Source: Flavobacteria bacterium BBFL7
GTDB lineage: Bacteria > Bacteroidota > Bacteroidia > Flavobacteriales > Flavobacteriaceae
Length of the DNA stretch: 64,000 bases
Reading direction: 5' to 3'
Assembly: GCA_000153385.1 (NCBI GenBank)
Contig: CH672374.1
Span: 1,862,544-1,926,543, forward strand
The position numbers and the translations under genes are program-made. Shown here in pieces: positions 1-64,000 of the stretch (position 1 is its first letter; the number at the start of each line of letters is the position of its first letter). The notes beneath the pieces are model-generated. The model did not search any database. It saw only the letters and a list, made by a program, of their open reading frames with translations, and was not told where the DNA came from.

Positions 1-690
1 CACTACTATAAGTTACCTGTTATAAGACATTTAAATGAGATCATATGGGCGAATGTATATTCTGACAGCATAAGAGGTTATAGTTTTTTAAATGACCTAT
101 CTCTTAATATCGGAAGATTTGCTTGTAATTATACTTTGTTGTACTTAACTCATAGGATAGTAAATAGTGTAAAACCGAAACGAGTATTAGAAATTGGTCT
201 AGGCGAATCGACAAAATTTTTATCCACATTTATAAATCATACTCTTGATGATTGTAAACATTTTGTTGTGGAACATAATAAAGAATGGATTTCATTTTTT
301 CCTTCATCTAGTCTTTATGATTGTACTGAAATTAAATACTTTGAAGTTGAGAAGTCTACTTTCAACGAAAAATATAACTCCTTAAATTATATAGGTTTTG
401 AGACCTTAAGTAGTTATGGAACCTACGAGGTTATAATTATTGATGGTCCACATGGAACAAAGAATTTTTCTAGAAATGATGTTCTTCAAAACCTTGAACA
501 CCTGATTGATTTCAACAATTTTACAATTGTTTTTGACGACACAAATCGTTCTGGAGAATTACAAACCTATAAAGCCATGTTGAAAAAGCTTAAAACCTTA
601 GGTGTCAAATTTGGGACAACTAGATATTATGGTAGTAAAATCGTTTCTATTATTTATTCTGATAACTACAAATATTTTGAAAGTCTTTAA
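1..690 (+). CDS. SAM-dependent methyltransferase-like protein, 5' truncated by window edge
   Basis: The reading frame is open from base 1, so the gene begins outside the window. An internal TTG at 136 is probably not the true start. The visible C-terminal part contains a Rossmann motif I, VLEIGLGESTKFL, followed by acidic strand ends (VVEHNKEW, VIIIDGPHG, IVFDDTNR). This pattern fits a class I SAM-binding fold. The substrate cannot be told. It sits immediately upstream of a flippase gene in a polysaccharide locus, so a sugar or glycan methyltransferase is a reasonable inference. Base composition is very AT-rich, like the next five genes. No terminator is obvious in the 117 nt before the flippase gene. 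Confidence 0.6.
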   Translation, partial: HYYKLPVIRHLNEIIWANVYSDSIRGYSFLNDLSLNIGRFACNYTLLYLTHRIVNSVKPKRVLEIGLGESTKFLSTFINHTLDDCKHFVVEHNKEWISFFPSSSLYDCTEIKYFEVEKSTFNEKYNSLNYIGFETLSSYGTYEVIIIDGPHGTKNFSRNDVLQNLEHLIDFNNFTIVFDDTNRSGELQTYKAMLKKLKTLGVKFGTTRYYGSKIVSIIYSDNYKYFESL

Positions 691-807
691 TGAATTATTT
701 AGTTAATTTGTCTCAATAATTTTAGTTTAAACGGCTTTTATTGGTGCATTATTAATTGGGAATTATTAAATTGAGTTTAGGTATTCTAAATACACTTGTT
801 TAATATT

Positions 808-2079
808 ATGATGCGAAAGCTTTCTAAAAAACTGTCTGAAGAAGAAAAAACAGTGGCTAAAAACTATGGTGCACTTATCGTTCTTCAAGGATTGAATTAC
901 TTATTACCATTACTCATCATTCCATTTTTAGAGCGACAGCTGGGGCTAGAAAAATTTGGTCTGGTAATGCTAGCACAGTATCTGATGGCATTTTGTGTCG
1001 CGGCAGCAGATTTTGGTTTTAATGTTACCGCAACAAGAGAAATTTCAATATTAAAAGCTGAAAAAGGAGATTATTCTACCATTTACTTTAAAGTTTTTTG
1101 GGCAAGAATGATTTTGCTTGTAGTTGTATTTATGCTATTAAACTTAGTCGTCTTTTTAGTACCTAGATTCACAGTAGAATGGGAGATTTACTTATTGAGT
1201 TATGGTGCAGTTATAGGTCAAATATTGTTACCTGATTGGTTTTTTCAAGGAATTGAAAAAATGAAGTTACTTACGATAGTAAATGTTTTAGCAAAACTAA
1301 TTTTCACGCTTTTATTATTTCTATTTATTTCGAATCCAGATGATTACACTTTTGTTCCGATTTTTAATTCTATTGGTTTTTTGACTGCTGGCTTAATTTC
1401 GTTTTTTCTAAGTTTAAAGTATGTAAAATGGCAATGGCCTAATTTTAAGGATTCTAAAGATTTTTATAATGAGAGCTTCCAGATTTTTATTTCCAATATA
1501 GCCTCGCAGTTGAGCAATGCTGCAAATGGGGTGGTATTAGGCTTTTTTGGTGGTGATGCAATTGTTGGTATTTTTAGTGCTTTTGATAAATTGATTATTG
1601 CAGCAAAAAAAATGTATCTTCCTTTTTATCAAGCGATGTATCCGTATTTTTCAAGGAAATCTTTTAATGAGAAATTAAAGATGATGAAGAAATTGATTCC
1701 TGTAATTACCATTGTAGGTATTATTGGATTTAGTATTATATTCCTGATGGGAGACTGGATTATTCAATCGCTATATAAAGATGATACTATTTATGAGAAC
1801 GTTTATCTATTCAAATGGATGGGATTGATAGCTTTTTTTACAGGCTTGAGCTTATTATTCCATTCTCTTTATGCTCCAGCAAGAAAACTATTTAATGACA
1901 GGATGAAGATGACTATAATTGCTGGTATATTTAATATTATTTTGAGTTTAATAATTGTTCCTATTTATGGTTTAAAAGGGACTGTGATATCAGTAATATG
2001 TACAGAATTTGTACTACTAGGAATTGCTGCTTTATTCTATTATAAGGACTTTAAAAAATCGCTATGGGTGAAAAGCTGA
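808..2079 (+). CDS. wzx: Wzx-like oligosaccharide flippase (MATE/MOP superfamily)
   Basis: The product is about 423 residues with roughly twelve hydrophobic segments, typical of polysaccharide flippases of the MOP superfamily that move lipid-linked repeat units across the inner membrane. The N-terminal stretch GALIVLQGLNYLLPLLIIPF and the following PFLERQLG match the conserved first helix of RfbX/Wzx proteins. I place the start at the ATG at 808 (another ATG at 811), because the TTG at 796 has no support. The 3' end overlaps the next gene by 16 nt, implying translational coupling. It is the first complete gene of the AT-rich block that also encodes a polymerase and a ligase, which supports the Wzx/Wzy pathway assignment. 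Confidence 0.85.
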   Translation: MMRKLSKKLSEEEKTVAKNYGALIVLQGLNYLLPLLIIPFLERQLGLEKFGLVMLAQYLMAFCVAAADFGFNVTATREISILKAEKGDYSTIYFKVFWARMILLVVVFMLLNLVVFLVPRFTVEWEIYLLSYGAVIGQILLPDWFFQGIEKMKLLTIVNVLAKLIFTLLLFLFISNPDDYTFVPIFNSIGFLTAGLISFFLSLKYVKWQWPNFKDSKDFYNESFQIFISNIASQLSNAANGVVLGFFGGDAIVGIFSAFDKLIIAAKKMYLPFYQAMYPYFSRKSFNEKLKMMKKLIPVITIVGIIGFSIIFLMGDWIIQSLYKDDTIYENVYLFKWMGLIAFFTGLSLLFHSLYAPARKLFNDRMKMTIIAGIFNIILSLIIVPIYGLKGTVISVICTEFVLLGIAALFYYKDFKKSLWVKS

Positions 2080-3131
2080 TTTTAATACAGACAGTCATAC
2101 CTGATTACAGATTGAAGTTTATCAATCAAATAAAAAAGGAACTAAAAACAGATTTTAAGACTGCTTGTGGCGAACGGTTTTTTGACCCAACGATTAAAAA
2201 ATCGAAAGGCTATGAGCCTGATTTTTTGTTGAAAAACAGATTTTTTTTAAACAATAAATTTTTATGGCAATCAGGTATATTAAATTATGTGTTTTCAAAT
2301 TCAATCCTCATTATAAGCTTGAACCCTAGGGTTTTATCAAATTGGTTTATTTTGATCATACGCAAATTAACGGGTCGTAAAACGCTGGTTTGGGGTCATG
2401 CTTGGCCTAAATCTGGAATGAACTCTAAATCTGATAAGTTGCGTCATATCATGAGAATGCTAGCTGATGAAATCATCGTCTATACAAACGGTCAAAAGAA
2501 AGAATTAGCTATAAAAATGCCCAATAAAGTCATCCATAGTGCACCCAATGCCTTATTATATAAAGAGGAAATGTCAAGTGAGCACTTTAAGGACCCTTGT
2601 AATATTATATTTGTAAGCAGGATGGTTGAAAACAAAAAGGCTATGTTACTTTTTTTGGCTTTCGAAAAAATAGTTAGCCAACTGCCAACAGATTCAAAAT
2701 TAATATTGATAGGTGATGGTCCAGAAAAAAAGCTTATCAAGGATCAAATTACTAAATCAGATTTAAAGGGTAGAATTATTTTGCCTGGTACAGTCGTGGA
2801 TAAAGTTCAATTAAATGAATATTATAAATCATCCTTAATAAGTGTGTCTCCTGGAAGAGTAGGTCTAGGGCTCACACAAAGCTTAGGTTATGGTGTACCC
2901 ATGATAATAGCTAAAAATGAATTACATGGACCTGAAGTTGAAGTGGCAGTCGAAGGTGTTAATTCTTATTTTTTTCAAGAAGATAATGTGGATGACCTTG
3001 CTTTAAAAATTTTAGAAGCTTTTAGAAATAGCGTAACAATATTAGACTCCAGAGAAAAACTTTCTTTAGATTGCAAAAACACATTTTCAATTGAAGTGAT
3101 GGCTACAACATTTATTAATTTACTTAAATAA
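2064..3131 (+). CDS. Glycosyltransferase, GT4-like (GT-B fold)
   Basis: This 355-residue protein has the C-terminal signature of GT-B retaining glycosyltransferases: IIFVSRMVENKKAMLLF, LILIGDGPEKKLI, and a late acceptor/donor loop SPGRVGLGLTQSLGYGVPMI. The usual EX7E is replaced by a GLGLTQSL arrangement, so the family assignment is approximate. It probably adds a sugar to a lipid-linked repeat unit on the cytoplasmic side. The ATG at 2064 lies inside the 3' end of the flippase gene (16-nt overlap). The nucleotide-sugar donor cannot be predicted. Confidence 0.75.
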   Translation: MGEKLILIQTVIPDYRLKFINQIKKELKTDFKTACGERFFDPTIKKSKGYEPDFLLKNRFFLNNKFLWQSGILNYVFSNSILIISLNPRVLSNWFILIIRKLTGRKTLVWGHAWPKSGMNSKSDKLRHIMRMLADEIIVYTNGQKKELAIKMPNKVIHSAPNALLYKEEMSSEHFKDPCNIIFVSRMVENKKAMLLFLAFEKIVSQLPTDSKLILIGDGPEKKLIKDQITKSDLKGRIILPGTVVDKVQLNEYYKSSLISVSPGRVGLGLTQSLGYGVPMIIAKNELHGPEVEVAVEGVNSYFFQEDNVDDLALKILEAFRNSVTILDSREKLSLDCKNTFSIEVMATTFINLLK

Positions 3132-3140
3132 AATCAATAA

Positions 3141-4556
3141 GTGTTATTAAGGAATTTTTTCATATTTATTTACCTGTCCATTACAGTATTTCTATTTGTG
3201 ACATTAGAAACCTCATTATCTCTATGGATGAGTTTTTTTGGAAATGCATTAATTCTTACATTCATTACTTATTACCATATTTTTATTGAACGTAGATACA
3301 GTCCTTTCATAAGCACTTATATAGTATTTAATTATTTGTTTTTTTTAGTAGCTCCATTGGCTCAAATCAGTGAGTTCAATATTATGGAAACACCAGCTTT
3401 TACTCATCATTTCCCTTTTACAGAGCTTACTTTTATTAAAACTAATGGACTTATTGCTACCTTTAATATTGTCTTTTTCCTTTTTTACGTAGCCTGTAAA
3501 GATTACATAAAAATTAAAAGGAAGAAACCTGTAAAGAAGGCATATTCGCTATCTAGTATTTTCATCATCCTAATCTTAAGTGTATTAGTACTTATCATGA
3601 ATTATGACTTCTTCTTAGATGAACTTTCTAGGCCTAGTTGGTTAACTTCTACATATAGTGTTAGCTATCTTCTCATTGTTAAAAAGGTATTATTCTTAAT
3701 GCCACTAGCAGGAGCGATTCTATGTATAGATTATTATAAAAATTCAAAAATTGATACACAAAAATGGATTCTAGCAACGGCTATGTTGTTTTTCCTTATC
3801 GCGTTAGTATTACTCTTCAAAAACCCTTTAACAGAGAAAAGAAATGCACTAGGACCTATTTATCTTTTATTCTTCTTCTTATTTGTTCCTAAACTACTCA
3901 ACAGTAATGTGAAGTCAACACTTCTCTTATTTGTGGTAATGATTATAGGCTTTCCACTTTCTCAATTTCTTACGCATATTGATTATGGTTTTGATGAGAT
4001 ATTGAGTAACCCTAGTTTATTGTTTGCAAAAAACCAATTGAGTGAAGGTTATATGTCATTAAACTATGACGCTTTTATAAATATAGGAGTAGTGATGGAG
4101 CATGTAGAGTTTGATGGATTTTCTTACGGTTACCAACTTTTGAGTGCATTCTTGTTTTTCGTTCCTAGAAGTTTATGGGTTGCAAAACCCGATTCATCAG
4201 GACTAATAGTAGGGAATCATGTGATAGATCATTATGATTTCCATTTTGCAAACCTATCTAATCCTTATATTGCTGAAGGCTATATGAATTTCGGTATCAT
4301 AGGAGTTATTCTTATGGCTATAGTACTCGCATTGAGTATAGTATATTTCTTAACTTGGCTTAATAGTTCTAATCTATTTAAAAAATCAATCGCCTTTTAC
4401 TATGCGATGCATTTGTTGTTCTTGTTAAGAGGAGATTTTACAAATGGATTTGCTTACTTTATAGGAACATTTATAGGTCTATATCTATTACCTAAAGTTA
4501 TTTTAGCGTTTGTAAATTTATTTTTCTACAAAAAAGTATGGGTGCAAAAATCTTAA
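3141..4556 (+). CDS. wzy: Wzy-like O-antigen/oligosaccharide repeat-unit polymerase
   Basis: The product is 471 residues and very hydrophobic, with about a dozen predicted membrane segments and one larger periplasmic loop in the second half (around VPRSLWVAKPDSSG and the following histidine-rich stretch). That topology, together with the motif ANLSNPYIAEGYMNFGIIG, fits repeat-unit polymerases, which have little sequence conservation. Translation starts at GTG 3141, 9 nt after the preceding stop; no ATG is close. The 3' end overlaps the next gene by 19 nt. The assignment is by topology and context, so specificity is unknown. Confidence 0.72.
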   Translation: MLLRNFFIFIYLSITVFLFVTLETSLSLWMSFFGNALILTFITYYHIFIERRYSPFISTYIVFNYLFFLVAPLAQISEFNIMETPAFTHHFPFTELTFIKTNGLIATFNIVFFLFYVACKDYIKIKRKKPVKKAYSLSSIFIILILSVLVLIMNYDFFLDELSRPSWLTSTYSVSYLLIVKKVLFLMPLAGAILCIDYYKNSKIDTQKWILATAMLFFLIALVLLFKNPLTEKRNALGPIYLLFFFLFVPKLLNSNVKSTLLLFVVMIIGFPLSQFLTHIDYGFDEILSNPSLLFAKNQLSEGYMSLNYDAFINIGVVMEHVEFDGFSYGYQLLSAFLFFVPRSLWVAKPDSSGLIVGNHVIDHYDFHFANLSNPYIAEGYMNFGIIGVILMAIVLALSIVYFLTWLNSSNLFKKSIAFYYAMHLLFLLRGDFTNGFAYFIGTFIGLYLLPKVILAFVNLFFYKKVWVQKS

Positions 4557-5818
4557 TAGAGAAACATAGTAACACTATTTTATGGCTTTTAACCGCTATG
4601 ATGTTTGCGTTTCCTGTAATTCCTTCTCCTGTGAGGCCTGTTTGTATCGTTCTATTTGTGATAGGTTCTATATGGAGTAGTTACTATTGTAAGCAACAAT
4701 TTAGATGGAGATATTTTCTTTTAAATGCTTCTGTATTTATAGTTTATTTAATAAGTCTTACTTATTCTGACGACTTAAGTTATGGATTTAGAAAAATAGA
4801 AACTGGAGCGTCACTTATAGTATTCCCATTGATCTTTTCTCTTATTTCTATTAAGCATCTCAATTATATTTTTGAGAATATCCATAAACTTATGTGGATT
4901 TTCATAACTACTGTTCTTATCGCTAATGTTGCTTTTTTTATAAAATTTTATACTCATTATAATTTTGTAGACTCAGTACAACACTTTCCAAATATTATTA
5001 GATCAGATATTTATGGATGGAATATTCATCCTATTTATCTAAGCATGCACGTAGCTATTGCAATAATTTTCTCATTATTTCTTATTCATAAAGGATTGTC
5101 TCTTAGAAATATGTGCATCCTATTGTTAATGGATTTAGTACTCATTCTATTTTTACTCATAATGATTAAAAAAGGCCCTATTTTAGGATTAGTGATGATC
5201 ATGTCTTTACTGGTCGTTCTTTTTAAAAATAGAAGCCTTTGGATTTTTTATGGCTCAATAGTTACGATAGTAATTGGTGTGATCATTTTTCACCCTAAGG
5301 TCAATAGTAAATTCTCTGAATTACTAGAGATTAATAAAAACAATCATGACGAATTGACTTCAACTAACATAAGGATGAAGATTTATGATTGTGCGGTAGA
5401 TATCACATCTGACGCTGGGATATTTGGCTTTGGATTAGGAGATGGAAAAAATCAACTTGTAAATTGTTATGTAGAAAAAGAAGCTTTTGCACTTTCAGAC
5501 AGTCAGTATAATTCTCATAATCAGTATTTAGGTTTTATACTCAACATAGGATACTTAGGCCTTATTTTCTTCTTATTATTTGTAGGAATACGTTTAATTA
5601 AGGCATATTCAAATAAGAATTATCTCGCGCTTGCTGTTATTTTGTTCTATTGTATCGTAATGTTTTCAGAAAATATTTTAGAACGTGAACAAGGAGTTAT
5701 TTTCTTTAGCTTTTTTGCAAACTTATTATTTTTAAAGAACAGTAAATACTTGATTGAAAGCACTAAGAAAAAACAAGTGGAGAATGTTTTTGAAGAACTT
5801 AATGTAGGTAAGAACTAA
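4538..5818 (+). CDS. O-antigen ligase family protein (Wzy_C domain)
   Basis: This is a 426-residue polytopic membrane protein with about ten to twelve helices. The segment SDAGIFGFGLGDGKNQL and, further on, SHNQYLGFILNIGYLGLIFF form the conserved periplasmic loop plus following helix of the O-antigen ligase (WaaL/Wzy_C) superfamily, including the SHN motif. Members either join polymerised glycan to lipid A-core or polymerise glycan themselves. With a separate Wzy-like protein next to it, ligase is the more likely role. The ATG lies within the end of the upstream gene, and the next gene follows after 2 nt, so all three are probably co-translated. Confidence 0.75.
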   Translation: MGAKILIEKHSNTILWLLTAMMFAFPVIPSPVRPVCIVLFVIGSIWSSYYCKQQFRWRYFLLNASVFIVYLISLTYSDDLSYGFRKIETGASLIVFPLIFSLISIKHLNYIFENIHKLMWIFITTVLIANVAFFIKFYTHYNFVDSVQHFPNIIRSDIYGWNIHPIYLSMHVAIAIIFSLFLIHKGLSLRNMCILLLMDLVLILFLLIMIKKGPILGLVMIMSLLVVLFKNRSLWIFYGSIVTIVIGVIIFHPKVNSKFSELLEINKNNHDELTSTNIRMKIYDCAVDITSDAGIFGFGLGDGKNQLVNCYVEKEAFALSDSQYNSHNQYLGFILNIGYLGLIFFLLFVGIRLIKAYSNKNYLALAVILFYCIVMFSENILEREQGVIFFSFFANLLFLKNSKYLIESTKKKQVENVFEELNVGKN

Positions 5819-5820
5819 TT

Positions 5821-6909
5821 ATGTTAACTCATAAAAATAAAGTCTTGATCATAGGACCTTTTCCCGATCCTATAACCGGTTTAAGTATTTCAAATGCTGT
5901 ATTATTGCGAGGACTTAGTGCAAATGGTCAACATGTAGATTTTATCAACACAGAGCACGCTACTAACGTCTCTTCAGAGCTTGGGAAATTTAGTTTTAGC
6001 AAACTTAACTTCTTATTTTTTTATTGTAAGATCTATAAAATCCTTAAGAACGATATCATTTATATGACACCAGGACAGACCTTTTTTGGTGTTATGAAGT
6101 ATTTGCCTTTTGTCTTAACTGCAAAGCTTTTTAAAAGAAAATCATTATTCCATTTACATGGGAATAGTGTTAAAGACGTTTATGCGAGCCTTAAAGGGTT
6201 AAAGAGCAAGCTCTATTCTAGCACAATCAAGTGTTTTGATGAATCAATAGTTCTTTCACAATCGCTGAAAGTCAATATGCAACCTTTTTTCAAAGATGCT
6301 GATATTCACGTTGAGCATAACTTTATTCAAGAAGATATCGCAATATCCCTTAGTGAATTAGAAAGTAAGAAGGACTATAAAGAGATTAAATTAATCTTTA
6401 TAAGCAATCTACTACCTGAAAAAGGAATTAATAATTTGATAGATGCTTTATTAAAATTACAATCATTAGACATTAATTTTAAAATTAAAATAGCAGGTAA
6501 CATTCCTGTTAATAACACAAACATTAGTGACAAAATTGCTCAATTAAAAAGCGGTGAATACTTAGGTGTTGTAAGTGGAGAAAAGAAAAGAGATTTACTT
6601 TTATGGGGAAACGTTTTTTGTCTTCCCACACAACTAGAAGAAGGACAACCTATCTCTATACTAGAAGCAATGACTTACGGACATTTTATTCTTGCGACCA
6701 GAACACCTGGGATAAGCGATATTATACATGACAAAAACGGTGCATTGCTAGAAAACTATGATGTTGCTTCTATTATGAAACAATTACAGCTATTAACACT
6801 TAATCAGGTTGAGCAAAAAGGTATATTCAATAGTAGATTTGCCAATAATAGATTTACAGAAGCTTCCTATGTAGAAAGAATATCTAATCTACTGTCAACA
6901 AACGCTTAG
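5821..6909 (+). CDS. Glycosyltransferase family 4 (GT-B)
   Basis: The 362-residue protein starts with a typical GT4 N-terminal strand and glycine loop (VLIIGPFPDPITGLSIS) and contains FHLHGNSVKDVY. The donor-binding half has FISNLLPEKGINNLIDAL and the GT4 EX7E region CLPTQLEEGQPISILEAMTYG. It is a retaining glycosyltransferase acting on the lipid-linked glycan at the inner face of the membrane. It starts 2 nt after the ligase stop. It is the last gene of the AT-rich block; after it the composition changes and a 43-nt gap with a possible promoter separates the next gene. Confidence 0.82.
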   Translation: MLTHKNKVLIIGPFPDPITGLSISNAVLLRGLSANGQHVDFINTEHATNVSSELGKFSFSKLNFLFFYCKIYKILKNDIIYMTPGQTFFGVMKYLPFVLTAKLFKRKSLFHLHGNSVKDVYASLKGLKSKLYSSTIKCFDESIVLSQSLKVNMQPFFKDADIHVEHNFIQEDIAISLSELESKKDYKEIKLIFISNLLPEKGINNLIDALLKLQSLDINFKIKIAGNIPVNNTNISDKIAQLKSGEYLGVVSGEKKRDLLLWGNVFCLPTQLEEGQPISILEAMTYGHFILATRTPGISDIIHDKNGALLENYDVASIMKQLQLLTLNQVEQKGIFNSRFANNRFTEASYVERISNLLSTNA

Positions 6910-6952
6910 ATTAGTTAAAATAATTACCTTGCAATCTTAACACTACAGCTTT

Positions 6953-7498
6953 TTGAAAAACTACCAGCAACTAGACCAGTTTGAATTACCGCCCAACTTC
7001 CGTGGTCGTGGAGCGGTTACTGTGCAATTATGGTGGTTAGTACAAAGTACACTTTTTGCTTGGTCACCGCAATTTATGTACGGCTGGCGCAGATTTTTAT
7101 TACGTTTATTCGGAGCTCAAATAGGTAGAAAAGTGATCGTTAGACCTACGGTTAGAACACAATTCCCATGGAAAGTATCCATAGGCGATTACAGCTGGAT
7201 AGGTGATGATGTGGTGCTTTACAGTCTAGGTGAAATAGAAATAGGGGCAAACGTAGTGATTTCTCAAAAATCATACATCTGTACAGGAACACATGATCCA
7301 CAAGCCATAAAGTTTGATATCTATGGCCATAAAATCACCATAGAAGATCAATGCTGGATTGCAACAGAGGTTTATGTAGCACCAGGAATAACTATAGGCC
7401 GCGGCACATTAGTAGGCGCACGCAGCAGCGTTTTTAAAAACCTTCCAGCAGGTAAAGTATGTCTAGGAAGTCCTGCACAAGTGATTAAAGATAGATAA
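6953..7498 (+). CDS. wcaF: WcaF-like colanic acid-type acetyltransferase (left-handed beta-helix)
   Basis: This 181-residue protein is a hexapeptide-repeat acetyltransferase: IGRKVIVRPTVRTQFPWKVSIGDYSWIGD is followed by further [LIV]GxxxxI repeats (IEIGANVVISQKS, VAPGITIGRGTLVGA). The TGTHDPQ segment holds the catalytic histidine expected of the WcaF/NodL group. It probably O-acetylates a sugar of the exopolysaccharide using acetyl-CoA. The start is TTG at 6953; no upstream ATG is in frame. A -7-like TACCTTG lies at 6925-6931, about 21 nt upstream, so this may begin a second transcription unit after the AT-rich block. It is followed by the WcaI-like gene after 2 nt. Confidence 0.82.
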   Translation: MKNYQQLDQFELPPNFRGRGAVTVQLWWLVQSTLFAWSPQFMYGWRRFLLRLFGAQIGRKVIVRPTVRTQFPWKVSIGDYSWIGDDVVLYSLGEIEIGANVVISQKSYICTGTHDPQAIKFDIYGHKITIEDQCWIATEVYVAPGITIGRGTLVGARSSVFKNLPAGKVCLGSPAQVIKDR

Positions 7499-7500
7499 AC

Positions 7501-8718
7501 TTGAAAGGAAAACACATCACATTCATAGGGCTCAACTATGCGCCAGAAGACACAGCTATAGGTCTATATTCTACTCAAATGGTAGAAGCACTCACCAGTG
7601 CTGGCGCGACCGTAAATGTCGTTACAGCATTTCCCTATTATCCACAGTGGAAAATAGCGCAAGCCTATCAAGACAAGCCTAGTTATCTTCAAGAAGAACA
7701 TAAAGGAGCAAAACTTTACCGTTATAAGCAGTACGTACCAGAGACGCCTACTTTTTTAAAACGCATCATTCATATTCTTAGCTTTACAAAAGGAAGTTTT
7801 TTCAATCTTAGAAAAATTAAAGAAGCAGATCTAGTCATTTCTATTATTCCGTTTACAGCCAGTGCATGGCTTGCAGGATATCATGCAAGAAGTCACAAAG
7901 CCAAAAGCTGGATTCACATTCAGGATTTTGAATTTGACGCGGCACTGCAATCTGGATTATCTAGTGGTGGAAAAAAGTTGATTTTCAAGTTTCTTTTTGG
8001 TCTTGAAAAGCGCATTTTAAATAAGGCAAACACGATTAGTACCATAAGTCATAATATGATTGCAAAGTTGCAATCCAAAACCAGCCAGCCACATTATTAT
8101 TTACCTAACTGGATTGATGAAAATCAAGTAAATCCAGAGACGGCAAAGCAGCATTCTTACTTACGCAGTGATAAATTTAAATTGCTTTACAGTGGTAATG
8201 TAGGTGATAAGCAAGATTGGGATTTTTTCTCCGCTTTCGCGAAAGCGTTACCACAACAACATTATGATATTATCATCGTAGGTGCTGGAGCAAAATACCA
8301 GCAGTTAAAGGATACTACAAACCAAGAAAATATTCATTTTTACGATCCAGTTCCTTTTGAAGAACTATCAGATTTACTGTGTAGTGCTGATGCGCATTTT
8401 TTGTTTCAAAAAACCGAAGTGCTGGATACTGTAATGCCGTCTAAACTGTTAGGCATGATGGCTAGCGAGAAGCCTTCTCTAGTTCTAGGAAATGCAAAGT
8501 CTGAAGTAAAACAGGTGATGGAACTTGCAAATGCAGGTTGCTATCTCACTACTGCAAATGTTGAAACTGCTGTCAATCAATTAGAAAATTGGCGATTAAA
8601 TCAAGATGAGACCTTGCAAATAGGTAAGGACGCAAGATGTTATGTAACCCAACACTTTGCACGCAAACCTATATTGGACAATTGGGTAGATCAACTCACA
8701 GAATTACTGGACAGCTAG
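7501..8718 (+). CDS. wcaI: WcaI/WbuB-like glycosyltransferase family 4
   Basis: The 405-residue sequence opens with ITFIGLNYAPEDTAIGLYS, the hallmark of WcaI-type colanic acid fucosyltransferases, followed by VNVVTAFPYYPQWKI. The C-terminal half contains the donor-site strand FKLLYSGNVGDKQDWD and HFLFQKTEVLDTVMPSKLLGMMAS, as in WbuB/WcaI. The start is TTG at 7501 because no ATG is close. It pairs with the upstream WcaF-like gene as in colanic acid loci. One exact copy of the 16-bp palindrome lies at 8232-8247 inside the gene and is read as SAFAKAL. The specific sugar is not deducible. Confidence 0.82.
   Translation: MKGKHITFIGLNYAPEDTAIGLYSTQMVEALTSAGATVNVVTAFPYYPQWKIAQAYQDKPSYLQEEHKGAKLYRYKQYVPETPTFLKRIIHILSFTKGSFFNLRKIKEADLVISIIPFTASAWLAGYHARSHKAKSWIHIQDFEFDAALQSGLSSGGKKLIFKFLFGLEKRILNKANTISTISHNMIAKLQSKTSQPHYYLPNWIDENQVNPETAKQHSYLRSDKFKLLYSGNVGDKQDWDFFSAFAKALPQQHYDIIIVGAGAKYQQLKDTTNQENIHFYDPVPFEELSDLLCSADAHFLFQKTEVLDTVMPSKLLGMMASEKPSLVLGNAKSEVKQVMELANAGCYLTTANVETAVNQLENWRLNQDETLQIGKDARCYVTQHFARKPILDNWVDQLTELLDS
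8232..8247. repeat. 16-bp palindrome, exact copy
   Basis: CGCTTTCGCGAAAGCG, inside the WcaI-like gene, read as SAFAKAL. It is the first copy in the window; none is present in the AT-rich block before it. Confidence 0.95.
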
Positions 8719-8776
8719 TATACGGTGCTACCAGCCATTTTCCCTATATTTACAGCTCTAACCACAATTATACTCG

Positions 8777-9766
8777 ATGAAGAAAAGAGTTCTTATTACT
8801 GGCGCAGCTGGCTTTTTAGGTTCGCATTTATGTGATCGCTTTATAAAAGAAGGTTATCGCGTGGTAGCAATGGATAATCTGATTACAGGAGATCTTAAAA
8901 ATATAGAACACCTTTTTCCATTAGAAGAATTTGAGTTTTATCATACTGACGTGAGTAATTATGTGCACGTCGCTGGTGAGTTAGATTACATTTTACATTT
9001 TGCAAGTCCAGCAAGCCCAATAGATTATTTAAAAATTCCTATCCAAACGTTGAAAGTAGGATCCTTAGGAACGCATAATTTACTAGGCCTTGCCAAAGCT
9101 AAAAACGCACGTATACTTATCGCATCCACCAGTGAGATCTATGGAGATCCATTAGTTCATCCGCAAAGTGAAGATTACTATGGAAACGTAAATACCATTG
9201 GACCTCGTGGTGTATATGATGAGGCAAAACGGTTCCAAGAATCCATAACCATGGCATACCATCGTTTTCACGGTTTAGAAACACGCATCGTGCGTATTTT
9301 TAACACCTATGGACCTAGAATGCGATTGAATGATGGTCGCGTTATTCCTGCATTTATGGGACAGGCATTGCGTGGAGAAGATATCACCGTTTTTGGAGAT
9401 GGAAAACAGACGCGTTCTTTTTGTTATGTAGACGATCAAGTAGAAGGAATTTATAGATTACTCTTGAGTGATTACAGTGATCCAGTAAACATTGGTAATC
9501 CGCATGAGATTACCATAGGTGATTTTGCAAAAGAAATAATAGAACTTACTGGTACTGATCAGAAAGTGGTTTATAAAGAATTACCACAAGATGATCCTTT
9601 AAAAAGAAAGCCAGATATTTCACTAGCTAAAGAATTACTTAACTGGGAACCTAGAGTCAATAGGGAAGAAGGAATGCGCATTACATTTGAATATTTTAAA
9701 ACATTATCTAAAGAAGATTTAGAAAAACGTGAGCACAAAGACTTTACAAAACATATCAGACGATAG
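8777..9766 (+). CDS. uxs: UDP-glucuronate decarboxylase-like extended SDR (UXS family)
   Basis: A 329-residue extended short-chain dehydrogenase with the NAD-binding glycine motif GAAGFLGSH at residues 9-17. The substrate half carries LHFASPASP, the active-site YDEAKR motif, the NTYGPRMR strand and [14 protein letters not shown]. These match UDP-xylose synthases, which convert UDP-glucuronate to UDP-xylose with NAD+, supplying a nucleotide sugar to this locus. Related dTDP-glucose dehydratases lack the ASPASP loop. A near-consensus -7 box TATATTTA lies at 8745-8752, 24 nt before the ATG, so it may have its own promoter. The 3' end overlaps the next gene by 38 nt. Confidence 0.88.
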
Positions 9767-11117
9767 TATTTCCTATCGTGATGGTCGTTACTCGGGACTG
9801 ATCAGACCATTTCTGTATCTGACAGATTTGTGTCTGATCATTGCTGGTGCGGGATATTTTTTTGACAGTACTTTTGACTTGCTCACTTTTGGAATTTTTA
9901 TAGGAATATGTTGGGTAATTGTTTCAATGCAATTTGATTTTTATCAAATACATCGTAATACTAAATTCATCACGTTGATGTTGCGTATCGCAAAACAATC
10001 GGTGTTTTTTACTTTTATAGTTTTCGCATTTTTTGGCTACTATTATCAGCTGGATAGAGATTCTGTTTTTATATTTAAATATATAGGCGCTACAATGGCC
10101 GCTATCGCTACCATTAAGGTGAGTATCTTTTTCTTGTTTAGAAACTATCGCAAGGTATTAGGCGGTAACCTAAGACATATTGCGATTTTAGGGGCAAATA
10201 AAGACACAGAACAGCTCAAGAACTTCTTTGCAAAGCGTCCTGATTATGGATACCGACTCAAAAACCTGTTTGATACTAACGACTCTTTTAATATTCAAGA
10301 GTTTACAGATTGGGTGATTGAAAATAATGTCGACGAAATCTTTTGTTCGGTACCGGCATTAACTAATGAACAGCTAGTGGAACTCACAGATTTTGCAGAT
10401 AATAATCTACGTACATTAAAGTTTCTCCCAGACACAAGTGCGGTGTTAAGTAAACAGTTGCACTATGAATATTATGGGAAAACACCCATATTATCTTTAA
10501 GACAAATACCACTAGATGATCCTGTAAATAAACTGGCAAAAAGATCGTTTGACATAGCATTCTCATTACTTATAATTATAGGTGTTCTATCGTGGTTAAT
10601 TCCTCTAGTAGCCATTATTATTAAGTTAGAATCAAAAGGTCCAGTATTTTTTAAACAAAAACGTAATGGTCTCGATTATAATGAGTTTACCTGTTACAAG
10701 TTTCGTTCTATGGTACCTAATAAGACCGCAGATCTTCATCAAGTAACTCGTGGAGATCATCGCATAACTAAAATAGGGAAGTTCCTGCGCAAGACTAGTA
10801 TAGATGAGCTGCCACAATTTTTCAATGTATTTCTAGGCGATATGAGTGTTGTAGGACCACGACCACACATGGTCAGTCACACACATATGTATGCAGAACG
10901 CATCGATAAATTTATGGTCCGTCATTTTGTAAAACCAGGCATTACAGGACTTGCACAAGTAAGCGGTTATCGTGGCGAGGTAGAGACAGAAGAAGATATT
11001 ATAGGTCGTGTGCGCAATGATATTTTCTATATAGAAAACTGGAGTACAGTGATGGACTTAAAGATTATTTTTAAAACTGTGGCAAACGTATTTATGGGTG
11101 AAGAAAAAGCCTATTAG
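9729..11117 (+). CDS. wcaJ: Polyprenyl glycosylphosphotransferase (WbaP/WcaJ family), initiating enzyme
   Basis: This 462-residue protein has four N-terminal membrane helices, a cytoplasmic CoA-binding-like Rossmann region ([14 protein letters not shown]), a fifth membrane segment and the bacterial sugar transferase domain. Visible signatures are [52 protein letters not shown] and [15 protein letters not shown]. The enzyme transfers a hexose-1-phosphate to undecaprenyl phosphate and starts repeat-unit assembly. The start is GTG at 9729, within the uxs gene (38-nt overlap). The next gene begins directly after its stop, indicating one operon. Confidence 0.93.
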
Positions 11118-11891
11118 ATGGAACTTGTATCTGTCATTATACCTACGTATAACAGTGTTTTAACTCTTAAAGAAGCGCTGGACAGCATCATCTATCAATC
11201 ATACAGACCTATAGAAATTATCACAATTGATGACGCAAGTAATGATGATAGTCTCGCTTTTGCGAAAAAATATGCACTACAACACAGCACTAAAGATGTA
11301 CAGTTCGTTACTCTAGGTAATGACGAGAACGCTGGTGCAGGAATAAGCAGGAACAAAGGAGTTGAAAAAGCATCAGGTACCTACATCGCTTTTCTAGATG
11401 CAGATGATATATGGAAACCAGGAAAGCTTACGACGCAAATCGACGCTATGAAATCTCAAAATGCTACCGTATGTTATGGAGCTTATGAGATTTTTAAAAC
11501 CACTCCAGATCAGCCTATTGCAGTTCATAAAGTGTTTGAAAAACTGACTTATGATAAGTTGCATAAAACTAATTATCTAGGCAATCTTACAGGTATTTAT
11601 AACGCTGCTGTATTAGGTAAGATAGCCATTCCATCATTGCGCAAAAGACAAGATTGGGCCATGTGGTTAGATGTTCTTAAAAAAGCAGAATTTGCTATAG
11701 GAATTCAAGAGCCTATTGCTAGTTATCGACTAAGCGATGGACTGTCTGCAAATAAAATAGAGTTGATTAAGCATAACTATGCCGTTTATAGAAAACACCT
11801 AGGTTACTCAGCGATGAAGAGCTATTGGAATATGATGTTGTTTTTTTATGAGCAGTTTCTTGTAAAAAAAATGCTAATACAAAAGCTGTAA
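11118..11891 (+). CDS. Glycosyltransferase family 2 (GT-A)
   Basis: The 257-residue protein carries the GT2 N-terminus VSVIIPTYNS, the nucleotide-binding EIITIDDASNDDS, and the DXD-type metal site AFLDADDIWKPGKL. A short C-terminal region follows, with RKRQDWAMWLDVLKK resembling the Q/RxxRW-like acceptor region. It likely transfers one sugar to the lipid-linked unit made by the preceding transferase. Its ATG directly abuts the upstream stop. The downstream neighbour is on the other strand, so this ends the + strand polysaccharide operon; no clear hairpin terminator is visible in the 26-nt gap. Confidence 0.88.
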   Translation: MELVSVIIPTYNSVLTLKEALDSIIYQSYRPIEIITIDDASNDDSLAFAKKYALQHSTKDVQFVTLGNDENAGAGISRNKGVEKASGTYIAFLDADDIWKPGKLTTQIDAMKSQNATVCYGAYEIFKTTPDQPIAVHKVFEKLTYDKLHKTNYLGNLTGIYNAAVLGKIAIPSLRKRQDWAMWLDVLKKAEFAIGIQEPIASYRLSDGLSANKIELIKHNYAVYRKHLGYSAMKSYWNMMLFFYEQFLVKKMLIQKL

Positions 11892-11917
11892 AATGGAAAT
11901 TTATAATTAACTAAAGT

Positions 11918-13219
11918 TTACCGATCTACCTCACAAATAAATTGCTTTAACTTCCCACGATTACTACGATCTAAGGAATCTAATCGTGTAAAAGCGACGG
12001 CTAAATCAGGTTCAAGATATTCATCCATAGCTTTTTGGACTTTAGATTTTTGAGAACCATTCATTTCCTGCGAACTCACATATTGAATTTCAAAAGACGC
12101 TTCTGTTTTTTGAATGACTATAAATTCTAGTATGTTGACGTCTTCATTAATAATCGATTTTGTAACATAATAAAAGGTCAATCCAGGAACGACTTTACCA
12201 CTAGGTAATCTAGCGATGTCACTGGTACGACCTTGTAGGTTTTCTAGAATTCTTGTACCATTTTCTAGTGTTTTTAAACTACCTAAATCGCCTATTTCAT
12301 AACGTATCACTGGATGTGCTAGGTTATATAAATCTGTAACGAGTATACGACCTATAGTGCCATCTGTAACTGGTTGATTAGTATCATCTACAATTTCAAT
12401 AAATAGATTTTGCTGGTTCAGAACAAATTCACCTTGTGGATTTTCCATAGCCATTAATCCTACCTCGCTAGCACCATATTCATTTACGACAGGAATACCT
12501 ATCCATTTTTCGAGGAGCTTGCGATCATCTGCAAAAAGCATTTCACTGGTTACGATACATATTTTTAAACTTGGGCAGTAGGTTTTGAGAGTTGTGCCTT
12601 TCTCACGACAGTATTTTGCTAGTAGCACGATACTGCTAGTATAACCGTTGAGGTATTCGTATTCGCTTTCGCGAAAGCGTGATACATACTTCTCTAGCAT
12701 CGCATTATTTAAATTAAAAATAGGAAAGCGCTTGCGATTACTCACATAGTCTTTAAGGAGTTCTACATATTTACCTTTTCCACTCAATGGAATCCCATAA
12801 AAACGAGCCTGTAAAGACGTGTTGAGGTCAATGTCATGTTCATTATAGGCATGATGAAATGCAGCCCAAGTAATCGCGTGTGCAAATTTATCTTTTGCAT
12901 AAGTAAAGGGATGACCGCTAGAACCACTGGTTTTTCCTTTAAAAACGTTTTTTGAGCTGTAGTTGTTACTTAATCGCTCATGAAGTGGTTGTTGTAAATC
13001 CCTTTTAGTAAGTACTGGCAGCTTTGCCCAGTCAGTAGATTTGTTGTCTAATAGATTTTTATAGAAGTTGTTATGCTTTAAATGATGTTGTACAATTGCC
13101 TTCTTACGTTGATCTATAGATTCATCAGTGCTATTTAATAATTGTTTAAAACGAGATTTGGCTTCCTGAATAGGGAATCCTTGCCATCTTAATATGTTGT
13201 CAAAAAGTTGTAGAGGCAT
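11918..13219 (-). CDS. CapK/PaaK-like adenylate-forming enzyme (phenylacetate-CoA ligase family)
   Basis: The protein has the AMP-binding signature GKTSGSSGHPFTY, then NEYGASEVGLMAME and a DLGSLKTLENGTR/LQGRTSD region, matching the CapK/F390-synthetase branch of phenylacetate-CoA ligases often found in capsule loci. It probably adenylates a carboxylate used to decorate the glycan, but the substrate is unknown. The frame is open back to a GTG at 13276. I prefer the ATG at 13219, because the longer version would run through the purD -7 box at 13256-13263, and family members typically begin just before the FDxxLRxQGFPI-like stretch. An exact 16-bp palindrome (12664-12679) is read here as SRFRES. 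Confidence 0.78.
   Translation of the reverse strand: MPLQLFDNILRWQGFPIQEAKSRFKQLLNSTDESIDQRKKAIVQHHLKHNNFYKNLLDNKSTDWAKLPVLTKRDLQQPLHERLSNNYSSKNVFKGKTSGSSGHPFTYAKDKFAHAITWAAFHHAYNEHDIDLNTSLQARFYGIPLSGKGKYVELLKDYVSNRKRFPIFNLNNAMLEKYVSRFRESEYEYLNGYTSSIVLLAKYCREKGTTLKTYCPSLKICIVTSEMLFADDRKLLEKWIGIPVVNEYGASEVGLMAMENPQGEFVLNQQNLFIEIVDDTNQPVTDGTIGRILVTDLYNLAHPVIRYEIGDLGSLKTLENGTRILENLQGRTSDIARLPSGKVVPGLTFYYVTKSIINEDVNILEFIVIQKTEASFEIQYVSSQEMNGSQKSKVQKAMDEYLEPDLAVAFTRLDSLDRSNRGKLKQFICEVDR
12664..12679. repeat. 16-bp palindrome, exact copy
   Basis: CGCTTTCGCGAAAGCG, inside the CapK-like gene (minus strand), read as SRFRES. Confidence 0.95.
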
Positions 13220-13282
13220 TTTGAATTTTAAAGCAATATTGAGCAAGGTAAAACTTATTTTTGCATTCTTAAACACAACCTA

Positions 13283-14554
13283 ATGAACGTCCTTATTTTA
13301 GGAAGCGGTGGCCGCGAGCACGCTTTTGCATATTCAATTTCAAAAAGTACTTTACTTTCTCAACTTTTTGTTGCTCCAGGAAATGCTGGTACGGCTCAAA
13401 TCGCGACTAATGTTGCGTTAGGCGTGACTGACTTTCCAGCGATCAAAGAATTTGTTCTTGAGAATAATGTGCAAATGGTAGTAGTAGGACCAGAAGCACC
13501 GCTGGTAGAAGGAATCTATGATTACTTTCAAGAAGACGCTGCTCTTAAAGATGTCAACGTCATAGGACCATCTAAACAAGCTGCCATGCTTGAAGGTTCT
13601 AAAGAGTTTGCAAAAGAATTTATGGAACGCAACGAAGTTCCTACGGCAGCCTATAAAAGTTTTACAGCCACATCACTTAAAGAAGGAATGGCGTTTATTG
13701 ATTCATTAAAGCCACCATTTGTGCTAAAAGCAGATGGACTCGCTGGTGGAAAAGGTGTGCTTATCATTTCTGATGCTCAAGAGGCAAAGGAGTCTCTTGA
13801 AGAAATGCTGGTAGGTGGAAAATTTGGTGCAGCATCTAATAAAGTTGTGATTGAAGAATTTCTAGACGGAATCGAAATGAGCGTTTTTGTTCTTACAGAT
13901 GGCGACTCTTATAAAATCTTGCCTACTGCAAAGGATTATAAACGTATAGGTGAAGGCGACACAGGTTTAAACACTGGTGGAATGGGTGCGGTTTCTCCAG
14001 TACCATTTGCAGATGATGTGCTGATGCAAAAAATTGAGCAAAAAGTTGTGATTCCTACTATAGAAGGATTTAAAAAGGAAAACTTAGTCTACAAAGGATT
14101 TGTTTTTATCGGTCTAATGATTGTAGATCAAGAACCGCTTGTTATAGAATATAACGTACGTATGGGTGATCCAGAAACTGAAGCTGTTCTTCCACGTATA
14201 TCTAGTGATTTATTAAGTCACTTAAATGCTTTTGCGACAACTAGCTTAGATCAAGAAAATTTAGTGATTGATGAGCGCAGTGCAACAACAGTAATGTGTG
14301 TTGCAGGTGGCTATCCTGAAGCTTATGATAAAGGAATGGAGATTATAGGACTAGATGAGGTAGTAGACAGTATTGTTTTTCACGCAGGTACGACTGTAAA
14401 AGATGGTAAAGTAGTTACTAATGGTGGACGTGTTATGACAGTAACTTCATACGGAACAGATTTCAATGAGGCACTAAAAAAATCCTACCAGAATGTAGAT
14501 AAACTACACTTTGATAGGATGTATTATAGAACCGATATAGGTTTTGACCTATAG
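13283..14554 (+). CDS. purD: Phosphoribosylamine--glycine ligase
   Basis: This is the full-length 423-residue GAR synthetase, which joins phosphoribosylamine and glycine using ATP in purine synthesis. The N-terminus has MNVLILGSGGREHAFA, the ATP-grasp region has KADGLAGGKGVLI, and the conserved DYKR..EGDTGLNTGGMGA and YNVRMGDPETEA motifs are intact. It is divergently arranged with the CapK-like gene. A -7 element TATTTTTG at 13256-13263 lies 19 nt before the ATG. The next gene is convergent, and the gap of 10 nt shows no hairpin. Nothing is unusual in the protein. Confidence 0.97.
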   Translation: MNVLILGSGGREHAFAYSISKSTLLSQLFVAPGNAGTAQIATNVALGVTDFPAIKEFVLENNVQMVVVGPEAPLVEGIYDYFQEDAALKDVNVIGPSKQAAMLEGSKEFAKEFMERNEVPTAAYKSFTATSLKEGMAFIDSLKPPFVLKADGLAGGKGVLIISDAQEAKESLEEMLVGGKFGAASNKVVIEEFLDGIEMSVFVLTDGDSYKILPTAKDYKRIGEGDTGLNTGGMGAVSPVPFADDVLMQKIEQKVVIPTIEGFKKENLVYKGFVFIGLMIVDQEPLVIEYNVRMGDPETEAVLPRISSDLLSHLNAFATTSLDQENLVIDERSATTVMCVAGGYPEAYDKGMEIIGLDEVVDSIVFHAGTTVKDGKVVTNGGRVMTVTSYGTDFNEALKKSYQNVDKLHFDRMYYRTDIGFDL

Positions 14555-14564
14555 CGGTTGGGAT

Positions 14565-14807
14565 TTATTTCTGATTTTTTCCTAAGAAAGAATGAGCAGT
14601 TTGTGTGTGGTCTTCCTCACCATTTGCTTCAAAAATGCGTAGTTGCTTAATCCAGTAACCTAAAGCTACTATTAAAATTGCAATACAAATCCATGAAACG
14701 GTATTTGCTAACCACCAGTTTTCTAACTCTAACTCAGCTAGGGCTGAAAATGGAGCTAATAATATCTCTTCAAAAAAGTATGCGATTCCTTCAAAAAATT
14801 CTTTCAT
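14565..14807 (-). CDS. Small membrane protein, DUF6341-like
   Basis: An 80-residue protein with one clear transmembrane segment (about residues 33-52) preceded by an amphipathic aromatic N-terminus (FFEGIAYFFEEILLAPF) and a charged tail ending in AHSFLGKN. I recall this family as a short flavobacterial protein annotated DUF6341, but I cannot check it here. Its function is unknown. It is divergent from the polytopic membrane protein at 14854, which in my recollection is also a lineage-restricted DUF (6427), so the two may work together in the inner membrane. The assignment as a real gene rests on length, clean start and composition. Confidence 0.7.
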   Translation of the reverse strand: MKEFFEGIAYFFEEILLAPFSALAELELENWWLANTVSWICIAILIVALGYWIKQLRIFEANGEEDHTQTAHSFLGKNQK

Positions 14808-14853
14808 TACTGTAAATTGCTTTATACTGATGCAAAAATAGTCAAAAAACCAT

Positions 14854-15765
14854 ATGCTTTCTACTTTTTTTAGTACTTCTAGACCTGTCCACTATTTGAT
14901 GGTGTTTATTATAGTGGTAGCAGCGGTATTATCCTCGTTTTTATTGGATTCACAAATCCAATGGTGGGAACTATTAGCCATACTGGTTTTATCGGGAAGC
15001 CTTGCACTAGTTGAATTTATTGTATCTAAAAATGATTTAACTTCGTCCTCAAGTTATACTTTATGGTGCGCGACCATGTTCTCATTAATGTACTTAACGT
15101 TTAAGGTACCATTACATATATTAGCAGCATTATTCTTTATTTTATTAGCTACTCGTCGGCTGTTAAGTCTTAAAACAGGTCATTCGATCATTAAAAAGAT
15201 TTTTGACGCGACCTTCTGGATTGCTATAGCTAGTATTTTTTATCATTGGAGCGCATTATTATATATTTTAGTTTTTGTTTCTATCTTCTTATATGTACGC
15301 AACGATTTTAGACATTGGGCAACACCATTTATTGCTTTAGGTTGTGTATGGGTTTTATTATTTACCTATGATTATGTCTGGGATAACCACGTCATTTCTT
15401 CGTTTTGGGACTCATATAAAACTTCATATTTATGGGAGTTTACAGTATTTCAAGGTCAAGAAATCATCTTGTTTTCTCTGATTATTTTTTCTGTAATTGG
15501 ACTATTTATTTACTTGACAAAGCTCATTGATATACAGCAAAGTGTGCGACCACGATTTACTATTATGACATTTATGGGTTTATGTGGTATTGCTTTATTT
15601 TTAATCGATTTTGAATCATTCTGTAATGGTGGATATTTATTTCTCATATTACCACTAAGTGTATTTATCGCAAGAGCAGTTCACGCAATAAATCATAAAA
15701 TATTTAAAGAAATTCTTCTTTGGATTCCCTTTTTACTACTGTTGGGCAGTTTTTTACTCTATTAA
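14854..15765 (+). CDS. Polytopic membrane protein, DUF6427-like
   Basis: The 303-residue product has about nine to ten hydrophobic helices and almost no soluble domain. The start MLSTFFSTSRPVHYLMVF resembles a flavobacterial family that I remember as DUF6427. No catalytic motif can be seen. It is divergently oriented from the small membrane protein at 14565-14807, with 46 nt between the start codons, so both promoters must overlap there. The role is unknown. Confidence 0.7.
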   Translation: MLSTFFSTSRPVHYLMVFIIVVAAVLSSFLLDSQIQWWELLAILVLSGSLALVEFIVSKNDLTSSSSYTLWCATMFSLMYLTFKVPLHILAALFFILLATRRLLSLKTGHSIIKKIFDATFWIAIASIFYHWSALLYILVFVSIFLYVRNDFRHWATPFIALGCVWVLLFTYDYVWDNHVISSFWDSYKTSYLWEFTVFQGQEIILFSLIIFSVIGLFIYLTKLIDIQQSVRPRFTIMTFMGLCGIALFLIDFESFCNGGYLFLILPLSVFIARAVHAINHKIFKEILLWIPFLLLLGSFLLY

Positions 15766-15824
15766 AACAAACCTTACAATTGGTTAAAGAGACTTATATT
15801 TGTAATCCTAAAAAATAACAAACT

Positions 15825-16433
15825 ATGTTCTCAGATAAAGCCAATGCTATTTTTCAAAAAGTAATCGACGTTTATCACGTTGTAAATACTGTTGATCAAC
15901 CTTTTGAAAATGCATATGATCGTAACACAGATCTTATAGAACACTTATTATATCGCAAGTGTTGGATAGATACGGTACAGTGGCATTATGAAGATATCAT
16001 ACGTGATCCTAACATAGATCCAGTAGCAGCACTAACTTTAAAACGTCAGATAGATGCTAGTAACCAGGATCGTACAGATATGGTCGAGTATGTAGATAGT
16101 TATTTTTTAGATACATATGCAGACGTTACCGTTAAGGATAACGCCACTATTAATACAGAAAGTCCTGCATGGGCCATTGATAGATTATCTATCCTAGCCT
16201 TAAAGATTTATCATATGAATGAAGAGGCAACACGTATAGATGCTTCTCAATCACATATAGACGCTTGCCAGAAAAAATTAGATATTCTTTTAGAACAACG
16301 CATCGATCTTTCTACAGCATTAGATCAGTTATTAGAAGACATCGCGCATGGTCGTAAATACATGAAAGTTTATAAGCAAATGAAGATGTATAATGATGAC
16401 GAGCTTAATCCAGTATTGAGAGCACGTAAATAA
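15825..16433 (+). CDS. DUF4254 domain protein
   Basis: This 202-residue soluble, mostly alpha-helical protein matches the DUF4254 family by its N-terminal region (VVNTVDQPFEN followed by NTDLIEHLLYRKCWIDTVQWH) and the central NQDRTDMVEYVD segment. The family is widespread in Bacteroidota and commonly lies next to a GT9 heptosyltransferase-like gene, as here (1 nt between the genes). A role linked to lipopolysaccharide core or glycan assembly is inferred only from that neighbour. A -7 box TATATTTG at 15795-15802 lies 22 nt upstream of the ATG and is the likely promoter for the pair. Confidence 0.85.
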   Translation: MFSDKANAIFQKVIDVYHVVNTVDQPFENAYDRNTDLIEHLLYRKCWIDTVQWHYEDIIRDPNIDPVAALTLKRQIDASNQDRTDMVEYVDSYFLDTYADVTVKDNATINTESPAWAIDRLSILALKIYHMNEEATRIDASQSHIDACQKKLDILLEQRIDLSTALDQLLEDIAHGRKYMKVYKQMKMYNDDELNPVLRARK

Positions 16434-16434
16434 T

Positions 16435-17460
16435 ATGGCATTACCGCAACGCATTCTCGTTATTAGACTTAGTGCTATGGGTGATGTAGCGATGTGTGTG
16501 CCTGTTTTACTTGCTTTACAAAGAGATTATCCTAGTGTTGAGGTGATTACGCTTTCGCGAAAGCGTTTTAAGCCCATCCTATCACAAATACCCAGCGTTA
16601 CGTTTGTAGAAGCTCTAGTAGATGATGCACATAAGGGAATTCCAGGTTTGTGGAAACTAGCTAAAGAATTAAAAAAACTTCGACCACATGCGGTAGCAGA
16701 TTTTCATAACGTATTGCGCAGTAAAATGTTGCGCACTTTTATGGTAGGTGTACCTAATGCGGTTATCAATAAAGGTCGTGCTGAAAAGAAACGATTAATT
16801 GATAACTCAACGTTTTTTAAACCTCTTAAACATAGTACTGAGCGATATGCAGATGTATTGCGCGATTTAGGTTTTGAAATTAATTTAAAACAAGACGAGT
16901 TTCTTCCAAAAAGATCAATTTCTGCTCAAATTCATGATAAAATAGGCAGCAACTCTTCTAAATGGATCGGTTTTGCGCCGTTTGCTGCACATCGTACTAA
17001 GGCTGTAGGTCTAGAAAAAGCTACTGAAATTGCTCAAAAAGTTGCTGCAATGTCTAACGTCAATTTATTATTATTCGGTGGTGGCAAAAAGGAAACCAGT
17101 GATCTAGCTCAAATAGCCAGTAGCGCAGATAATATTATCTCTCTAGCAGGTAATTTAGATTTTGAAGAAGAGCTCAGTCTTATTTCAAATCTCGATACTA
17201 TGATTGCCATGGATAGTGGTAACGGTCACCTAGCAGCGATGTATGGCGTTCCGGTTATTACCCTTTGGGGAAACACACATCCATATGCAGGTTTTGCAGC
17301 TTATGCACAGCCTATGGAACGACAGCTCTCGGTTGATAGGACTACTTATCCACTAGTTCCTACTTCTGTTTTTGGTAATCAATTAGTGGATGGCTATGAA
17401 GATATTACTGATTCTATAGAGACTTCTCGCATTTTAGAAGAGTTGAAGAAGTTGTTGTAG
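16435..17460 (+). CDS. Glycosyltransferase family 9 (heptosyltransferase-like)
   Basis: The 341-residue protein begins with RILVIRLSAMGDVAMCVPVL, the classical GT9 N-terminus. It continues with KWIGFAPFAAHRTKAVGLEK and the donor-binding LISNLDTMIAMDSGNGHLAAMYGVPVITLWG region conserved in heptosyltransferases. It likely adds a sugar to the lipid A-core oligosaccharide on the cytoplasmic face. It is translationally linked to DUF4254. An exact 16-bp palindrome at 16550-16565 is read as TLSRKR, a different frame from the copies in other genes. The downstream gene is convergent, 11 nt away. Confidence 0.9.
   Translation: MALPQRILVIRLSAMGDVAMCVPVLLALQRDYPSVEVITLSRKRFKPILSQIPSVTFVEALVDDAHKGIPGLWKLAKELKKLRPHAVADFHNVLRSKMLRTFMVGVPNAVINKGRAEKKRLIDNSTFFKPLKHSTERYADVLRDLGFEINLKQDEFLPKRSISAQIHDKIGSNSSKWIGFAPFAAHRTKAVGLEKATEIAQKVAAMSNVNLLLFGGGKKETSDLAQIASSADNIISLAGNLDFEEELSLISNLDTMIAMDSGNGHLAAMYGVPVITLWGNTHPYAGFAAYAQPMERQLSVDRTTYPLVPTSVFGNQLVDGYEDITDSIETSRILEELKKLL
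16550..16565. repeat. 16-bp palindrome, exact copy
   Basis: CGCTTTCGCGAAAGCG, inside the GT9 gene, read as TLSRKR. Confidence 0.95.
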
Positions 17461-17471
17461 GTAACTGCATT

Positions 17472-17774
17472 TTATTCCTTCCCAAAACTATACTCACGTT
17501 CCACTTTACAAATGCGCACGTGATACCATTCATACCAATCAGATTTACCTAAGCGTTGCGCCATTTGATGATCCACTTGCTGTTTCCATTGGGCTATGGC
17601 TTTTAGGGAATCCCAGTAAGAAATAGTAATTCCTATTTCACTACAAGCAGTTTCATGACTTCTATAACCTGATTGTTGTTGTGCTAGATCTTCCATTAAA
17701 ACTGCCATAACATCATATTCAGGAATATTTTTCTTTTTTAAAGAGCTAAAAATTACGGCGTAGTAAGGCTTCAT
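17472..17774 (-). CDS. ABM-like (antibiotic biosynthesis monooxygenase fold) protein
   Basis: A 100-residue single-domain protein of the dimeric alpha/beta barrel type. It has YYAVIFSSLKKK, then a helix with MEDLAQQQSGYRSHETAC, and GITISYWDSLKAIAQWK, the pattern of ABM/YbjC-like proteins in which W and H residues line a small cavity. The actual substrate is unknown; many members are heme- or quinone-related or detoxifying. It stands alone between the convergent GT9 gene and the alpha-2-macroglobulin gene. The start is the ATG at 17774. Confidence 0.75.
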   Translation of the reverse strand: MKPYYAVIFSSLKKKNIPEYDVMAVLMEDLAQQQSGYRSHETACSEIGITISYWDSLKAIAQWKQQVDHQMAQRLGKSDWYEWYHVRICKVEREYSFGKE

Positions 17775-17801
17775 GCTTTAAGTAATAATATGCATTCAAC
17801 A

Positions 17802-17842
17802 GGCTCAGGCTGACATAAATAACTCTATTGTCGAACTGAGCT
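17802..17842. repeat. REP-like imperfect inverted repeat between genes
   Basis: The left arm GGCTCAGGCTGAC (17802-17814) and right arm GTCGAACTGAGCT (17830-17842) can form an imperfect hairpin with GCTCAG pairing to CTGAGC at the base and GAC to GTC near the loop. It resembles the short GTCGAACTGAGC-type intergenic elements I remember from Bacteroidota genomes. It lies between the start of the ABM gene and the end of the alpha-2-macroglobulin gene, both on the minus strand, and may act as a weak terminator for the latter. Confidence 0.45.
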
Positions 17843-17864
17843 TACTGAAGTTAAGTTGTAATAC

Positions 17865-20800
17865 TTACCTCTTAATCTCAATCCATTGTCCTTTATTGCG
17901 CACGATATACTCATTATCATACATCGCTTCGCATTGTATACCTGGCAGGTAATAATTACCTAGATAACTAGCGTTGATAACCGTTTCAAAGGTGATGGAC
18001 TTATTAGCTTGTAAGCTGAAGTAATAATTTACTCGATCATCTCTTATGTCGGTATATTCAGCTTTGTTGCTTGTGTTATCACCGTAATCTGTAAAACGAG
18101 TATTGACTATTTCCCAACCACTAGGTAAAATCTGGCTTAAAGCGATATCATTTACATATAGGCCTGTCGTATTTGTGATGATCACTTTTGCTGTGATTTC
18201 TGTTCCCTGTATGATATTATTCATATCAATCGCTTTACCGTTACCATCCGTGTAGCTTACGATTGCAGATAACTTACTTTTCACTGCCTTTTCTTCACCT
18301 ACTGGTAATTTTCCTGTGGTTGCCGTAGTGATGAAAATACTGTTTTCACCATTGTTAGTTACAGATATAGAAGTTGCTTGTGTATCTATTTCTATATCAC
18401 GACTGGCTATACTTTTACCACTAGAAACAGTTGTAGAATTCCCTTTAAAACTATAACTAACGTCAATTCCTTTTCCACCTATATAATCTGCATATTTTGA
18501 TATAGCGAGTAGGGAATAGGCCGTCTCTTGAGTACTATAATACTTTTGAGAATCAAGCCCTTTTGCAAGGTCTTCTACGAGATTTCTTGCTTTGCCATTT
18601 TCTTTTAATAGAATCATAGTTTCAAGAGCCATAGCACGATTGCGCTGTGGTGATCCATAGGTTCTATAATCATATCTAGAAGGTTTAAAGTCTATGTTTG
18701 CATTAGAGACCAATTCATTTGCCGCTTTTTGTTGACCTACAAGAGCATAAGCTGCAGCGAGTCTTAATTTACTATCGTTAGACAGATTTCTGGTTTCTCT
18801 TAATCTATTCATAGAAGATAAATCTGGCGCTCCGGCTAGTGCTAGAGTATAGAGTCGATATGCTTGATGTATGTCATTCCACTCTGTATAACGCCATTCT
18901 TTTGAAGCTCTTTTTTGATAGGCTATCCAATTTGACTTGAAGGATATAGGTATGGTGTATCCCATTTTCTCTGCTTCAATTAAAAAGTGGCCTGCATAAC
19001 TTGTTCCCCAATCGTTTGCACTACCATAACCTGGCCAGTAAGAGAATCCGCCACCAGAACGTTGGTAACGACCTAATTTTCTAATTGCGGCTTTAATATT
19101 CTTACTCGTTGCTGCTTGTTTAGTACTGGTCAAATCCACAACTTTACTTAAGTGTAATTGCGGGAAGGCAGCACTGGTAGTTTGCTCCACACATCCATGT
19201 GGATAACGGATCAAGTAACTCAATCTACGACCTAAATCCATAGAAGGTAAACTAGAAAAACTGACTTGGGCACTGTTAGTTCCACCAGTTCCAAATGGCG
19301 TTATAGGAACGCTAACTGTTGCGCCAGAGGCAACCTCTGCTTTTTCTGATATAGTGGTATATGGATTAGGATTTACAATATCAATTTCAGTACTGTAAGC
19401 TGCTTTTTCTCCGTTACCGCTGGCTCTAAGTTCAAGTTTTGCAATACCAGCTTGTGATTTCACTTTGACATCAAAATAGGCAATTTGATCACCTGTTTCT
19501 GTAAAGCTTAGCTTTTGAGAATTCCCATTTAAAAAGTCAAAGTATGGTGAGTTCTCCATGGTAACACTTACATTCTTCACTTTTTTATCCATTGCAAAGA
19601 TGGTTACAGGCAACTTTACTGTTTCCCCAGGAGATAGTTTTCGCGGAAGCGAAGCCAACATCATTAATGGTTTTTTAACCGCAGTAGTTTTCTCGGCATT
19701 TCCATAAGATTCTGTATGATCATTACCGGCTATAACCATCGTGCGCACAGAACCTACATAGCGTGGAATATCAATAGTATGCGATTTACTGCTGCCAGCT
19801 TCTAACTGGAATGGTCCTAAATGAATGACCATAGGTGTGAAGCGATTTGCTTTTTTCCCTTTGGCATCTTGTGCAGTTCCATCACCACCTATTTCAAAGG
19901 CTGCATCGATACGGCCGCCATAAGCGCCGACTACATCATCAAAAATATCCCATGTTTTTACTCCTAAAGCCTCGCGCGCAAAAAAGGTGTCCCAAGGATT
20001 AGGTGTTTTGAAATTTGTTAAATCCAATAGACCTTCATCAACTACGGCAATGGTATAGGTCATGGCTTTACCGTTTTTCTCACTCACTTTTATGGTCGTC
20101 TGACTTTCTGGAGCGAGCTCATCTGGCATATGGATCACTGGATATAAATGTGAAGCTTTATTTTCTACTAGAAGCGGTATCACACCATACATTCTTAAAG
20201 GAAGATCATTTGCGGTTTGTGCATGTGGCTGTAAATAAGTGATATGCACAAATACATTAGGAACGTAAAGGTTGTTGAGAGGTATATTTACTACAGTTTC
20301 ATCTTTTGTGGTGTCTACCCATTGCGCATCGAGCACTTCTGTACCATTTTCTATGGTGACTAGTGCACGACCACCACTAGTACTAGGGAAAGTGATTTTT
20401 GCATTTTCACCTACTACATATTTTTCTTTATCTGCATTAAAAATAAGCATGGAAGCGGTTTCTGGATCTGTCTTACGACTTTTTCCAGCCCATCCTGGCC
20501 AGTCTACATAAACTAATTTACCTGTCGCATGTCCACTAGTCGGATCGTATACACGTACTAGATATCGTCCCCATTCTGGATATTCTAGATTGAATTTAAA
20601 GTCGCCTTTACCATTACCGTCAGTGGATACAGTGGTTTGCATAATGAGTTCTTTATATTCTCTAGATTCATAACGTGATAAACTGTTTGAAGAGCTTTGC
20701 CACCACCAGCGCCAGTTTACCTTATAAACTTTTACTTCTAGGTTTTTAGTTGCTTTAGATTTTCCGTTTTCATCAACAGTTACTACATCAAATTTATGGT

Positions 20801-23381
20801 CACGATCTGTTACTAACATTCCACGACGTTTATCACCTGGTGGTACATCTAGACCAACATAAGTGTCATAAGGTGAATATATTTTGGTAGTTACGTTTGT
20901 ACTGAAATCTCCACCGTTTTCATAAACCTTAGTCAAGAAGCTTGCTTTTAACATTCCAGGTGCTTCTGTAGACATGCCTGGTTTGAAAGTAAAACTAGCC
21001 TGTCCTTGCTGGTTAACGTTGCTATTGAATACTTCAACTTCTTCGGTATCATAATAGCGTGACGGATCGTCAAAGATGTAGCTGTTATAATCCTCAAATT
21101 TTGTAGTAGTAGGATATAACTTTGCAGTAATATCTGCTTTAAGTCCTTTTGCAGTTGCGCCATGTAACCACATGGTTTCTAGAGTTCCCGTACTTGCTTT
21201 TCCAGATTTTAAAATCTCATCTTCAAAATCGAGTTGTACCTTAAGTCGATTCGGTTTAATGGTCTCGATTTTAAGTGTTTTATTAAAAGTAGAACCACCT
21301 ACTTCTATACGTGCATTCCAGTTTCCTGTAGGTGCTTCATCATCTGTTTTTAGATCAAATTGGTAAAAATTATTCAATCCATTTTTTAAAACCTCTCGAT
21401 GGGTGATTTTACCGTTAGGATTGCGCAATTCTAGTTTGATAGGATGACCATTCGGTAATTTATTATCGGCATCATTTAATACAAAGGTTAGATAAATGTG
21501 ATCGCCAGGTCGCCATACGCCACGTTCACCATAGATGTAACCTTTAAGACCATTGCTTAAGTTTTTTCCAGCAGTGTCAAATTTACTTACTGGTAATGCA
21601 TTACCATCATCTAACCTGACGTATCCAAACTGATTATTATAACTCACTTGTGCAAAAAACGCTTTCTCATCTCTTAAATCGATATGGAGTAGTCCTTGCG
21701 CATTAGTGCGTCCTTCATAAATTTCTTGTTGTTGAAAATTAAATAATTCAACACGAGCGCCGCCCAATGGTTTAGTCGTTAAAATATTATTGATAGCAAC
21801 CAGATAAGTATTATTCTCACCACGTTTAACTGTTATTCCTAGATCGCTGGCAAGTACATTAGTACTGACACTTTTATTGCGGTAAAAAGAATTTGAACAA
21901 GGATTATCACGCTCGCTCCAGTCATAATCATAGTAATAGTCATCGTAGTAATAGTTTTGATAACTATCCCAGTTAGAAGACTCAAAAGAAACGTCAAAAT
22001 CGATCTCTTCTTCATCTTCCGTTTCTTCTAGCGTACTGTCCTCACAATTGTAGGCACTATAAGCTTTTTTATATTTAAACTCTACACGATATAGAGCACC
22101 AGGATCTGGAGCAATGATCTTGCTTAAATCTATTGAAAAGACATTCCATTTAGTAACATCTTTACCACTACCGGCTAGATCGATCACGTCGCGTGCAACC
22201 GGTCTACCTACATTGCGTAAATTACCTTTATTGCTTAAGTTATTGCTTTGTAAATATTGCAGTACATTGTTAGTATAAACTTTATAAACCCAAACATCTA
22301 CTGCTTTAAGATTCACGGCTTTAAAATTAATTTTTAAATTTTGAGAAGAAGGTAAAATAGTTCCGTTGCGCACTAATTCCACGGCAGGTTCTACCTGTTC
22401 AAAAGCAATGTAATTAGAGAAAGGAAATTTAAGGTTATACCCATCGACACTTTTTATGCCTGTAAAGACCTCAACTTTTTTACTGCCGGTAACGGTTTTA
22501 TTAGGATATAACTTAACCTCATTACCATCAACTTCAAATTTATATTTATCAACACCTTCAATTTGTATCAGTCCATCTAGATTTTGTCCAGTCTGTAAAG
22601 GATCAGAAAAATTGACCAGTATATATTGCGAATCGTTGTTAAACAGTTCTATATCTGTAACAGAAAAAGAATTCTTACCAGGTATACGCACCACATTATC
22701 ACCTTTGCTATCGACACCTATCGATTTACCATTCCAGCTTACTTCTATCTCTTCATCTTCAACAGGTCGTTTAATACTATCTATTTTAAATTCAAAATAC
22801 TTTCCTAATTCATTATTATCAAGAATTTTAATAGGCAACTCTTTGCCGTTCAATGTCGCTTTTAATAAAAGATCAGCATTAGTTAAAGTCATTACGTCAC
22901 TACTGATGATACTACCAGAGATGAATTGGTAATTACTATCATGAGAACTTACCGGTTCTGTACGTACTATAAAATCTTGTTTAATGGTTTTAAGCTCAAA
23001 ATCAAATGTTTTAAAATCTGCTGGTACGTCTTTTACTTTTCCCAGTTTAAAACTCACTTTATATTTAGTGTCTTGTTCCAGTGGTTCATCGGGTACAAAA
23101 GCGATGGTCTGATGATCTAAGGATTTTACTATTCCATTAGCTCTAGGCGAAAGCGTCATGATATCATTCTCCAGCTCCATATCAACCTTCCAGCTTTCTA
23201 CAGGTTCATTAAGTCGTATGATGATAGGTTCTCGAGCAGATATCACGTTATCAGAAACCTGTGCCACATATTCTCTAAACTTGAAGAAGGTGTTGATGTT
23301 TTCTTCTGTATTGATTTGCTGATCGTCTTTACAGGCAAAAAGAAGCATGACAGTACAAAGAGCGAGGATTAACTTTTTCAT
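17865..23381 (-). CDS. Bacterial alpha-2-macroglobulin lipoprotein (YfhM-type)
   Basis: This 1838-residue lipoprotein has a signal sequence ending in the lipobox LLFAC (Cys17), many beta-rich macroglobulin domains, an MG2-like region after FGYVRLDDGN (around residues 590-640), and a thioester domain with GCVEQTTS (Cys1397). The CxEQ motif forms the internal thioester that traps attacking proteases. The C-terminal receptor-like region follows. Such proteins sit in the periplasm, anchored to a membrane, and are thought to protect the envelope. An acidic, tyrosine-rich insertion at about residues 445-497 is unusual. No penicillin-binding protein 1C gene, the common partner, lies next to it. A degenerate copy of the palindrome is present at 19636-19651. 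Confidence 0.93.
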   Translation of the reverse strand: MKKLILALCTVMLLFACKDDQQINTEENINTFFKFREYVAQVSDNVISAREPIIIRLNEPVESWKVDMELENDIMTLSPRANGIVKSLDHQTIAFVPDEPLEQDTKYKVSFKLGKVKDVPADFKTFDFELKTIKQDFIVRTEPVSSHDSNYQFISGSIISSDVMTLTNADLLLKATLNGKELPIKILDNNELGKYFEFKIDSIKRPVEDEEIEVSWNGKSIGVDSKGDNVVRIPGKNSFSVTDIELFNNDSQYILVNFSDPLQTGQNLDGLIQIEGVDKYKFEVDGNEVKLYPNKTVTGSKKVEVFTGIKSVDGYNLKFPFSNYIAFEQVEPAVELVRNGTILPSSQNLKINFKAVNLKAVDVWVYKVYTNNVLQYLQSNNLSNKGNLRNVGRPVARDVIDLAGSGKDVTKWNVFSIDLSKIIAPDPGALYRVEFKYKKAYSAYNCEDSTLEETEDEEEIDFDVSFESSNWDSYQNYYYDDYYYDYDWSERDNPCSNSFYRNKSVSTNVLASDLGITVKRGENNTYLVAINNILTTKPLGGARVELFNFQQQEIYEGRTNAQGLLHIDLRDEKAFFAQVSYNNQFGYVRLDDGNALPVSKFDTAGKNLSNGLKGYIYGERGVWRPGDHIYLTFVLNDADNKLPNGHPIKLELRNPNGKITHREVLKNGLNNFYQFDLKTDDEAPTGNWNARIEVGGSTFNKTLKIETIKPNRLKVQLDFEDEILKSGKASTGTLETMWLHGATAKGLKADITAKLYPTTTKFEDYNSYIFDDPSRYYDTEEVEVFNSNVNQQGQASFTFKPGMSTEAPGMLKASFLTKVYENGGDFSTNVTTKIYSPYDTYVGLDVPPGDKRRGMLVTDRDHKFDVVTVDENGKSKATKNLEVKVYKVNWRWWWQSSSNSLSRYESREYKELIMQTTVSTDGNGKGDFKFNLEYPEWGRYLVRVYDPTSGHATGKLVYVDWPGWAGKSRKTDPETASMLIFNADKEKYVVGENAKITFPSTSGGRALVTIENGTEVLDAQWVDTTKDETVVNIPLNNLYVPNVFVHITYLQPHAQTANDLPLRMYGVIPLLVENKASHLYPVIHMPDELAPESQTTIKVSEKNGKAMTYTIAVVDEGLLDLTNFKTPNPWDTFFAREALGVKTWDIFDDVVGAYGGRIDAAFEIGGDGTAQDAKGKKANRFTPMVIHLGPFQLEAGSSKSHTIDIPRYVGSVRTMVIAGNDHTESYGNAEKTTAVKKPLMMLASLPRKLSPGETVKLPVTIFAMDKKVKNVSVTMENSPYFDFLNGNSQKLSFTETGDQIAYFDVKVKSQAGIAKLELRASGNGEKAAYSTEIDIVNPNPYTTISEKAEVASGATVSVPITPFGTGGTNSAQVSFSSLPSMDLGRRLSYLIRYPHGCVEQTTSAAFPQLHLSKVVDLTSTKQAATSKNIKAAIRKLGRYQRSGGGFSYWPGYGSANDWGTSYAGHFLIEAEKMGYTIPISFKSNWIAYQKRASKEWRYTEWNDIHQAYRLYTLALAGAPDLSSMNRLRETRNLSNDSKLRLAAAYALVGQQKAANELVSNANIDFKPSRYDYRTYGSPQRNRAMALETMILLKENGKARNLVEDLAKGLDSQKYYSTQETAYSLLAISKYADYIGGKGIDVSYSFKGNSTTVSSGKSIASRDIEIDTQATSISVTNNGENSIFITTATTGKLPVGEEKAVKSKLSAIVSYTDGNGKAIDMNNIIQGTEITAKVIITNTTGLYVNDIALSQILPSGWEIVNTRFTDYGDNTSNKAEYTDIRDDRVNYYFSLQANKSITFETVINASYLGNYYLPGIQCEAMYDNEYIVRNKGQWIEIKR

Positions 23382-23682
23382 AGAAATAGGTAGTAGTTGT
23401 GGTTAGTACTAGAATTCCTATAAAATTATAGAAACTAGTTGAGCAATAAGAGAATAACGAGAAAAATTTAAAAGTATTTTTATAGAAGTAGTTGAGCGAT
23501 ACATCTTAAGACTAGCGGTTGTTTTATTACTCAGTCATCATTTCCCACCATAAAACCGCTTTACCACTTACAATTAAAATATTTTTGAAGAGCAACTGTA
23601 TAATTTTTAAAATAGGTATTTATGCATATTGATAGAAAAATCTTACCTTAGTATTTTTAAAGATAATTTATAACTTTAAAAT
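23382..23682. other. Intergenic region of about 300 nt with direct repeat copy 1
   Basis: This gap separates the divergent starts of the alpha-2-macroglobulin gene and the 23683 lipoprotein gene. The only recognisable structure is the repeat copy at 23539-23600, which is shared with the region just upstream of the 26183 gene. A -7-like TATTTTTG at 23580-23587 lies inside it, 95 nt upstream of the ATG. No small ORF with convincing features was seen. Confidence 0.6.
23539..23600 (+). repeat. Direct repeat copy 1 (left flank of two-gene cassette)
   Basis: About 60 bp starting CATTTCCCACCA and including an identical 26-bp core from CTTACAATT to TTTTGAAGAG. It matches 26111-26170 with roughly seven differences. 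It contains TATTTTTG, a -7-type promoter element. The second copy supplies the likely promoter of the outer-membrane protein gene at 26183, so this copy appears to be a duplicate of that promoter now lying upstream of the inserted lipoprotein genes. Confidence 0.8.
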
Positions 23683-25575
23683 ATGTTTAAACGCTCAAAC
23701 GCTCAAACGCTTAAATGGACGAATTCTCTATTGGCGATAGCACTTATGGCAATGCTTTCTATTACTAGTTGTGAAAAGGATGATACTTCACTAGAAACTA
23801 TACAAGAGCAACCACAATTTAAAATTGAAAAACTAACAGGTTATCAATTAACTAACAATCATTCTTTAAACAAGGCTTTAAGTAGCGCAAAAGAATCATT
23901 GGGCATTAATACTTTTCAAAAATCAGGCTATGATTCTATCAATGGTTTTTGGATAGATGATAGTCAAGTGAATCATCTGACAAGTGGAGATTATGAGAGC
24001 TATACATTTGGTGTTCACGATCCAATGGACTCAGTTAATGTTAAAAATTTAGTGTTTCACAAATTAAAGGACAGCACTTATGTCTCTATTTTAATTACCT
24101 TCAATGTTGATAGTTTAAACAATTCAACTACACAAATTGAATATAAAAAACTTTTTTCTGGAATAGCGACATCATTCTATAAGTCTAATAATCAGGATTT
24201 ATTAAGGCCTTGTGAATGGAACCCTACCGATTGTGAATGTTTTAGGATTACTGGAGGAATAATAACTATTGAGACCAGTGATGATCCAGATTGTCTAACT
24301 GAAGAAGAAACTGACGAAAGTATAAGTACTGGAAACGACAGCAATGGCGGTGGTGCTAATTCCGATGATGATCAAGATGACGATGATGATGGCGGAATAA
24401 CTAATGGTCCAGATACTGCAGGTGGCTGGTCAAGCGGCGGTGATGCTAATCCTGATGGATCTAACAATTCTAATGATACGGATGATGAACCTTGTAACGA
24501 TCAACTTACCTTAAGTAATGGTGATTGTGCTGGTGTGATTACTTCTCCTGTTTTTACAGTTGATTTTGAGGAAAAGTCTAAATTATATAATTCCCTTGAT
24601 TTAGAAGATAAAAGCTATTTATCAAACAATAGTCTTCTTGAAGATATACTTTTAGAAACTTTGGACTTTGAGAATGATTCTGAGCTTGATAAGGAAATTT
24701 CAAAAGTTGTAATCGATTTAGCAAAGGTTTACGACGGTGAAGGTTCAACTTCGGAAATTGATCCGACTGAAATTATTCAAAAATTACAACAAGCAGTTTC
24801 GGAAGGTATAACTTCAACCGCAGAAGCTGCGCATAAACTATATGTTGTATTGACAAAACTGCAAAATTTATATCCAGGCGCAACAAGTGACATTAATACT
24901 TTTGTAATAAACCCTATCAGAATCAGCATGCTCCAATTAACAAACACTGATGTTGATCAAATGCAGTGGATGGATTTATTATTAGTTTGGACTTTTGAGC
25001 TTGGAGGTAATTATGACGGCATGGTTAACAATTCAGATTTAAATCCCAATAATGATGCTGTATTAATAAATATTCATGGAATAGGTAAGCCGCTCATAAG
25101 CGGAGATGGAACTAATGACCCTAATAAAAACGTAAAGGATTTAAACGAGCCATTTGATGTAAACCAAATACCTGATAGTCAACAAGGTTCAGTAAATGCT
25201 GTCAGGCAACTTGCATTACAATCTATTCAAAATAACCAGATTCCTGCCCCACCAATACAAAGTAGTTTTTCTAGTACTTTTAGTTATGGTCAAAATGAAT
25301 TCTACGATGGCATTAGTAACTTAAATATAGCAACAGCCTTTTTAGGTAGCTATAGTGTTAGTGCAGTTGTTACAAATAATATGGACGGTACTTATGATAT
25401 TACTTTTGAACTTTCAAATACTACAGGTTGGGAAAGTGGTACTAGGTTAAGAAAAGATGGACCAGATAGTAATTCACAACATGATGCTGTTATACCTAAT
25501 AAACCTAGAGGTAGTGGAATAAATATGGGCGGCAATATTAAACAAAATTTCAAATGGACAGAAACATACCCTTAA
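23683..25575 (+). CDS. Unrecognised secreted lipoprotein with modular C-terminal domain, candidate effector
   Basis: The 630-residue protein has a signal peptide and lipobox ending in MLSITSC (about Cys30). A globular N-terminal part follows, then a Cys cluster (PCEWNPTDCECFR), an Asp/Asn/Gly-rich linker (about residues 208-268), a helical middle, and a C-terminal beta-rich domain ending WTETYP. The C-terminal pattern LGSYSVSAVV, TGWESGTRLR and MGGNIKQNFKWTE resembles, from memory only, C-termini of large secreted Bacteroidota proteins. Function is unknown. Its 3' end overlaps the next lipoprotein gene by 22 nt, and the pair lies between direct repeats. Three near-exact ACGCTCAA units at 23691-23714 follow the start codon. 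Confidence 0.7.
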   Translation: MFKRSNAQTLKWTNSLLAIALMAMLSITSCEKDDTSLETIQEQPQFKIEKLTGYQLTNNHSLNKALSSAKESLGINTFQKSGYDSINGFWIDDSQVNHLTSGDYESYTFGVHDPMDSVNVKNLVFHKLKDSTYVSILITFNVDSLNNSTTQIEYKKLFSGIATSFYKSNNQDLLRPCEWNPTDCECFRITGGIITIETSDDPDCLTEEETDESISTGNDSNGGGANSDDDQDDDDDGGITNGPDTAGGWSSGGDANPDGSNNSNDTDDEPCNDQLTLSNGDCAGVITSPVFTVDFEEKSKLYNSLDLEDKSYLSNNSLLEDILLETLDFENDSELDKEISKVVIDLAKVYDGEGSTSEIDPTEIIQKLQQAVSEGITSTAEAAHKLYVVLTKLQNLYPGATSDINTFVINPIRISMLQLTNTDVDQMQWMDLLLVWTFELGGNYDGMVNNSDLNPNNDAVLINIHGIGKPLISGDGTNDPNKNVKDLNEPFDVNQIPDSQQGSVNAVRQLALQSIQNNQIPAPPIQSSFSSTFSYGQNEFYDGISNLNIATAFLGSYSVSAVVTNNMDGTYDITFELSNTTGWESGTRLRKDGPDSNSQHDAVIPNKPRGSGINMGGNIKQNFKWTETYP

Positions 25576-26030
25576 AATCTCTATTTTTATTTATTTGTTG
25601 CATTATTTATTCATGTAATATAGAATTTAGAGAACCCGATGCTAGTTATAAAGAATATTCTTTAAATGATGAAATTCAATGGAATGGGCTTTATCAATTC
25701 CAATCAAAGCCAAATGACAATAAACCTGTAACTTATGGTGATTTAAATTTGAATCATAAATATTACATAAAGTTACAGGATGGTGTATTAATTGATTATT
25801 TAATGCCTGAAATAAACATTAAAAATGAATTAACAGGAAAGACTTCTAAAAACCAATTACTTGGGATTAATGAGATTTACGACAATGGAATTAGCTTTAA
25901 ATTGAAAACAGGTAATCTAATTTCGGATTTAAATGGAGTATTAAAAAAGCGAAATGACACAATTTTTTTACGATTTCAGTATTTCAATAACGAATCATTG
26001 AATTATTGGTATATGTATAAAGAAAAATAA
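25554..26030 (+). CDS. Small lipoprotein of unknown function, candidate partner of the upstream gene
   Basis: A 158-residue protein with a signal peptide and lipobox LFICCIIYSC (about Cys22), followed by a mostly beta-strand, polar domain. I recognise no family. The ATG at 25554 lies inside the upstream gene (22-nt overlap), so translation is coupled, and the hairpin at 26053-26082 ends the unit. The arrangement (long modular secreted protein, then short overlapping lipoprotein) is what one expects of an effector with a cognate protective lipoprotein, but this is inference from organisation only. Composition is AT-rich compared with the neighbours. Confidence 0.65.
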   Translation: MDRNIPLKSLFLFICCIIYSCNIEFREPDASYKEYSLNDEIQWNGLYQFQSKPNDNKPVTYGDLNLNHKYYIKLQDGVLIDYLMPEINIKNELTGKTSKNQLLGINEIYDNGISFKLKTGNLISDLNGVLKKRNDTIFLRFQYFNNESLNYWYMYKEK

Positions 26031-26052
26031 TTATTTAAAAGATAATATTTCA

Positions 26053-26082
26053 AAACCTCAAGAACTCCACTTGAGGTTTTTT
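26053..26082 (+). terminator. Intrinsic terminator of the lipoprotein pair
   Basis: The inverted repeat CCTCAAG / CTTGAGG with loop AACTCCA is flanked by paired A and T runs (AAAACC before, GGTTTTTTT after). This forms a strong stem followed by a T tract, just after the stop at 26030. Confidence 0.85.
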
Positions 26083-26110
26083 TGTTACTTCTTAGATATT
26101 TAGATTATAA

Positions 26111-26170
26111 CATTTCCCACCACAAAACACCATTACTACTTACAATTAAAATATTTTTGAAGAGAATCTG
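26111..26170 (+). repeat. Direct repeat copy 2 (right flank of cassette, promoter of 26183 gene)
   Basis: This is the second copy of the ~60-bp repeat seen at 23539-23600. It contains TATTTTTG at 26152-26159, which lies 23 nt before the ATG of the outer-membrane protein gene. That distance matches other -7 boxes in this window, so this is probably the native promoter copy. No good -33 TTG is present at the expected spacing. Confidence 0.78.
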
Positions 26171-26182
26171 TTTTAATCTTGC

Positions 26183-29100
26183 ATGAAACACGCACTTGCA
26201 TTTCTCTTTACTCTCATCATGGCAGCAGCCAGTGCACAAGAGTATGTAAATGTGAAAAAAGTGCGTCGTGCGGTGACAGACAGTATACAGTTGGATAGCA
26301 TCAGTATCAATCCATCCTATTTCAAGATAGTAGATAGTCGCGGTATGCCAGTAGATTCAACAGCTTATCAGGTAGATTTTATAAAAGCGATGCTAAGTAT
26401 TAAAGATGCTACCGCGATAAAAACAGATTCTATAGATATACAGTTCTTACCATTTCCAGAATTTTTAACCAGAACTTACCAGCTATACGATCCTAAAATT
26501 ATTCTGGATAATGAAACGGCTCAAGAACGTGTCGTTGCCATGCGACAACCTACAGTGCAGCGCAATTATGTGCCATTTAATGGATTGAACACCACAGGTT
26601 CTATTACACGAGGATTGCGAGTAGGTAATAATCAGAATTCTGTTGTAGATTCAGAGCTGGATTTGAGAATATCTGGTGCGCTATCTGATAAAGTCTCTTT
26701 GCGTGCTTCTATTCAAGACGCAAACGTACCACAAACTCAAAATGGATACTCACAACGTCTCGATGAATTTGACCAGATTTTTATAGAACTCTATAGTGAC
26801 GACTGGAACATAAGAGCAGGAGATGTAGACTTACAACAATCAGATTCTTACTTCAATAATTTCACTAAACGTGTTCAAGGAATCTCAGGTCAGGTCAAAT
26901 TTGAAGGCGATGATTCTCAAGGCTATGTTCAGGCAGCTGGTGCTTTAGTACGTGGTATTTTTAATATCTCTAGATTCACTGGACAAGAAGGTAACCAAGG
27001 TCCATATAAATTAACCGGTCGTAATGGTGAGTTGTTTATACTGGTCGTCTCTGGTAGTGAGCGTGTTTTTGTGAATGGTGTGCCGCTCTCACGAGGTGAA
27101 AATGCAGACTATGTGATTGATTATAACGCTGGTGAGGTGCGCTTTAATGCCACGTTTCCTATTACTAGTGAAATGCGTATTTCTATAGAATATCAATACA
27201 GTGAACGTAATTTCACCCGTTTTGTAGGTTATGCAAAAGGTGGCTATGAGACTGATAAAATAGCCCTAGAAACTTACATCTACACTGAAAGTGATGCTAA
27301 GAATCAACCTTTACAGCAAAATCTTACAGAAGATCAAGTTACCATTCTCGCCGCCGCAGGAGATAATGAAGATCTTGCTATTGCACCTAGTGCGGTAGAG
27401 GACACATTTTCTGAAAACAAGATCCTATATCGCAAGGAAACCATTGCTGGTGTAGAGCGATTTGTTTTTTCGCAAGATTCTAATGATGAGCTATTTAATG
27501 TGCGATTCTCTTTTGTAGGTGAGAATCAAGGAGATTATGTGCTCATAAATGACCAGGCGATTGCAAATATCTATGAATATGTCGCACCTATCGCAGGTGT
27601 GTCGCAAGGTAGTTTTGCACCTGTGATTAGATTATTTGCACCAGAAATCATAACAATTGCAGGTGCTAAAGCCCGATATGCACCTTCTAAAACCACACTA
27701 CTCGATACTGAAATTGCGGCCAGTAGTAATGACTTGAATCGCTTTTCAAGCATAGATGATGATGATAATCGTGGTGTTGCTGTAAAGCTTGCTGTGCAAC
27801 AGCAGCTATGGAAAAAGGACTCTTTAACCACCTTAAACGCTCGTGTAAAATCTGATTATATCGATCAGAATTTCCGTAATGTAGAACGTGTTTATAATAT
27901 CGAATTTAATCGTGATTGGAATTTAGACATCATTTCAGGTAATCAACTTTTTTCCACAGTTGGATTGGATTATGCACAAGATTCTACCTTACGAGCTACT
28001 TATGAATTAGAACATCTCGAGTTTTCTGATAGTTATAGTGGTAATAGACACAACTTAAATGGTGTATATCGTGATGGTGGATGGACAGCACGCTTTCGCG
28101 GAAGCGTACTCAACACAAACGCTACTGCTCTAGAATCACAATTTTACAGAGCAAATGCTGATGTGGTAAAACGGTTCAATAATAAATGGATAGGTGCCCG
28201 ATATGAGACAGAAGATAATCAGCAAACCGTACTTGCTGATCGCAGTCTGACGGCATTATCTCAGCGTTTTACAGGTTATGAAGTCTATACTGGAGTAGGA
28301 GATAGTACAGCTGTTTTTGTAGAAGTAGGTTATAGAAATCGTGTAAATGATAGTTTGCAATTGGGTAATCTACAACGTGTTAATAGATCCAATAATTATT
28401 ATGTAAAATCACAACCTATTAAAGATGAGTTGAGTAGCTTGAAGGTGTATGCTAATTATCGAGTGCTTAAAAGCGAAATAGAATCTATAGAAGATGAGGT
28501 GTCTTTTAATAGTCGAATACAGTACCAGCGTAAATTTTTTGATAAAAAAGTATTGTGGAATACTACTTATGAAACGAACAGTTCTACAATACCACGACAA
28601 GATTTTACATATGTGGCTGTAAATCCTGGACAAGGAACATTTACCTGGATAGATTATAACGGCGATGGAATACAAGATTTAAATGAGTTTGAAGTAGCAC
28701 AATTTCAAGATCAAGGGCGTTTTGTGCGTATTTTATTGCCTAATCAAGTGTTTGTACCTACACATCAAAATAAGTTTTCTCAAACGCTAACCTTAAATCC
28801 CAGCTCGTGGTCGCAAAGTGATGGTTATAAAGAGGTGTTATCTCATTTTTATAATCAGACCAGTTACTTAATTGATCGTATGGTAGAAAGAGAAGGAGCT
28901 ACGTTTGATTTGAATCCGTTCGGTATAGGAGATAATCAGCTAGGACTAAATCTCAATTTTAGAAACAGCCTGTTTTTTAATCGTGGTAAACAGAAGTATA
29001 CGACTAATTACACCTACATCAGCAGTGCAAATGAAAACTTGCAAAGTATAGGTAGTCTGAGTAGTGATATAGAGAGCCATCAACTAGGTTTTATACATAA

Positions 29101-29590
29101 AATAAAAGAAATCTGGTTGATTACTATAGATGGACAGACCGGTTTTAATGCGAGCGAAAGCGAGAACTTTGCAAATCGCAACTTTAAAATTAACGAGAGT
29201 TTATTCAAACCTCAAGTGTCGTATTTATTTGGTAATAGTAGTCGTGTAGATATTTTTTATGAATTGCATTCTAAAGAAAATGTGGTCAATGAAGAAGCGA
29301 TGCTCGATCAACAAAATATCGGTGTAAGTTGGTCTTTTAATAAAGAGCAGAGCTATGCGGTTAATGGTGAGATACGCTACGTGAAGAATGATTTTATAGG
29401 ACAGGCATTTTCTCCTGTAGGTTTTCAAATGCTAGAAGGATTACAGCCTGGCACAAACTTTACGTGGAATCTTTTGTTTCAGAAAAACATTTCTAGTTTC
29501 CTAGATTTAAATATCTCGTATAGTGGACGTGACAGCGAGACAGCAAGAACCGTTCACACTGGTAGTGTACAGTTAAAGGCTTATTTTTAA
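26183..29590 (+). CDS. Large outer-membrane beta-barrel protein with EF-hand-like loop, function unknown
   Basis: The 1135-residue product has a cleavable signal peptide (cut near AAASAQ), an N-terminal beta domain, a segment GLNTTGSITRGLRVGNNQ that looks like the start of a barrel, and then many alternating amphipathic strands ending in the aromatic residue F (KAYF), as expected for outer-membrane barrels. The stretch GRNGELFILVVSGSERVFVNG and the following VIDYNAGEVRF resemble parts of SprA-type and related Bacteroidota surface proteins. A canonical calcium-binding loop, DYNGDGIQDLNEFE, occurs around residue 825. A single-mismatch palindrome copy lies at 28091-28106. It is probably transcribed from the promoter in the repeat just upstream. 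Confidence 0.7.
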   Translation: MKHALAFLFTLIMAAASAQEYVNVKKVRRAVTDSIQLDSISINPSYFKIVDSRGMPVDSTAYQVDFIKAMLSIKDATAIKTDSIDIQFLPFPEFLTRTYQLYDPKIILDNETAQERVVAMRQPTVQRNYVPFNGLNTTGSITRGLRVGNNQNSVVDSELDLRISGALSDKVSLRASIQDANVPQTQNGYSQRLDEFDQIFIELYSDDWNIRAGDVDLQQSDSYFNNFTKRVQGISGQVKFEGDDSQGYVQAAGALVRGIFNISRFTGQEGNQGPYKLTGRNGELFILVVSGSERVFVNGVPLSRGENADYVIDYNAGEVRFNATFPITSEMRISIEYQYSERNFTRFVGYAKGGYETDKIALETYIYTESDAKNQPLQQNLTEDQVTILAAAGDNEDLAIAPSAVEDTFSENKILYRKETIAGVERFVFSQDSNDELFNVRFSFVGENQGDYVLINDQAIANIYEYVAPIAGVSQGSFAPVIRLFAPEIITIAGAKARYAPSKTTLLDTEIAASSNDLNRFSSIDDDDNRGVAVKLAVQQQLWKKDSLTTLNARVKSDYIDQNFRNVERVYNIEFNRDWNLDIISGNQLFSTVGLDYAQDSTLRATYELEHLEFSDSYSGNRHNLNGVYRDGGWTARFRGSVLNTNATALESQFYRANADVVKRFNNKWIGARYETEDNQQTVLADRSLTALSQRFTGYEVYTGVGDSTAVFVEVGYRNRVNDSLQLGNLQRVNRSNNYYVKSQPIKDELSSLKVYANYRVLKSEIESIEDEVSFNSRIQYQRKFFDKKVLWNTTYETNSSTIPRQDFTYVAVNPGQGTFTWIDYNGDGIQDLNEFEVAQFQDQGRFVRILLPNQVFVPTHQNKFSQTLTLNPSSWSQSDGYKEVLSHFYNQTSYLIDRMVEREGATFDLNPFGIGDNQLGLNLNFRNSLFFNRGKQKYTTNYTYISSANENLQSIGSLSSDIESHQLGFIHKIKEIWLITIDGQTGFNASESENFANRNFKINESLFKPQVSYLFGNSSRVDIFYELHSKENVVNEEAMLDQQNIGVSWSFNKEQSYAVNGEIRYVKNDFIGQAFSPVGFQMLEGLQPGTNFTWNLLFQKNISSFLDLNISYSGRDSETARTVHTGSVQLKAYF
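28091..28106. repeat. 16-bp palindrome, one mismatch
   Basis: CGCTTTCGCGGAAGCG, inside the outer-membrane protein gene, read as RFRGS. Confidence 0.85.
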
Positions 29591-29750
29591 GTTATGACTT
29601 TCGTTTAATTATTCTCATTACCTATTTAAGACAATCAACTCGTTATTACATGGAGTGAAAACAGCTTTACGTCAATTGATGATAGATTTCATGTATTAGG
29701 ATGGCTACTTTTAAAATCTAATCTAGTAGTACAAACTAAAATCGATTATT

Positions 29751-30188
29751 ATGAAATATCTAGTTAAAGCCTCATTATTACTTTTTATGTCCATCTTATT
29801 TTTAAGTTGTGATAATGATGATGGTATGGCAGACAATCAAACACAATGTAATTATCAAGGTCTAACCTTTGATGATGGAAGTACACAAACATTAATACCA
29901 GAAGCTCAATTACAAACAGAGCTTTTTCCTAATAATGGTGGACCTGGTGTAGCTGCTGTTGAAGTGTATGAAACTTCTAATCCTGGTAATATATGGTTAT
30001 TAACAGAGGCAGTAACATTAAATGCTGTAGGTCCTGGTACTTTAGGCATTAATGGAACTAATTATACGGTTACTGTTACATGTCAACGAGCTGGTACCGC
30101 TGTCGGAGATGAATTCCGTTTTGATGTAGTGACTACCGGTGGACTGGAAGGCGAGCTATGTGTCGTTATCGATGCAGTAATACCTTAA
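29751..30188 (+). CDS. Short lipoprotein, unknown
   Basis: A 145-residue lipoprotein with lipobox SILFLSC (about Cys20) followed by an Asp-rich tether DNDDG typical of Bacteroidota surface lipoproteins. The mature part is small and beta-rich, with two cysteines near the end of the domain (TVTCQ, GELCVV) that could form a disulfide. No family is recognised. It stands alone and is closed by the strong hairpin at 30223-30258. Confidence 0.65.
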   Translation: MKYLVKASLLLFMSILFLSCDNDDGMADNQTQCNYQGLTFDDGSTQTLIPEAQLQTELFPNNGGPGVAAVEVYETSNPGNIWLLTEAVTLNAVGPGTLGINGTNYTVTVTCQRAGTAVGDEFRFDVVTTGGLEGELCVVIDAVIP

Positions 30189-30222
30189 TCGCAAATAGTA
30201 TTTTTGAAAAGAGTTGTATTAG

Positions 30223-30258
30223 AAAAAACACCGTAGCTCACTAGCTACGGTGTTTTTT
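30223..30258. terminator. Bidirectional terminator between convergent genes
   Basis: A perfect 16-bp inverted repeat: the arm AAAAAACACCGTAGCT (30223-30238), loop CACT, and its complement to 30258. The A run on one side and T run on the other let it stop transcription from both the 29751 lipoprotein gene (+) and glyS (-). Confidence 0.92.
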
Positions 30259-30341
30259 AAATTAAGTTCTATAAAGCTATATAAAGCTCATTGATAAAAG
30301 ATTATAGTTAAAACCTATCCATCATCTATCAGTCTACCAGA

Positions 30342-31889
30342 TTATATCTTTTTTAACCACTCGCTCATGCTTACACGAGACTCCAGATAGTTTTTTAAAT
30401 CTTTTATGGCAACGCGCTCTTGATTCATTGTGTCACGATCTCTTACCGTTACAGCATGATCCTCTTTTGTATCGTGGTCTATGGTTACACAATATGGTGT
30501 ACCGTTTAAATCATGGCGAGCATAACGCTTACCTATTGAATCTTTCTCCTCATAAGCAACCTTCATAGACCACTTTAGTTCGTCTATAATTTCATTTGCA
30601 ATCTCTGGTAGTCCATCTTTCTTTAAGAGAGGTAAAATAGCTGCTTTGACTGGTGCTAGGACTGCTGGTAATTTAAGAACAGTGCGTTCGCCACCATTTT
30701 CTAATTTTTCATCCACTAGAGAATTAGAGAATACCGCTAGAAACATTCTATCTAGCCCTATTGAAGTTTCAAGAACATAAGGAACGTAGTTTTTGTTTTC
30801 TTCATGATCAAAGAATTGTAGTTTTTTACCACTATGCTCTTCATGGGCTTTTAAATCAAAGTCTGTACGAGAGTGGATACCTTCTAATTCTTTAAAACCA
30901 AATGGGAAGTCAAATTCGATGTCTGTTGCAGCGTTTGCATAATGTGCAAGTTTTTCATGGTCATGGAAACGATAGTTCTCTGCTCCCATACCTAAAGAGT
31001 TGTGCCATGCCATGCGACGTTCTTTCCAGATTTCAAACCATTCCAGTTCTGTACCTGGTTTTACAAAATATTGCATTTCCATCTGTTCAAATTCACGCTG
31101 ACGGAAAATGAACTGGCGAGCAACAATCTCATTTCTAAATGCTTTACCAGTTTGTGCAATCCCAAAAGGGATTTTCATACGACCTGTTTTTTGAACATTT
31201 AAAAAGTTTACAAATATACCTTGAGCTGTTTCTGGTCTTAAAAATAAGTCTGTAGCAGTGTCTGCACTAGCACCTATTTTAGTACCGAACATCAGGTTGA
31301 ACTGGCGCACATCTGTCCAGTTTTTAGAACCTGTATCTGGATCTGAGATTTCAAGTTCTTCTATAAGTGCTTTTACACCAGCAAGATCTTCAGCCTCTAA
31401 AAGAGTAGCAAGTCTTGCAGTAGGTTCAGTAGCTTTCTTCATGTAACCCATCACACGTGGATTGGTCTCTCGATACATGTCTGCATCAAAATCATCACCA
31501 AATCTTTTAGCAGCTTTTGCGATTTCTTTATTGGCTTTTTGAAGGTTTTTTTCACAATAGTCTTCTATCAACACATCTGCACGATAGCGTTTTTTAGAGT
31601 CTTTATTATCAATCAATGGATCATTAAAAGCATCTACGTGACCAGAGGCTTTCCATGTTGTAGGATGCATAAAAATTGCAGCATCTATACCTACGATATC
31701 TTGATTTAATTGAGTCATCGCTTGCCACCAGTATTCTCTGATATTTTTCTTTAACTCAACTCCATTTTGACCATAGTCATAAACGGCGCTTAACCCATCA
31801 TAGATTTCACTAGATTGAAAAACATAACCGTACTCTTTTGCATGTGAGAGTACCTTTTTAAACTGATCTTGATCGTTGTTCTTTGCCAT
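30342..31889 (-). CDS. glyS: Glycyl-tRNA synthetase, single-chain class II
   Basis: This 515-residue enzyme charges tRNA-Gly. It is the homodimeric archaeal/eukaryal-like type rather than the two-subunit GlyQ/GlyS type. Visible class II motifs are the arginine loop FRNEIVARQFIFRQREFEQ (motif 2) and ETSIGLDRMFLAVF (motif 3), and the protein ends with the short anticodon-binding domain (LPAVLAPVKAAILPLL, then TVRDRDTMNQERV). A -7 box lies only 5 nt from the ATG, so the mRNA may be essentially leaderless. The bidirectional hairpin at 30223-30258 ends it. Confidence 0.96.
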   Translation of the reverse strand: MAKNNDQDQFKKVLSHAKEYGYVFQSSEIYDGLSAVYDYGQNGVELKKNIREYWWQAMTQLNQDIVGIDAAIFMHPTTWKASGHVDAFNDPLIDNKDSKKRYRADVLIEDYCEKNLQKANKEIAKAAKRFGDDFDADMYRETNPRVMGYMKKATEPTARLATLLEAEDLAGVKALIEELEISDPDTGSKNWTDVRQFNLMFGTKIGASADTATDLFLRPETAQGIFVNFLNVQKTGRMKIPFGIAQTGKAFRNEIVARQFIFRQREFEQMEMQYFVKPGTELEWFEIWKERRMAWHNSLGMGAENYRFHDHEKLAHYANAATDIEFDFPFGFKELEGIHSRTDFDLKAHEEHSGKKLQFFDHEENKNYVPYVLETSIGLDRMFLAVFSNSLVDEKLENGGERTVLKLPAVLAPVKAAILPLLKKDGLPEIANEIIDELKWSMKVAYEEKDSIGKRYARHDLNGTPYCVTIDHDTKEDHAVTVRDRDTMNQERVAIKDLKNYLESRVSMSEWLKKI

Positions 31890-31894
31890 AGCTG

Positions 31895-31902
31895 CAAATG
31901 TA
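31895..31902 (-). promoter_or_regulatory. glyS -7 promoter box
   Basis: On the minus strand this reads TACATTTG, a perfect TAnnTTTG Bacteroidota -7 element, 5 nt before the glyS ATG. No good -33 TTG is present. The arms GCTGCAAA (31891-31898) and TTTGCAGC (31913-31920) form an inverted repeat around it, which could be an operator. Confidence 0.5.
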
Positions 31903-31941
31903 AAAAAAAGGCTCTTTGCAGCGATATGATTTTGTTTATTT

Positions 31942-31957
31942 CGCTTTCGCGAAAGCG
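31942..31957. repeat. 16-bp palindrome, exact copy
   Basis: CGCTTTCGCGAAAGCG, intergenic, between the end of the coiled-coil protein gene and the glyS promoter. Confidence 0.95.
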
Positions 31958-31969
31958 TAAAATAAAAAA

Positions 31970-31985
31970 CACGCCCTAAAGCGTG
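31970..31985 (-). terminator. Probable terminator of the coiled-coil protein gene
   Basis: CACGC (31970-31974) pairs with GCGTG (31981-31985), and on the minus strand the stem is followed by six T residues. It lies 25 nt downstream of the stop of the gene at 32011-32892. The stem is short, so confidence is moderate. Confidence 0.5.
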
Positions 31986-32010
31986 CTTAATTCTTAAAAT
32001 ATAAAAGGGT

Positions 32011-32892
32011 TTATCTAAGTTCTAGCTCTGAACTGCTTACTCTTATACCACCATTGTAAAGATTTACACGATAGGTACCTTTGATAATATCATCTTCATT
32101 TGCTTGAACAAGTTCACAAATATCCAGTTCTTGATTTTTGTAATTAAAGGAAACCATCTTAGAATAAGTTAATTCCTGATCCTCAAACTGCTGTTTTTTC
32201 TTAAGTCCTAGCACGTTGTTATCTGGATTGATGACTTGTAGATAAAAGGATTGTACACCAGTAGGAGCCAGCGCATTTTGCGGTAATGTAAAACATACTT
32301 TTAAATCATCCACGCGTCTTGCGCGATCATTTTCTATTTCTTTACCACTATTTCTTATGATCACACCTTTTGCTTTAAAGTTAGTAGGTAAAAGTGTCGC
32401 TGCTTTGGCCATGCTTTCATTTAAATCATCAATTTGTGTGGTCTTATTAGTACTAGCGATAATTTCCTCATTCAATACTTGCAGTGTACTGTCCTTAACA
32501 CGTACAAGTGTTTCATTTTCCTTTTCTAAGACATACACACGTGCAGCAAGTACCTCACGCTCATCTTTAATTTTTACTAATTCCTTGCGTAAGCGAGCAA
32601 GGATAGCCACATTGGGCTCTAGTCTACTTACAGAGTCTTTAAGTCTGGTGATGCGTTCTTTGGCAGCTTCTAGGTCACTGGTTATGGCAGTTCCTTTCTC
32701 AATCTCAATTAAATATTCTTTCTCAATATTACCGAGCGCTTTTTCAATCTCTGTTTTTTCAATACTCAGTTGAGTAGTTATAGCCTCGTTTTTATGATGT
32801 GCTCTATAGGTATAAGTTCCTAAGATTATTAACAATAGAACGGCTAGTCCTAATAATATCTTTATTAAACGGTTGTCTTTTTGAGTTCCCAT
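32011..32892 (-). CDS. Membrane-anchored coiled-coil protein, unknown
   Basis: The 293-residue protein has one N-terminal transmembrane helix (about residues 10-27), a long heptad-rich coiled coil (about residues 40-160, with EKTEIEKALGNIEKEYL and ERITRLKDSVSRLE), and a C-terminal beta domain of ~110 residues (DDLKVCFTLPQNALAPTG to the end). This is a common Bacteroidota envelope architecture without a named function. The topology is probably cytoplasm-in, periplasm-out. It is divergent from comF, with 48 nt between the start codons. Confidence 0.7.
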   Translation of the reverse strand: MGTQKDNRLIKILLGLAVLLLIILGTYTYRAHHKNEAITTQLSIEKTEIEKALGNIEKEYLIEIEKGTAITSDLEAAKERITRLKDSVSRLEPNVAILARLRKELVKIKDEREVLAARVYVLEKENETLVRVKDSTLQVLNEEIIASTNKTTQIDDLNESMAKAATLLPTNFKAKGVIIRNSGKEIENDRARRVDDLKVCFTLPQNALAPTGVQSFYLQVINPDNNVLGLKKKQQFEDQELTYSKMVSFNYKNQELDICELVQANEDDIIKGTYRVNLYNGGIRVSSSELELR

Positions 32893-32940
32893 AATGTTAT
32901 CTTTAGTCGTTAAACGCCATAAACGTACTAAATAATATAT

Positions 32941-33627
32941 ATGAAGCGCTGGATATATGATTTCTTTAACTTACTCTATCCAGAGTTGTGTGTTGGTTGT
33001 GAGACTGTCCTTACTACTGGTGAGAGTTTGATTTGTACCTCATGTCGGACTCACTTACCATTAACTAATTTTCATAAAACGAGTGATGAAAAAATGCGTG
33101 AACTTTTCTATGCACGTGTGGATGTACAACACGTTACCAGTTTATTTTATTATGAAAAAATAGGAGCGGTGCAACAAATGATACATCAACTAAAATATCG
33201 TAAAAAGGAAGAAATAAGTAGTTTTATAGGGAGCTGGTTAAGGCATGAATTAGTGGAAAACGATTTGTTCAAGGATGTAGACATGGTAATACCTGTACCA
33301 GTACATCCTAAAAGACTTAAAAAACGTGGATACAATCAGGTAACTGGTTTTGGGAAAGAACTTGCCGATGGTTTAAAAGCTAATTATCGTGATGACATTC
33401 TAATTAAAACTAAAAACACGATCAATCAGGCAAGATTGAATCAATCCCAGCGCAGTGATGAATCTAATAGTCCATATCGTCTATTGGACTCTATTCCTAA
33501 AGGGACTCACGTCTTGCTAGTAGATGATGTGATTACAACAGGCACCACACTGGTATTGTGCGCTAGAGAGTTGTTGAAGATTCCTGATGTTAAGATCTCT
33601 ATTGCAACCATGGCTATATCTGTATAA
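32941..33627 (+). CDS. comF: ComF family phosphoribosyltransferase-like protein
   Basis: The 228-residue protein has an N-terminal zinc-ribbon (CVGCETVLTTGESLICTSC, four cysteines) and a C-terminal type I PRTase domain with the PRPP-binding loop VLLVDDVITTGTTL. It also has the ComF segment PVPVHPKRLKKRGYNQ. In naturally competent bacteria ComF helps single-stranded DNA entry or processing in the cytoplasm; in Bacteroidota its role is mostly inferred. The next lipoprotein gene follows on the same strand. Confidence 0.92.
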   Translation: MKRWIYDFFNLLYPELCVGCETVLTTGESLICTSCRTHLPLTNFHKTSDEKMRELFYARVDVQHVTSLFYYEKIGAVQQMIHQLKYRKKEEISSFIGSWLRHELVENDLFKDVDMVIPVPVHPKRLKKRGYNQVTGFGKELADGLKANYRDDILIKTKNTINQARLNQSQRSDESNSPYRLLDSIPKGTHVLLVDDVITTGTTLVLCARELLKIPDVKISIATMAISV

Positions 33628-33705
33628 ATGAGCTGATGATTGTAATTGATAAATCTTTTCCATCTTTTGTATAATCATAGTACCTTGCGGTCGTTATACT
33701 ATACC

Positions 33706-35304
33706 GTGAGAAAGACTTTTTTAAATATAGCTTTAGTATTGTTCCTAGGTACTTTACTGGTACAATGTGCTAAACGTGGTAACCCTACCGGCGGACCAGT
33801 CGATATAGATCCACCTATTATTTTACGCGCTTATCCTGATAATTATAGTGTCAATTTCAAGGCTAAGGAAATTGAAATCACTTTTGATGAGTATGTAAAA
33901 TTACAAGACTTGCAAAAACAGTTAGTAGTTTCTCCACCACTTAAAAATAGACCAATTGTAACACCTCAAGGTAGCGCGTCTAAAAAACTGACTATTACCA
34001 TTGAAGATACTTTAGCGCCTAACACAACATATACATTGAATTTTGGTCAAAGTATTGTCGACAATAATGAATCTAATCCATATCCTTTTTTTAGATATGT
34101 TTTTAGCACGGGTACTTATATCGATTCATTGCAATTAAAAGGTAAAATTACAGATGCACTTAATTATAAAGCAGATGATTTTGTGAATGTATTGCTTTAC
34201 AAAATGGATGAGAATTACACAGATTCTTTAGTTTTTAAAGGTCCGCCGCTATATGTTTTAAATACATTAGATAGTTTAAAGACTTTTACAATGGAAAATC
34301 TAGCTGCTGGTGATTATCGTCTAGTAGGTATAAAGGAAGAAAATAGCGATCTTAAATACAATCCTCGTACAGATAAAATCGGGTATGTTTCTAAGGCTGT
34401 AACCGTACCTAGTGAAGAGATCTTTGAATTAAAAATGTATCAACCAGAACTAGATTCCAGCATTAAGAAAATCACTCATGAAGGTAAGACTAAACTGTAT
34501 GTGGGATATACAGGTAGACTAGATTCTTTAACAATAAGTTCTCAAGAGAAAGGTCTTTTTACTAAAACTAGAATCACTAAATTAAAAGAACAAGATACCC
34601 TACAATTTTGGTTTCAACCGGTGATTGAAAAGGATAGTATCCTTTTAGATTTAAATTATAAGGAATTTAAAGACTCTAAAAAAGTCACCATTAAAGATCG
34701 ATTTTCAGACAGTCTCATAGTAACAAAGCAAAGTGATTTATCACTATCTCAACCACTAGTGCTTACTGCTAGTACGCCTATTGAAACATTTGACCTTTCT
34801 AGGTTTAAGATTATGGATAAAGATTCCATAGCAGTAGATTTTAATGTTAGTCTAGATTCATTAAAAAATGAACTGTATATAGACTTTGAAAAAAGTGAAA
34901 TGCAACGATATAAAATAGATGTTCTACCAGGAGCGATTACAGATTTTTATGGAGCAACAACAGATACACTAGCTTTTAATGGCACTACCAGATCAACTTC
35001 TGATTATGGTAATATGGAAATCACTCTTTCATCAGGATCACAATGGCCAGCAATTATTCAAATAGTAAAAGAGGATTTAAAAGTAGTTAAAGAACAAGTT
35101 GCAAGTGAAAATGGTATCTATGCCTTTGAAAATATAGATCCAGGAAGTTATTTAATACGTGTGATTTATGATACAAATAAAAATGGCAGATACGACACGG
35201 GTAATTTCTTAAAAGGTCTACAGCCTGAAGCGGTAGTGTACCTACCAGAACTAATTACTCTTCAAGCAAATTGGGATGTAAGAGAGACTGTTATTTTAGA
35301 GTAA
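33706..35304 (+). CDS. Lipoprotein with Ig-like (SbsA-type) domain
   Basis: The likely start is GTG 33706, giving VRKTFLNIALVLFLGTLLVQC, a proper lipoprotein signal; the frame is open further upstream to a TTG at 33646, but that version adds an unlikely hydrophilic leader. After the lipidated Cys come KRGNPTGGP, an Ig-like domain (PPIILRAYPDNYSVNFK, EITFDEYVKL, TYTLNFGQSIVDNNE) and several further beta domains, ending in a prealbumin-like region. The family is widespread in Bacteroidota next to comF, and its role is unknown. Its 3' end overlaps the convergent amidase gene by 14 nt. Confidence 0.82.
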   Translation: MRKTFLNIALVLFLGTLLVQCAKRGNPTGGPVDIDPPIILRAYPDNYSVNFKAKEIEITFDEYVKLQDLQKQLVVSPPLKNRPIVTPQGSASKKLTITIEDTLAPNTTYTLNFGQSIVDNNESNPYPFFRYVFSTGTYIDSLQLKGKITDALNYKADDFVNVLLYKMDENYTDSLVFKGPPLYVLNTLDSLKTFTMENLAAGDYRLVGIKEENSDLKYNPRTDKIGYVSKAVTVPSEEIFELKMYQPELDSSIKKITHEGKTKLYVGYTGRLDSLTISSQEKGLFTKTRITKLKEQDTLQFWFQPVIEKDSILLDLNYKEFKDSKKVTIKDRFSDSLIVTKQSDLSLSQPLVLTASTPIETFDLSRFKIMDKDSIAVDFNVSLDSLKNELYIDFEKSEMQRYKIDVLPGAITDFYGATTDTLAFNGTTRSTSDYGNMEITLSSGSQWPAIIQIVKEDLKVVKEQVASENGIYAFENIDPGSYLIRVIYDTNKNGRYDTGNFLKGLQPEAVVYLPELITLQANWDVRETVILE

Positions 35305-36070
35305 AAGGATCTCGATCCTCTAGAAATTTTAATTTGTTCCTTAAATTTTTAATGTGCTCTTTTTGAAGTAAAACGGTCTTCATATTTTGATTTTCCCATG
35401 GATGATCAATTAACTCTTCTCCTAATACATTATAGACTTGAGAATGGCCATTATAACCCATGCCATTGCCATCAACTCCAGTTCGATTAACGCCTATAGT
35501 GTAACACATATTTTCAATTGCTCTAGCTTTTAAAAGAGCATCCCAAGCATTAATTCTAGGGATTGGCCAGTTAGCAACATAAAGAAGTACATCGTAATTC
35601 TGGGTATTCCGTGCAAAAACGGGAAATCGTAAGTCATAACAAATTTGTAGGTTAAATTTCCATCCTAGATACTCGGCAATTACAGGCTTATCGCCACAAT
35701 CATAAACATTTTGCTCTCCAGCTAGTGTGAACCTATGCTTTTTATCATATAAGGTATAGGTGCCATCAGGTCGCATAAAGATGCCTCGATTGACGTATCG
35801 ATCTTTTTCTTTGAACATCACACTACCATATATAGCAAACGCACCTTTCTTTGCCTCACGTTTCAGATACCTATAGATCTGGTTGTTATTAGCTAGTCCA
35901 TCCGGATGCATGGAAAATCCAGTAGTAAACATTTCTGGAAGTATTACCAGGTCTGTAACACCAGTTAATTGTTCTAGCTTGCGCGAAAACTCGGTTATAT
36001 TATCCTTTGGGTTTTCCCAAGCTAAATGTGTCTGGATAAGACTAACCTTTATGTTTTCTTTAAATTTCAT
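35291..36070 (-). CDS. yafV: Omega-amidase of the nitrilase superfamily (YafV-like)
   Basis: The 259-residue protein has the nitrilase catalytic triad: Glu46 in VILPEMF, Lys110 in YDKKHRF and Cys144 in LQICYDLRFP. The closest family is the YafV/Nit2 omega-amidases, which hydrolyse alpha-ketoglutaramate and alpha-keto-gamma-methiobutyramate-type products left by glutamine transamination. It lies 49 nt downstream of a YbdL-like aminotransferase on the same strand, so the pair likely carries out coupled glutamine transamination and deamidation, for instance in methionine salvage. Confidence 0.9.
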   Translation of the reverse strand: MKFKENIKVSLIQTHLAWENPKDNITEFSRKLEQLTGVTDLVILPEMFTTGFSMHPDGLANNNQIYRYLKREAKKGAFAIYGSVMFKEKDRYVNRGIFMRPDGTYTLYDKKHRFTLAGEQNVYDCGDKPVIAEYLGWKFNLQICYDLRFPVFARNTQNYDVLLYVANWPIPRINAWDALLKARAIENMCYTIGVNRTGVDGNGMGYNGHSQVYNVLGEELIDHPWENQNMKTVLLQKEHIKNLRNKLKFLEDRDPFTLK

Positions 36071-36119
36071 GATGAAATATATTTATTAAAAAATGACTAC
36101 CACCTTACTATCGTCAAAT

Positions 36120-37256
36120 TTACAAGCTATTTAGGATATGGGCAGCTTGGATAATCTCATGATCTTCCTTAGCAAAGCAAAAACGTAACATTTTAGGATC
36201 TGCTCCATTCATAAAAACGGAAATTGGTATAGAAGCAATTTTATGATCTATTGTTAAACGGTTTGCAAAAGCAACATCGCCTTGATCTGTGATTTTACTA
36301 TAGTTCAATAGTTGAAAATAGGTTCCCTGCGCTGGGGAAAATGAAAACTTACTATCTTCAATAGCATATAAAAATAAATCTCTTTTACGCTGGTAAAACG
36401 TACCTAGTCTTAAGTATCTATCTTCATTTTGTATATAATTTGCTATAGCAACTTGTGTAGGATGATTAATGCTAAATACTAGATATTGATGTACTTTATA
36501 GAATTCTTTCATCAAATGTTTTGGAGCAAGACAATAGCCAGTTTTCCAACCTGTGATGTGAAAAGTTTTTCCAAAACTAGCTGTTATGAAACTTCTTTTT
36601 TTAAGTTCTGGATATCTAGCTGCACTCAGATGAATGTTTTCATCTAATGTAATATGTTCATACACTTCATCACTCAACACAATTAAGTCGTGCTGTTCAG
36701 CAATGCGTTCTAATTCTATCATATCGTCATGATCTAACATTGTGCCACTGGGATTGTGTGGTGAGTTGATCATAATCATCGCTGTATTTTGATTGATATG
36801 ATCAACGACCATTTGCCAATCAATCTTGAAATCCGGTAAAGTCATCGGTAGTTCTACTGCAGTACCACCAGCCATTTGAATAGCTGGTATATAAGAATCA
36901 TATGCAGGAGTAAATACAATTACTTCATCTCCATGATTGATAATGGCTTGGATAGCTGTATAAATAGCTTGAGTAGCTCCTGCTGTAATGCAAATTTCGG
37001 AATTAGGATCATAGTTTGCATTATGAATATTTTCCATTAGTAGAGAAATAGATTCTCTTAATTGTGGTAGACCTGCCATTGGAGCATATTGATTATGATC
37101 TTGTTCAATAGCATTGGAAAGATGTTCCTTCAATTCTAAATCAACGGGAAAACTAGGAAACCCTTGGGAGAGGTTTAATGCATTGTTGTTATGTGCTAAC
37201 CGACTCATAATAGAGAATATAGAATCGGAAGTATTGGGAAGCTTGGAATTAATCAT
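36120..37256 (-). CDS. ybdL: PLP-dependent methionine/glutamine aminotransferase (YbdL-like)
   Basis: A 378-residue class I aminotransferase. It has NLSQGFPSFP, the PLP-contacting INSPHNPSG and SDEVYEH strands, and the Schiff-base lysine within SFGKTFHITGWKTGY, typical of YbdL/kynurenine aminotransferase-like enzymes. It transfers an amino group from Gln or Met to a 2-oxo acid. Together with the downstream omega-amidase it forms a conserved metabolic pair. A -7-like TATATTTG (minus strand) at 37345-37352 could start the unit, leaving an ~85-nt leader. Confidence 0.88.
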   Translation of the reverse strand: MINSKLPNTSDSIFSIMSRLAHNNNALNLSQGFPSFPVDLELKEHLSNAIEQDHNQYAPMAGLPQLRESISLLMENIHNANYDPNSEICITAGATQAIYTAIQAIINHGDEVIVFTPAYDSYIPAIQMAGGTAVELPMTLPDFKIDWQMVVDHINQNTAMIMINSPHNPSGTMLDHDDMIELERIAEQHDLIVLSDEVYEHITLDENIHLSAARYPELKKRSFITASFGKTFHITGWKTGYCLAPKHLMKEFYKVHQYLVFSINHPTQVAIANYIQNEDRYLRLGTFYQRKRDLFLYAIEDSKFSFSPAQGTYFQLLNYSKITDQGDVAFANRLTIDHKIASIPISVFMNGADPKMLRFCFAKEDHEIIQAAHILNSL

Positions 37257-37516
37257 GAACTAATATAACCAAAAGAAAAAAGCTAAAAATTATCTAAAGT
37301 TAACTTTTGCAGGTTATTACGTGACGCTTCTTTTTTAAGCCGTGCAAATATATAACTTTTACGCCATATATCTTTAACACGCTATAATATTTAGCTGAAA
37401 TGCGTTTAAATCGTTGAAATACATAAAGTATCGTTGTAAAACGCGATAATCTACTGTGTATGTAAACACCACATAATCAGTATATTAAAGTTAAATAGTT
37501 CACTTTTTTGGAAAAA

Positions 37517-37534
37517 TTTAACGTTATCGTTAAA
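37517..37534. promoter_or_regulatory. Operator-like perfect inverted repeat
   Basis: TTTAACG-TTAT-CGTTAAA, a 7-4-7 perfect inverted repeat. It lies about 43 nt upstream of the -7 box of the fasciclin gene, a position suited to an activator. No T tract follows, so a terminator is unlikely. Confidence 0.55.
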
Positions 37535-37576
37535 CGAATACATGTCGCTTAAGTGCCTATTAATTAGTTGAAGTGC

Positions 37577-37584
37577 TAATTTTG
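37577..37584 (+). promoter_or_regulatory. -7 promoter box of the fasciclin gene
   Basis: TAATTTTG matches TAnnTTTG exactly and lies 24 nt before the ATG at 37609, like other -7 boxes here. There is no TTG at the expected -33 spacing, which fits an activator-dependent promoter. Confidence 0.5.
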
Positions 37585-37608
37585 AGTATTACCAACAACA
37601 ATAAAATC

Positions 37609-38607
37609 ATGAGAAACTTTACTTCACTTTTAAAATTATTTTTAGTAGCCGTATTATTCATATCCTGTAGTGGTGATGAATTGACTAATGCAGATCTTTA
37701 TCAAGAAGATGTGCCACAAAAAATATCTGATTACATTAGTAGCGATTCTGACTATACCATGTTTAATGATGCTATAGCAGGTAGTGCTATACAAGACTGG
37801 TTAGAGAGTCAAGAAAACATTACTTTATTTGCTCCTACTAATGTTGCCTTTGAAAATTACCTTTCTCAAAATGGAATGAGCAGTATCAATCAAATTCCTC
37901 AAGATGAATTGGCACAATTATTAAAGAACCATGTCCTCCAGTCAGAGATTTTAATCAGTGATTTAAATACAGTAGAAGAGTTATTTGTAGAAACAATGGC
38001 TCAAACATCTTTTGAATCATCCGCTAATATTATGTCTATTGTTACAAATCACGACGGATTAAAAATTAATGGTGTGCCAGTAACAACTCCAGATATGCTA
38101 TTCGTTAATGGTGTTGTTCATTCTGTAGACCAGATTGTTGAGCTTTCAACAGCACATACCTTTATTAAAGAATGTATCGAGTTTTCTAGCTTTAAAACAA
38201 TATTAGAAAATTCTGCTGATGCTTCGACGGCGATCACTACACTTAATACTAAGTTTCAATCTGGATTATCACAAGAGCTTACCGTATTTGTGCCAGATAA
38301 TGCTGCGATAGAAGCTTTCATCGCTCAATTAACTGCAGGAGATACAAATGATAATGTTGCTCAGACTATCAATTATGCAATTAGCACACAGTTATCTTTT
38401 CAAGAAAATTATGAGGTAAATGAATTGTCTGATGGACTTGTGATTTCAACATTGGGTTCTGATATATCTACTACTATGACTGCAGATAATGAAATTAGTT
38501 TCAGTACTGGTCCTTTTAGTCAACCTGCTAAATTCCGTTCACAAAACTTTACTTCTATACAAACATCTAATGGAATCCTATTATTAACTGATAGAGTTCT
38601 TTTCTAG
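37609..38607 (+). CDS. Fasciclin (FAS1) domain lipoprotein
   Basis: Start at ATG 37609 (MRNFTSLLKLF); the frame is open from a GTG at 37573 but that adds no signal. A lipobox VLFISC precedes the mature protein. The first FAS1 domain shows NITLFAPTNVAFENYL, LLKNHVLQSEI and NGVVHSVDQIV; a second, weaker one has LTVFVPDNAAIEAF and SNGILLLTDRVLF. Such proteins are exposed on the cell surface or periplasm and mediate adhesion or matrix contact. It is monocistronic, ended by the hairpin at 38632-38664, and its upstream region suggests regulated expression. Confidence 0.85.
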   Translation: MRNFTSLLKLFLVAVLFISCSGDELTNADLYQEDVPQKISDYISSDSDYTMFNDAIAGSAIQDWLESQENITLFAPTNVAFENYLSQNGMSSINQIPQDELAQLLKNHVLQSEILISDLNTVEELFVETMAQTSFESSANIMSIVTNHDGLKINGVPVTTPDMLFVNGVVHSVDQIVELSTAHTFIKECIEFSSFKTILENSADASTAITTLNTKFQSGLSQELTVFVPDNAAIEAFIAQLTAGDTNDNVAQTINYAISTQLSFQENYEVNELSDGLVISTLGSDISTTMTADNEISFSTGPFSQPAKFRSQNFTSIQTSNGILLLTDRVLF

Positions 38608-38631
38608 ACTATATAATATATCATGATTTAT

Positions 38632-38664
38632 AAAAAAAGCTCCTATTTAATAGGAGCTTTTTTT
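38632..38664 (+). terminator. Terminator of the fasciclin gene
   Basis: The stem AAAAAAAGCTCCTA (38632-38645) pairs with TAGGAGCTTTTTTT (38651-38664), loop TTTAA, just after the stop at 38607 and followed by further T residues. Confidence 0.9.
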
Positions 38665-38683
38665 TATTACATAAGGTTATAAA

Positions 38684-38715
38684 AAAAACTCCATCTTAAG
38701 CAAGATGGAGTTTTT
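38684..38715 (-). terminator. Terminator of the sdhCAB operon
   Basis: The stem AAAAACTCCATCTT (38684-38697) pairs with AAGATGGAGTTTTT (38702-38715), loop AAGC. It lies 26 nt beyond the sdhB stop on the minus strand. A separate hairpin 20 nt away serves the convergent gene. Confidence 0.9.
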
Positions 38716-38741
38716 AAATAGTTTATCAATTCTAAAATTAC

Positions 38742-39482
38742 TTAGACATTTGCTTTTAAATACTCGCTATTCATGCGAGCAATATTTTCTAGTTTAATAC
38801 CTTTAGGACATTCAATCATACAAGCTCCTGTGTTTGTACAGTTACCGAATCCTTCTATATCCATCTGACGTACCATGTTTTGAACACGGTCAGTAGCTTC
38901 AATTTCACCTTGCGGTAAAAGAGCATATTGAGAAACTTTAGCACTGGTAAATAACATTGCACTAGCATTTTTACATGCTGCAACACAAGCTCCACAACCT
39001 ATACAAGTTGCTGAGTGAAACGCTTCATCTGCTTTTGCCTTTTCAATAGGAATAGAGTTCGCATCTTGAGTGTTACCAGATGTATTTACCGATACATAAG
39101 CACCAGCTTGTTGAATCCTATCAAAAGAGGTTCGATCTACAATTAAATCTTTTATTACTGGAAAAGCTGCGGCTCTCCAAGGTTCAATGGTGATAGTGTC
39201 ACCATCATTAAACTTTCTCATATGCAACTGGCATGTGGTAGTCAGTTTTTGCGGTCCATGAGGCTGCCCGTTTATCATCATATTACAAGATCCACAGATT
39301 CCTTCACGACAGTCATGGTCAAATTCTACAGGCTCTTCACCTTTATTGACTAATTCTTCATTAAGGATATCCATCATTTCAAGGAATGACATATCACCAT
39401 CTACTCCATCTAGAGGATAAGTAACCATATTCCCTTTGGCCTCAGGACTAGCCTGTCTCCATATTTTTAAAGTAAGTTTCAT
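38742..39482 (-). CDS. sdhB: Succinate dehydrogenase / fumarate reductase iron-sulfur subunit
   Basis: The 246-residue protein carries the plant-type [2Fe-2S] site [17 protein letters not shown] with a later Cys in TTCQLH, and two ferredoxin-type clusters [17 protein letters not shown] and [12 protein letters not shown]. It passes electrons from the flavin subunit to the membrane cytochrome of complex II. It is the last gene of sdhCAB, separated from sdhA by 55 nt that contain an exact copy of the 16-bp palindrome. A terminator follows. Confidence 0.96.
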
Positions 39483-39504
39483 ACTTTTTATATTTAGTGT
39501 GTCA

Positions 39505-39520
39505 CGCTTTCGCGAAAGCG
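39505..39520. repeat. 16-bp palindrome, exact copy
   Basis: CGCTTTCGCGAAAGCG in the 55-nt gap between sdhA and sdhB, so it is transcribed inside the operon as a potential perfect hairpin. Confidence 0.95.
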
Positions 39521-39537
39521 GAACATTTAAAATTCAA

Positions 39538-41541
39538 TTATTTATAAGAACGAGTTTTCAATTCTACGTTCTCAAACACTAGATTTTCCTTGTGTAATTT
39601 TGCGTCACGTGGATTCTCATTATATTCCCAAGCTGACACGTAAGCATAATTTGCATCATCTCTTAATGCTTCACCTTCTTCTGTCTGGTATTCTTCACGG
39701 AAGTGACCACCACAACTCTCATTTCTATCTAAAGCATCTTTTGCAAATAGTTCTCCTAGTTCAAGAAAATCTGCGACACGACCAGCTTTTTCAAGCTCTT
39801 GGTTTTTAGTGTTTGCACTACCAGGAACTTTTACGTTTTTCCAGAAATCTGCTCTTAGTTCAGCTATTTCATCCATTGCAGATTTTAGGTCTGCCTCATT
39901 ACGAGACATTCCACATTTGTTCCACATGATTAATCCTAGCTTTTTATGGTAATAGTCTACTGAATGTAAACCAGCACCATTCATTAATTTCTCAATGCGA
40001 CTACGTGTTTCTTTTTCTGCTTGATCAAACTCTGGAGTTTCAGTAGAAATAGCACCAGTTCTAATCTCGTTAGAAAGATAATCACCTATCGTATATGGTA
40101 ATACAAAGTATCCATCTGCAAGCCCTTGCATTAATGCACTAGCTCCTAGACGGTTTGCACCGTGATCAGAGAAGTTTGCTTCACCAGCGGCAAAGCATCC
40201 CGGTACTGTAGTTTGTAAGTTATAATCTACCCATAGTCCACCCATTGTGTAGTGAACCGCAGGGAAAATCTTCATAGGTACTTCATAAGGATTCTCATCT
40301 GTAATGTTCATGTACATATCAAATAAGTTACCGTATTTTTTCTCAATGACTTTCTTACCTAAGGCAATCATTTCTGCTTCACTAGCATTTTTATGGCCAC
40401 TAGTTAAAGCTTCAATTTTACCATATCTTAAGAAAGACGCTGCAAAATCTAGATAAACTGCATTACCTGTTTTGTTTACACCATATCCAGCATCACATCG
40501 TTCTTTTGCAGCACGAGATGCTACATCACGTGGTACAAGGTTACCAAAGGCAGGATATCTTCTTTCTAGATAGTAATCTCTGTCTTCTTCTTTAAGGTCT
40601 ACACCTCTAAGTCTTCCTTCACGGATTGCTTTTGCATCCTCAATATTCTTAGGAACCCATATACGTCCATCATTTCGTAATGATTCTGACATCAATGTAA
40701 GTTTAGACTGGTGTTCTCCAGAAACTGGAATACAAGTTGGGTGTATTTGTGTATAACATGGATTTGCAAAGTATGCTCCGCGACGGTGCGTTCTCCACGC
40801 TGCCATTACATTACTTCCCATTGCATTTGTAGAAAGGAAGAATACATTCCCATAACCACCAGAGGCAATTACTACAGCATGCGCTCCATGACGTTCTATT
40901 TCACCAGTAACTAAGTTACGAGCGATAATTCCACGAGCTTTTCCATCTACCTTTACAAGATCTAACATCTCGTGACGGTTAAATGGTGTTACTTTACCAC
41001 GATTGATTTGTCTATTTAATGCAGAATATGCTCCTAGTAATAACTGCTGACCAGTTTGTCCTGCAGCATAGAATGTTCTAGATACGAGTACTCCACCAAA
41101 TGAACGGTTATCTAATAATCCACCATACTCACGGGCAAAAGGAACTCCTTGTGCCACACACTGATCGATAATATTTGAAGATACTTCGGCAAGTCTGTGA
41201 ACGTTTGCCTCACGTGATCTATAATCACCACCTTTAATCGTATCATAGAATAAACGGAAGTTTGAATCTCCATCTCCTTGATAGTTTTTGGCAGCGTTGA
41301 TACCACCTTGTGCAGCAATAGAGTGCGCACGACGTGGTGAATCATTATAACAAAATGTTTTAACGTTATAACCTAGCTCGGCCAGAGTTGCAGCGGCGCT
41401 ACCACCAGCAAGACCTGTTCCCACAACGATAACGTCTATATTACGTTTATTTGCAGGGTTAACTAAGTTAATGTGATTTTTATGATTTACCCACTTTTCA
41501 GCAAGTGGTCCATTAGGTACTTTAGAATCTAATACTGACAT
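39538..41541 (-). CDS. sdhA: Succinate dehydrogenase / fumarate reductase flavoprotein subunit
   Basis: This 667-residue subunit is the long Bacteroidota type. It has the FAD-binding [20 protein letters not shown] and [13 protein letters not shown], containing the FAD-attachment region (HSIAAQGG), the catalytic loop [10 protein letters not shown], and [19 protein letters not shown] with the active-site arginine. It oxidises succinate to fumarate at the cytoplasmic side of complex II. It lies 7 nt after sdhC and shares its promoter. Confidence 0.97.
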
Positions 41542-41548
41542 AATATTT

Positions 41549-42217
41549 CTAGTGTATTTGATTAAAATGGTGGTACAATGCGATAAAAATAAATCCTGCT
41601 GGAATTAAAATTGACCATGCATAAGTAAATTTTCTCAATCCATTTCCTTTATTAACCGCTTTTGCTCCTACAGACTGGAAAGAACTGTTGAATCCGTGCC
41701 ATAAGTGCATCGCAAGTAGCACATTGGCAATTACGTAAATAACTGTTCTCCAGAAAGGTTCAAACTTGTGCACTGTCTCAGCATAATATCTGGTTGCAGC
41801 TTCAGGCTCTGCATAGATAAACTTATAAGCAATTTCATGTGCCCAGAAGTCATACATGTGTAACCCTAAGAAAGCTAATACCACAAGACCAGTGATAATC
41901 ATATTACGAGATACCCAAGTAGAGTTTGCATTACCAGAATACTTTGAATATTTAATAGGTCGTGCTTTGTTATTTTTAATTTCAAGTGCAATACCCATAA
42001 TAAAGTGAATGATTAGTCCAGCGATAAGAATAGGTTGTGCAATGAATTGAACTATTGGGTTATAACCCATAAAGTGAGACAATTCATTAAAAGTGTCTGG
42101 TGCTATAACAGAGGTGATATTTATGACAAAATGCTGTGTCAGGAAAATAACCAGAAACAAACCCGAAAGTGCCATTATCCACTTTCTAGCAATAGAAGAT
42201 TTTACTAATGCGCTCAT
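41549..42217 (-). CDS. sdhC: Succinate dehydrogenase cytochrome b subunit
   Basis: The start is placed at ATG 42217 (MSALVKSS), because the extension to 42241 would include the predicted 5' leader. The 222-residue protein has five transmembrane helices and the histidines expected to bind two b hemes ([31 protein letters not shown]). It is the membrane anchor and quinone site of a type B-like complex II. It is the first gene of sdhCAB with a strong promoter upstream. Confidence 0.94.
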
Positions 42218-42238
42218 GTATAATTTTTTAGTTTGACG

Positions 42239-42269
42239 CAAAGATAACTTTCAGCCACTGGAATTTCAA
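42239..42269 (-). promoter_or_regulatory. sdhCAB promoter (-33/-7)
   Basis: On the minus strand: TTG (complement of 42267-42269), a 20-nt spacer, then TATCTTTG (complement of 42239-42246). This fits the Bacteroidota consensus in sequence and spacing. The -7 box ends 21 nt before the sdhC ATG. Confidence 0.8.
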
Positions 42270-42424
42270 TCGTTATAGATAAAAGCATGTCTGCTCAGTC
42301 TTATTTGGATTGAATCTTAATAGTTTTAATACAACTTTGCTTTTGCAATAGTAGTAATGCGGCCTTTTTCCTTACGCTGGATCTGTTAAGGTAGTGTTTG
42401 AATTTTGTTTTTTTAGTTTAAAAA

Positions 42425-45271
42425 TTACTCTACCATCTCAAGCATCTGCTCAACACTTCCCATTGCGCCACTTAATTTTACTGTGTATTTCCCAATAGGT
42501 AAATAAGTTTTTCCATTATCGGCAGTTTTAGGAGTGTCTTTAAAACGTTTTAATCCTGTTTTAGAAATAGATCCATCATATTCATAGAAGTTCAAGCCTT
42601 TGTCTGCTATTGTAGTGAGTTCTTGAACCGTTTTTCCGTTTTCGTTAAGGATTTCTATTTTTGTTTTTGCGGCTGCTGGACTGTAAAAAGCTAATTCTAT
42701 AGAAGGTTCTGGTCCTTCACTCCACATAAACCCTTTACTACCATAACGAGAAGAAGCTCTTGTTTTATCAACTTTCGCAAAAGCGAAATCATTCCCTATA
42801 ATTTCTAAGGCATTCAAATCTGCCAGGTAAATAGAACGACCATGTGTTCCTACCAGTAAATGATTTTCCTCGGGTTGTATCTTTAAATCGTGTACCGCAA
42901 CTGGTGGCATACCGCCAGTGAGTAGGTTCCATGTTTTTCCTGTGTCTGTGCTTATATAAGTAGCATTATCAGTTCCTGTAAAAAGGATATTCTCTTTTTC
43001 AGGATGTTCTATAATCACATTTACAGATGATGTTGGTATCGACGACCCAATGTTGTTCCAGGTTTTCCCATAATCTTCACTCATGTATATGTAAGGTGTA
43101 AAATCATCAAAGCGATACCCATTAAGTGTCGCATAAACGCGTCCTTTTTTATGTTGGGATGCCACCACACGACTAACCCAAAGATTTGACGGCCAGCCAC
43201 CATTGAGTTCTTCCCAGTTGGCACCACCATCTTTAGTGACTTGGACTAATCCATCATCACTACCGATATAAATCAAGCCAAATTGAAATGGAGATTCACT
43301 TATAGTGGTTAATGTTCCGTAAGCTACATTTCCTTGTTTCCCACCTTGTGTTAAATCTGGTGAAATAGCAGTCCAATCATCACCTTGATTCATGGAGCGA
43401 TGTAATTTATTTCCACCTAAATAAAGTATATCTTGATTATGTGAGCTTAGTAGAATAGGTGTTTGCCAGTTGAAACGGTATGGTGATTCTCCTAGTTCAT
43501 GTTTCGGCTGGATATATTTACGTTTCTCAGTTGCTCTATTAATTCTGTAGTAATTCCCAAATTGGTAACCTGTATAAACGATATCGCTATTGCGAGAATC
43601 GATTTGAATTTGCATTCCATCACCACCCATAATAGATTCCCACGGATACTGACCTTGTTGATGCCATGATCTATCTTCACTAGCATTGTGTGCGCCTACC
43701 CAAACACCATTATCTTGCAATCCACCATAAACATTATAAGGTTTTTCAAGATCGTAATTGATTGCATAAAACTGACCTACACTAGGAGAATTGTTCTTGA
43801 TCCATGTCTCACCATCATCATAGGAGATGTTCAAACCACCATCGTTACCATTAATAATATGTCCACGTTTATTAGGATTGATCCATAGCGCATGATGATC
43901 TGCATGGACATTTTCTCTGGAAATACTTTCCCAGGTAGCACCACCATCATCAGACTTAATAATAGGAACGCCCATGACATACACGTGATTTACATCGCTA
44001 GGATCTACTCTTACCTGTGCAAAGTAGTAGCCATAGCTGTAAAACACGTCGTCTATCTGACCTTCATGAGTTTTTTTCCAAGTTTTCCCTCCATCATTAC
44101 TGCGGTATAGTTCAGCTCCTTTTACTGGTGTGTCAAAGAGTTGTGTGTTTGCATTTTCTAAATATTTTGCAACATCTAGTGGAGTTGCATCACCACTGCG
44201 CACCATGTTTTTTACGTTGTCTGCTCGGTATTTTTCTTGAAAGCCATTTCTTTTCAAAAACTTGTTGAGTCTATAGTTATCGAGTTTCAAGAAAGCCTCT
44301 TTAGACATCGATTTAAAGTCGTCTTTTGAAAGGTCGTTTTTGGAGTTCGCTTTCGCGAAAGCGTTATTTCCACTGTCATCCTTATCTCTACGGAATTGTG
44401 AGTCATGAACGGCATATACCGTATTATCATCATATACAGCAAGTCCTATACGTCCAACTCCAGATCCTACTGGGAAGCCACTTTTTTCTGTGGTGATTTT
44501 TTCCCAAGTTTGTCCAGCGTCCGTGCTTTTATAAATAGCACTAGCATCGCCATCTCCATCAAAATTCCATGCTTTACGGTCTTTTTCCCAGCTCGCAGCA
44601 TACATGATATCAAAATTATTAGGGCTGTGCGCTAAATCTATAAAGCCGGCCATGTCTGTTGCATAAAGTGTTTTTTCCCAGCTTGATCCGCCATTTTTAG
44701 TCGTGTAAATTCCTCGTGCGTCACTAGTAGAATATAATGGTCCTGTCACAGCAACAATCACATGATCACCATTTGACGGGTTGATCAAAATACGTCCGAT
44801 GTGATGTGAGTCTGTAAGCATAGGTTGACTCCATGTTTTTCCCCAATCTGTTGATTTTAAAACACCTATACCGGCATAACTACTGCGACTAGAGTTGTTT
44901 TCTCCGGTTCCTGCCCATATAGTTTTAGCGGTCCAATCAACGGCGATATCACTTAGGTTAATCGTTCCTGCACTATCCATAATAGGAGTAAAGCTCGTTC
45001 CGTTATTATCAGTGTACCACAATCCACCGCTGGCATAAGCGACCAGCATCTCTGTAGGGTCTGATGGATTTACATCGACGTCTACTACACGACCAGACAT
45101 TACCGTAGGTCCAATATTTTCAAAACTTAAATTCTTAAATGGCGAGTTTTCTACTTGTTGTTGATGTTGTTCAAGACCTTGTTGTACTTGAGTTGCTGGC
45201 GTTGCAGTTGGAATCTGACTGAGGCCAATACAACTGGACAGTATAATGGCTAAGGAAAGAACTCGTTTCAT
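42425..45271 (-). CDS. Secreted sortilin/VPS10-BNR repeat protein
   Basis: Start at ATG 45271 (MKRVLSLAIILSS), 33 nt inside the longest frame. A signal peptide (cut near CIGLSQ) precedes ~920 residues of repeated BNR/sialidase-type blades, each with SxDxGxTW motifs (STDWGKTWSQP, STDAGQTWEKI, SNDGGKTWKKT, SEDYGKTWNN, STDTGKTWNL), forming one or two beta-propellers of the VPS10/sortilin or glycosyl hydrolase type. It also has a C-terminal beta domain (KTKIEILNENGKTVQEL). Probably periplasmic or secreted; the substrate is unknown. One exact palindrome (44348-44363) is read as NAFAKAN and a degenerate one (42769) as FAFAKV. Confidence 0.85.
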   Translation of the reverse strand: MKRVLSLAIILSSCIGLSQIPTATPATQVQQGLEQHQQQVENSPFKNLSFENIGPTVMSGRVVDVDVNPSDPTEMLVAYASGGLWYTDNNGTSFTPIMDSAGTINLSDIAVDWTAKTIWAGTGENNSSRSSYAGIGVLKSTDWGKTWSQPMLTDSHHIGRILINPSNGDHVIVAVTGPLYSTSDARGIYTTKNGGSSWEKTLYATDMAGFIDLAHSPNNFDIMYAASWEKDRKAWNFDGDGDASAIYKSTDAGQTWEKITTEKSGFPVGSGVGRIGLAVYDDNTVYAVHDSQFRRDKDDSGNNAFAKANSKNDLSKDDFKSMSKEAFLKLDNYRLNKFLKRNGFQEKYRADNVKNMVRSGDATPLDVAKYLENANTQLFDTPVKGAELYRSNDGGKTWKKTHEGQIDDVFYSYGYYFAQVRVDPSDVNHVYVMGVPIIKSDDGGATWESISRENVHADHHALWINPNKRGHIINGNDGGLNISYDDGETWIKNNSPSVGQFYAINYDLEKPYNVYGGLQDNGVWVGAHNASEDRSWHQQGQYPWESIMGGDGMQIQIDSRNSDIVYTGYQFGNYYRINRATEKRKYIQPKHELGESPYRFNWQTPILLSSHNQDILYLGGNKLHRSMNQGDDWTAISPDLTQGGKQGNVAYGTLTTISESPFQFGLIYIGSDDGLVQVTKDGGANWEELNGGWPSNLWVSRVVASQHKKGRVYATLNGYRFDDFTPYIYMSEDYGKTWNNIGSSIPTSSVNVIIEHPEKENILFTGTDNATYISTDTGKTWNLLTGGMPPVAVHDLKIQPEENHLLVGTHGRSIYLADLNALEIIGNDFAFAKVDKTRASSRYGSKGFMWSEGPEPSIELAFYSPAAAKTKIEILNENGKTVQELTTIADKGLNFYEYDGSISKTGLKRFKDTPKTADNGKTYLPIGKYTVKLSGAMGSVEQMLEMVE
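44348..44363. repeat. 16-bp palindrome, exact copy
   Basis: CGCTTTCGCGAAAGCG, inside the BNR-repeat gene (minus strand), read as NAFAKAN. Confidence 0.95.
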
Positions 45272-45386
45272 GATTGGATTTTTTGAATGCTTAAAGATAA
45301 GCAAGGCGATTTTTAAAACTCTTATTCTAACATTTTTTTACCATCATCCTAACATTTTCGTGATACTCTTTATCTACTTTTCCAGC

Positions 45387-46196
45387 ATGAAAAAAATCCT
45401 ATTAATCTTATTTACGGTGGTATTCATAATGTCCTGTAAAACCGAAAGCAAAAAAGAAGTTCTATCACCTGTAACAAAGGATACGTCAGTTGATCAAATA
45501 GATTTATCTAAATATCCTCAAGGTTATCAAGATGTTCTAGCTGCGCATGGTGGATTATCTCTTTGGAACACTATGCAAAGCCTTACATTTAAATTACCTA
45601 AAGAAAATGGTGATGAAGTTCATACTACAGATTTGAAAACTAGAGACGTAGTTGTTGAAACAGAAAAATATCAAATAGGTTCACTTAATGGTAAGGTATG
45701 GCTAGCACAAGACAGTACTTATTACCCTAAGAACAGAGCAAGATTTTATCATAATTTGATGTTCTATTTCTATGCGATGCCGTTTATTCTTGCAGATGAT
45801 GGAATTGTTTATAGTGAAACAGCTTCTTTAGAAAAAGATGGAATCTCATATCCAGGAATTAAAATTGCTTATCAGTCTAATGTAGGCGACTCACCAGACG
45901 ATGAGTACATTTTATACTACCATCCAGAATCTAAAAAAATGGAATGGCTAGCTTATACTGTTACTAGAGGACAAGGTTCTAAGTCAACCGATTTTCATTT
46001 TATTAAGTACGATAAATGGCAAGAGGTAAATGGATTATTACTGCCTGAAGAGTTGACCTGGTATAAGACAGAAAGTAATTTACCTACAGAGCCTAGAGGT
46101 AAACCTCGCATTTTTACAAATGTTGATATAGATGCAAGTCATATGGGCGCAAACTTTTATACCATGCCAGATAATGGCGTCTATGTAGATGAATAA
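45387..46196 (+). CDS. Lipoprotein, DUF6503-like
   Basis: Start at ATG 45387 (MKKILLILFTV), since the longer frame overlaps the divergent gene. The lipobox is FIMSC. The ~250-residue mature part contains AAHGGLSLWNTMQSL, YHNLMFYFYAMPFIL and WQEVNGLLLPEELTWY, a pattern I know from Bacteroidota lipoproteins annotated DUF6503 with a LolA-like fold. A role in carrying a lipid or other hydrophobic molecule through the envelope is only a guess from that fold. The start is 115 nt from the divergent BNR gene. Confidence 0.75.
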   Translation: MKKILLILFTVVFIMSCKTESKKEVLSPVTKDTSVDQIDLSKYPQGYQDVLAAHGGLSLWNTMQSLTFKLPKENGDEVHTTDLKTRDVVVETEKYQIGSLNGKVWLAQDSTYYPKNRARFYHNLMFYFYAMPFILADDGIVYSETASLEKDGISYPGIKIAYQSNVGDSPDDEYILYYHPESKKMEWLAYTVTRGQGSKSTDFHFIKYDKWQEVNGLLLPEELTWYKTESNLPTEPRGKPRIFTNVDIDASHMGANFYTMPDNGVYVDE

Positions 46197-46247
46197 ATCA
46201 TTTTTTTATAGTAATTTAAGACCATCAACCACAATCTTAATATTATT

Positions 46248-46352
46248 ATGGAAGTTGCGAGATATGTCATCATCGGTATTGTACTAGTTGCTATCTTATT
46301 ACTAGTCGTTACATTTTTAAAAAATCAAAAAAAGCGCAAGAGAAGACCTTGA
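46248..46352 (+). CDS. 34-residue single-pass membrane peptide
   Basis: ATG 46248 to TGA 46352. The sequence begins MEVARYVIIGIVLVAILLLV, a single hydrophobic helix, followed by a strongly basic tail (KNQKKRKRRP), which by the positive-inside rule puts the C-terminus in the cytoplasm. It lies between the DUF6503-like lipoprotein and the aminopeptidase on the same strand. No family is recognised. The complete helix-plus-basic-tail design and clean start and stop suggest a real small protein, but conservation has not been examined. Confidence 0.55.
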   Translation: MEVARYVIIGIVLVAILLLVVTFLKNQKKRKRRP

Positions 46353-46483
46353 TTTAAATGTTATAGATTTCTGTATTCTTTTGCTATCTCTTGAAGCATT
46401 GGTATCTTGCTAGCCGTTTTAAAGTGTTTTAATATAAATGTTTTAAAATGAGTTTACTACCACTATTTACAACAAATTGAATT

Positions 46484-47776
46484 ATGAAATATCATCCTAT
46501 AGATTCTAAACTCTTTATTAAAAACCGCAAAAACTTTATGGCCAAAATGAAGCCATCGAGTCTAGCCGTATTTAATTCAAACGATATTTTTACAACAGGT
46601 GCAGACAGCACAATGCCATTTAAGCAGCACCGAGATATTTTCTATCTAAGTGGTGCAGATCAAGAAAACACTATTTTAGTATTATTTCCAGACAGCCCAG
46701 ATCCAGCGCATCGCGAGGTATTGTTTGTTACAGAGACTAACGAGCACATCGCCATATGGGAAGGCGAGAAGTTGACTAAAGAACGCGCAACTGAGGTGTC
46801 TGGTATTAAGACTGTTTATTGGTTAAATGATTTTGATAAGAAGTTTTTTGAAATGATGACCCAATGTGACACGATTTATTTCAATACAAATGAGCACTAC
46901 CGTCAGGCTGTAGAAATGGAGTCACGCGAAGATCGATTTATTAAAAAAACTAAAGCGCAATACCCAGCACATAGCTATGCAAAATCAGCTCCTATTTTAC
47001 AACGCTTGCGCGCTGTAAAGGATCAGATTGAAATTGATTTGCTTCAAAAAGCTTGTGATATTACAAATGCCGGTTTCCGTCGTGTACTAGAGTTTACAAA
47101 ACCTGGTGTGATGGAATTTGATCTGGAAGCAGAGTTTTTGCATGAGTTTATAAGAAGACGCAGTGATGGTTTTGCTTATACACCTATTATCGCGAGTGGT
47201 AATAATGCAAACGTATTACATTATATAGAGAATAATCAAGAATGTAAGGATGGTGATTTAATTCTTATCGATGCAGGTGCACAATATGCAAACTATGCAA
47301 GTGATATGTCTAGAACCATTCCTGTTAATGGACGCTATACAGACCGTCAAAAAGAGGTCTACAATGCAGTGTTAAGAGTGAAGAATGAAGCGACGAAAAT
47401 GCTGGTTCCAGGAACGCTCTGGAAAGAATACCATGTTGAGGTAGGTAAAATAATGACTAGTGAATTAATAGGTCTAGGTCTACTTGATAAATTGGATGTG
47501 CAGAACGAAAATCCGGACTGGCCAGCTTATAAGAAATATTTCATGCATGGAACATCTCACCATATGGGATTAGATACTCACGATTATGGTATATTATGGG
47601 AACCTATGCAAGCCGGTAATGTCTTTACTGTAGAACCAGGTATCTATTTGCCAGAAGAAGGTTTTGGAATTAGACTAGAAGATGACGTAGTTATCAATAG
47701 TAGTGGTGAACCATTTAATTTAATGCGTGACATACCTATTGAAATTGAAGAAATTGAAGACTTGATGAATAAATAG
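46484..47776 (+). CDS. pepP: Xaa-Pro aminopeptidase (M24B)
   Basis: The 430-residue protein has the N-terminal aminopeptidase P domain (FKQHRDIFYLSGADQENT) and the C-terminal pita-bread fold with the dinuclear metal ligands: Asp in LILIDAGAQY, Asp in YASDMSRTIP, His in HGTSHHMGLDTHD, Glu in FTVEPGIYLP and Glu in GIRLEDDVVI. It removes N-terminal residues preceding proline in the cytoplasm. It appears monocistronic, with a hairpin terminator at 47796-47829. Confidence 0.95.
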   Translation: MKYHPIDSKLFIKNRKNFMAKMKPSSLAVFNSNDIFTTGADSTMPFKQHRDIFYLSGADQENTILVLFPDSPDPAHREVLFVTETNEHIAIWEGEKLTKERATEVSGIKTVYWLNDFDKKFFEMMTQCDTIYFNTNEHYRQAVEMESREDRFIKKTKAQYPAHSYAKSAPILQRLRAVKDQIEIDLLQKACDITNAGFRRVLEFTKPGVMEFDLEAEFLHEFIRRRSDGFAYTPIIASGNNANVLHYIENNQECKDGDLILIDAGAQYANYASDMSRTIPVNGRYTDRQKEVYNAVLRVKNEATKMLVPGTLWKEYHVEVGKIMTSELIGLGLLDKLDVQNENPDWPAYKKYFMHGTSHHMGLDTHDYGILWEPMQAGNVFTVEPGIYLPEEGFGIRLEDDVVINSSGEPFNLMRDIPIEIEEIEDLMNK

Positions 47777-47795
47777 CAACTGTCTTATTAATCAC

Positions 47796-47829
47796 AATGC
47801 CGTTTTACTTATGTAGAGCGGCATTTTTC
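47796..47829 (+). terminator. Terminator of pepP
   Basis: AATGCCG (47796-47802) pairs with CGGCATT (47819-47825) across a 16-nt loop, followed by T residues. It begins 20 nt after the stop. Confidence 0.65.
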
Positions 47830-47873
47830 ATTAATAGCAATTGTTGGTGTGTTGTAAAAGCTTTAAAATATTA

Positions 47874-47889
47874 CGCTTTCGCGAAAGCA
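47874..47889. repeat. Palindrome, 14-bp perfect core
   Basis: CGCTTTCGCGAAAGCA, intergenic, 30 nt before the ATG at 47920. Only the last base differs from the consensus. Confidence 0.9.
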
Positions 47890-47919
47890 TAATCCCAACA
47901 CACATCGTACTTTTACAGC

Positions 47920-48276
47920 ATGAGCAGAGATGAACAATTAAAAGAGCGATGGGCACAAACAGTTGCCTTTTTTCAAGAGCGTTTCAGTGATGGAGAACAA
48001 ATGGATATAGATGCTATATTGTTCATGATAGGAGTTCAAGAATTGGGACAGCTGCATCGCAAGTTTCAGAAAGATGAGAAATACCAACTCATGCATATTG
48101 CGATATGTCGTGTGTTAGAACCTTATGGTTACTATGAATTCTCGCATTTTGATGATGATAAATGGCCACACTATACAGTAAAAGAGAATTTACCACCGCT
48201 TAAGGCAGGAGAACAGTCTTTATTGATGAAAGAAGCCATAGTACAGTACATGATTGATGCTGAGGTTATCAACTAA
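47920..48276 (+). CDS. Conserved hypothetical protein, alpha-helical
   Basis: A 118-residue soluble acidic protein without signal peptide. It is mostly helical in appearance (LKERWAQTVAFFQERF, AILFMIGVQELGQLHRKF, HIAICRVLEPYGYYEF). I believe it is conserved in Flavobacteriia but know no function. A near-exact palindrome (47874-47889) lies 30 nt before the ATG in the promoter/leader region. It ends directly against the convergent DinB-like gene (stops adjacent). Confidence 0.7.
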   Translation: MSRDEQLKERWAQTVAFFQERFSDGEQMDIDAILFMIGVQELGQLHRKFQKDEKYQLMHIAICRVLEPYGYYEFSHFDDDKWPHYTVKENLPPLKAGEQSLLMKEAIVQYMIDAEVIN

Positions 48277-48789
48277 CTACCAGCCGGTATATCTAGGTAA
48301 ATCTATCTGGCACATGTTAAGGTAAACGATAAGTTGACCACGATGATGGGTGACGTGATCCTGTAATAGATTAAGAATTTGTAATCTAGATTTAGGTCCT
48401 GCATAAAATTCGACAACTTCTTCAAACTTTCCAGCATCCATAGCTTTTACAGCATTATATATATCGTCAAATCTAGATTGCAGGGCAATAATAAGATCTT
48501 CTTTAGATAAATCAGATAGGTCTTCTGGTTCTCCTACAGTTTCTAGATTAAAGTAAGTTGTGCCTAGCCATTTCATATTGCCTTCCATATGTATCAATTG
48601 AGTTTTGAAACTCATTTGACGTTTTGTAGGCTTGAAGTCGTATTGATCTTCAGGCATTGCTTGTGCAATAGCGACTAGATATTCTTTTGAATTATTCCAC
48701 TTTTCTAGAAATGCGCCTTTCACATCAGTTTGTTGAGCCATGCTTGTAATTCCCATTAAAACAGTAAGAAGGAGAATGGCCTTTTTCAT
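48277..48789 (-). CDS. DinB-like four-helix protein with signal peptide
   Basis: The 170-residue protein has an N-terminal signal peptide (cut near SMAQQ) and a DinB/YfiT-like domain with the three metal-binding histidines: one in LIHMEGNM and two in DHVTHHRGQL. The fold resembles bacillithiol/mycothiol-dependent transferases. Export to the periplasm is unusual compared with cytoplasmic DinB relatives but is common in Bacteroidota. It follows the CNNM gene after 5 nt on the minus strand, so it is probably co-transcribed with it. Confidence 0.82.
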   Translation of the reverse strand: MKKAILLLTVLMGITSMAQQTDVKGAFLEKWNNSKEYLVAIAQAMPEDQYDFKPTKRQMSFKTQLIHMEGNMKWLGTTYFNLETVGEPEDLSDLSKEDLIIALQSRFDDIYNAVKAMDAGKFEEVVEFYAGPKSRLQILNLLQDHVTHHRGQLIVYLNMCQIDLPRYTGW

Positions 48790-48794
48790 GAAAC

Positions 48795-49895
48795 TTATAA
48801 ATTTGAATCTTGTTCTGGATTTTCTAACCCAAGAGATTTAGATCTTTTTTCCCAATTTTTACGTGCTAATTGCTGCATGTCTTCAACATTATCACTTTCA
48901 TCCATAATTTCTAATCCCAGCATGGTTTCTATGACATCTTCCATAGTAACGACACCTTGTACGCTACCATAATCATCTACTACTAGAGCCATATGTTCTT
49001 TAGTAGCGATCATTTTTTCAAATAATTGAGGGATAGGCATATGTGCAGGTACCATAGAAATTTCGCGACGTAAATCTTCAAGTGTTTCTGCTGGTTTATC
49101 GTGTATAATATCTTCTAGTATATGATCTTTAAGCACGTATCCTTTAATATCGTCTCTATTAGTACCAAAGACAGGAATACGGGAGAAACGAAGTTCTTGA
49201 TTTTCTGTAAAGAAGTCCTTAATTTTCATGGATTGTGGCGCCATAAACATGACCGATCGTGGCGTCATCACATCTTTAACTTCAATCTGATTAAAGTTCA
49301 TTAAACTCTTGATATATTGACCTTCACTAGGGTCAAAAACGCCTTCTTTCTCTGCTGTGTCTGTTATGGCAATAAAATCTTCACGAGTCATGGTATTCAT
49401 GTGAGCACTTTTACCGATAGCTTTCGTGGTTAATTGTAATACCCATAAAATTCCTAACCACTTTAATGGAAAAATCATGATATTTAATGCTGTAGTCGTA
49501 AAACCAGCAAGGCTTTGCCAGTAAGTCGCACCAATCGTCTTAGGAATGATTTCCGAAACTACAAGAATTAAAACGGTCATGATACCCGATACAATTCCAA
49601 CAAATGGTATCCCAAAATAACTACTGTCATAACCACTACCACTTACCATATTTTCTGCTTGAACACCTACTAGAATTGCTCCTACGGTATGAGCAAGCGT
49701 ATTTAAAGTAAGAATGGCAATAAGTGGTTTGTCCACATCTTTTTTAAGCTCTTTTAACGCTGGAATATAAGACGCACCTTCTTGACCTTTTACTTTCATA
49801 AAAGTTCCTGTAATACTTAGTAATACTGCTTCTAGAATAGAGCAGAGAAATGAAAAGAAGATTGATACTGTGGCGTAAATAAGGAGTAATCCCAT
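48795..49895 (-). CDS. CNNM (DUF21) membrane protein with CBS pair, no CorC domain
   Basis: The 366-residue protein has an N-terminal CNNM transmembrane domain (three or four helices, about residues 1-170, with VSEIIPKTIGATYW) and a cytoplasmic CBS-domain pair beginning near VKDVMTPRSVMFM and containing DDYGSVQGVVTMEDVIETMLG. The family is linked to magnesium or cobalt efflux and hemolysin-like proteins. The usual C-terminal CorC/HlyC domain is absent: the protein stops about 40 residues after the CBS pair. It is 32 nt downstream of hemB and 5 nt upstream of the DinB-like gene. Confidence 0.88.
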   Translation of the reverse strand: MGLLLIYATVSIFFSFLCSILEAVLLSITGTFMKVKGQEGASYIPALKELKKDVDKPLIAILTLNTLAHTVGAILVGVQAENMVSGSGYDSSYFGIPFVGIVSGIMTVLILVVSEIIPKTIGATYWQSLAGFTTTALNIMIFPLKWLGILWVLQLTTKAIGKSAHMNTMTREDFIAITDTAEKEGVFDPSEGQYIKSLMNFNQIEVKDVMTPRSVMFMAPQSMKIKDFFTENQELRFSRIPVFGTNRDDIKGYVLKDHILEDIIHDKPAETLEDLRREISMVPAHMPIPQLFEKMIATKEHMALVVDDYGSVQGVVTMEDVIETMLGLEIMDESDNVEDMQQLARKNWEKRSKSLGLENPEQDSNL

Positions 49896-49927
49896 GAATA
49901 GTTTTTTGTAAAGTTAATCAACAATTT

Positions 49928-50902
49928 TTAACCTAGTAATTTCACTACATCTTTAGCAAAATAACTCGCAATTAAATCAGCGCCAGCTCTTTTAATGGCA
50001 GTGACTTGTTCCATCATCACGGCATCATGGTTGAGCCAGCCTTTTTCTGCCGCAGCTTTAAGCATGGCATATTCACCACTTACTTGATAAACACTAATAG
50101 GAACTTCAACTTCGTTTTTTAAATCACGTACGATATCTAGATAACATAATCCTGGTTTTACCATAACTATGTCTGCTCCTTCATCGATGTCCATGAGTGT
50201 TTCTCTTATGGCTTCACTGCGATTCGCAGGATCCATCTGATAGGTTTTTTTATCGCCAAAACCAGGCGCACTATCCAGTGCATCTCTAAATGGCCCGTAA
50301 AAAGCACTAGCATACTTGGCGCTATAACTCATGATTCCGGTATTTTTAAAACCTTCTTCTTCTAGAGCTTCACGTATATAAAGAATACGTCCATCCATCA
50401 TATCGCTAGGCGCCACCATATCTGCTCCAGCTTGTGCATGTGAGATGCTCATTTGAGCCAGTACTTCAGCAGTTTCATCATTTAGAATTTCTCCATTTTC
50501 AACAATACCATCATGACCATAACTTGAAAAAGGATCCAATGCAACATCTGTCATAACATACATATCTGGCGCTACATCTTTGACTGTTTTAATAGCGCGT
50601 TGCATTAAACCATTTGCATTAATAGCTTCAGTTCCTTTATTGTCTTTAAGATTGTCGGGAACTTTTACAAAAAGCAACACACTTTTCAATCCCATAGACC
50701 ATAACGTTTTTACTTCTTCCTTAAGTAAATCTAGACTATAACGATAGTAGTCTGGCATAGAAGCAATTTCTTCCTTTATACCAGTTCCTTCTACTATGAA
50801 TAGTGGAACTATAAAATCATTAGGTGAAATAATGGTTTCTTGAACCATTGATCTTATAGCGTTATTTGTTCTTAATCTTCTATTACGTCTTAATGGGTAC
50901 AT
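49928..50902 (-). CDS. hemB: Delta-aminolevulinic acid dehydratase (porphobilinogen synthase)
   Basis: The 324-residue enzyme condenses two 5-aminolevulinate molecules to porphobilinogen in heme synthesis. The two catalytic lysines are present in MSYSAKYASAFYGPF and IVMVKPGLCYLDIV. In place of the zinc-binding cysteine cluster it has ALDPFSSYGHDG, i.e. the Asp-containing, magnesium-type site. The N-terminal RPRRLR-like signature appears as YPLRRNRRLRTN. It lies upstream of CNNM and DinB-like genes on the minus strand; hemC, later in the same pathway, lies at the window end. Confidence 0.96.
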   Translation of the reverse strand: MYPLRRNRRLRTNNAIRSMVQETIISPNDFIVPLFIVEGTGIKEEIASMPDYYRYSLDLLKEEVKTLWSMGLKSVLLFVKVPDNLKDNKGTEAINANGLMQRAIKTVKDVAPDMYVMTDVALDPFSSYGHDGIVENGEILNDETAEVLAQMSISHAQAGADMVAPSDMMDGRILYIREALEEEGFKNTGIMSYSAKYASAFYGPFRDALDSAPGFGDKKTYQMDPANRSEAIRETLMDIDEGADIVMVKPGLCYLDIVRDLKNEVEVPISVYQVSGEYAMLKAAAEKGWLNHDAVMMEQVTAIKRAGADLIASYFAKDVVKLLG

Positions 50903-51005
50903 ATAAAAAGTGTAAATCGTTTATATAAAATATAAGTTGTAAAGTTCAACTATTTTAAAACTAGTGTTTTAAATGTTTAGTGAATGAATTTGAATCCAAT
51001 CTTGT

Positions 51006-51758
51006 CTATAACTCTTTCTTCAACACAGTACTACTTGCTTGTGCAGTGCACATAACCGTTAGGTCTGCAATATTTACATGCGCAGGTCTGGTTACAGCAA
51101 ATAAAATAACATCAGCAATATCCTGCGCTTGTAACGCTAGGTATCCTTGATATACCTTTTCGGCTCTTTCAGAATCTCCTTTAAACCGCACCTCACTGAA
51201 GTTAGTCTCAACCAATCCAGGATTTACAGCGCCTACACGTATGTTATAAGGGTTTAAATCTAATCGCATGCCAGTAGTAATGGCGTCTACAGCATGTTTA
51301 GAGCCACAGTAAACATTACCGTTAGGGTATACTTCTTTTCCTGCGGTCGAACCTATGTTGATGATTTGGCCACGTTTTCTATCTCGCATTTGAGGTATAA
51401 TCGCATTACTTACGTAAAGCAGTCCTTTAACATTAATATCCATCATCGCATCCCAATCATCGATACTACCTCTATCAATCGGGTCTAAACCATGGGCATT
51501 TCCTGCGTTGTTGATCAAGATATCTATTTCATTAAAAGGTGCTTTTAAGCTTGCTATTTGAGAAGCAACCATATCTTTATCACGCACATCAAATGCTAAT
51601 GTTTCTACAGGTACAACCGCACTTAATTCTTCTTTAAGTTCTGCTAGTTTTTCCATGTTTCTTCCACATAATACGATGGCAAATCCATTTTCGGCTAGTG
51701 TTATAGCTGTTGCGAGTCCTATACCGCTGGTGGCACCGGTAATTAATACTGTTTTCAT
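51006..51758 (-). CDS. Classical SDR oxidoreductase (YdfG-like)
   Basis: Start at ATG 51758 (MKTVLITGATSG), 18 nt inside the longest frame. A 250-residue classical short-chain dehydrogenase with TGATSGIGLA for cofactor binding, NNAGNAHG, the catalytic Ser in INIGSTAGKE and YxxxK in VYCGSKHAV. An Arg in CGRNMEKL suggests NADP(H). YdfG-type enzymes act on 3-hydroxy acids and serine-like substrates, but specificity is not certain. A single-mismatch palindrome copy is 45 nt upstream of the start. Confidence 0.88.
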   Translation of the reverse strand: MKTVLITGATSGIGLATAITLAENGFAIVLCGRNMEKLAELKEELSAVVPVETLAFDVRDKDMVASQIASLKAPFNEIDILINNAGNAHGLDPIDRGSIDDWDAMMDINVKGLLYVSNAIIPQMRDRKRGQIINIGSTAGKEVYPNGNVYCGSKHAVDAITTGMRLDLNPYNIRVGAVNPGLVETNFSEVRFKGDSERAEKVYQGYLALQAQDIADVILFAVTRPAHVNIADLTVMCTAQASSTVLKKEL

Positions 51759-52014
51759 TGCGAGTACTTTGTACAAAAATAAGCAATAGTTAGGTTTGGG
51801 TACGCTTCCGCGAAAGCGTAATTAACATACTATTATTACTCTTTTAAAACTTGTGTTGCCATATTTACTCAGCGATTTGCGTTCGATATCATGGAATTTG
51901 ATATTATTCATAAATATTTACGATTTTTTATGCATTTTTAACGCACGATTAACAGCAAACATGATAAGAAAACTACATTTTGCGAGTTAGATTGAATGTA
52001 ATAGTACATCACTT
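51759..52014. other. 256-nt divergent promoter region (SDR / moxR)
   Basis: It holds the single-mismatch palindrome at 51803-51818 near the SDR start and, about 30 nt before the moxR ATG, a -7-like TACATTTTG (one T longer than consensus). No other structure was seen. Confidence 0.45.
51803..51818. repeat. 16-bp palindrome, one mismatch
   Basis: CGCTTCCGCGAAAGCG, 45 nt upstream of the SDR start. It is the exact reverse complement of the variant at 28091-28106. Confidence 0.85.
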
Positions 52015-53019
52015 ATGGATCAACAAAATACCGCTATAGATATAGCAAGTATCAACGAAAAAATAGCCCAAGAAAGTCAATTTGTAGACCTATTAGTTAA
52101 TGAGATGAATAAGGTAATTGTAGGCCAGCAATATATGGTGGAACGGTTACTTATAGGTTTATTAGGTCGCGGACATATCTTATTAGAAGGAGTTCCAGGA
52201 CTTGCAAAGACACTAGCCATTACTACCTTATCTAAGGCAGTTAGTGGTTCTTTTTCTAGAATTCAATTTACGCCAGATTTACTTCCTGCAGACGTAGTGG
52301 GAACGTTAATCTATAACATGAAAGATGGTGAGTTCAACATTAAAAAAGGACCCGTTTTTGCAAATTTTGTTCTTGCAGATGAGATTAACCGTGCGCCTGC
52401 AAAAGTGCAAAGTGCACTACTAGAGGCTATGCAAGAAAAGCAAGTTACGATAGGAGACACTACTTTTCCATTGCAACGACCATTTTTAGTAATGGCAACA
52501 CAAAACCCAGTAGATCAAGAAGGTACTTATCCATTGCCAGAGGCACAAATGGATCGTTTTATGTTAAAAACGGTTATCGATTATCCTACCATTGCAGATG
52601 AGCAGTTCATTATGCGTGCTAATCTTAAAAAAGAATTTCCACAGCCTAATCCTGTTGTAAGTATAGATCAGATTTTAAAAGCTCAAGAATCTGTAGAAAT
52701 GGTTTACATGGATGAGAAGATTGAGAAATATATCTTAGATATCATATTTGCAACACGTTATCCAGAAAATTATGGATTACATGATTTAAAGCCGCTTATT
52801 AGTTTTGGGGCTTCGCCTCGTGGATCGATTAACCTTGCCAAAGCTGCAAAATGTTATGCCTTTATTAAACGTCGTGGATATGTAGTGCCAGAAGATGTGC
52901 GTGCAGTAGTGCTAGATGTATTGCGTCATCGTATTGGGATCACTTATGAAGCCGAAGCAGAAAACTTTACTACTGAAGATATAGTCAATAAGATTGTAAA
53001 CACAATTGAAGTGCCTTAA
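52015..53019 (+). CDS. moxR: MoxR-family AAA+ ATPase
   Basis: The 334-residue AAA+ ATPase has Walker A GVPGLAKT (residues 59-66), Walker B VLADEIN (about 119-125) and sensor 1 in LVMATQNPVDQEGTYPLPEAQMDRF. MoxR proteins act as chaperone-like ATPases that mature VWA-domain proteins encoded next to them. Here it heads the eight-gene Bat cluster with a DUF58 gene 106 nt downstream. The protein is cytoplasmic. Confidence 0.96.
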   Translation: MDQQNTAIDIASINEKIAQESQFVDLLVNEMNKVIVGQQYMVERLLIGLLGRGHILLEGVPGLAKTLAITTLSKAVSGSFSRIQFTPDLLPADVVGTLIYNMKDGEFNIKKGPVFANFVLADEINRAPAKVQSALLEAMQEKQVTIGDTTFPLQRPFLVMATQNPVDQEGTYPLPEAQMDRFMLKTVIDYPTIADEQFIMRANLKKEFPQPNPVVSIDQILKAQESVEMVYMDEKIEKYILDIIFATRYPENYGLHDLKPLISFGASPRGSINLAKAAKCYAFIKRRGYVVPEDVRAVVLDVLRHRIGITYEAEAENFTTEDIVNKIVNTIEVP

Positions 53020-53125
53020 AAAGCTTATCAGGTCCGTTATTATTTTAGTTATTTATTAAGTAGCATATAGAATAGAATAACTGAGAAATAAGGCTGAGAT
53101 TATGATTAAAGAGTAAAGCGAGTAA

Positions 53126-53989
53126 ATGGATACTAAAGAACTTCTTAAAAAAGTACGTAAAATCGAGATCAAAACGCGTCGTCTAAGTGATGCCGTTTTT
53201 GGTGGCGAGTATCATAGTGCTTTTAAAGGTCGTGGTATGACCTTTAGTGAGGTACGTAAATATCAATATGGTGATGATGTAAGAAATATAGACTGGAACG
53301 TAACGGCAAAATATAGTGAGCCATTCATTAAAGTATTTGAAGAAGAACGTGAATTAACCTTAATGTTGGTTGCAGACGTGAGTGGATCTACACTTTTTGG
53401 AACGCAAGAGCAAATTAAGAAAGAAATCATAACTGAGTTATGTGCCACACTTGCCTTTAGTGCTCTTCAAAACAATGATAAGGTAGGGCTATTGTTATTT
53501 TCAGATCAAGTAGAGTTGTTTTTACCACCTAAAAAAGGGAAGTCTTATATCTTAAGAATAATTAGAGAGTTGTTAGAATTTGAACCGCAACATAAAACTA
53601 CTAACATAAGTGGTGCTCTAGAGTTTATGGCAGGTGTTCTAAAGAAAAAAGCGATTGTATTTGTACTGTCTGATTTTATGGCAACAGATTATGATAGAAC
53701 CTTAAAAATTATAGGGCGCAAACACGATGTGACTGGTGTGCGCATATATGACCAGAGAGAAGCTCTAATGCCTAATATAGGACTAGTACAATTTAAAGAT
53801 CAAGAGTCTGGAAAAAGTCAAATGATAAATACAAGCTCAAAATCCATACGTAATAAATATGCCGCACACCATTTAGAATGTGCAGATTATTTTAAGAATG
53901 CGTTTACTAAGTCGGATAGTGGAGCAATCGATTTAGAAACTAAAGAAAGTTATACAAAGAAATTATTAGGATATTTTAAAACACGATGA
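53126..53989 (+). CDS. DUF58 (VWA-like) protein
   Basis: A 287-residue protein with the DUF58 signature GRGMTFSEVRKYQYGDDVRNIDWN followed by a degenerate VWA domain with a MIDAS-like VADVSGST (D-x-S-x-S). The family couples MoxR to membrane VWA proteins. It is the second gene of the operon, and its 3' end overlaps the next gene by 4 nt. Confidence 0.93.
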   Translation: MDTKELLKKVRKIEIKTRRLSDAVFGGEYHSAFKGRGMTFSEVRKYQYGDDVRNIDWNVTAKYSEPFIKVFEEERELTLMLVADVSGSTLFGTQEQIKKEIITELCATLAFSALQNNDKVGLLLFSDQVELFLPPKKGKSYILRIIRELLEFEPQHKTTNISGALEFMAGVLKKKAIVFVLSDFMATDYDRTLKIIGRKHDVTGVRIYDQREALMPNIGLVQFKDQESGKSQMINTSSKSIRNKYAAHHLECADYFKNAFTKSDSGAIDLETKESYTKKLLGYFKTR

Positions 53990-55623
53990 AGCAATTGATT
54001 CATATATTCTTTTTCGGGTTTTTAAGTTTAGCCCAATTAGTCACTGCTCAGCAACCGGTACAAACTGTCGTTGATCGCAATGAAATATTGATGGGAGAAG
54101 AGGTAAAGCTGGGAATTAAAGTGGATGCTTCGATTTCAGATTTAATCGTTTTTCCAGAACAAGCAAAGTTTGGTTCTTTAGAAGTTATTGAATCTTATCC
54201 CGTTGATACCATACGCGATAATGATCGATTACAATTGTTTAAGCAATACGGTATTACACAGTGGGATTCTGGTGATTATTATGTGCCACAATTGAGTATT
54301 CTTAAAAATGATGCAAAAATATTTTCAGACTCGATTCTGGTTAAAGTTCGCGAGGTACAAGTGGATACCGCAAAGCAAAAAATGTTTGATATCAAACCAG
54401 CAATCGATATTCCAGATACTAGACCTACTGACTGGAGCTGGTTGTGGTGGTTATTACTGCTTTTACCATTAGGGTTAATAGTTTATCTGCTTACGCGAAA
54501 GCGTGAAAAGAAGACCTATGAAGAAACTTTACAACCTTATGAATGGACTAGGTATCGTTTGTCAAAATTAGATGAACAGCAGTTGTTAGAGCAAAAACGC
54601 TCTAAAGAATTCTATACAGAGTTGACTTATATTATTAGAAAATATATCGATTCTAAAGTTTACGGTCATGCATTAGAAAGTACAACAGGACAATTATTAG
54701 GTGAGCTTAAAACAGTAATGGTGGAACGTGGTATGAATATCACGTCAACAACTGAAACCAGACTTAAAGAAATATTAGAAAGAGCAGATCTTGTAAAATT
54801 TGCTGGTGTTGCGCCAGATGCAATCACTGCAAAGGAAGATCGACTGCACACTACAGATATAATCTATAACATCCATCAGGTACTACCACCACCTACTGAA
54901 GAGGAATTGATGATGGATGCAAAATATAGAAGAAAGCAAGAATTGAAAGCACAAGCTAAAAAAATTGCATTAGGTGTAGGATTAGGAATAGTTACTCTTC
55001 TTTTTGCTTTAGGCACATGGGTTTATGTTGAAGGAGCAGAAAATGTGCAGGATAAGTTATTAGGAAATGAGTTGCGCGAGTACTATGAGCAGGACTGGTT
55101 GCGATCTGGTTATGGTGTTCCAGAAGTTGCGATAACCACACCAGACATATTAGTGCGTGCAGATGAGGATAAACTTCCCGAAGAGCTTTCTCAATATGTA
55201 GGTGCATTTGATAACTTTCAATTAGGTGAAGATGGAGATGATCTGACCATTACGGTATCTACATATTTGTTTAAAGAAGGTGCTCAGCTTAACGAACTTA
55301 ACGCGCAAAATTTGATTGGTCCCGTTACCAGTGGTCTAGAACAAGATGGAGCGACTAATATAATTATGCTAGATAATGAGTTAGAGCATAAGGGTATGAA
55401 AGGATTAGAGTTTTCAGGAACTTTTGATTTTGAAGGCTCAACTTACGAATACGATTTGTGGATCTTTAATGAAAATAGTGGCATGCAGCAAGTTTTTGTG
55501 ACGCATTTAGAAGATGATGTAGAGGATAAATCTAGAGAATTTGGACGCCTTATAAAAGAACGCATCTTAAATTCTATAGAAATCGCAAAAATTGAGAATT
55601 CTAAAAAACAATCAGGTAAATGA
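53986..55623 (+). CDS. BatD-like membrane protein with extra C-terminal domain
   Basis: The 545-residue protein begins with a signal peptide (cut near VTAQQ), then a BatD-like N-terminal beta domain (VVDRNEILMGEEVKLGI), a first TM helix (about residues 153-168), a cytoplasmic helical stretch with FYTELTYIIRKYIDSK, a second TM helix (about 325-345) and a ~190-residue C-terminal domain with no recognised family (ELREYYEQDWLRSGYGVP to the end). A degenerate palindrome copy (54488-54503) is read as LTRKRE. It lies in the usual place of the small gene between DUF58 and batA. Confidence 0.78.
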   Translation: MKQLIHIFFFGFLSLAQLVTAQQPVQTVVDRNEILMGEEVKLGIKVDASISDLIVFPEQAKFGSLEVIESYPVDTIRDNDRLQLFKQYGITQWDSGDYYVPQLSILKNDAKIFSDSILVKVREVQVDTAKQKMFDIKPAIDIPDTRPTDWSWLWWLLLLLPLGLIVYLLTRKREKKTYEETLQPYEWTRYRLSKLDEQQLLEQKRSKEFYTELTYIIRKYIDSKVYGHALESTTGQLLGELKTVMVERGMNITSTTETRLKEILERADLVKFAGVAPDAITAKEDRLHTTDIIYNIHQVLPPPTEEELMMDAKYRRKQELKAQAKKIALGVGLGIVTLLFALGTWVYVEGAENVQDKLLGNELREYYEQDWLRSGYGVPEVAITTPDILVRADEDKLPEELSQYVGAFDNFQLGEDGDDLTITVSTYLFKEGAQLNELNAQNLIGPVTSGLEQDGATNIIMLDNELEHKGMKGLEFSGTFDFEGSTYEYDLWIFNENSGMQQVFVTHLEDDVEDKSREFGRLIKERILNSIEIAKIENSKKQSGK

Positions 55624-56633
55624 TAAACTGGTTTAATAGTATCGAGTTTCTAGATCCGCATATGTTCTGGTTATTGCTGGCTATACCAGTTGCAATTGCA
55701 TGGTATCTCTGGACACATCGCAGACAACAAGCACAAGTCCAAATTTCTAGCTTAAAAGGTTTTAAAGTAGAAACCTCTTGGTTAGCAAATTTGCGTCCGC
55801 TACTTTTTATATTAAGATTAATTGTACTGGCATTAATTATTACTGCTTTAGCAAGGCCACAAACTACCGATGTTACTACAAAGACTAAAAAAACAGAAGG
55901 TATAGATATTGTGCTAGCCGTAGATGTTAGTGCAAGTATGCTAGCCGAAGATTTAAAACCTAATCGATTAGAAGCTACTAAAAAAGTGGCAGCAGACTTT
56001 ATTAAAGGTAGACCTAATGATCGAATAGGAGTAGTAGTATATGCAGGAGAAAGTTATACTAAAACGCCTATTACTACAGATGAGATGATCTCTTTAAGAG
56101 CCATTAATGAGATTGCTTTTGACGGAGTCTTAGAAAATGGAACAGCTATCGGTATGGGACTAGCCACGGCTGTCAATAGATTGAAAGATAGTGAAGCATT
56201 AAGTAAAGTAATTATTTTAATGACTGATGGAGTTAATAATAGTGGATTCATAGACCCTAAAATAGCTAGTGAGCTAGCGTTAGAATATGACATAAAAGTT
56301 TACACTATTGGAATAGGAACTAATGGTAATGCACCATCACCAGTAGCTCAAATAGGTAGAAATAAATTTCGCATGGCGATGATGCCTGTTGAAATTGATG
56401 AAGAGTTAATGAAGCAAATCGCAGTTGATACTGGTGGTAAATACTTTAGAGCTACTAACAATAAGAAGCTTGAAGAAATTTATGGAGAAATAGATAAACT
56501 AGAAAAAACAGAAATAGAAGAATTTAAATTTATAAACACTGAAGAAAAATATAGAAGCCTCGTATTGCTAGCACTTGGGCTTTTAGGACTTGAAATGCTA
56601 TTGCGTTACACTATTTTTAGAACAGTAGCTTAA
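55620..56633 (+). CDS. batA: BatA, membrane VWA protein
   Basis: The 337-residue protein has two N-terminal TM helices (about residues 14-30 and 59-78), a periplasmic VWA domain with an intact MIDAS site D102-V-S-A-S106, plus TKTPITTDE and IILMTDGVNN, and a C-terminal TM helix (SLVLLALGLLGLEMLLRY). BatA is a structural part of the Bat complex, associated with aerotolerance in Bacteroides. It overlaps the upstream stop by 4 nt. Confidence 0.95.
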   Translation: MINWFNSIEFLDPHMFWLLLAIPVAIAWYLWTHRRQQAQVQISSLKGFKVETSWLANLRPLLFILRLIVLALIITALARPQTTDVTTKTKKTEGIDIVLAVDVSASMLAEDLKPNRLEATKKVAADFIKGRPNDRIGVVVYAGESYTKTPITTDEMISLRAINEIAFDGVLENGTAIGMGLATAVNRLKDSEALSKVIILMTDGVNNSGFIDPKIASELALEYDIKVYTIGIGTNGNAPSPVAQIGRNKFRMAMMPVEIDEELMKQIAVDTGGKYFRATNNKKLEEIYGEIDKLEKTEIEEFKFINTEEKYRSLVLLALGLLGLEMLLRYTIFRTVA

Positions 56634-56651
56634 ACTTCAGAAAACAACATT

Positions 56652-57683
56652 ATGTACCTATTAGAAGAGAAAATATACTTTTGGCTACTATGCATCATTC
56701 CGGTGCTAGTACTATTGTTTGTGTTTCTGTCGTACTGGCGTTATAGAGCACAGCGCAAGTATGCAGAAAAGCAAATGCTTTCTCATTTAATTCCGGATCG
56801 TTCTTGGTTCAAGCCTATCTTAAAATTAGTCACTATTAGCGTTGGTATTTTATTTTTAGTCATTGGATTGGTGAATCTTAAAGCAGGTACAAAAATAGAA
56901 ACGATAAAGAGAGAAGGCGTTGATATCGTGTTTGCAGTAGATATCTCAAAATCGATGTTAGCAGAAGATATCGCACCTAGTCGTCTAGAAAAATCACAAC
57001 AACTAGTTACTCAAATCATTAATAATCTAGCCAGTGATCGCATAGGGTTAATCGCTTATGCAGGATCTGCCGTTCCACAATTACCTATTACAACAGACTA
57101 TAGTAGTGCAAAAATGTTTTTGCAATCAATGAATACAGATCTAGTCTCTAGTCAAGGTACAGCCATTGCAGAGGCGATACAACTAGCAGAAAGCTATTAT
57201 AGTGAAGATACTGAAGCCTCGAAAGTACTCGTCATCATATCTGATGGTGAGGATCATGAAGGAGAAGCTCTAGATTATGCTGAGGCTGCTGCAGAAAATG
57301 GAATACGCATCATTACCATAGGTGTAGGAACTGAAAAAGGTGGAACCATTCCTATAAAACGCAACGGTATTGTACGTGAGTTTAAAAAAGATAGTAATGG
57401 TAATACCGTTATAACTAGACTTAATTCTGAAACCTTGGAAGAAATAGCAAGTGTAGGTAACGGCGTTTATATCGATGGCACAATTACCGCTAGCGTAATT
57501 GAAAAATTAAAAGAAGAACTCTCAGGTATTGATAAAGTTGAATTTGAATCACAGCAGTACGCAGATTTTGAGTCTCAATTTCAATGGTTTCTTGGCTTTG
57601 GATTGTTCTTTTTATTTTTAGACATCTTTTATTTAGAGAAAAAAACGGCGTGGCTTAAAAAATTAAACCTTTTCAATGAGTAA
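56652..57683 (+). CDS. batB: BatB, membrane VWA protein
   Basis: A 343-residue paralog of BatA with N-terminal TM helices, VWA MIDAS DISKS (D97, S99, S101), VPQLPITTDYSS and VLVIISDGEDHEGEA, and a C-terminal TM helix (FQWFLGFGLFFLFLDIFYL). It is encoded 18 nt after batA and overlaps batC by 8 nt. BatA and BatB are thought to form the core of a periplasmic complex. Confidence 0.95.
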   Translation: MYLLEEKIYFWLLCIIPVLVLLFVFLSYWRYRAQRKYAEKQMLSHLIPDRSWFKPILKLVTISVGILFLVIGLVNLKAGTKIETIKREGVDIVFAVDISKSMLAEDIAPSRLEKSQQLVTQIINNLASDRIGLIAYAGSAVPQLPITTDYSSAKMFLQSMNTDLVSSQGTAIAEAIQLAESYYSEDTEASKVLVIISDGEDHEGEALDYAEAAAENGIRIITIGVGTEKGGTIPIKRNGIVREFKKDSNGNTVITRLNSETLEEIASVGNGVYIDGTITASVIEKLKEELSGIDKVEFESQQYADFESQFQWFLGFGLFFLFLDIFYLEKKTAWLKKLNLFNE

Positions 57684-58512
57684 TAGTCATAAACATATTA
57701 TCTGTGTGGTTGCATTGAGTTTGTTAGGTCTCGCTTTCGCGAAAGCGCAAGAAAACAAAGATCTAGACAAAGCATATGATACAGCCGTTGCTGAAGCTCA
57801 AGAATATACTGCAGATGGTGATTTTAATCAAGCAGAAGCGTCTTATCGCAAGGCGACTGCACTGAAACCTGGCGCAGCAGAAGCTAGTTATAACTTAGGT
57901 ACACTATATTATAACAATGATAAGAAATTCAACTCTGTAGAAAATTATAAAAAAGCGGCAGAGGCTTCTACAAATAAAGAAGAAAAGCACAAAATTTATC
58001 ACAACCTTGGAAACTCATTTCTAGAAAACAAGCAATATGATGAAGCTGTAGAAGCTTATAAAAATGCCTTGCGCAATGACCCTACAGACGATGAAACCCG
58101 TTATAATCTAGCTCTTGCCAAGCAAGAAAAAGAGAAAAACGGCGGCGGCGGTGGCGGCAATGATGATCAAGATCAAGATAAGAACGAGGACAATAAAGAA
58201 GGTGATAAGGATGAGAATAGTGATGGCGATAATGAAGGTGACCAGAACGAAAAGGAAGGTAAGGATAAAGAAGGCGATAAAGGCGATCAGAAAGAAAGTG
58301 ATAAAGGAGAGAATAGCAAAGGAGATAATGGAGATGGTAAGCCTAAGGAACAAGATAAAGGACAGCAACCGCAACGTGTTGAAGGCAAATTAACACCACA
58401 ACAGGCAAGACAATTGTTAGAGGCGATGTCTAATGAAGAACAAAAGATTCAAGAAAAAGTAAACGCAAAAAAGGCTCAAGGTAAAAGCGTTAAAACAGAG
58501 AAAGACTGGTAA
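57676..58512 (+). CDS. batC: BatC, tetratricopeptide protein with charged low-complexity region
   Basis: The 278-residue protein has a signal peptide whose cleavage region is encoded by an exact palindrome copy (57732-57747, read as LAFAKAQ), three TPR motifs (about residues 45-145: ASYNLGTLYYNN, HNLGNSFLENKQYDEAVEAY, TRYNLALAKQEKE), a Gly run, a long Asp/Glu/Lys/Gly-rich region (about 155-235) and a C-terminal LTPQQARQLLEAMSNEEQ segment typical of Bacteroidota BatC. It is a periplasmic scaffold of the Bat system. Confidence 0.93.
   Translation: MSNSHKHIICVVALSLLGLAFAKAQENKDLDKAYDTAVAEAQEYTADGDFNQAEASYRKATALKPGAAEASYNLGTLYYNNDKKFNSVENYKKAAEASTNKEEKHKIYHNLGNSFLENKQYDEAVEAYKNALRNDPTDDETRYNLALAKQEKEKNGGGGGGNDDQDQDKNEDNKEGDKDENSDGDNEGDQNEKEGKDKEGDKGDQKESDKGENSKGDNGDGKPKEQDKGQQPQRVEGKLTPQQARQLLEAMSNEEQKIQEKVNAKKAQGKSVKTEKDW
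57732..57747. repeat. 16-bp palindrome, exact copy
   Basis: CGCTTTCGCGAAAGCG in the signal-peptide region of batC, read as LAFAKAQ. Confidence 0.95.
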
Positions 58513-58513
58513 T

Positions 58514-60283
58514 ATGAGACATTTAATCATTTTCTGTTTGTTCATTATAGCTGGTTGGACCAGTATGGCTCAAGTAGAATTTACAGCAACACCTACACGT
58601 GATAAAATTGCTATCAATGAGCGCGTGCGAGTAGAGTTTAAGATGAATGTAGCAGGAGATAATTTTACACCACCTAACTTTGAAGGTTTTCAAGTAGTTA
58701 GTGGTCCTATTCAATCATTTTCTCAACAATGGGTCAATGGTAAAAGTAGCATGAGTAAATCCTATAGCTACATTTTAAAACCTAATAAGACTGGAAAGGT
58801 GACGATTAAACAGGCTGTTATGGAGTTTGAAGGAGCTGAGTATAAAACAGTCCCTTTTCAAATTGCGATCAACGGTGCTGTTGATGATCCTAAAGATGCA
58901 AATAGTCAAGAGATTACTGCTGATACGGATATCCATCTGGTCGCTGAGGTTTCAAAAGCAAATCCATATCTTAATGAACCTATTAAAGTGGTTTACAAGC
59001 TGTACGTGGCAAATAACACAGGAGTAAGTGGATGGAATGAAATAGATAGTCCCAAGTATCCAGATTTTTGGTCTTTGAATATTGATAATCGTAATGCTCA
59101 AGTTAAAAACGGTAATTATTTAGGTCAACCGTATCGTTATTTACAATTAAGAGAAGTGGTTCTTTATCCACAGAAAACTGGCGAATTAGTTATTGAGCCT
59201 TTAACCTTGGATATTAATGTAGAAGTACCAACCAATAGGCGAGACTTTTTTGGTAGAACAGTTTTTAAAACGGTTTCTAAAACAGTAAGTGCAGGAAGTA
59301 GAAAAATAAACGTTAAGTCCATTCCGACAGCTGGACGTCCAGCAAGCTATACTGGTGCAGTAGGTGATTTTAAATTTAAGGTGGAACTCGATAAAGCTCA
59401 ATTAGATGCTGGAGAAAGTTTGAACGCTGTTGTAAAAGTAGGAGGGACAGGAAATTTAAAATTAATGGAATTGCCTAAGCTTAAAGTTCCTCAAAGTCTT
59501 GAGGCTTACGAACCAGAACGTGGTAATGCCGTTAAAACTAGTATTTCTGGAATGAAAGGAACTATTAGCGATACATATGTAATTGTCCCTCAATATGGCG
59601 GTAAATATGTATTGCCTCCTGTAGAGTTTTCTTATTTTGACCCTAAAAAAGAAACCTTTATAACTCTTAATAGTGGTGAAACTCTTATTGAGGTAAATGG
59701 TCCAGCTCCAGCATCTGGAACTAATGTTACTTCAAATAGTGCTACAGGCTCTAATAAGAACTATATTAACAACGATGCACAATTTGCCTTTATTAAAACG
59801 ACTACAGATTTTATTAATAAAGAACAAACGTACTTCTTCAATTCGACTGGTTATTGGACGGTTATAGGGTGTTCTTTATTATTGATGCCATTATCACTAT
59901 TAGTACGACGCAAACAAGAAGCTATTGCAAGTGATGTGGTGGGAAATAGATTGAAGACGGCAAACAAATTGAGTAAGAAGTATCTAAGTGCTGCAAAAAA
60001 GAATTTAGGGAATCACGATCAATTTTATATATCTCTAGAAAAGTCACTACATAACTATTTAAAATCAAAACTTAACATTCAAACGGCTGAGATGTCCAAG
60101 GATAGAGTTAGTGAATTATTACTACAACGTGGTGCCGCTGCAGATACCAATAAAGAATTTATAGAATTGCTCGCAAGTTGTGAGTTTGCACGATACACAC
60201 CATCCTCAGATAGTGGTATGCAACAGGATTTTGATAAAGCCAGTAGAGTAATTAATGAAATCGATAAACAATTAAAACGCTAA
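58514..60283 (+). CDS. batD: BatD, oxygen-tolerance-type membrane protein
   Basis: The 589-residue protein has a signal peptide (cut near SMAQ), several beta-sandwich domains of the BatD family (VEFTATPTRDKIAINERVRV, YSYILKPNKTGKVTI, YLQLREVVLYPQKTGELVIEP), one TM helix (about residues 450-468, WTVIGCSLLLMPLSLLV) and a cytoplasmic helical tail (FYISLEKSLHNYLKSKL). It joins the periplasmic and cytoplasmic parts of the Bat complex. It lies 1 nt after batC and 2 nt before batE. Confidence 0.95.
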   Translation: MRHLIIFCLFIIAGWTSMAQVEFTATPTRDKIAINERVRVEFKMNVAGDNFTPPNFEGFQVVSGPIQSFSQQWVNGKSSMSKSYSYILKPNKTGKVTIKQAVMEFEGAEYKTVPFQIAINGAVDDPKDANSQEITADTDIHLVAEVSKANPYLNEPIKVVYKLYVANNTGVSGWNEIDSPKYPDFWSLNIDNRNAQVKNGNYLGQPYRYLQLREVVLYPQKTGELVIEPLTLDINVEVPTNRRDFFGRTVFKTVSKTVSAGSRKINVKSIPTAGRPASYTGAVGDFKFKVELDKAQLDAGESLNAVVKVGGTGNLKLMELPKLKVPQSLEAYEPERGNAVKTSISGMKGTISDTYVIVPQYGGKYVLPPVEFSYFDPKKETFITLNSGETLIEVNGPAPASGTNVTSNSATGSNKNYINNDAQFAFIKTTTDFINKEQTYFFNSTGYWTVIGCSLLLMPLSLLVRRKQEAIASDVVGNRLKTANKLSKKYLSAAKKNLGNHDQFYISLEKSLHNYLKSKLNIQTAEMSKDRVSELLLQRGAAADTNKEFIELLASCEFARYTPSSDSGMQQDFDKASRVINEIDKQLKR

Positions 60284-60285
60284 AT

Positions 60286-61044
60286 ATGAAGTGGATTGCA
60301 AGCATTTTATTTTTATTGATGACACTTATAGGTAGTGGTCAAGACAATGGCGTGGATAATCATTTCACAAAAGCAAACCAAGCTTATACTACTGAGAACT
60401 ATCAATTAGCTATTTCAAATTATGAAGAAATACTAAAAATAGATGTGCATAGTGTAGAGGTTTATTACAACTTAGCTAATTCTTACTATAAATTAAACAA
60501 AGTTGGACCTTCCATTTACTATTATGAAAAGGCACTAATGTTAGACCCAACTAATGAGGATGTGTTAAATAACCTTCAGTTTGCAAAACAAATGCGTATT
60601 GATGCCGTTAACAGTCTGCCAGAAAACGAGCTAGAATCTAAAGCTAGTTCTATAGCTACCTCTTTAACAATAGATGAATGGGCATATTTAAGTATCATAC
60701 TCGTTATCATAACAGTGCTTTTATTTGTATTATACCATTATTCACAAACTGCAGGAAAGAAAAGATTGTTTTTTCTGTTAATGATTTTGTTTGCAATAGC
60801 GACTATCATCTCAATTATTATTGGTTTTTATGCTCAAAGTAATGTCAATAAACAACAATATGCCATCGTCTATGCTGCGGAATTTACCGCAAGAGAAGAG
60901 CCAAAGCAATCTAGTGCTGCCAGCTTTGTTATCCACGAAGGTACTAAAGTGGAGGTTTTAGAAGAGTTTAATGGCTGGTCACGTGTTGCTCTGGAAAACG
61001 GAAGTAAAGCTTGGGTAAGTAATGAAACTATCAAGAGATTGTAA
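60286..61044 (+). CDS. batE: BatE, TPR and SH3-like protein
   Basis: The 252-residue protein has a signal peptide, two TPRs (about residues 26-95; YNLANSYYKLNKVGPSIYYYEKAL), two TM helices (about 133-150 and 158-180), and a C-terminal bacterial SH3 domain (TAREEPKQSSAASFVIHEG then FNGWSRVALENGSKAWV). This is the standard BatE layout. It is the last gene of the operon; a weak hairpin follows. Confidence 0.92.
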   Translation: MKWIASILFLLMTLIGSGQDNGVDNHFTKANQAYTTENYQLAISNYEEILKIDVHSVEVYYNLANSYYKLNKVGPSIYYYEKALMLDPTNEDVLNNLQFAKQMRIDAVNSLPENELESKASSIATSLTIDEWAYLSIILVIITVLLFVLYHYSQTAGKKRLFFLLMILFAIATIISIIIGFYAQSNVNKQQYAIVYAAEFTAREEPKQSSAASFVIHEGTKVEVLEEFNGWSRVALENGSKAWVSNETIKRL

Positions 61045-61070
61045 GTTTCAAACTATTTTGTTTTTGAAAC
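61045..61070 (+). terminator. Possible terminator of the Bat operon
   Basis: GTTTCAAA (61045-61052) pairs with TTTGAAAC (61063-61070) across a 10-nt loop, immediately after the batE stop. The following T tract is broken, so it is only a candidate. Confidence 0.4.
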
Positions 61071-61168
61071 GTTAATTTTCTAATAGGTAGCATTCAATTT
61101 CCTTTTTTATTCTTTAAATTAGTCGATAGTAATACTATCATAACTGTATTATTAATCCCTTCATAAAC

Positions 61169-62779
61169 ATGTTTAAATATATTACTAAAGATTTACCGGC
61201 TAGTATTGTCGTTTTTTTTGTCGCTCTACCATTATGTCTAGGTATTGCACTGGCTAGTGGTGCTCCACCATTTGCAGGAATGATTGCTGGAATAATAGGA
61301 GGTATTGTTGTAGGTTCTATTAGTGGTTCTCAAATAGGTGTTAGTGGTCCAGCAGCTGGGCTAGCAGCTATTGTAATGACAGCCATTACATCCATGGGTT
61401 ATGGAGATTTCTTAGTGGCGGTTGTTATCGGTGGAGTTATTCAAATACTTTTTGGAATTGGTCGATTGGGTATTATAGGGTACTTTTTCCCATCTTCTGT
61501 TATTAAAGGTATGTTGACCGGTATCGGTATTATTATTATTCTCAAACAGATACCTCACTTTTTTGGAATGGATGAAGATCCAGAAGGCGATTTTGCTTTT
61601 TTACAACTTGATGGTGAAAATACATTAACGGAACTTCTTAAGGCTTTTAACGCCTTAATTAGTGGTAACATTAGCATGGGAGCAACTTTGGTAGCTATTA
61701 TTGCCATGGCTATATTACTGCTGTGGTCTAATGTATTGTCTAATAAAGGAAAGATTTTCACCTTAATTCAAGGTCCATTAGTTGCTGTTGCAGTAGGAAT
61801 TATATTCTATTTATTTACCAAAGATTCATCTTTAGCTATTACTCAAGACCACTTAGTTAAAGTGCCAGTTCCACAAGATTTTGATAGTTTTTTAGGGCAG
61901 TTCAGCTTTCCTAATTTTGCTTCTATAGGTAAGACAGAAGTTTGGGTAACAGGTTTTACAATTGCCTTAGTAGCTTCTTTAGAAACGCTTTTATGTGTAG
62001 AAGCTACTGATAAATTAGATCCTGAAAAGAATGTAACGCCTACAAACAGAGAACTCTTTGCACAAGGTACAGGTAACATTATGTCTGGTATGATAGGTGG
62101 ATTACCTATAACACAGGTGATCGTTCGTAGTTCTGCTAATATTCAATCGGGTGGTAAAACTAAATTATCTGCTATAATCCACGGTTTTTTCTTGTTGATT
62201 GCGGTTATTTTAATTCCTACCTTACTTAATAAAATTCCGCTATCTGTTCTTGCGGCTATTCTTTTTATTGTTGGTTTTAAACTTGCAAAACCTTCTACCT
62301 TTAAACAAATGTTTAGCCTGGGCTGGAAGCAATGGGTGCCTTTTATAGTAACTATTTTAGGGATTATATTTAAGGACTTATTATGGGGTATTGGTATTGG
62401 ACTAGTGGTCGGAATTATCATTACCTTAATAAAGAGTTTCCAAAACTCACATTTCTTGCACAAGGAAGGTGAAGATGTAAATGATGGAAAAATTAAAATG
62501 ACTCTTGCCGAAGAAGTTACATTTTTCAATAAAGCAACTATTCTTAAAGAACTTGATAAAATTCCAGAAAACTCTACGCTAGAACTGGACGTAACAAAGA
62601 CGGTCTATTTAGACAATGATATTATTGAAATTTTAGAAGATTTCTCTCATAAAGCAAAGGATAGAAATATCACCATAGAACTAATTTCTCAACGCGGCAA
62701 TGTTACTAATCCAGAAAGTTTTGTAGAATTCTTTAAACTAGATTATAACGCTGCAAAGCTTCCGTTATCAGATTCTTAA
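61169..62779 (+). CDS. SulP (SLC26) family anion transporter with STAS domain
   Basis: The 536-residue protein begins directly with the membrane domain (DLPASIVVFFVALPLCLGIALASGAPP) and has about twelve to fourteen helices including the family signatures GSISGSQIGVSGPAAGL and TGFTIALVASLETLLCVEA. A short C-terminal STAS domain (about residues 440-530, ELDVTKTVYLDNDIIEILEDF) completes it. Members carry bicarbonate, sulfate or other small anions; the ASLETLLC/DKLDPEK region resembles bicarbonate- and SulP-carbonic-anhydrase-linked transporters, but the substrate is not certain. The gene is monocistronic. Confidence 0.92.
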   Translation: MFKYITKDLPASIVVFFVALPLCLGIALASGAPPFAGMIAGIIGGIVVGSISGSQIGVSGPAAGLAAIVMTAITSMGYGDFLVAVVIGGVIQILFGIGRLGIIGYFFPSSVIKGMLTGIGIIIILKQIPHFFGMDEDPEGDFAFLQLDGENTLTELLKAFNALISGNISMGATLVAIIAMAILLLWSNVLSNKGKIFTLIQGPLVAVAVGIIFYLFTKDSSLAITQDHLVKVPVPQDFDSFLGQFSFPNFASIGKTEVWVTGFTIALVASLETLLCVEATDKLDPEKNVTPTNRELFAQGTGNIMSGMIGGLPITQVIVRSSANIQSGGKTKLSAIIHGFFLLIAVILIPTLLNKIPLSVLAAILFIVGFKLAKPSTFKQMFSLGWKQWVPFIVTILGIIFKDLLWGIGIGLVVGIIITLIKSFQNSHFLHKEGEDVNDGKIKMTLAEEVTFFNKATILKELDKIPENSTLELDVTKTVYLDNDIIEILEDFSHKAKDRNITIELISQRGNVTNPESFVEFFKLDYNAAKLPLSDS

Positions 62780-62789
62780 CTCTTCTGAT

Positions 62790-63356
62790 TTAAAAGCTGC
62801 CCGATGTATTTGTTGAATCAACTGGTGTCGTATGTTCATTTCTATCTCCTCTAATCCTACGGTCGACGCGATCAGCCTCGGCAAGGATTTTAGGAAGTAG
62901 AAATGGTGCTAGAGGTTCAATGTGTTCATAGACTAAACTATCATCAGTAGTTTTATCTCCTAGTAAATTAAATTCGCCTGAGGCTGTTTTTACAAACATT
63001 AGTATAACACTAGCTAGAAATGCCATTTTAATTAGTCCAAAAGCGCCACCGGCGAGCTTATTCAAAAAGCCTAGCTTTGCGGTCTTCATTAACTTAGTAA
63101 TAAGCTTACCTACATAGCTTATTACAAATATGATGACGACAAATGTGATAATAAAACTGGCAATGGTGATATAGGTTTCTTCCCATTCAAATTGCTTGCG
63201 CAGCCAGTCACCTGCATAGTTTGAGAAATAAATAGAGCCATAAATAGCAGCTATTAATGCCAGTAAGGAAGTAAGTTCAACAAAAAAGCCATTGAGATAA
63301 CCTTTCCAAAGTCCTATCAATAACACAACACAAATAACTATATCTAACCAATTCAT
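62790..63356 (-). CDS. CvpA family membrane protein
   Basis: The 188-residue protein has four N-terminal TM helices beginning MNWLDIVICVVLLIGLWKGY and the conserved KLGFLNKLAGGAFGLIK segment, both hallmarks of the CvpA family, then a hydrophilic tail. CvpA proteins are inner-membrane proteins linked to colicin V production and to envelope stress; the true biochemical role is unclear. It lies downstream of hemC on the minus strand, with its own promoter-like element 5 nt before the ATG. Confidence 0.88.
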   Translation of the reverse strand: MNWLDIVICVVLLIGLWKGYLNGFFVELTSLLALIAAIYGSIYFSNYAGDWLRKQFEWEETYITIASFIITFVVIIFVISYVGKLITKLMKTAKLGFLNKLAGGAFGLIKMAFLASVILMFVKTASGEFNLLGDKTTDDSLVYEHIEPLAPFLLPKILAEADRVDRRIRGDRNEHTTPVDSTNTSGSF

Positions 63357-63361
63357 AGGCG

Positions 63362-63393
63362 TAAATATAATGAGTTGGTATAGAAATTAACAA
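63362..63393 (-). promoter_or_regulatory. Possible promoter of the CvpA gene
   Basis: On the minus strand: TTG (complement of 63391-63393), a 21-nt spacer, then TATATTTA (complement of 63362-63369), one base off TAnnTTTG. The box ends 5 nt before the ATG, which would give a nearly leaderless mRNA. Confidence 0.45.
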
Positions 63394-63420
63394 TATTGTT
63401 TAGAAAAGGAATGTAATAGA

Positions 63421-64000
63421 TTATGAAGTAAGCGATGCTTTAATAGTTTCCATCATTGCTTTTCCTCCTTTAGCAAATACTTTTTCTGATTGCGCTTTCG
63501 CGAAAGCGAGACCTAAATCAACATCTGTTTCTGTCAAGTTAATCTGATCTTTTACATCGATACGTTCCGTACCATCTATACTTAGTAGACAGCCGGTAAA
63601 ATCAATTTTATTATCATGCACTTGGGCAATCGCACCTATTGGAGCGGTACAACCACCTTCTAATTCTCTTAGAAAACGTCGTTCTATGTCAACACATCGT
63701 TGTGTTTGAGCGTGATTAAGTTGTGAGACCGCTTCTAATACAGCAGTATTATGTCCCATTGCGGCAATCATAATCGCACCTTGAGCAGGCGCTGGTACAA
63801 AACTATCTAAGTCTGAATACTCAAACCCATAATTGCCTCTTAATTGGGATAATAACCCGATACGATCTAATCCTGCTTTTGCAAATATTGCAGCATTCCA
63901 GTCTTTATTACTATGTAATTTAGAAAGGCGTGTGTTAACATTACCTCTTAGATCAACCACATGATGTTGTGCATACATATTGAGCCATTGTGCCTTGCGG
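63421..64000 (-). CDS. hemC: Porphobilinogen deaminase, C-terminal part (cut by window end)
   Basis: The frame stays open to the window end, with RKAQWLN preceding the first visible Met, so the N-terminal half is outside. Visible parts include VVDLRGNVNTRL, DAA-region equivalents AIFAKAGLDRIGL, the PAPAQGAIMI motif and the dipyrromethane cofactor cysteine in LEGGCTAPIGA. The enzyme polymerises four porphobilinogens into hydroxymethylbilane. An exact palindrome copy (63493-63508) is read as GLAFAKAQ, the same octapeptide as in BatC. Confidence 0.95.
   Translation of the reverse strand, partial: RKAQWLNMYAQHHVVDLRGNVNTRLSKLHSNKDWNAAIFAKAGLDRIGLLSQLRGNYGFEYSDLDSFVPAPAQGAIMIAAMGHNTAVLEAVSQLNHAQTQRCVDIERRFLRELEGGCTAPIGAIAQVHDNKIDFTGCLLSIDGTERIDVKDQINLTETDVDLGLAFAKAQSEKVFAKGGKAMMETIKASLTS
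63493..63508. repeat. 16-bp palindrome, exact copy
   Basis: CGCTTTCGCGAAAGCG inside hemC (minus strand), read as GLAFAKAQ. Confidence 0.95.

Follow-up and report, generated by a model that had tools for sequence, protein, structure and literature searches.

The first 6,909 bases of the window (the 64,000-nucleotide stretch of DNA analyzed herein, whose host genome belongs to Nonlabens) carry the variable Wzx/Wzy portion of a locus for surface polysaccharide. Very probably, this block is the strain-variable centre of the locus, exchanged by recombination within the genus and AT-rich through the proteins it encodes. With coordinate 0 taken as the base preceding base 1, and negative values lying upstream of the window, the block extends from -20 to about 6845–6909. 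A sequence-only reading had placed it at the front of the locus; it lies instead in the middle, with rmlB, rmlA, rmlC, rmlD, gmd, and fcl upstream. The methyltransferase described there as truncated is complete in the genome: its gene starts at -20, just beyond the window edge, and encodes a protein of 236 aa.

The block and right-flank genes described below are all on the + strand. The first of the block (1–690, start at -20) was named methyltransferase-like from a motif recognized by eye; its in-window part has no Pfam match, and the complete protein has none in NCBIfam. It is found at the same place in G011 (N. ulvanivorans PLR; 96% identity) and in G003 and G020 (52–56%), and no match at E ≤ 1e-20 was obtained in the 19 other congeners. 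It is followed by the wzx flippase gene (808–2079; PF01943, 156.9 bits vs. a cut-off of 28.2), the GT4 glycosyltransferase gene GT_A (2064–3131; PF00534/PF13692), and the O-antigen polymerase gene wzy (3141–4556; PF14296, 32.4 bits vs. a cut-off of 26.6, the match spanning only the profile end, 381–462 of 468). Next come a Wzy_C membrane protein, either an O-antigen ligase or a second polymerase (4538–5818; PF04932, 59.4 bits vs. a cut-off of 31.7), and the last gene of the block, the GT4 glycosyltransferase gene GT_B (5821–6909; PF00534/PF13692). A PDB sequence search with the flippase and Wzy_C gave no match.

The right flank comprises a wcaF-type acetyltransferase (6953–7498; NF007797 above and TIGR04008 below cut-off), a wcaI-type glycosyltransferase (7501–8718; NF007640 above cut-off), an SDR sugar-nucleotide enzyme previously called Uxs (8777–9766; PF01370, with no NCBIfam match reaching cut-off among the 25 of 41 matches listed), and the initiating sugar-phosphate transferase gene wcaJ (9729–11117; TIGR03023, 423.1 bits vs. 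a cut-off of 410.75). Thus, the components that define a Wzx/Wzy-dependent locus, namely a Wzx flippase, a Wzy polymerase, and an initiating transferase (WcaJ), all scored above their profile cut-offs. A putative chain-length determinant (Wzz/Wzc; L006:9923-10960), without a Pfam match, was named by eye.

The variability of the block, which had been proposed from the kinds of genes it contains, was borne out by synteny, as near relatives share both sides of the locus and diverge in its centre. The comparison covered 15 of the 22 congeners, a set of one genome per species-level group; those without a wcaI match of at least 55% (G008, G012, G013, G014, G017, G019, and G021) were left out, the genomes of G012 and G021 being 77–78% complete. 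In the congener G016, identity in the flanks is 96% for fcl, 95% for wcaF, 96% for wcaI, 97% for uxs, 98% for wcaJ, and 93% for the GT2 gene, and gmd, 59% of which is covered by the fetched DNA, reaches 99%. Within the block, the corresponding values are 63% for wzx, 48% for GT_A, 86% for wzy, 52% for Wzy_C, and 29% over 45% of the length for GT_B, and the first block gene has no counterpart in the G016 locus. The wcaF gene is 94–96% identical in G011, G016, and G001, and wcaI is 61–97% identical across the 14 congeners with an intact gene. The description of the downstream set as native applies best to its first part: wcaF and wcaI occur together in 12 of the 15 congeneric loci, whereas uxs and wcaJ follow in only nine, within the DNA fetched.

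A right-hand break had also been noted, at 6910–6952. It exists, but comparison with G016, judged by eye, puts it near 6845, within the final ~20 codons of GT_B; the last ~60 nt of this gene are common to G016 and were assigned to the right flank. The intergenic stretch 6910–6952 is itself shared flank, conserved with the right side and aligned in G016, G011, G001, and G005. A promoter there, as had been suggested, is possible. An exact copy of the Bacteroidetes motif TAnnTTTG stands 28–30 bases upstream of wcaF in five of the 13 loci (G002, G007, G009, G010, and G018), while the window carries TACCTTGC at that position, one base short of the motif. The window has 68 matches to TAnnTTTG, where chance alone would give 92, so that one match by itself means little; recurrence of the motif at one position in five loci counts for more.

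Exchange would also account for the mosaic pattern of identity inside the block. Between 417 and 3113, the window and G011 differ at one position in 2697 bp, and the encoded flippase and GT_A are 100% identical; outside this tract there are 547 differences in ~8567 aligned columns (6.4%, gap columns counted), and the next longest identical tract is 238 bp. The 417–3113 tract represents a recent exchange. The wzy gene (89% identical in G011, 96% in G001) is a mosaic as well, with 78–88% identity to G011 at 3301–4200 and 92–100% in the steps on either side.

One could instead suppose that nothing was exchanged: diversifying selection would drive rapid change in the block genes, and constraint would keep the flanks alike. 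The same kinds of membrane protein do occupy this place in most congeners, and in the wzy tree the four close genomes (G000, G011, G016, and G001) form one clade (support 99/99.7), which means that swaps between distant lineages did not involve all of the block genes. Fast divergence, however, does not produce near-identity of wzx and GT_A along 2.7 kb when the two genomes differ by about 5–6% elsewhere, nor does it explain the differing gene content of the block among congeneric loci. The wzx of G003 (74%) is nearer than that of G016 (63%), against the order in wcaI (64% vs. 96%), and the wcaI tree, built without G001 since its wcaI is split over two frames, groups G000, G011, and G016 with support 100/98. 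The tests rejected a single clade of the four close genomes with p-AU 7.8e-7 for wzx and 3e-4 for Wzy_C. These tree tests refute divergence without exchange for those two genes, and it could still hold for wzy; for the block as a whole, it is very unlikely. Within-genus exchange is the reading retained, supported by the mosaic identity, the shared flanks, and the tree conflict for wzx and Wzy_C. The best flippase outside the genus, among 197 other-genus genomes, is only 44% identical, and the donor pool seems to lie within Nonlabens.

The block is indeed AT-rich, with a GC content of 0.303 vs. a mean of 0.349 (sd 0.016, minimum 0.292) in 432 overlapping 6.9-kb windows from 16 sampled 20-kb stretches, 10 of the 432 being as low; the value is therefore unusual, not unique. 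In 1-kb steps, GC is 0.285–0.329 in the seven steps of 1–7000 and 0.352–0.402 in the eight of 7001–15000. Part of the apparent sharpness of this contrast comes from fcl, wcaF, wcaI, and wcaJ, whose GC3 is above average (92nd–96th percentile). The deviation resides in the first two codon positions: GC12 in the block is 0.31–0.35 vs. a genome mean of 0.404, while GC3 is 0.23–0.28 vs. 0.248, placing the six block genes between the 34th and 80th percentile of 689 genes for third-position GC, which is not atypical. Uniform codon usage had been named as the result that would count against an acquired block, and it was found in part: GC3 is ordinary, and the synonymous-codon G-ratio of the six genes stays within the genome range (2nd–95th percentile), with five of them at the 71st or above and none beyond the 95th. 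The G-ratios of fcl, wcaF, and wcaJ (89th–90th percentile) are close to those five. Nearby but outside the block, orf315 and orf743 (-5550 to -2344) are compositionally odd, with GC3 at the 5th–6th percentile and G-ratios at the 88th and 98th.

Low GC, lack of the palindrome discussed below, GC12 at the 2nd–9th percentile, and the leaning G-ratio of five of the six genes would all be expected of a recent import from a more AT-rich, distant donor, whose properties the block would still display. This explanation is very unlikely, as a recent import should deviate first at third positions, close homologues stand at the same place in congeners, the best flippase among the 197 other-genus genomes is a distant one, and the high GC3 of the neighbouring genes inflates the contrast. 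Furthermore, all 15 genomes compared, that of the window and those of 14 congeners, have a lower GC12 in the block than in the flanks, and block GC3 tracks flank GC3 across them (r=0.79), although it is the lower of the two in 14 of the 15 (mean difference -0.05), with a clear gap in G003 and G007. AT-richness thus finds no support here as a mark of foreign or recent DNA, and the block owes it to amino-acid composition. The block's GC12 is nevertheless low even by the standard of its class (2nd–9th percentile, soluble genes included). As the G-ratio also leans high, an older AT-rich origin with third positions since adjusted is conceivable. Enterobacterial O-antigen clusters also have low GC.

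The 16-bp palindrome CGCTTTCGCGAAAGCG is absent from the block, as had been stated: no copy with two or fewer mismatches occurs between those at -451 (fcl codon 212) and 8232–8247 (wcaI codon 244), a gap of 8683 bp. As a mark of recently acquired DNA, its lack counts for little, because gaps of this length are also seen at other places and copies are scarcer in AT-rich and in membrane genes. An 11.5-kb gap at 16550–28091 of the window (two or fewer mismatches) contains one 3-mismatch copy. In the sampled DNA, where stretch ends shorten gaps, 8683 bp or more is reached by 7 of the 136 gaps between copies with at most one mismatch and by 10 of the 89 between exact copies. Among the exact copies listed for contig 1 up to 475 kb (of 692 kb), a list that matched 10 of 10 fetched stretches, 17 of the 68 gaps are this long. 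A gap of 677 bp is also present between two one-mismatch copies. In the window's own genome, there are 107 copies in 737 kb of background genes, 2 in 53.0 kb of genes with GC12 <0.35, 4 in 74.3 kb of membrane genes, and 6 in 55.9 kb of soluble genes with GC12 <0.36.

Genus-wide, 8 copies were counted in 114,177 bp of block vs. 69 in 207,810 bp of flank, over 16 loci including the window's own; G010 contributes only 70 bp of block, the left ends of the G015 and G010 blocks are ends of fetched DNA, and the right border in G003, G004, and G020 is wcaI instead of wcaF. This depletion ratio exceeds what composition alone gives. Composition accounts for some of the shortage, mainly that in membrane genes, with AT-rich and variable character confounded as causes. 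Among the genomes searched, the palindrome is abundant only in Nonlabens, where it is evenly spaced. Two sets of 15 loci were compared for the wcaI copy (one without G010, the other, from the alignment, without G001; 16 different loci together). All 15 loci of each set carry it at the same codon with no more than one mismatch, and it is the most conserved of 1200 16-bp windows in the gene. Searches of the literature yielded no paper on a highly iterated palindrome in flavobacteria, nothing on Flavobacteria for the core string (judged from the listing), and, judged from titles and abstract openings, nothing about such a motif in Nonlabens. Uptake sequences in other bacteria are marks of self-DNA. 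By analogy, the palindrome might be a genus-specific self-DNA or recombination mark, and palindrome-poor blocks might travel as passengers between the conserved fcl and wcaI copies on either side; we consider this highly improbable, but with such a mark surface-sugar blocks would be exchanged preferentially among Nonlabens.

In the mechanism we favour, the locus would make an O-antigen or capsule. Common sugar nucleotides would come from rml, gmd, and fcl on the left and the SDR enzyme on the right, and WcaJ would start the repeat unit. The block would supply the strain-specific glycosyltransferases, methyltransferase-like protein, flippase, polymerase, and ligase-type membrane protein. Homologous recombination, crossing over either in the shared flanks or at sites internal to the block, would let strains swap all or part of it for versions from a Nonlabens pool; this crossover process and the change in polysaccharide structure are what we infer. 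The block is AT-rich because its membrane proteins and sugar transferases contain much F, Y, M, I, N, and K, which calls for AT-rich first and second codon positions, probably leaving less room for a GC-rich palindrome. Hence, AT-rich and motif-free DNA need not be foreign, and here only third codon positions and comparison with relatives tell the two apart. Nonlabens, for which a literature search on O-antigen yielded a single paper, on Lutibacter by its title, gains a defined variable surface-polysaccharide locus that could serve strain typing and may bear on phage range.

Exchange of surface-sugar gene blocks between strains is seen in many bacteria, and the exchangeable surface-polysaccharide block is an already known kind of system, which that of Nonlabens joins. 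In the same family, the O-polysaccharide locus of Flavobacterium psychrophilum is described (PMC5601056) as a conserved locus (rmlA, rmlB, transferases) with a strain-replaced multipass membrane gene, and its authors conclude recombinational exchange from tree conflict. The replaced gene resembles a polymerase or ligase (one version with PF14296, one with an O-antigen-ligase-like domain). There, mainly one gene is substituted and is linked to serotype by serology, whereas in Nonlabens the substitution involves most of a 7-kb block and is known from sequence. The enterobacterial cps loci, from galF to gnd/ugd, are likewise defined by shared flanking genes, although these are other genes in another phylum; in that study (PMC7305143), transfer of alleles and genes occurs by homologous recombination, helped by co-located sugar-specific genes, and the place of a gene in the locus was not seen to relate to its rate of gain or loss.

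The window (G000:C2:1862544-1926543) belongs to a genome of 3.10 Mb in 7 contigs and, since its wcaI is 97% identical to the copy in Nonlabens ulvanivorans PLR (L052, the same place as G011), the source organism is a Nonlabens close to N. ulvanivorans. Between 808 and 6909, Pfam searches identified a Wzx flippase (PF01943), two GT4 transferases (GT_A and GT_B), a Wzy polymerase (PF14296), and a Wzy_C membrane protein (PF04932). The first gene of this block, methyltransferase-like by eye and without a Pfam or NCBIfam match, had been taken as truncated; it is a full gene of 236 aa that starts at window -20, and only the edge of the window cuts it short. The upstream neighbours, named from reading their translations, are rmlB, rmlA, rmlC, rmlD, two ORFs described below, gmd (with a match to PF16363), and fcl (with one to the general epimerase family PF01370 only). 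The genes downstream encode a WcaF-type acetyltransferase, then a WcaI-type transferase, an SDR enzyme, and WcaJ. With these genes on both sides, the block sits mid-locus rather than at the front, where the sequence-only reading had placed it. A candidate chain-length protein had no Pfam match. The product of the block is presumably an O-antigen or capsule.

The two ORFs between rmlD and gmd, orf315 (315 aa) and orf743 (743 aa), occupy L006:14450-17656 (window -5550 to -2344). The latter carries a secretion-system C-terminal sorting domain (PF18962), has outlying codon use, and finds only partial matches (30–44%) in congeners; in G001, G004, G009, G011, and G022, the matches to rmlD and gmd lie too near each other to leave space for the pair. 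Low third-position GC (GC3) is found in these two ORFs, not in the block. In G001 (N. ulvanivorans JCM 19298; L080), wcaI is split over two overlapping frames, by a frameshift or an assembly error.

The block varies among strains while its flanks stay, as had been anticipated and as the synteny comparison confirmed. Against the congener G016, whose flanks are near-identical, identity in 300-bp steps was 84–96% up to fcl and back to 93% at 6901, while most of the block showed no match or 67–79% identity, plus short pieces of up to 92%; wzy was intermediate (79–89%). In the alignment, identity returned at ~6845, inside the last ~20 codons of GT_B. Against G011, there was a single difference in the 2697 bp of window 417–3113, versus 547 in the other ~8567 aligned columns, and wzy, in the same block as this near-identical tract, dropped to 78–88%. 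The identity of wzx was out of step with relatedness, being 74% in G003 (wcaI, 64%) and 63% in G016 (wcaI, 96%). For the trees, four genomes (the window's own G000, G011, G016, and G001) were picked beforehand by flank identities, and LG+G4 without mixture was the model. Both wzx (p-AU 7.8e-7) and Wzy_C (p-AU 3e-4) rejected a tree uniting them as one group; in contrast, the wzy tree kept them together with support of 99/99.7. Crossovers in the flanking homology would exchange the block, and such exchange would be expected to alter the sugar structure.

As far as sampled, the pool supplying such blocks would be mainly Nonlabens itself, because matches to the flippase and the methyltransferase-like gene outside the genus are distant. 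The closest flippase outside it was 44% identical in a search of 199 family genomes (197 of other genera, the window's own, and a second Nonlabens that gave no match), and the methyltransferase-like gene was found at E ≤ 1e-20 in three of the 22 congeners and at 37–41% in four genomes of other genera (197 genomes searched in all).

The block is AT-rich, as first noticed: its GC of 0.303 compares with 0.349 on average (sd 0.016, minimum 0.292) in 432 overlapping windows of 6.9 kb from 16 sampled 20-kb stretches, 10 of these windows being as low. Relative to 689 genes from 36 sampled stretches and from 144 kb surrounding the locus, the six block genes had a low GC at codon positions 1 and 2 (GC12; 0.31–0.35, mean 0.404; 2nd–9th percentile of their class) but an ordinary GC3 (0.230–0.277, mean 0.248; 34th–80th percentile). 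Because F, Y, M, I, N, and K also make up 37–42% of the block proteins, the AT-richness is one of amino-acid composition. In the codon-usage check, the synonymous-codon G-ratio spanned the 2nd–95th percentile; with five of the six genes at the 71st or above it leans to the unusual, but fcl, wcaF, and wcaJ (89th–90th) equal it. Part of the apparent sharpness of the GC step at 6910 comes from a high GC3 in fcl, wcaF, wcaI, and wcaJ (92nd–96th percentile). Relatives show the same pattern: wzx, wzy, and Wzy_C had a lower GC12 than the flanking genes in every one of 15 genomes that carry both kinds of gene, 14 congeners besides the window's own. Block GC3 tracked flank GC3 across them (r = 0.79, p = 0.0004), although in 14 of the 15 it was the lower of the two, with a mean difference of 0.05. 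The lag was greatest in G003 and G007 (0.32–0.33 against GC-richer flanks of 0.46–0.47), which fits import from AT-richer congeners into those genomes.

The 43-bp gap at 6910–6952, where a new promoter had been suggested, is conserved together with the right flank. An exact copy of the flavobacterial -7 motif, TAnnTTTG, occurs 28–30 bases before wcaF in G002, G007, G009, G010, and G018, and is absent there from the other eight of 13 loci, including the window's, whose version, TACCTTGC, is one base short of it. Since exact motifs in the window are not enriched (68 versus 92 expected by chance), a promoter here is possible only.

The absence of a 16-bp palindrome had also been read as a mark of the block. 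The window's block indeed holds none, but this is no rule, as eight copies lie in the blocks of 16 Nonlabens loci; six could be placed in ORFs, of which a 350-aa protein, by eye a putative glycosyltransferase, accounts for four and GT_A- and GT_B-like genes for two. The absence carries little weight, because gaps of at least 8683 bp also occur elsewhere (7 of 136 between copies with ≤1 mismatch and 10 of 89 between exact copies in sampled DNA; 17 of 68 in a list of exact copies that covers contig 1 up to 475 kb) and AT-rich and membrane genes are poor in copies. In the window's genome, there were two in 53.0 kb of genes with GC12 <0.35, four in 74.3 kb of membrane genes, and six in 55.9 kb of AT-rich soluble genes, compared with 107 in 737 kb of all genes, so that ~0.3–0.5 copies are expected in the block at those class rates and ~1.0 at the overall gene rate. 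Over the 16 loci, the block is poorer in the palindrome than the flanks (8 in 114 kb versus 69 in 208 kb), and composition accounts for only part of this.

All 23 Nonlabens genomes searched carry the palindrome, CGCTTTCGCGAAAGCG (8232–8247 in the window), with 362–897 copies per genome at ≤1 mismatch, but only 17 of 147 family genomes of other genera have exact copies, with 1–12 each. In sampled DNA of the window's genome, the copies are evenly spaced, with one of 136 gaps below 1500 bp (677 bp; random mean, 38) and a gap cv of 0.44, lower than in any of 1000 random sets (minimum 0.70). Of 173 sampled copies, 66 fall within the ~120 kb outside ORFs of at least 120 aa. At wcaI codon 244, the palindrome is kept with ≤1 mismatch in 16 of 16 loci (15 listed, 15 aligned), even where protein identity is as low as 61%; of 1200 16-bp windows in the gene, it is the most conserved (0.987 versus a mean of 0.736). 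The copy at rmlD codon 215 is similar (rank 4 of 819; lost in G004), and that at fcl codon 212 unremarkable (rank 385 of 1023; lost in G004 and G009). Such conservation points to selection acting, at some sites, on the DNA itself.

Outside Nonlabens, the few palindromes listed are mostly in one region of a genome (two places in G145 and G117), often repeating spacings of 933 and ~2446–2481 bp. One such stretch, L160 (G120; L159–L162), whose genes include an efflux pump (PF00873), is 86% identical over 19 kb to L163/L164 (G095) and 79% over 5.5 kb to L167 (G122), and had no match in the G131 stretch L165. It looks like a mobile region that Nonlabens either supplied or hosted for a long time. 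In the window's genome, L153 (G000:C2:1-20000) and L155 (G000:C2:118000-130000) are AT-rich (GC 0.324 and 0.318) and without the palindrome. Both hold one-way arrays of small ORFs, one of them a reverse transcriptase (PF00078), with direct repeats between (a 300-nt repeat 10 times in L153), and look like putative gene-cassette arrays.

Exchangeable polysaccharide loci are known from other bacteria. In Flavobacterium psychrophilum, an otherwise conserved polysaccharide locus has a polymerase/ligase-like membrane gene that is swapped between strains, a change that the authors attribute to recombination and tie to serotype (PMC5601056). For enterobacterial polysaccharide loci, gene transfer has been described, and no link was seen between a gene's place in the locus and its rate of gain or loss (PMC7305143). 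The Nonlabens block belongs with these exchangeable loci.
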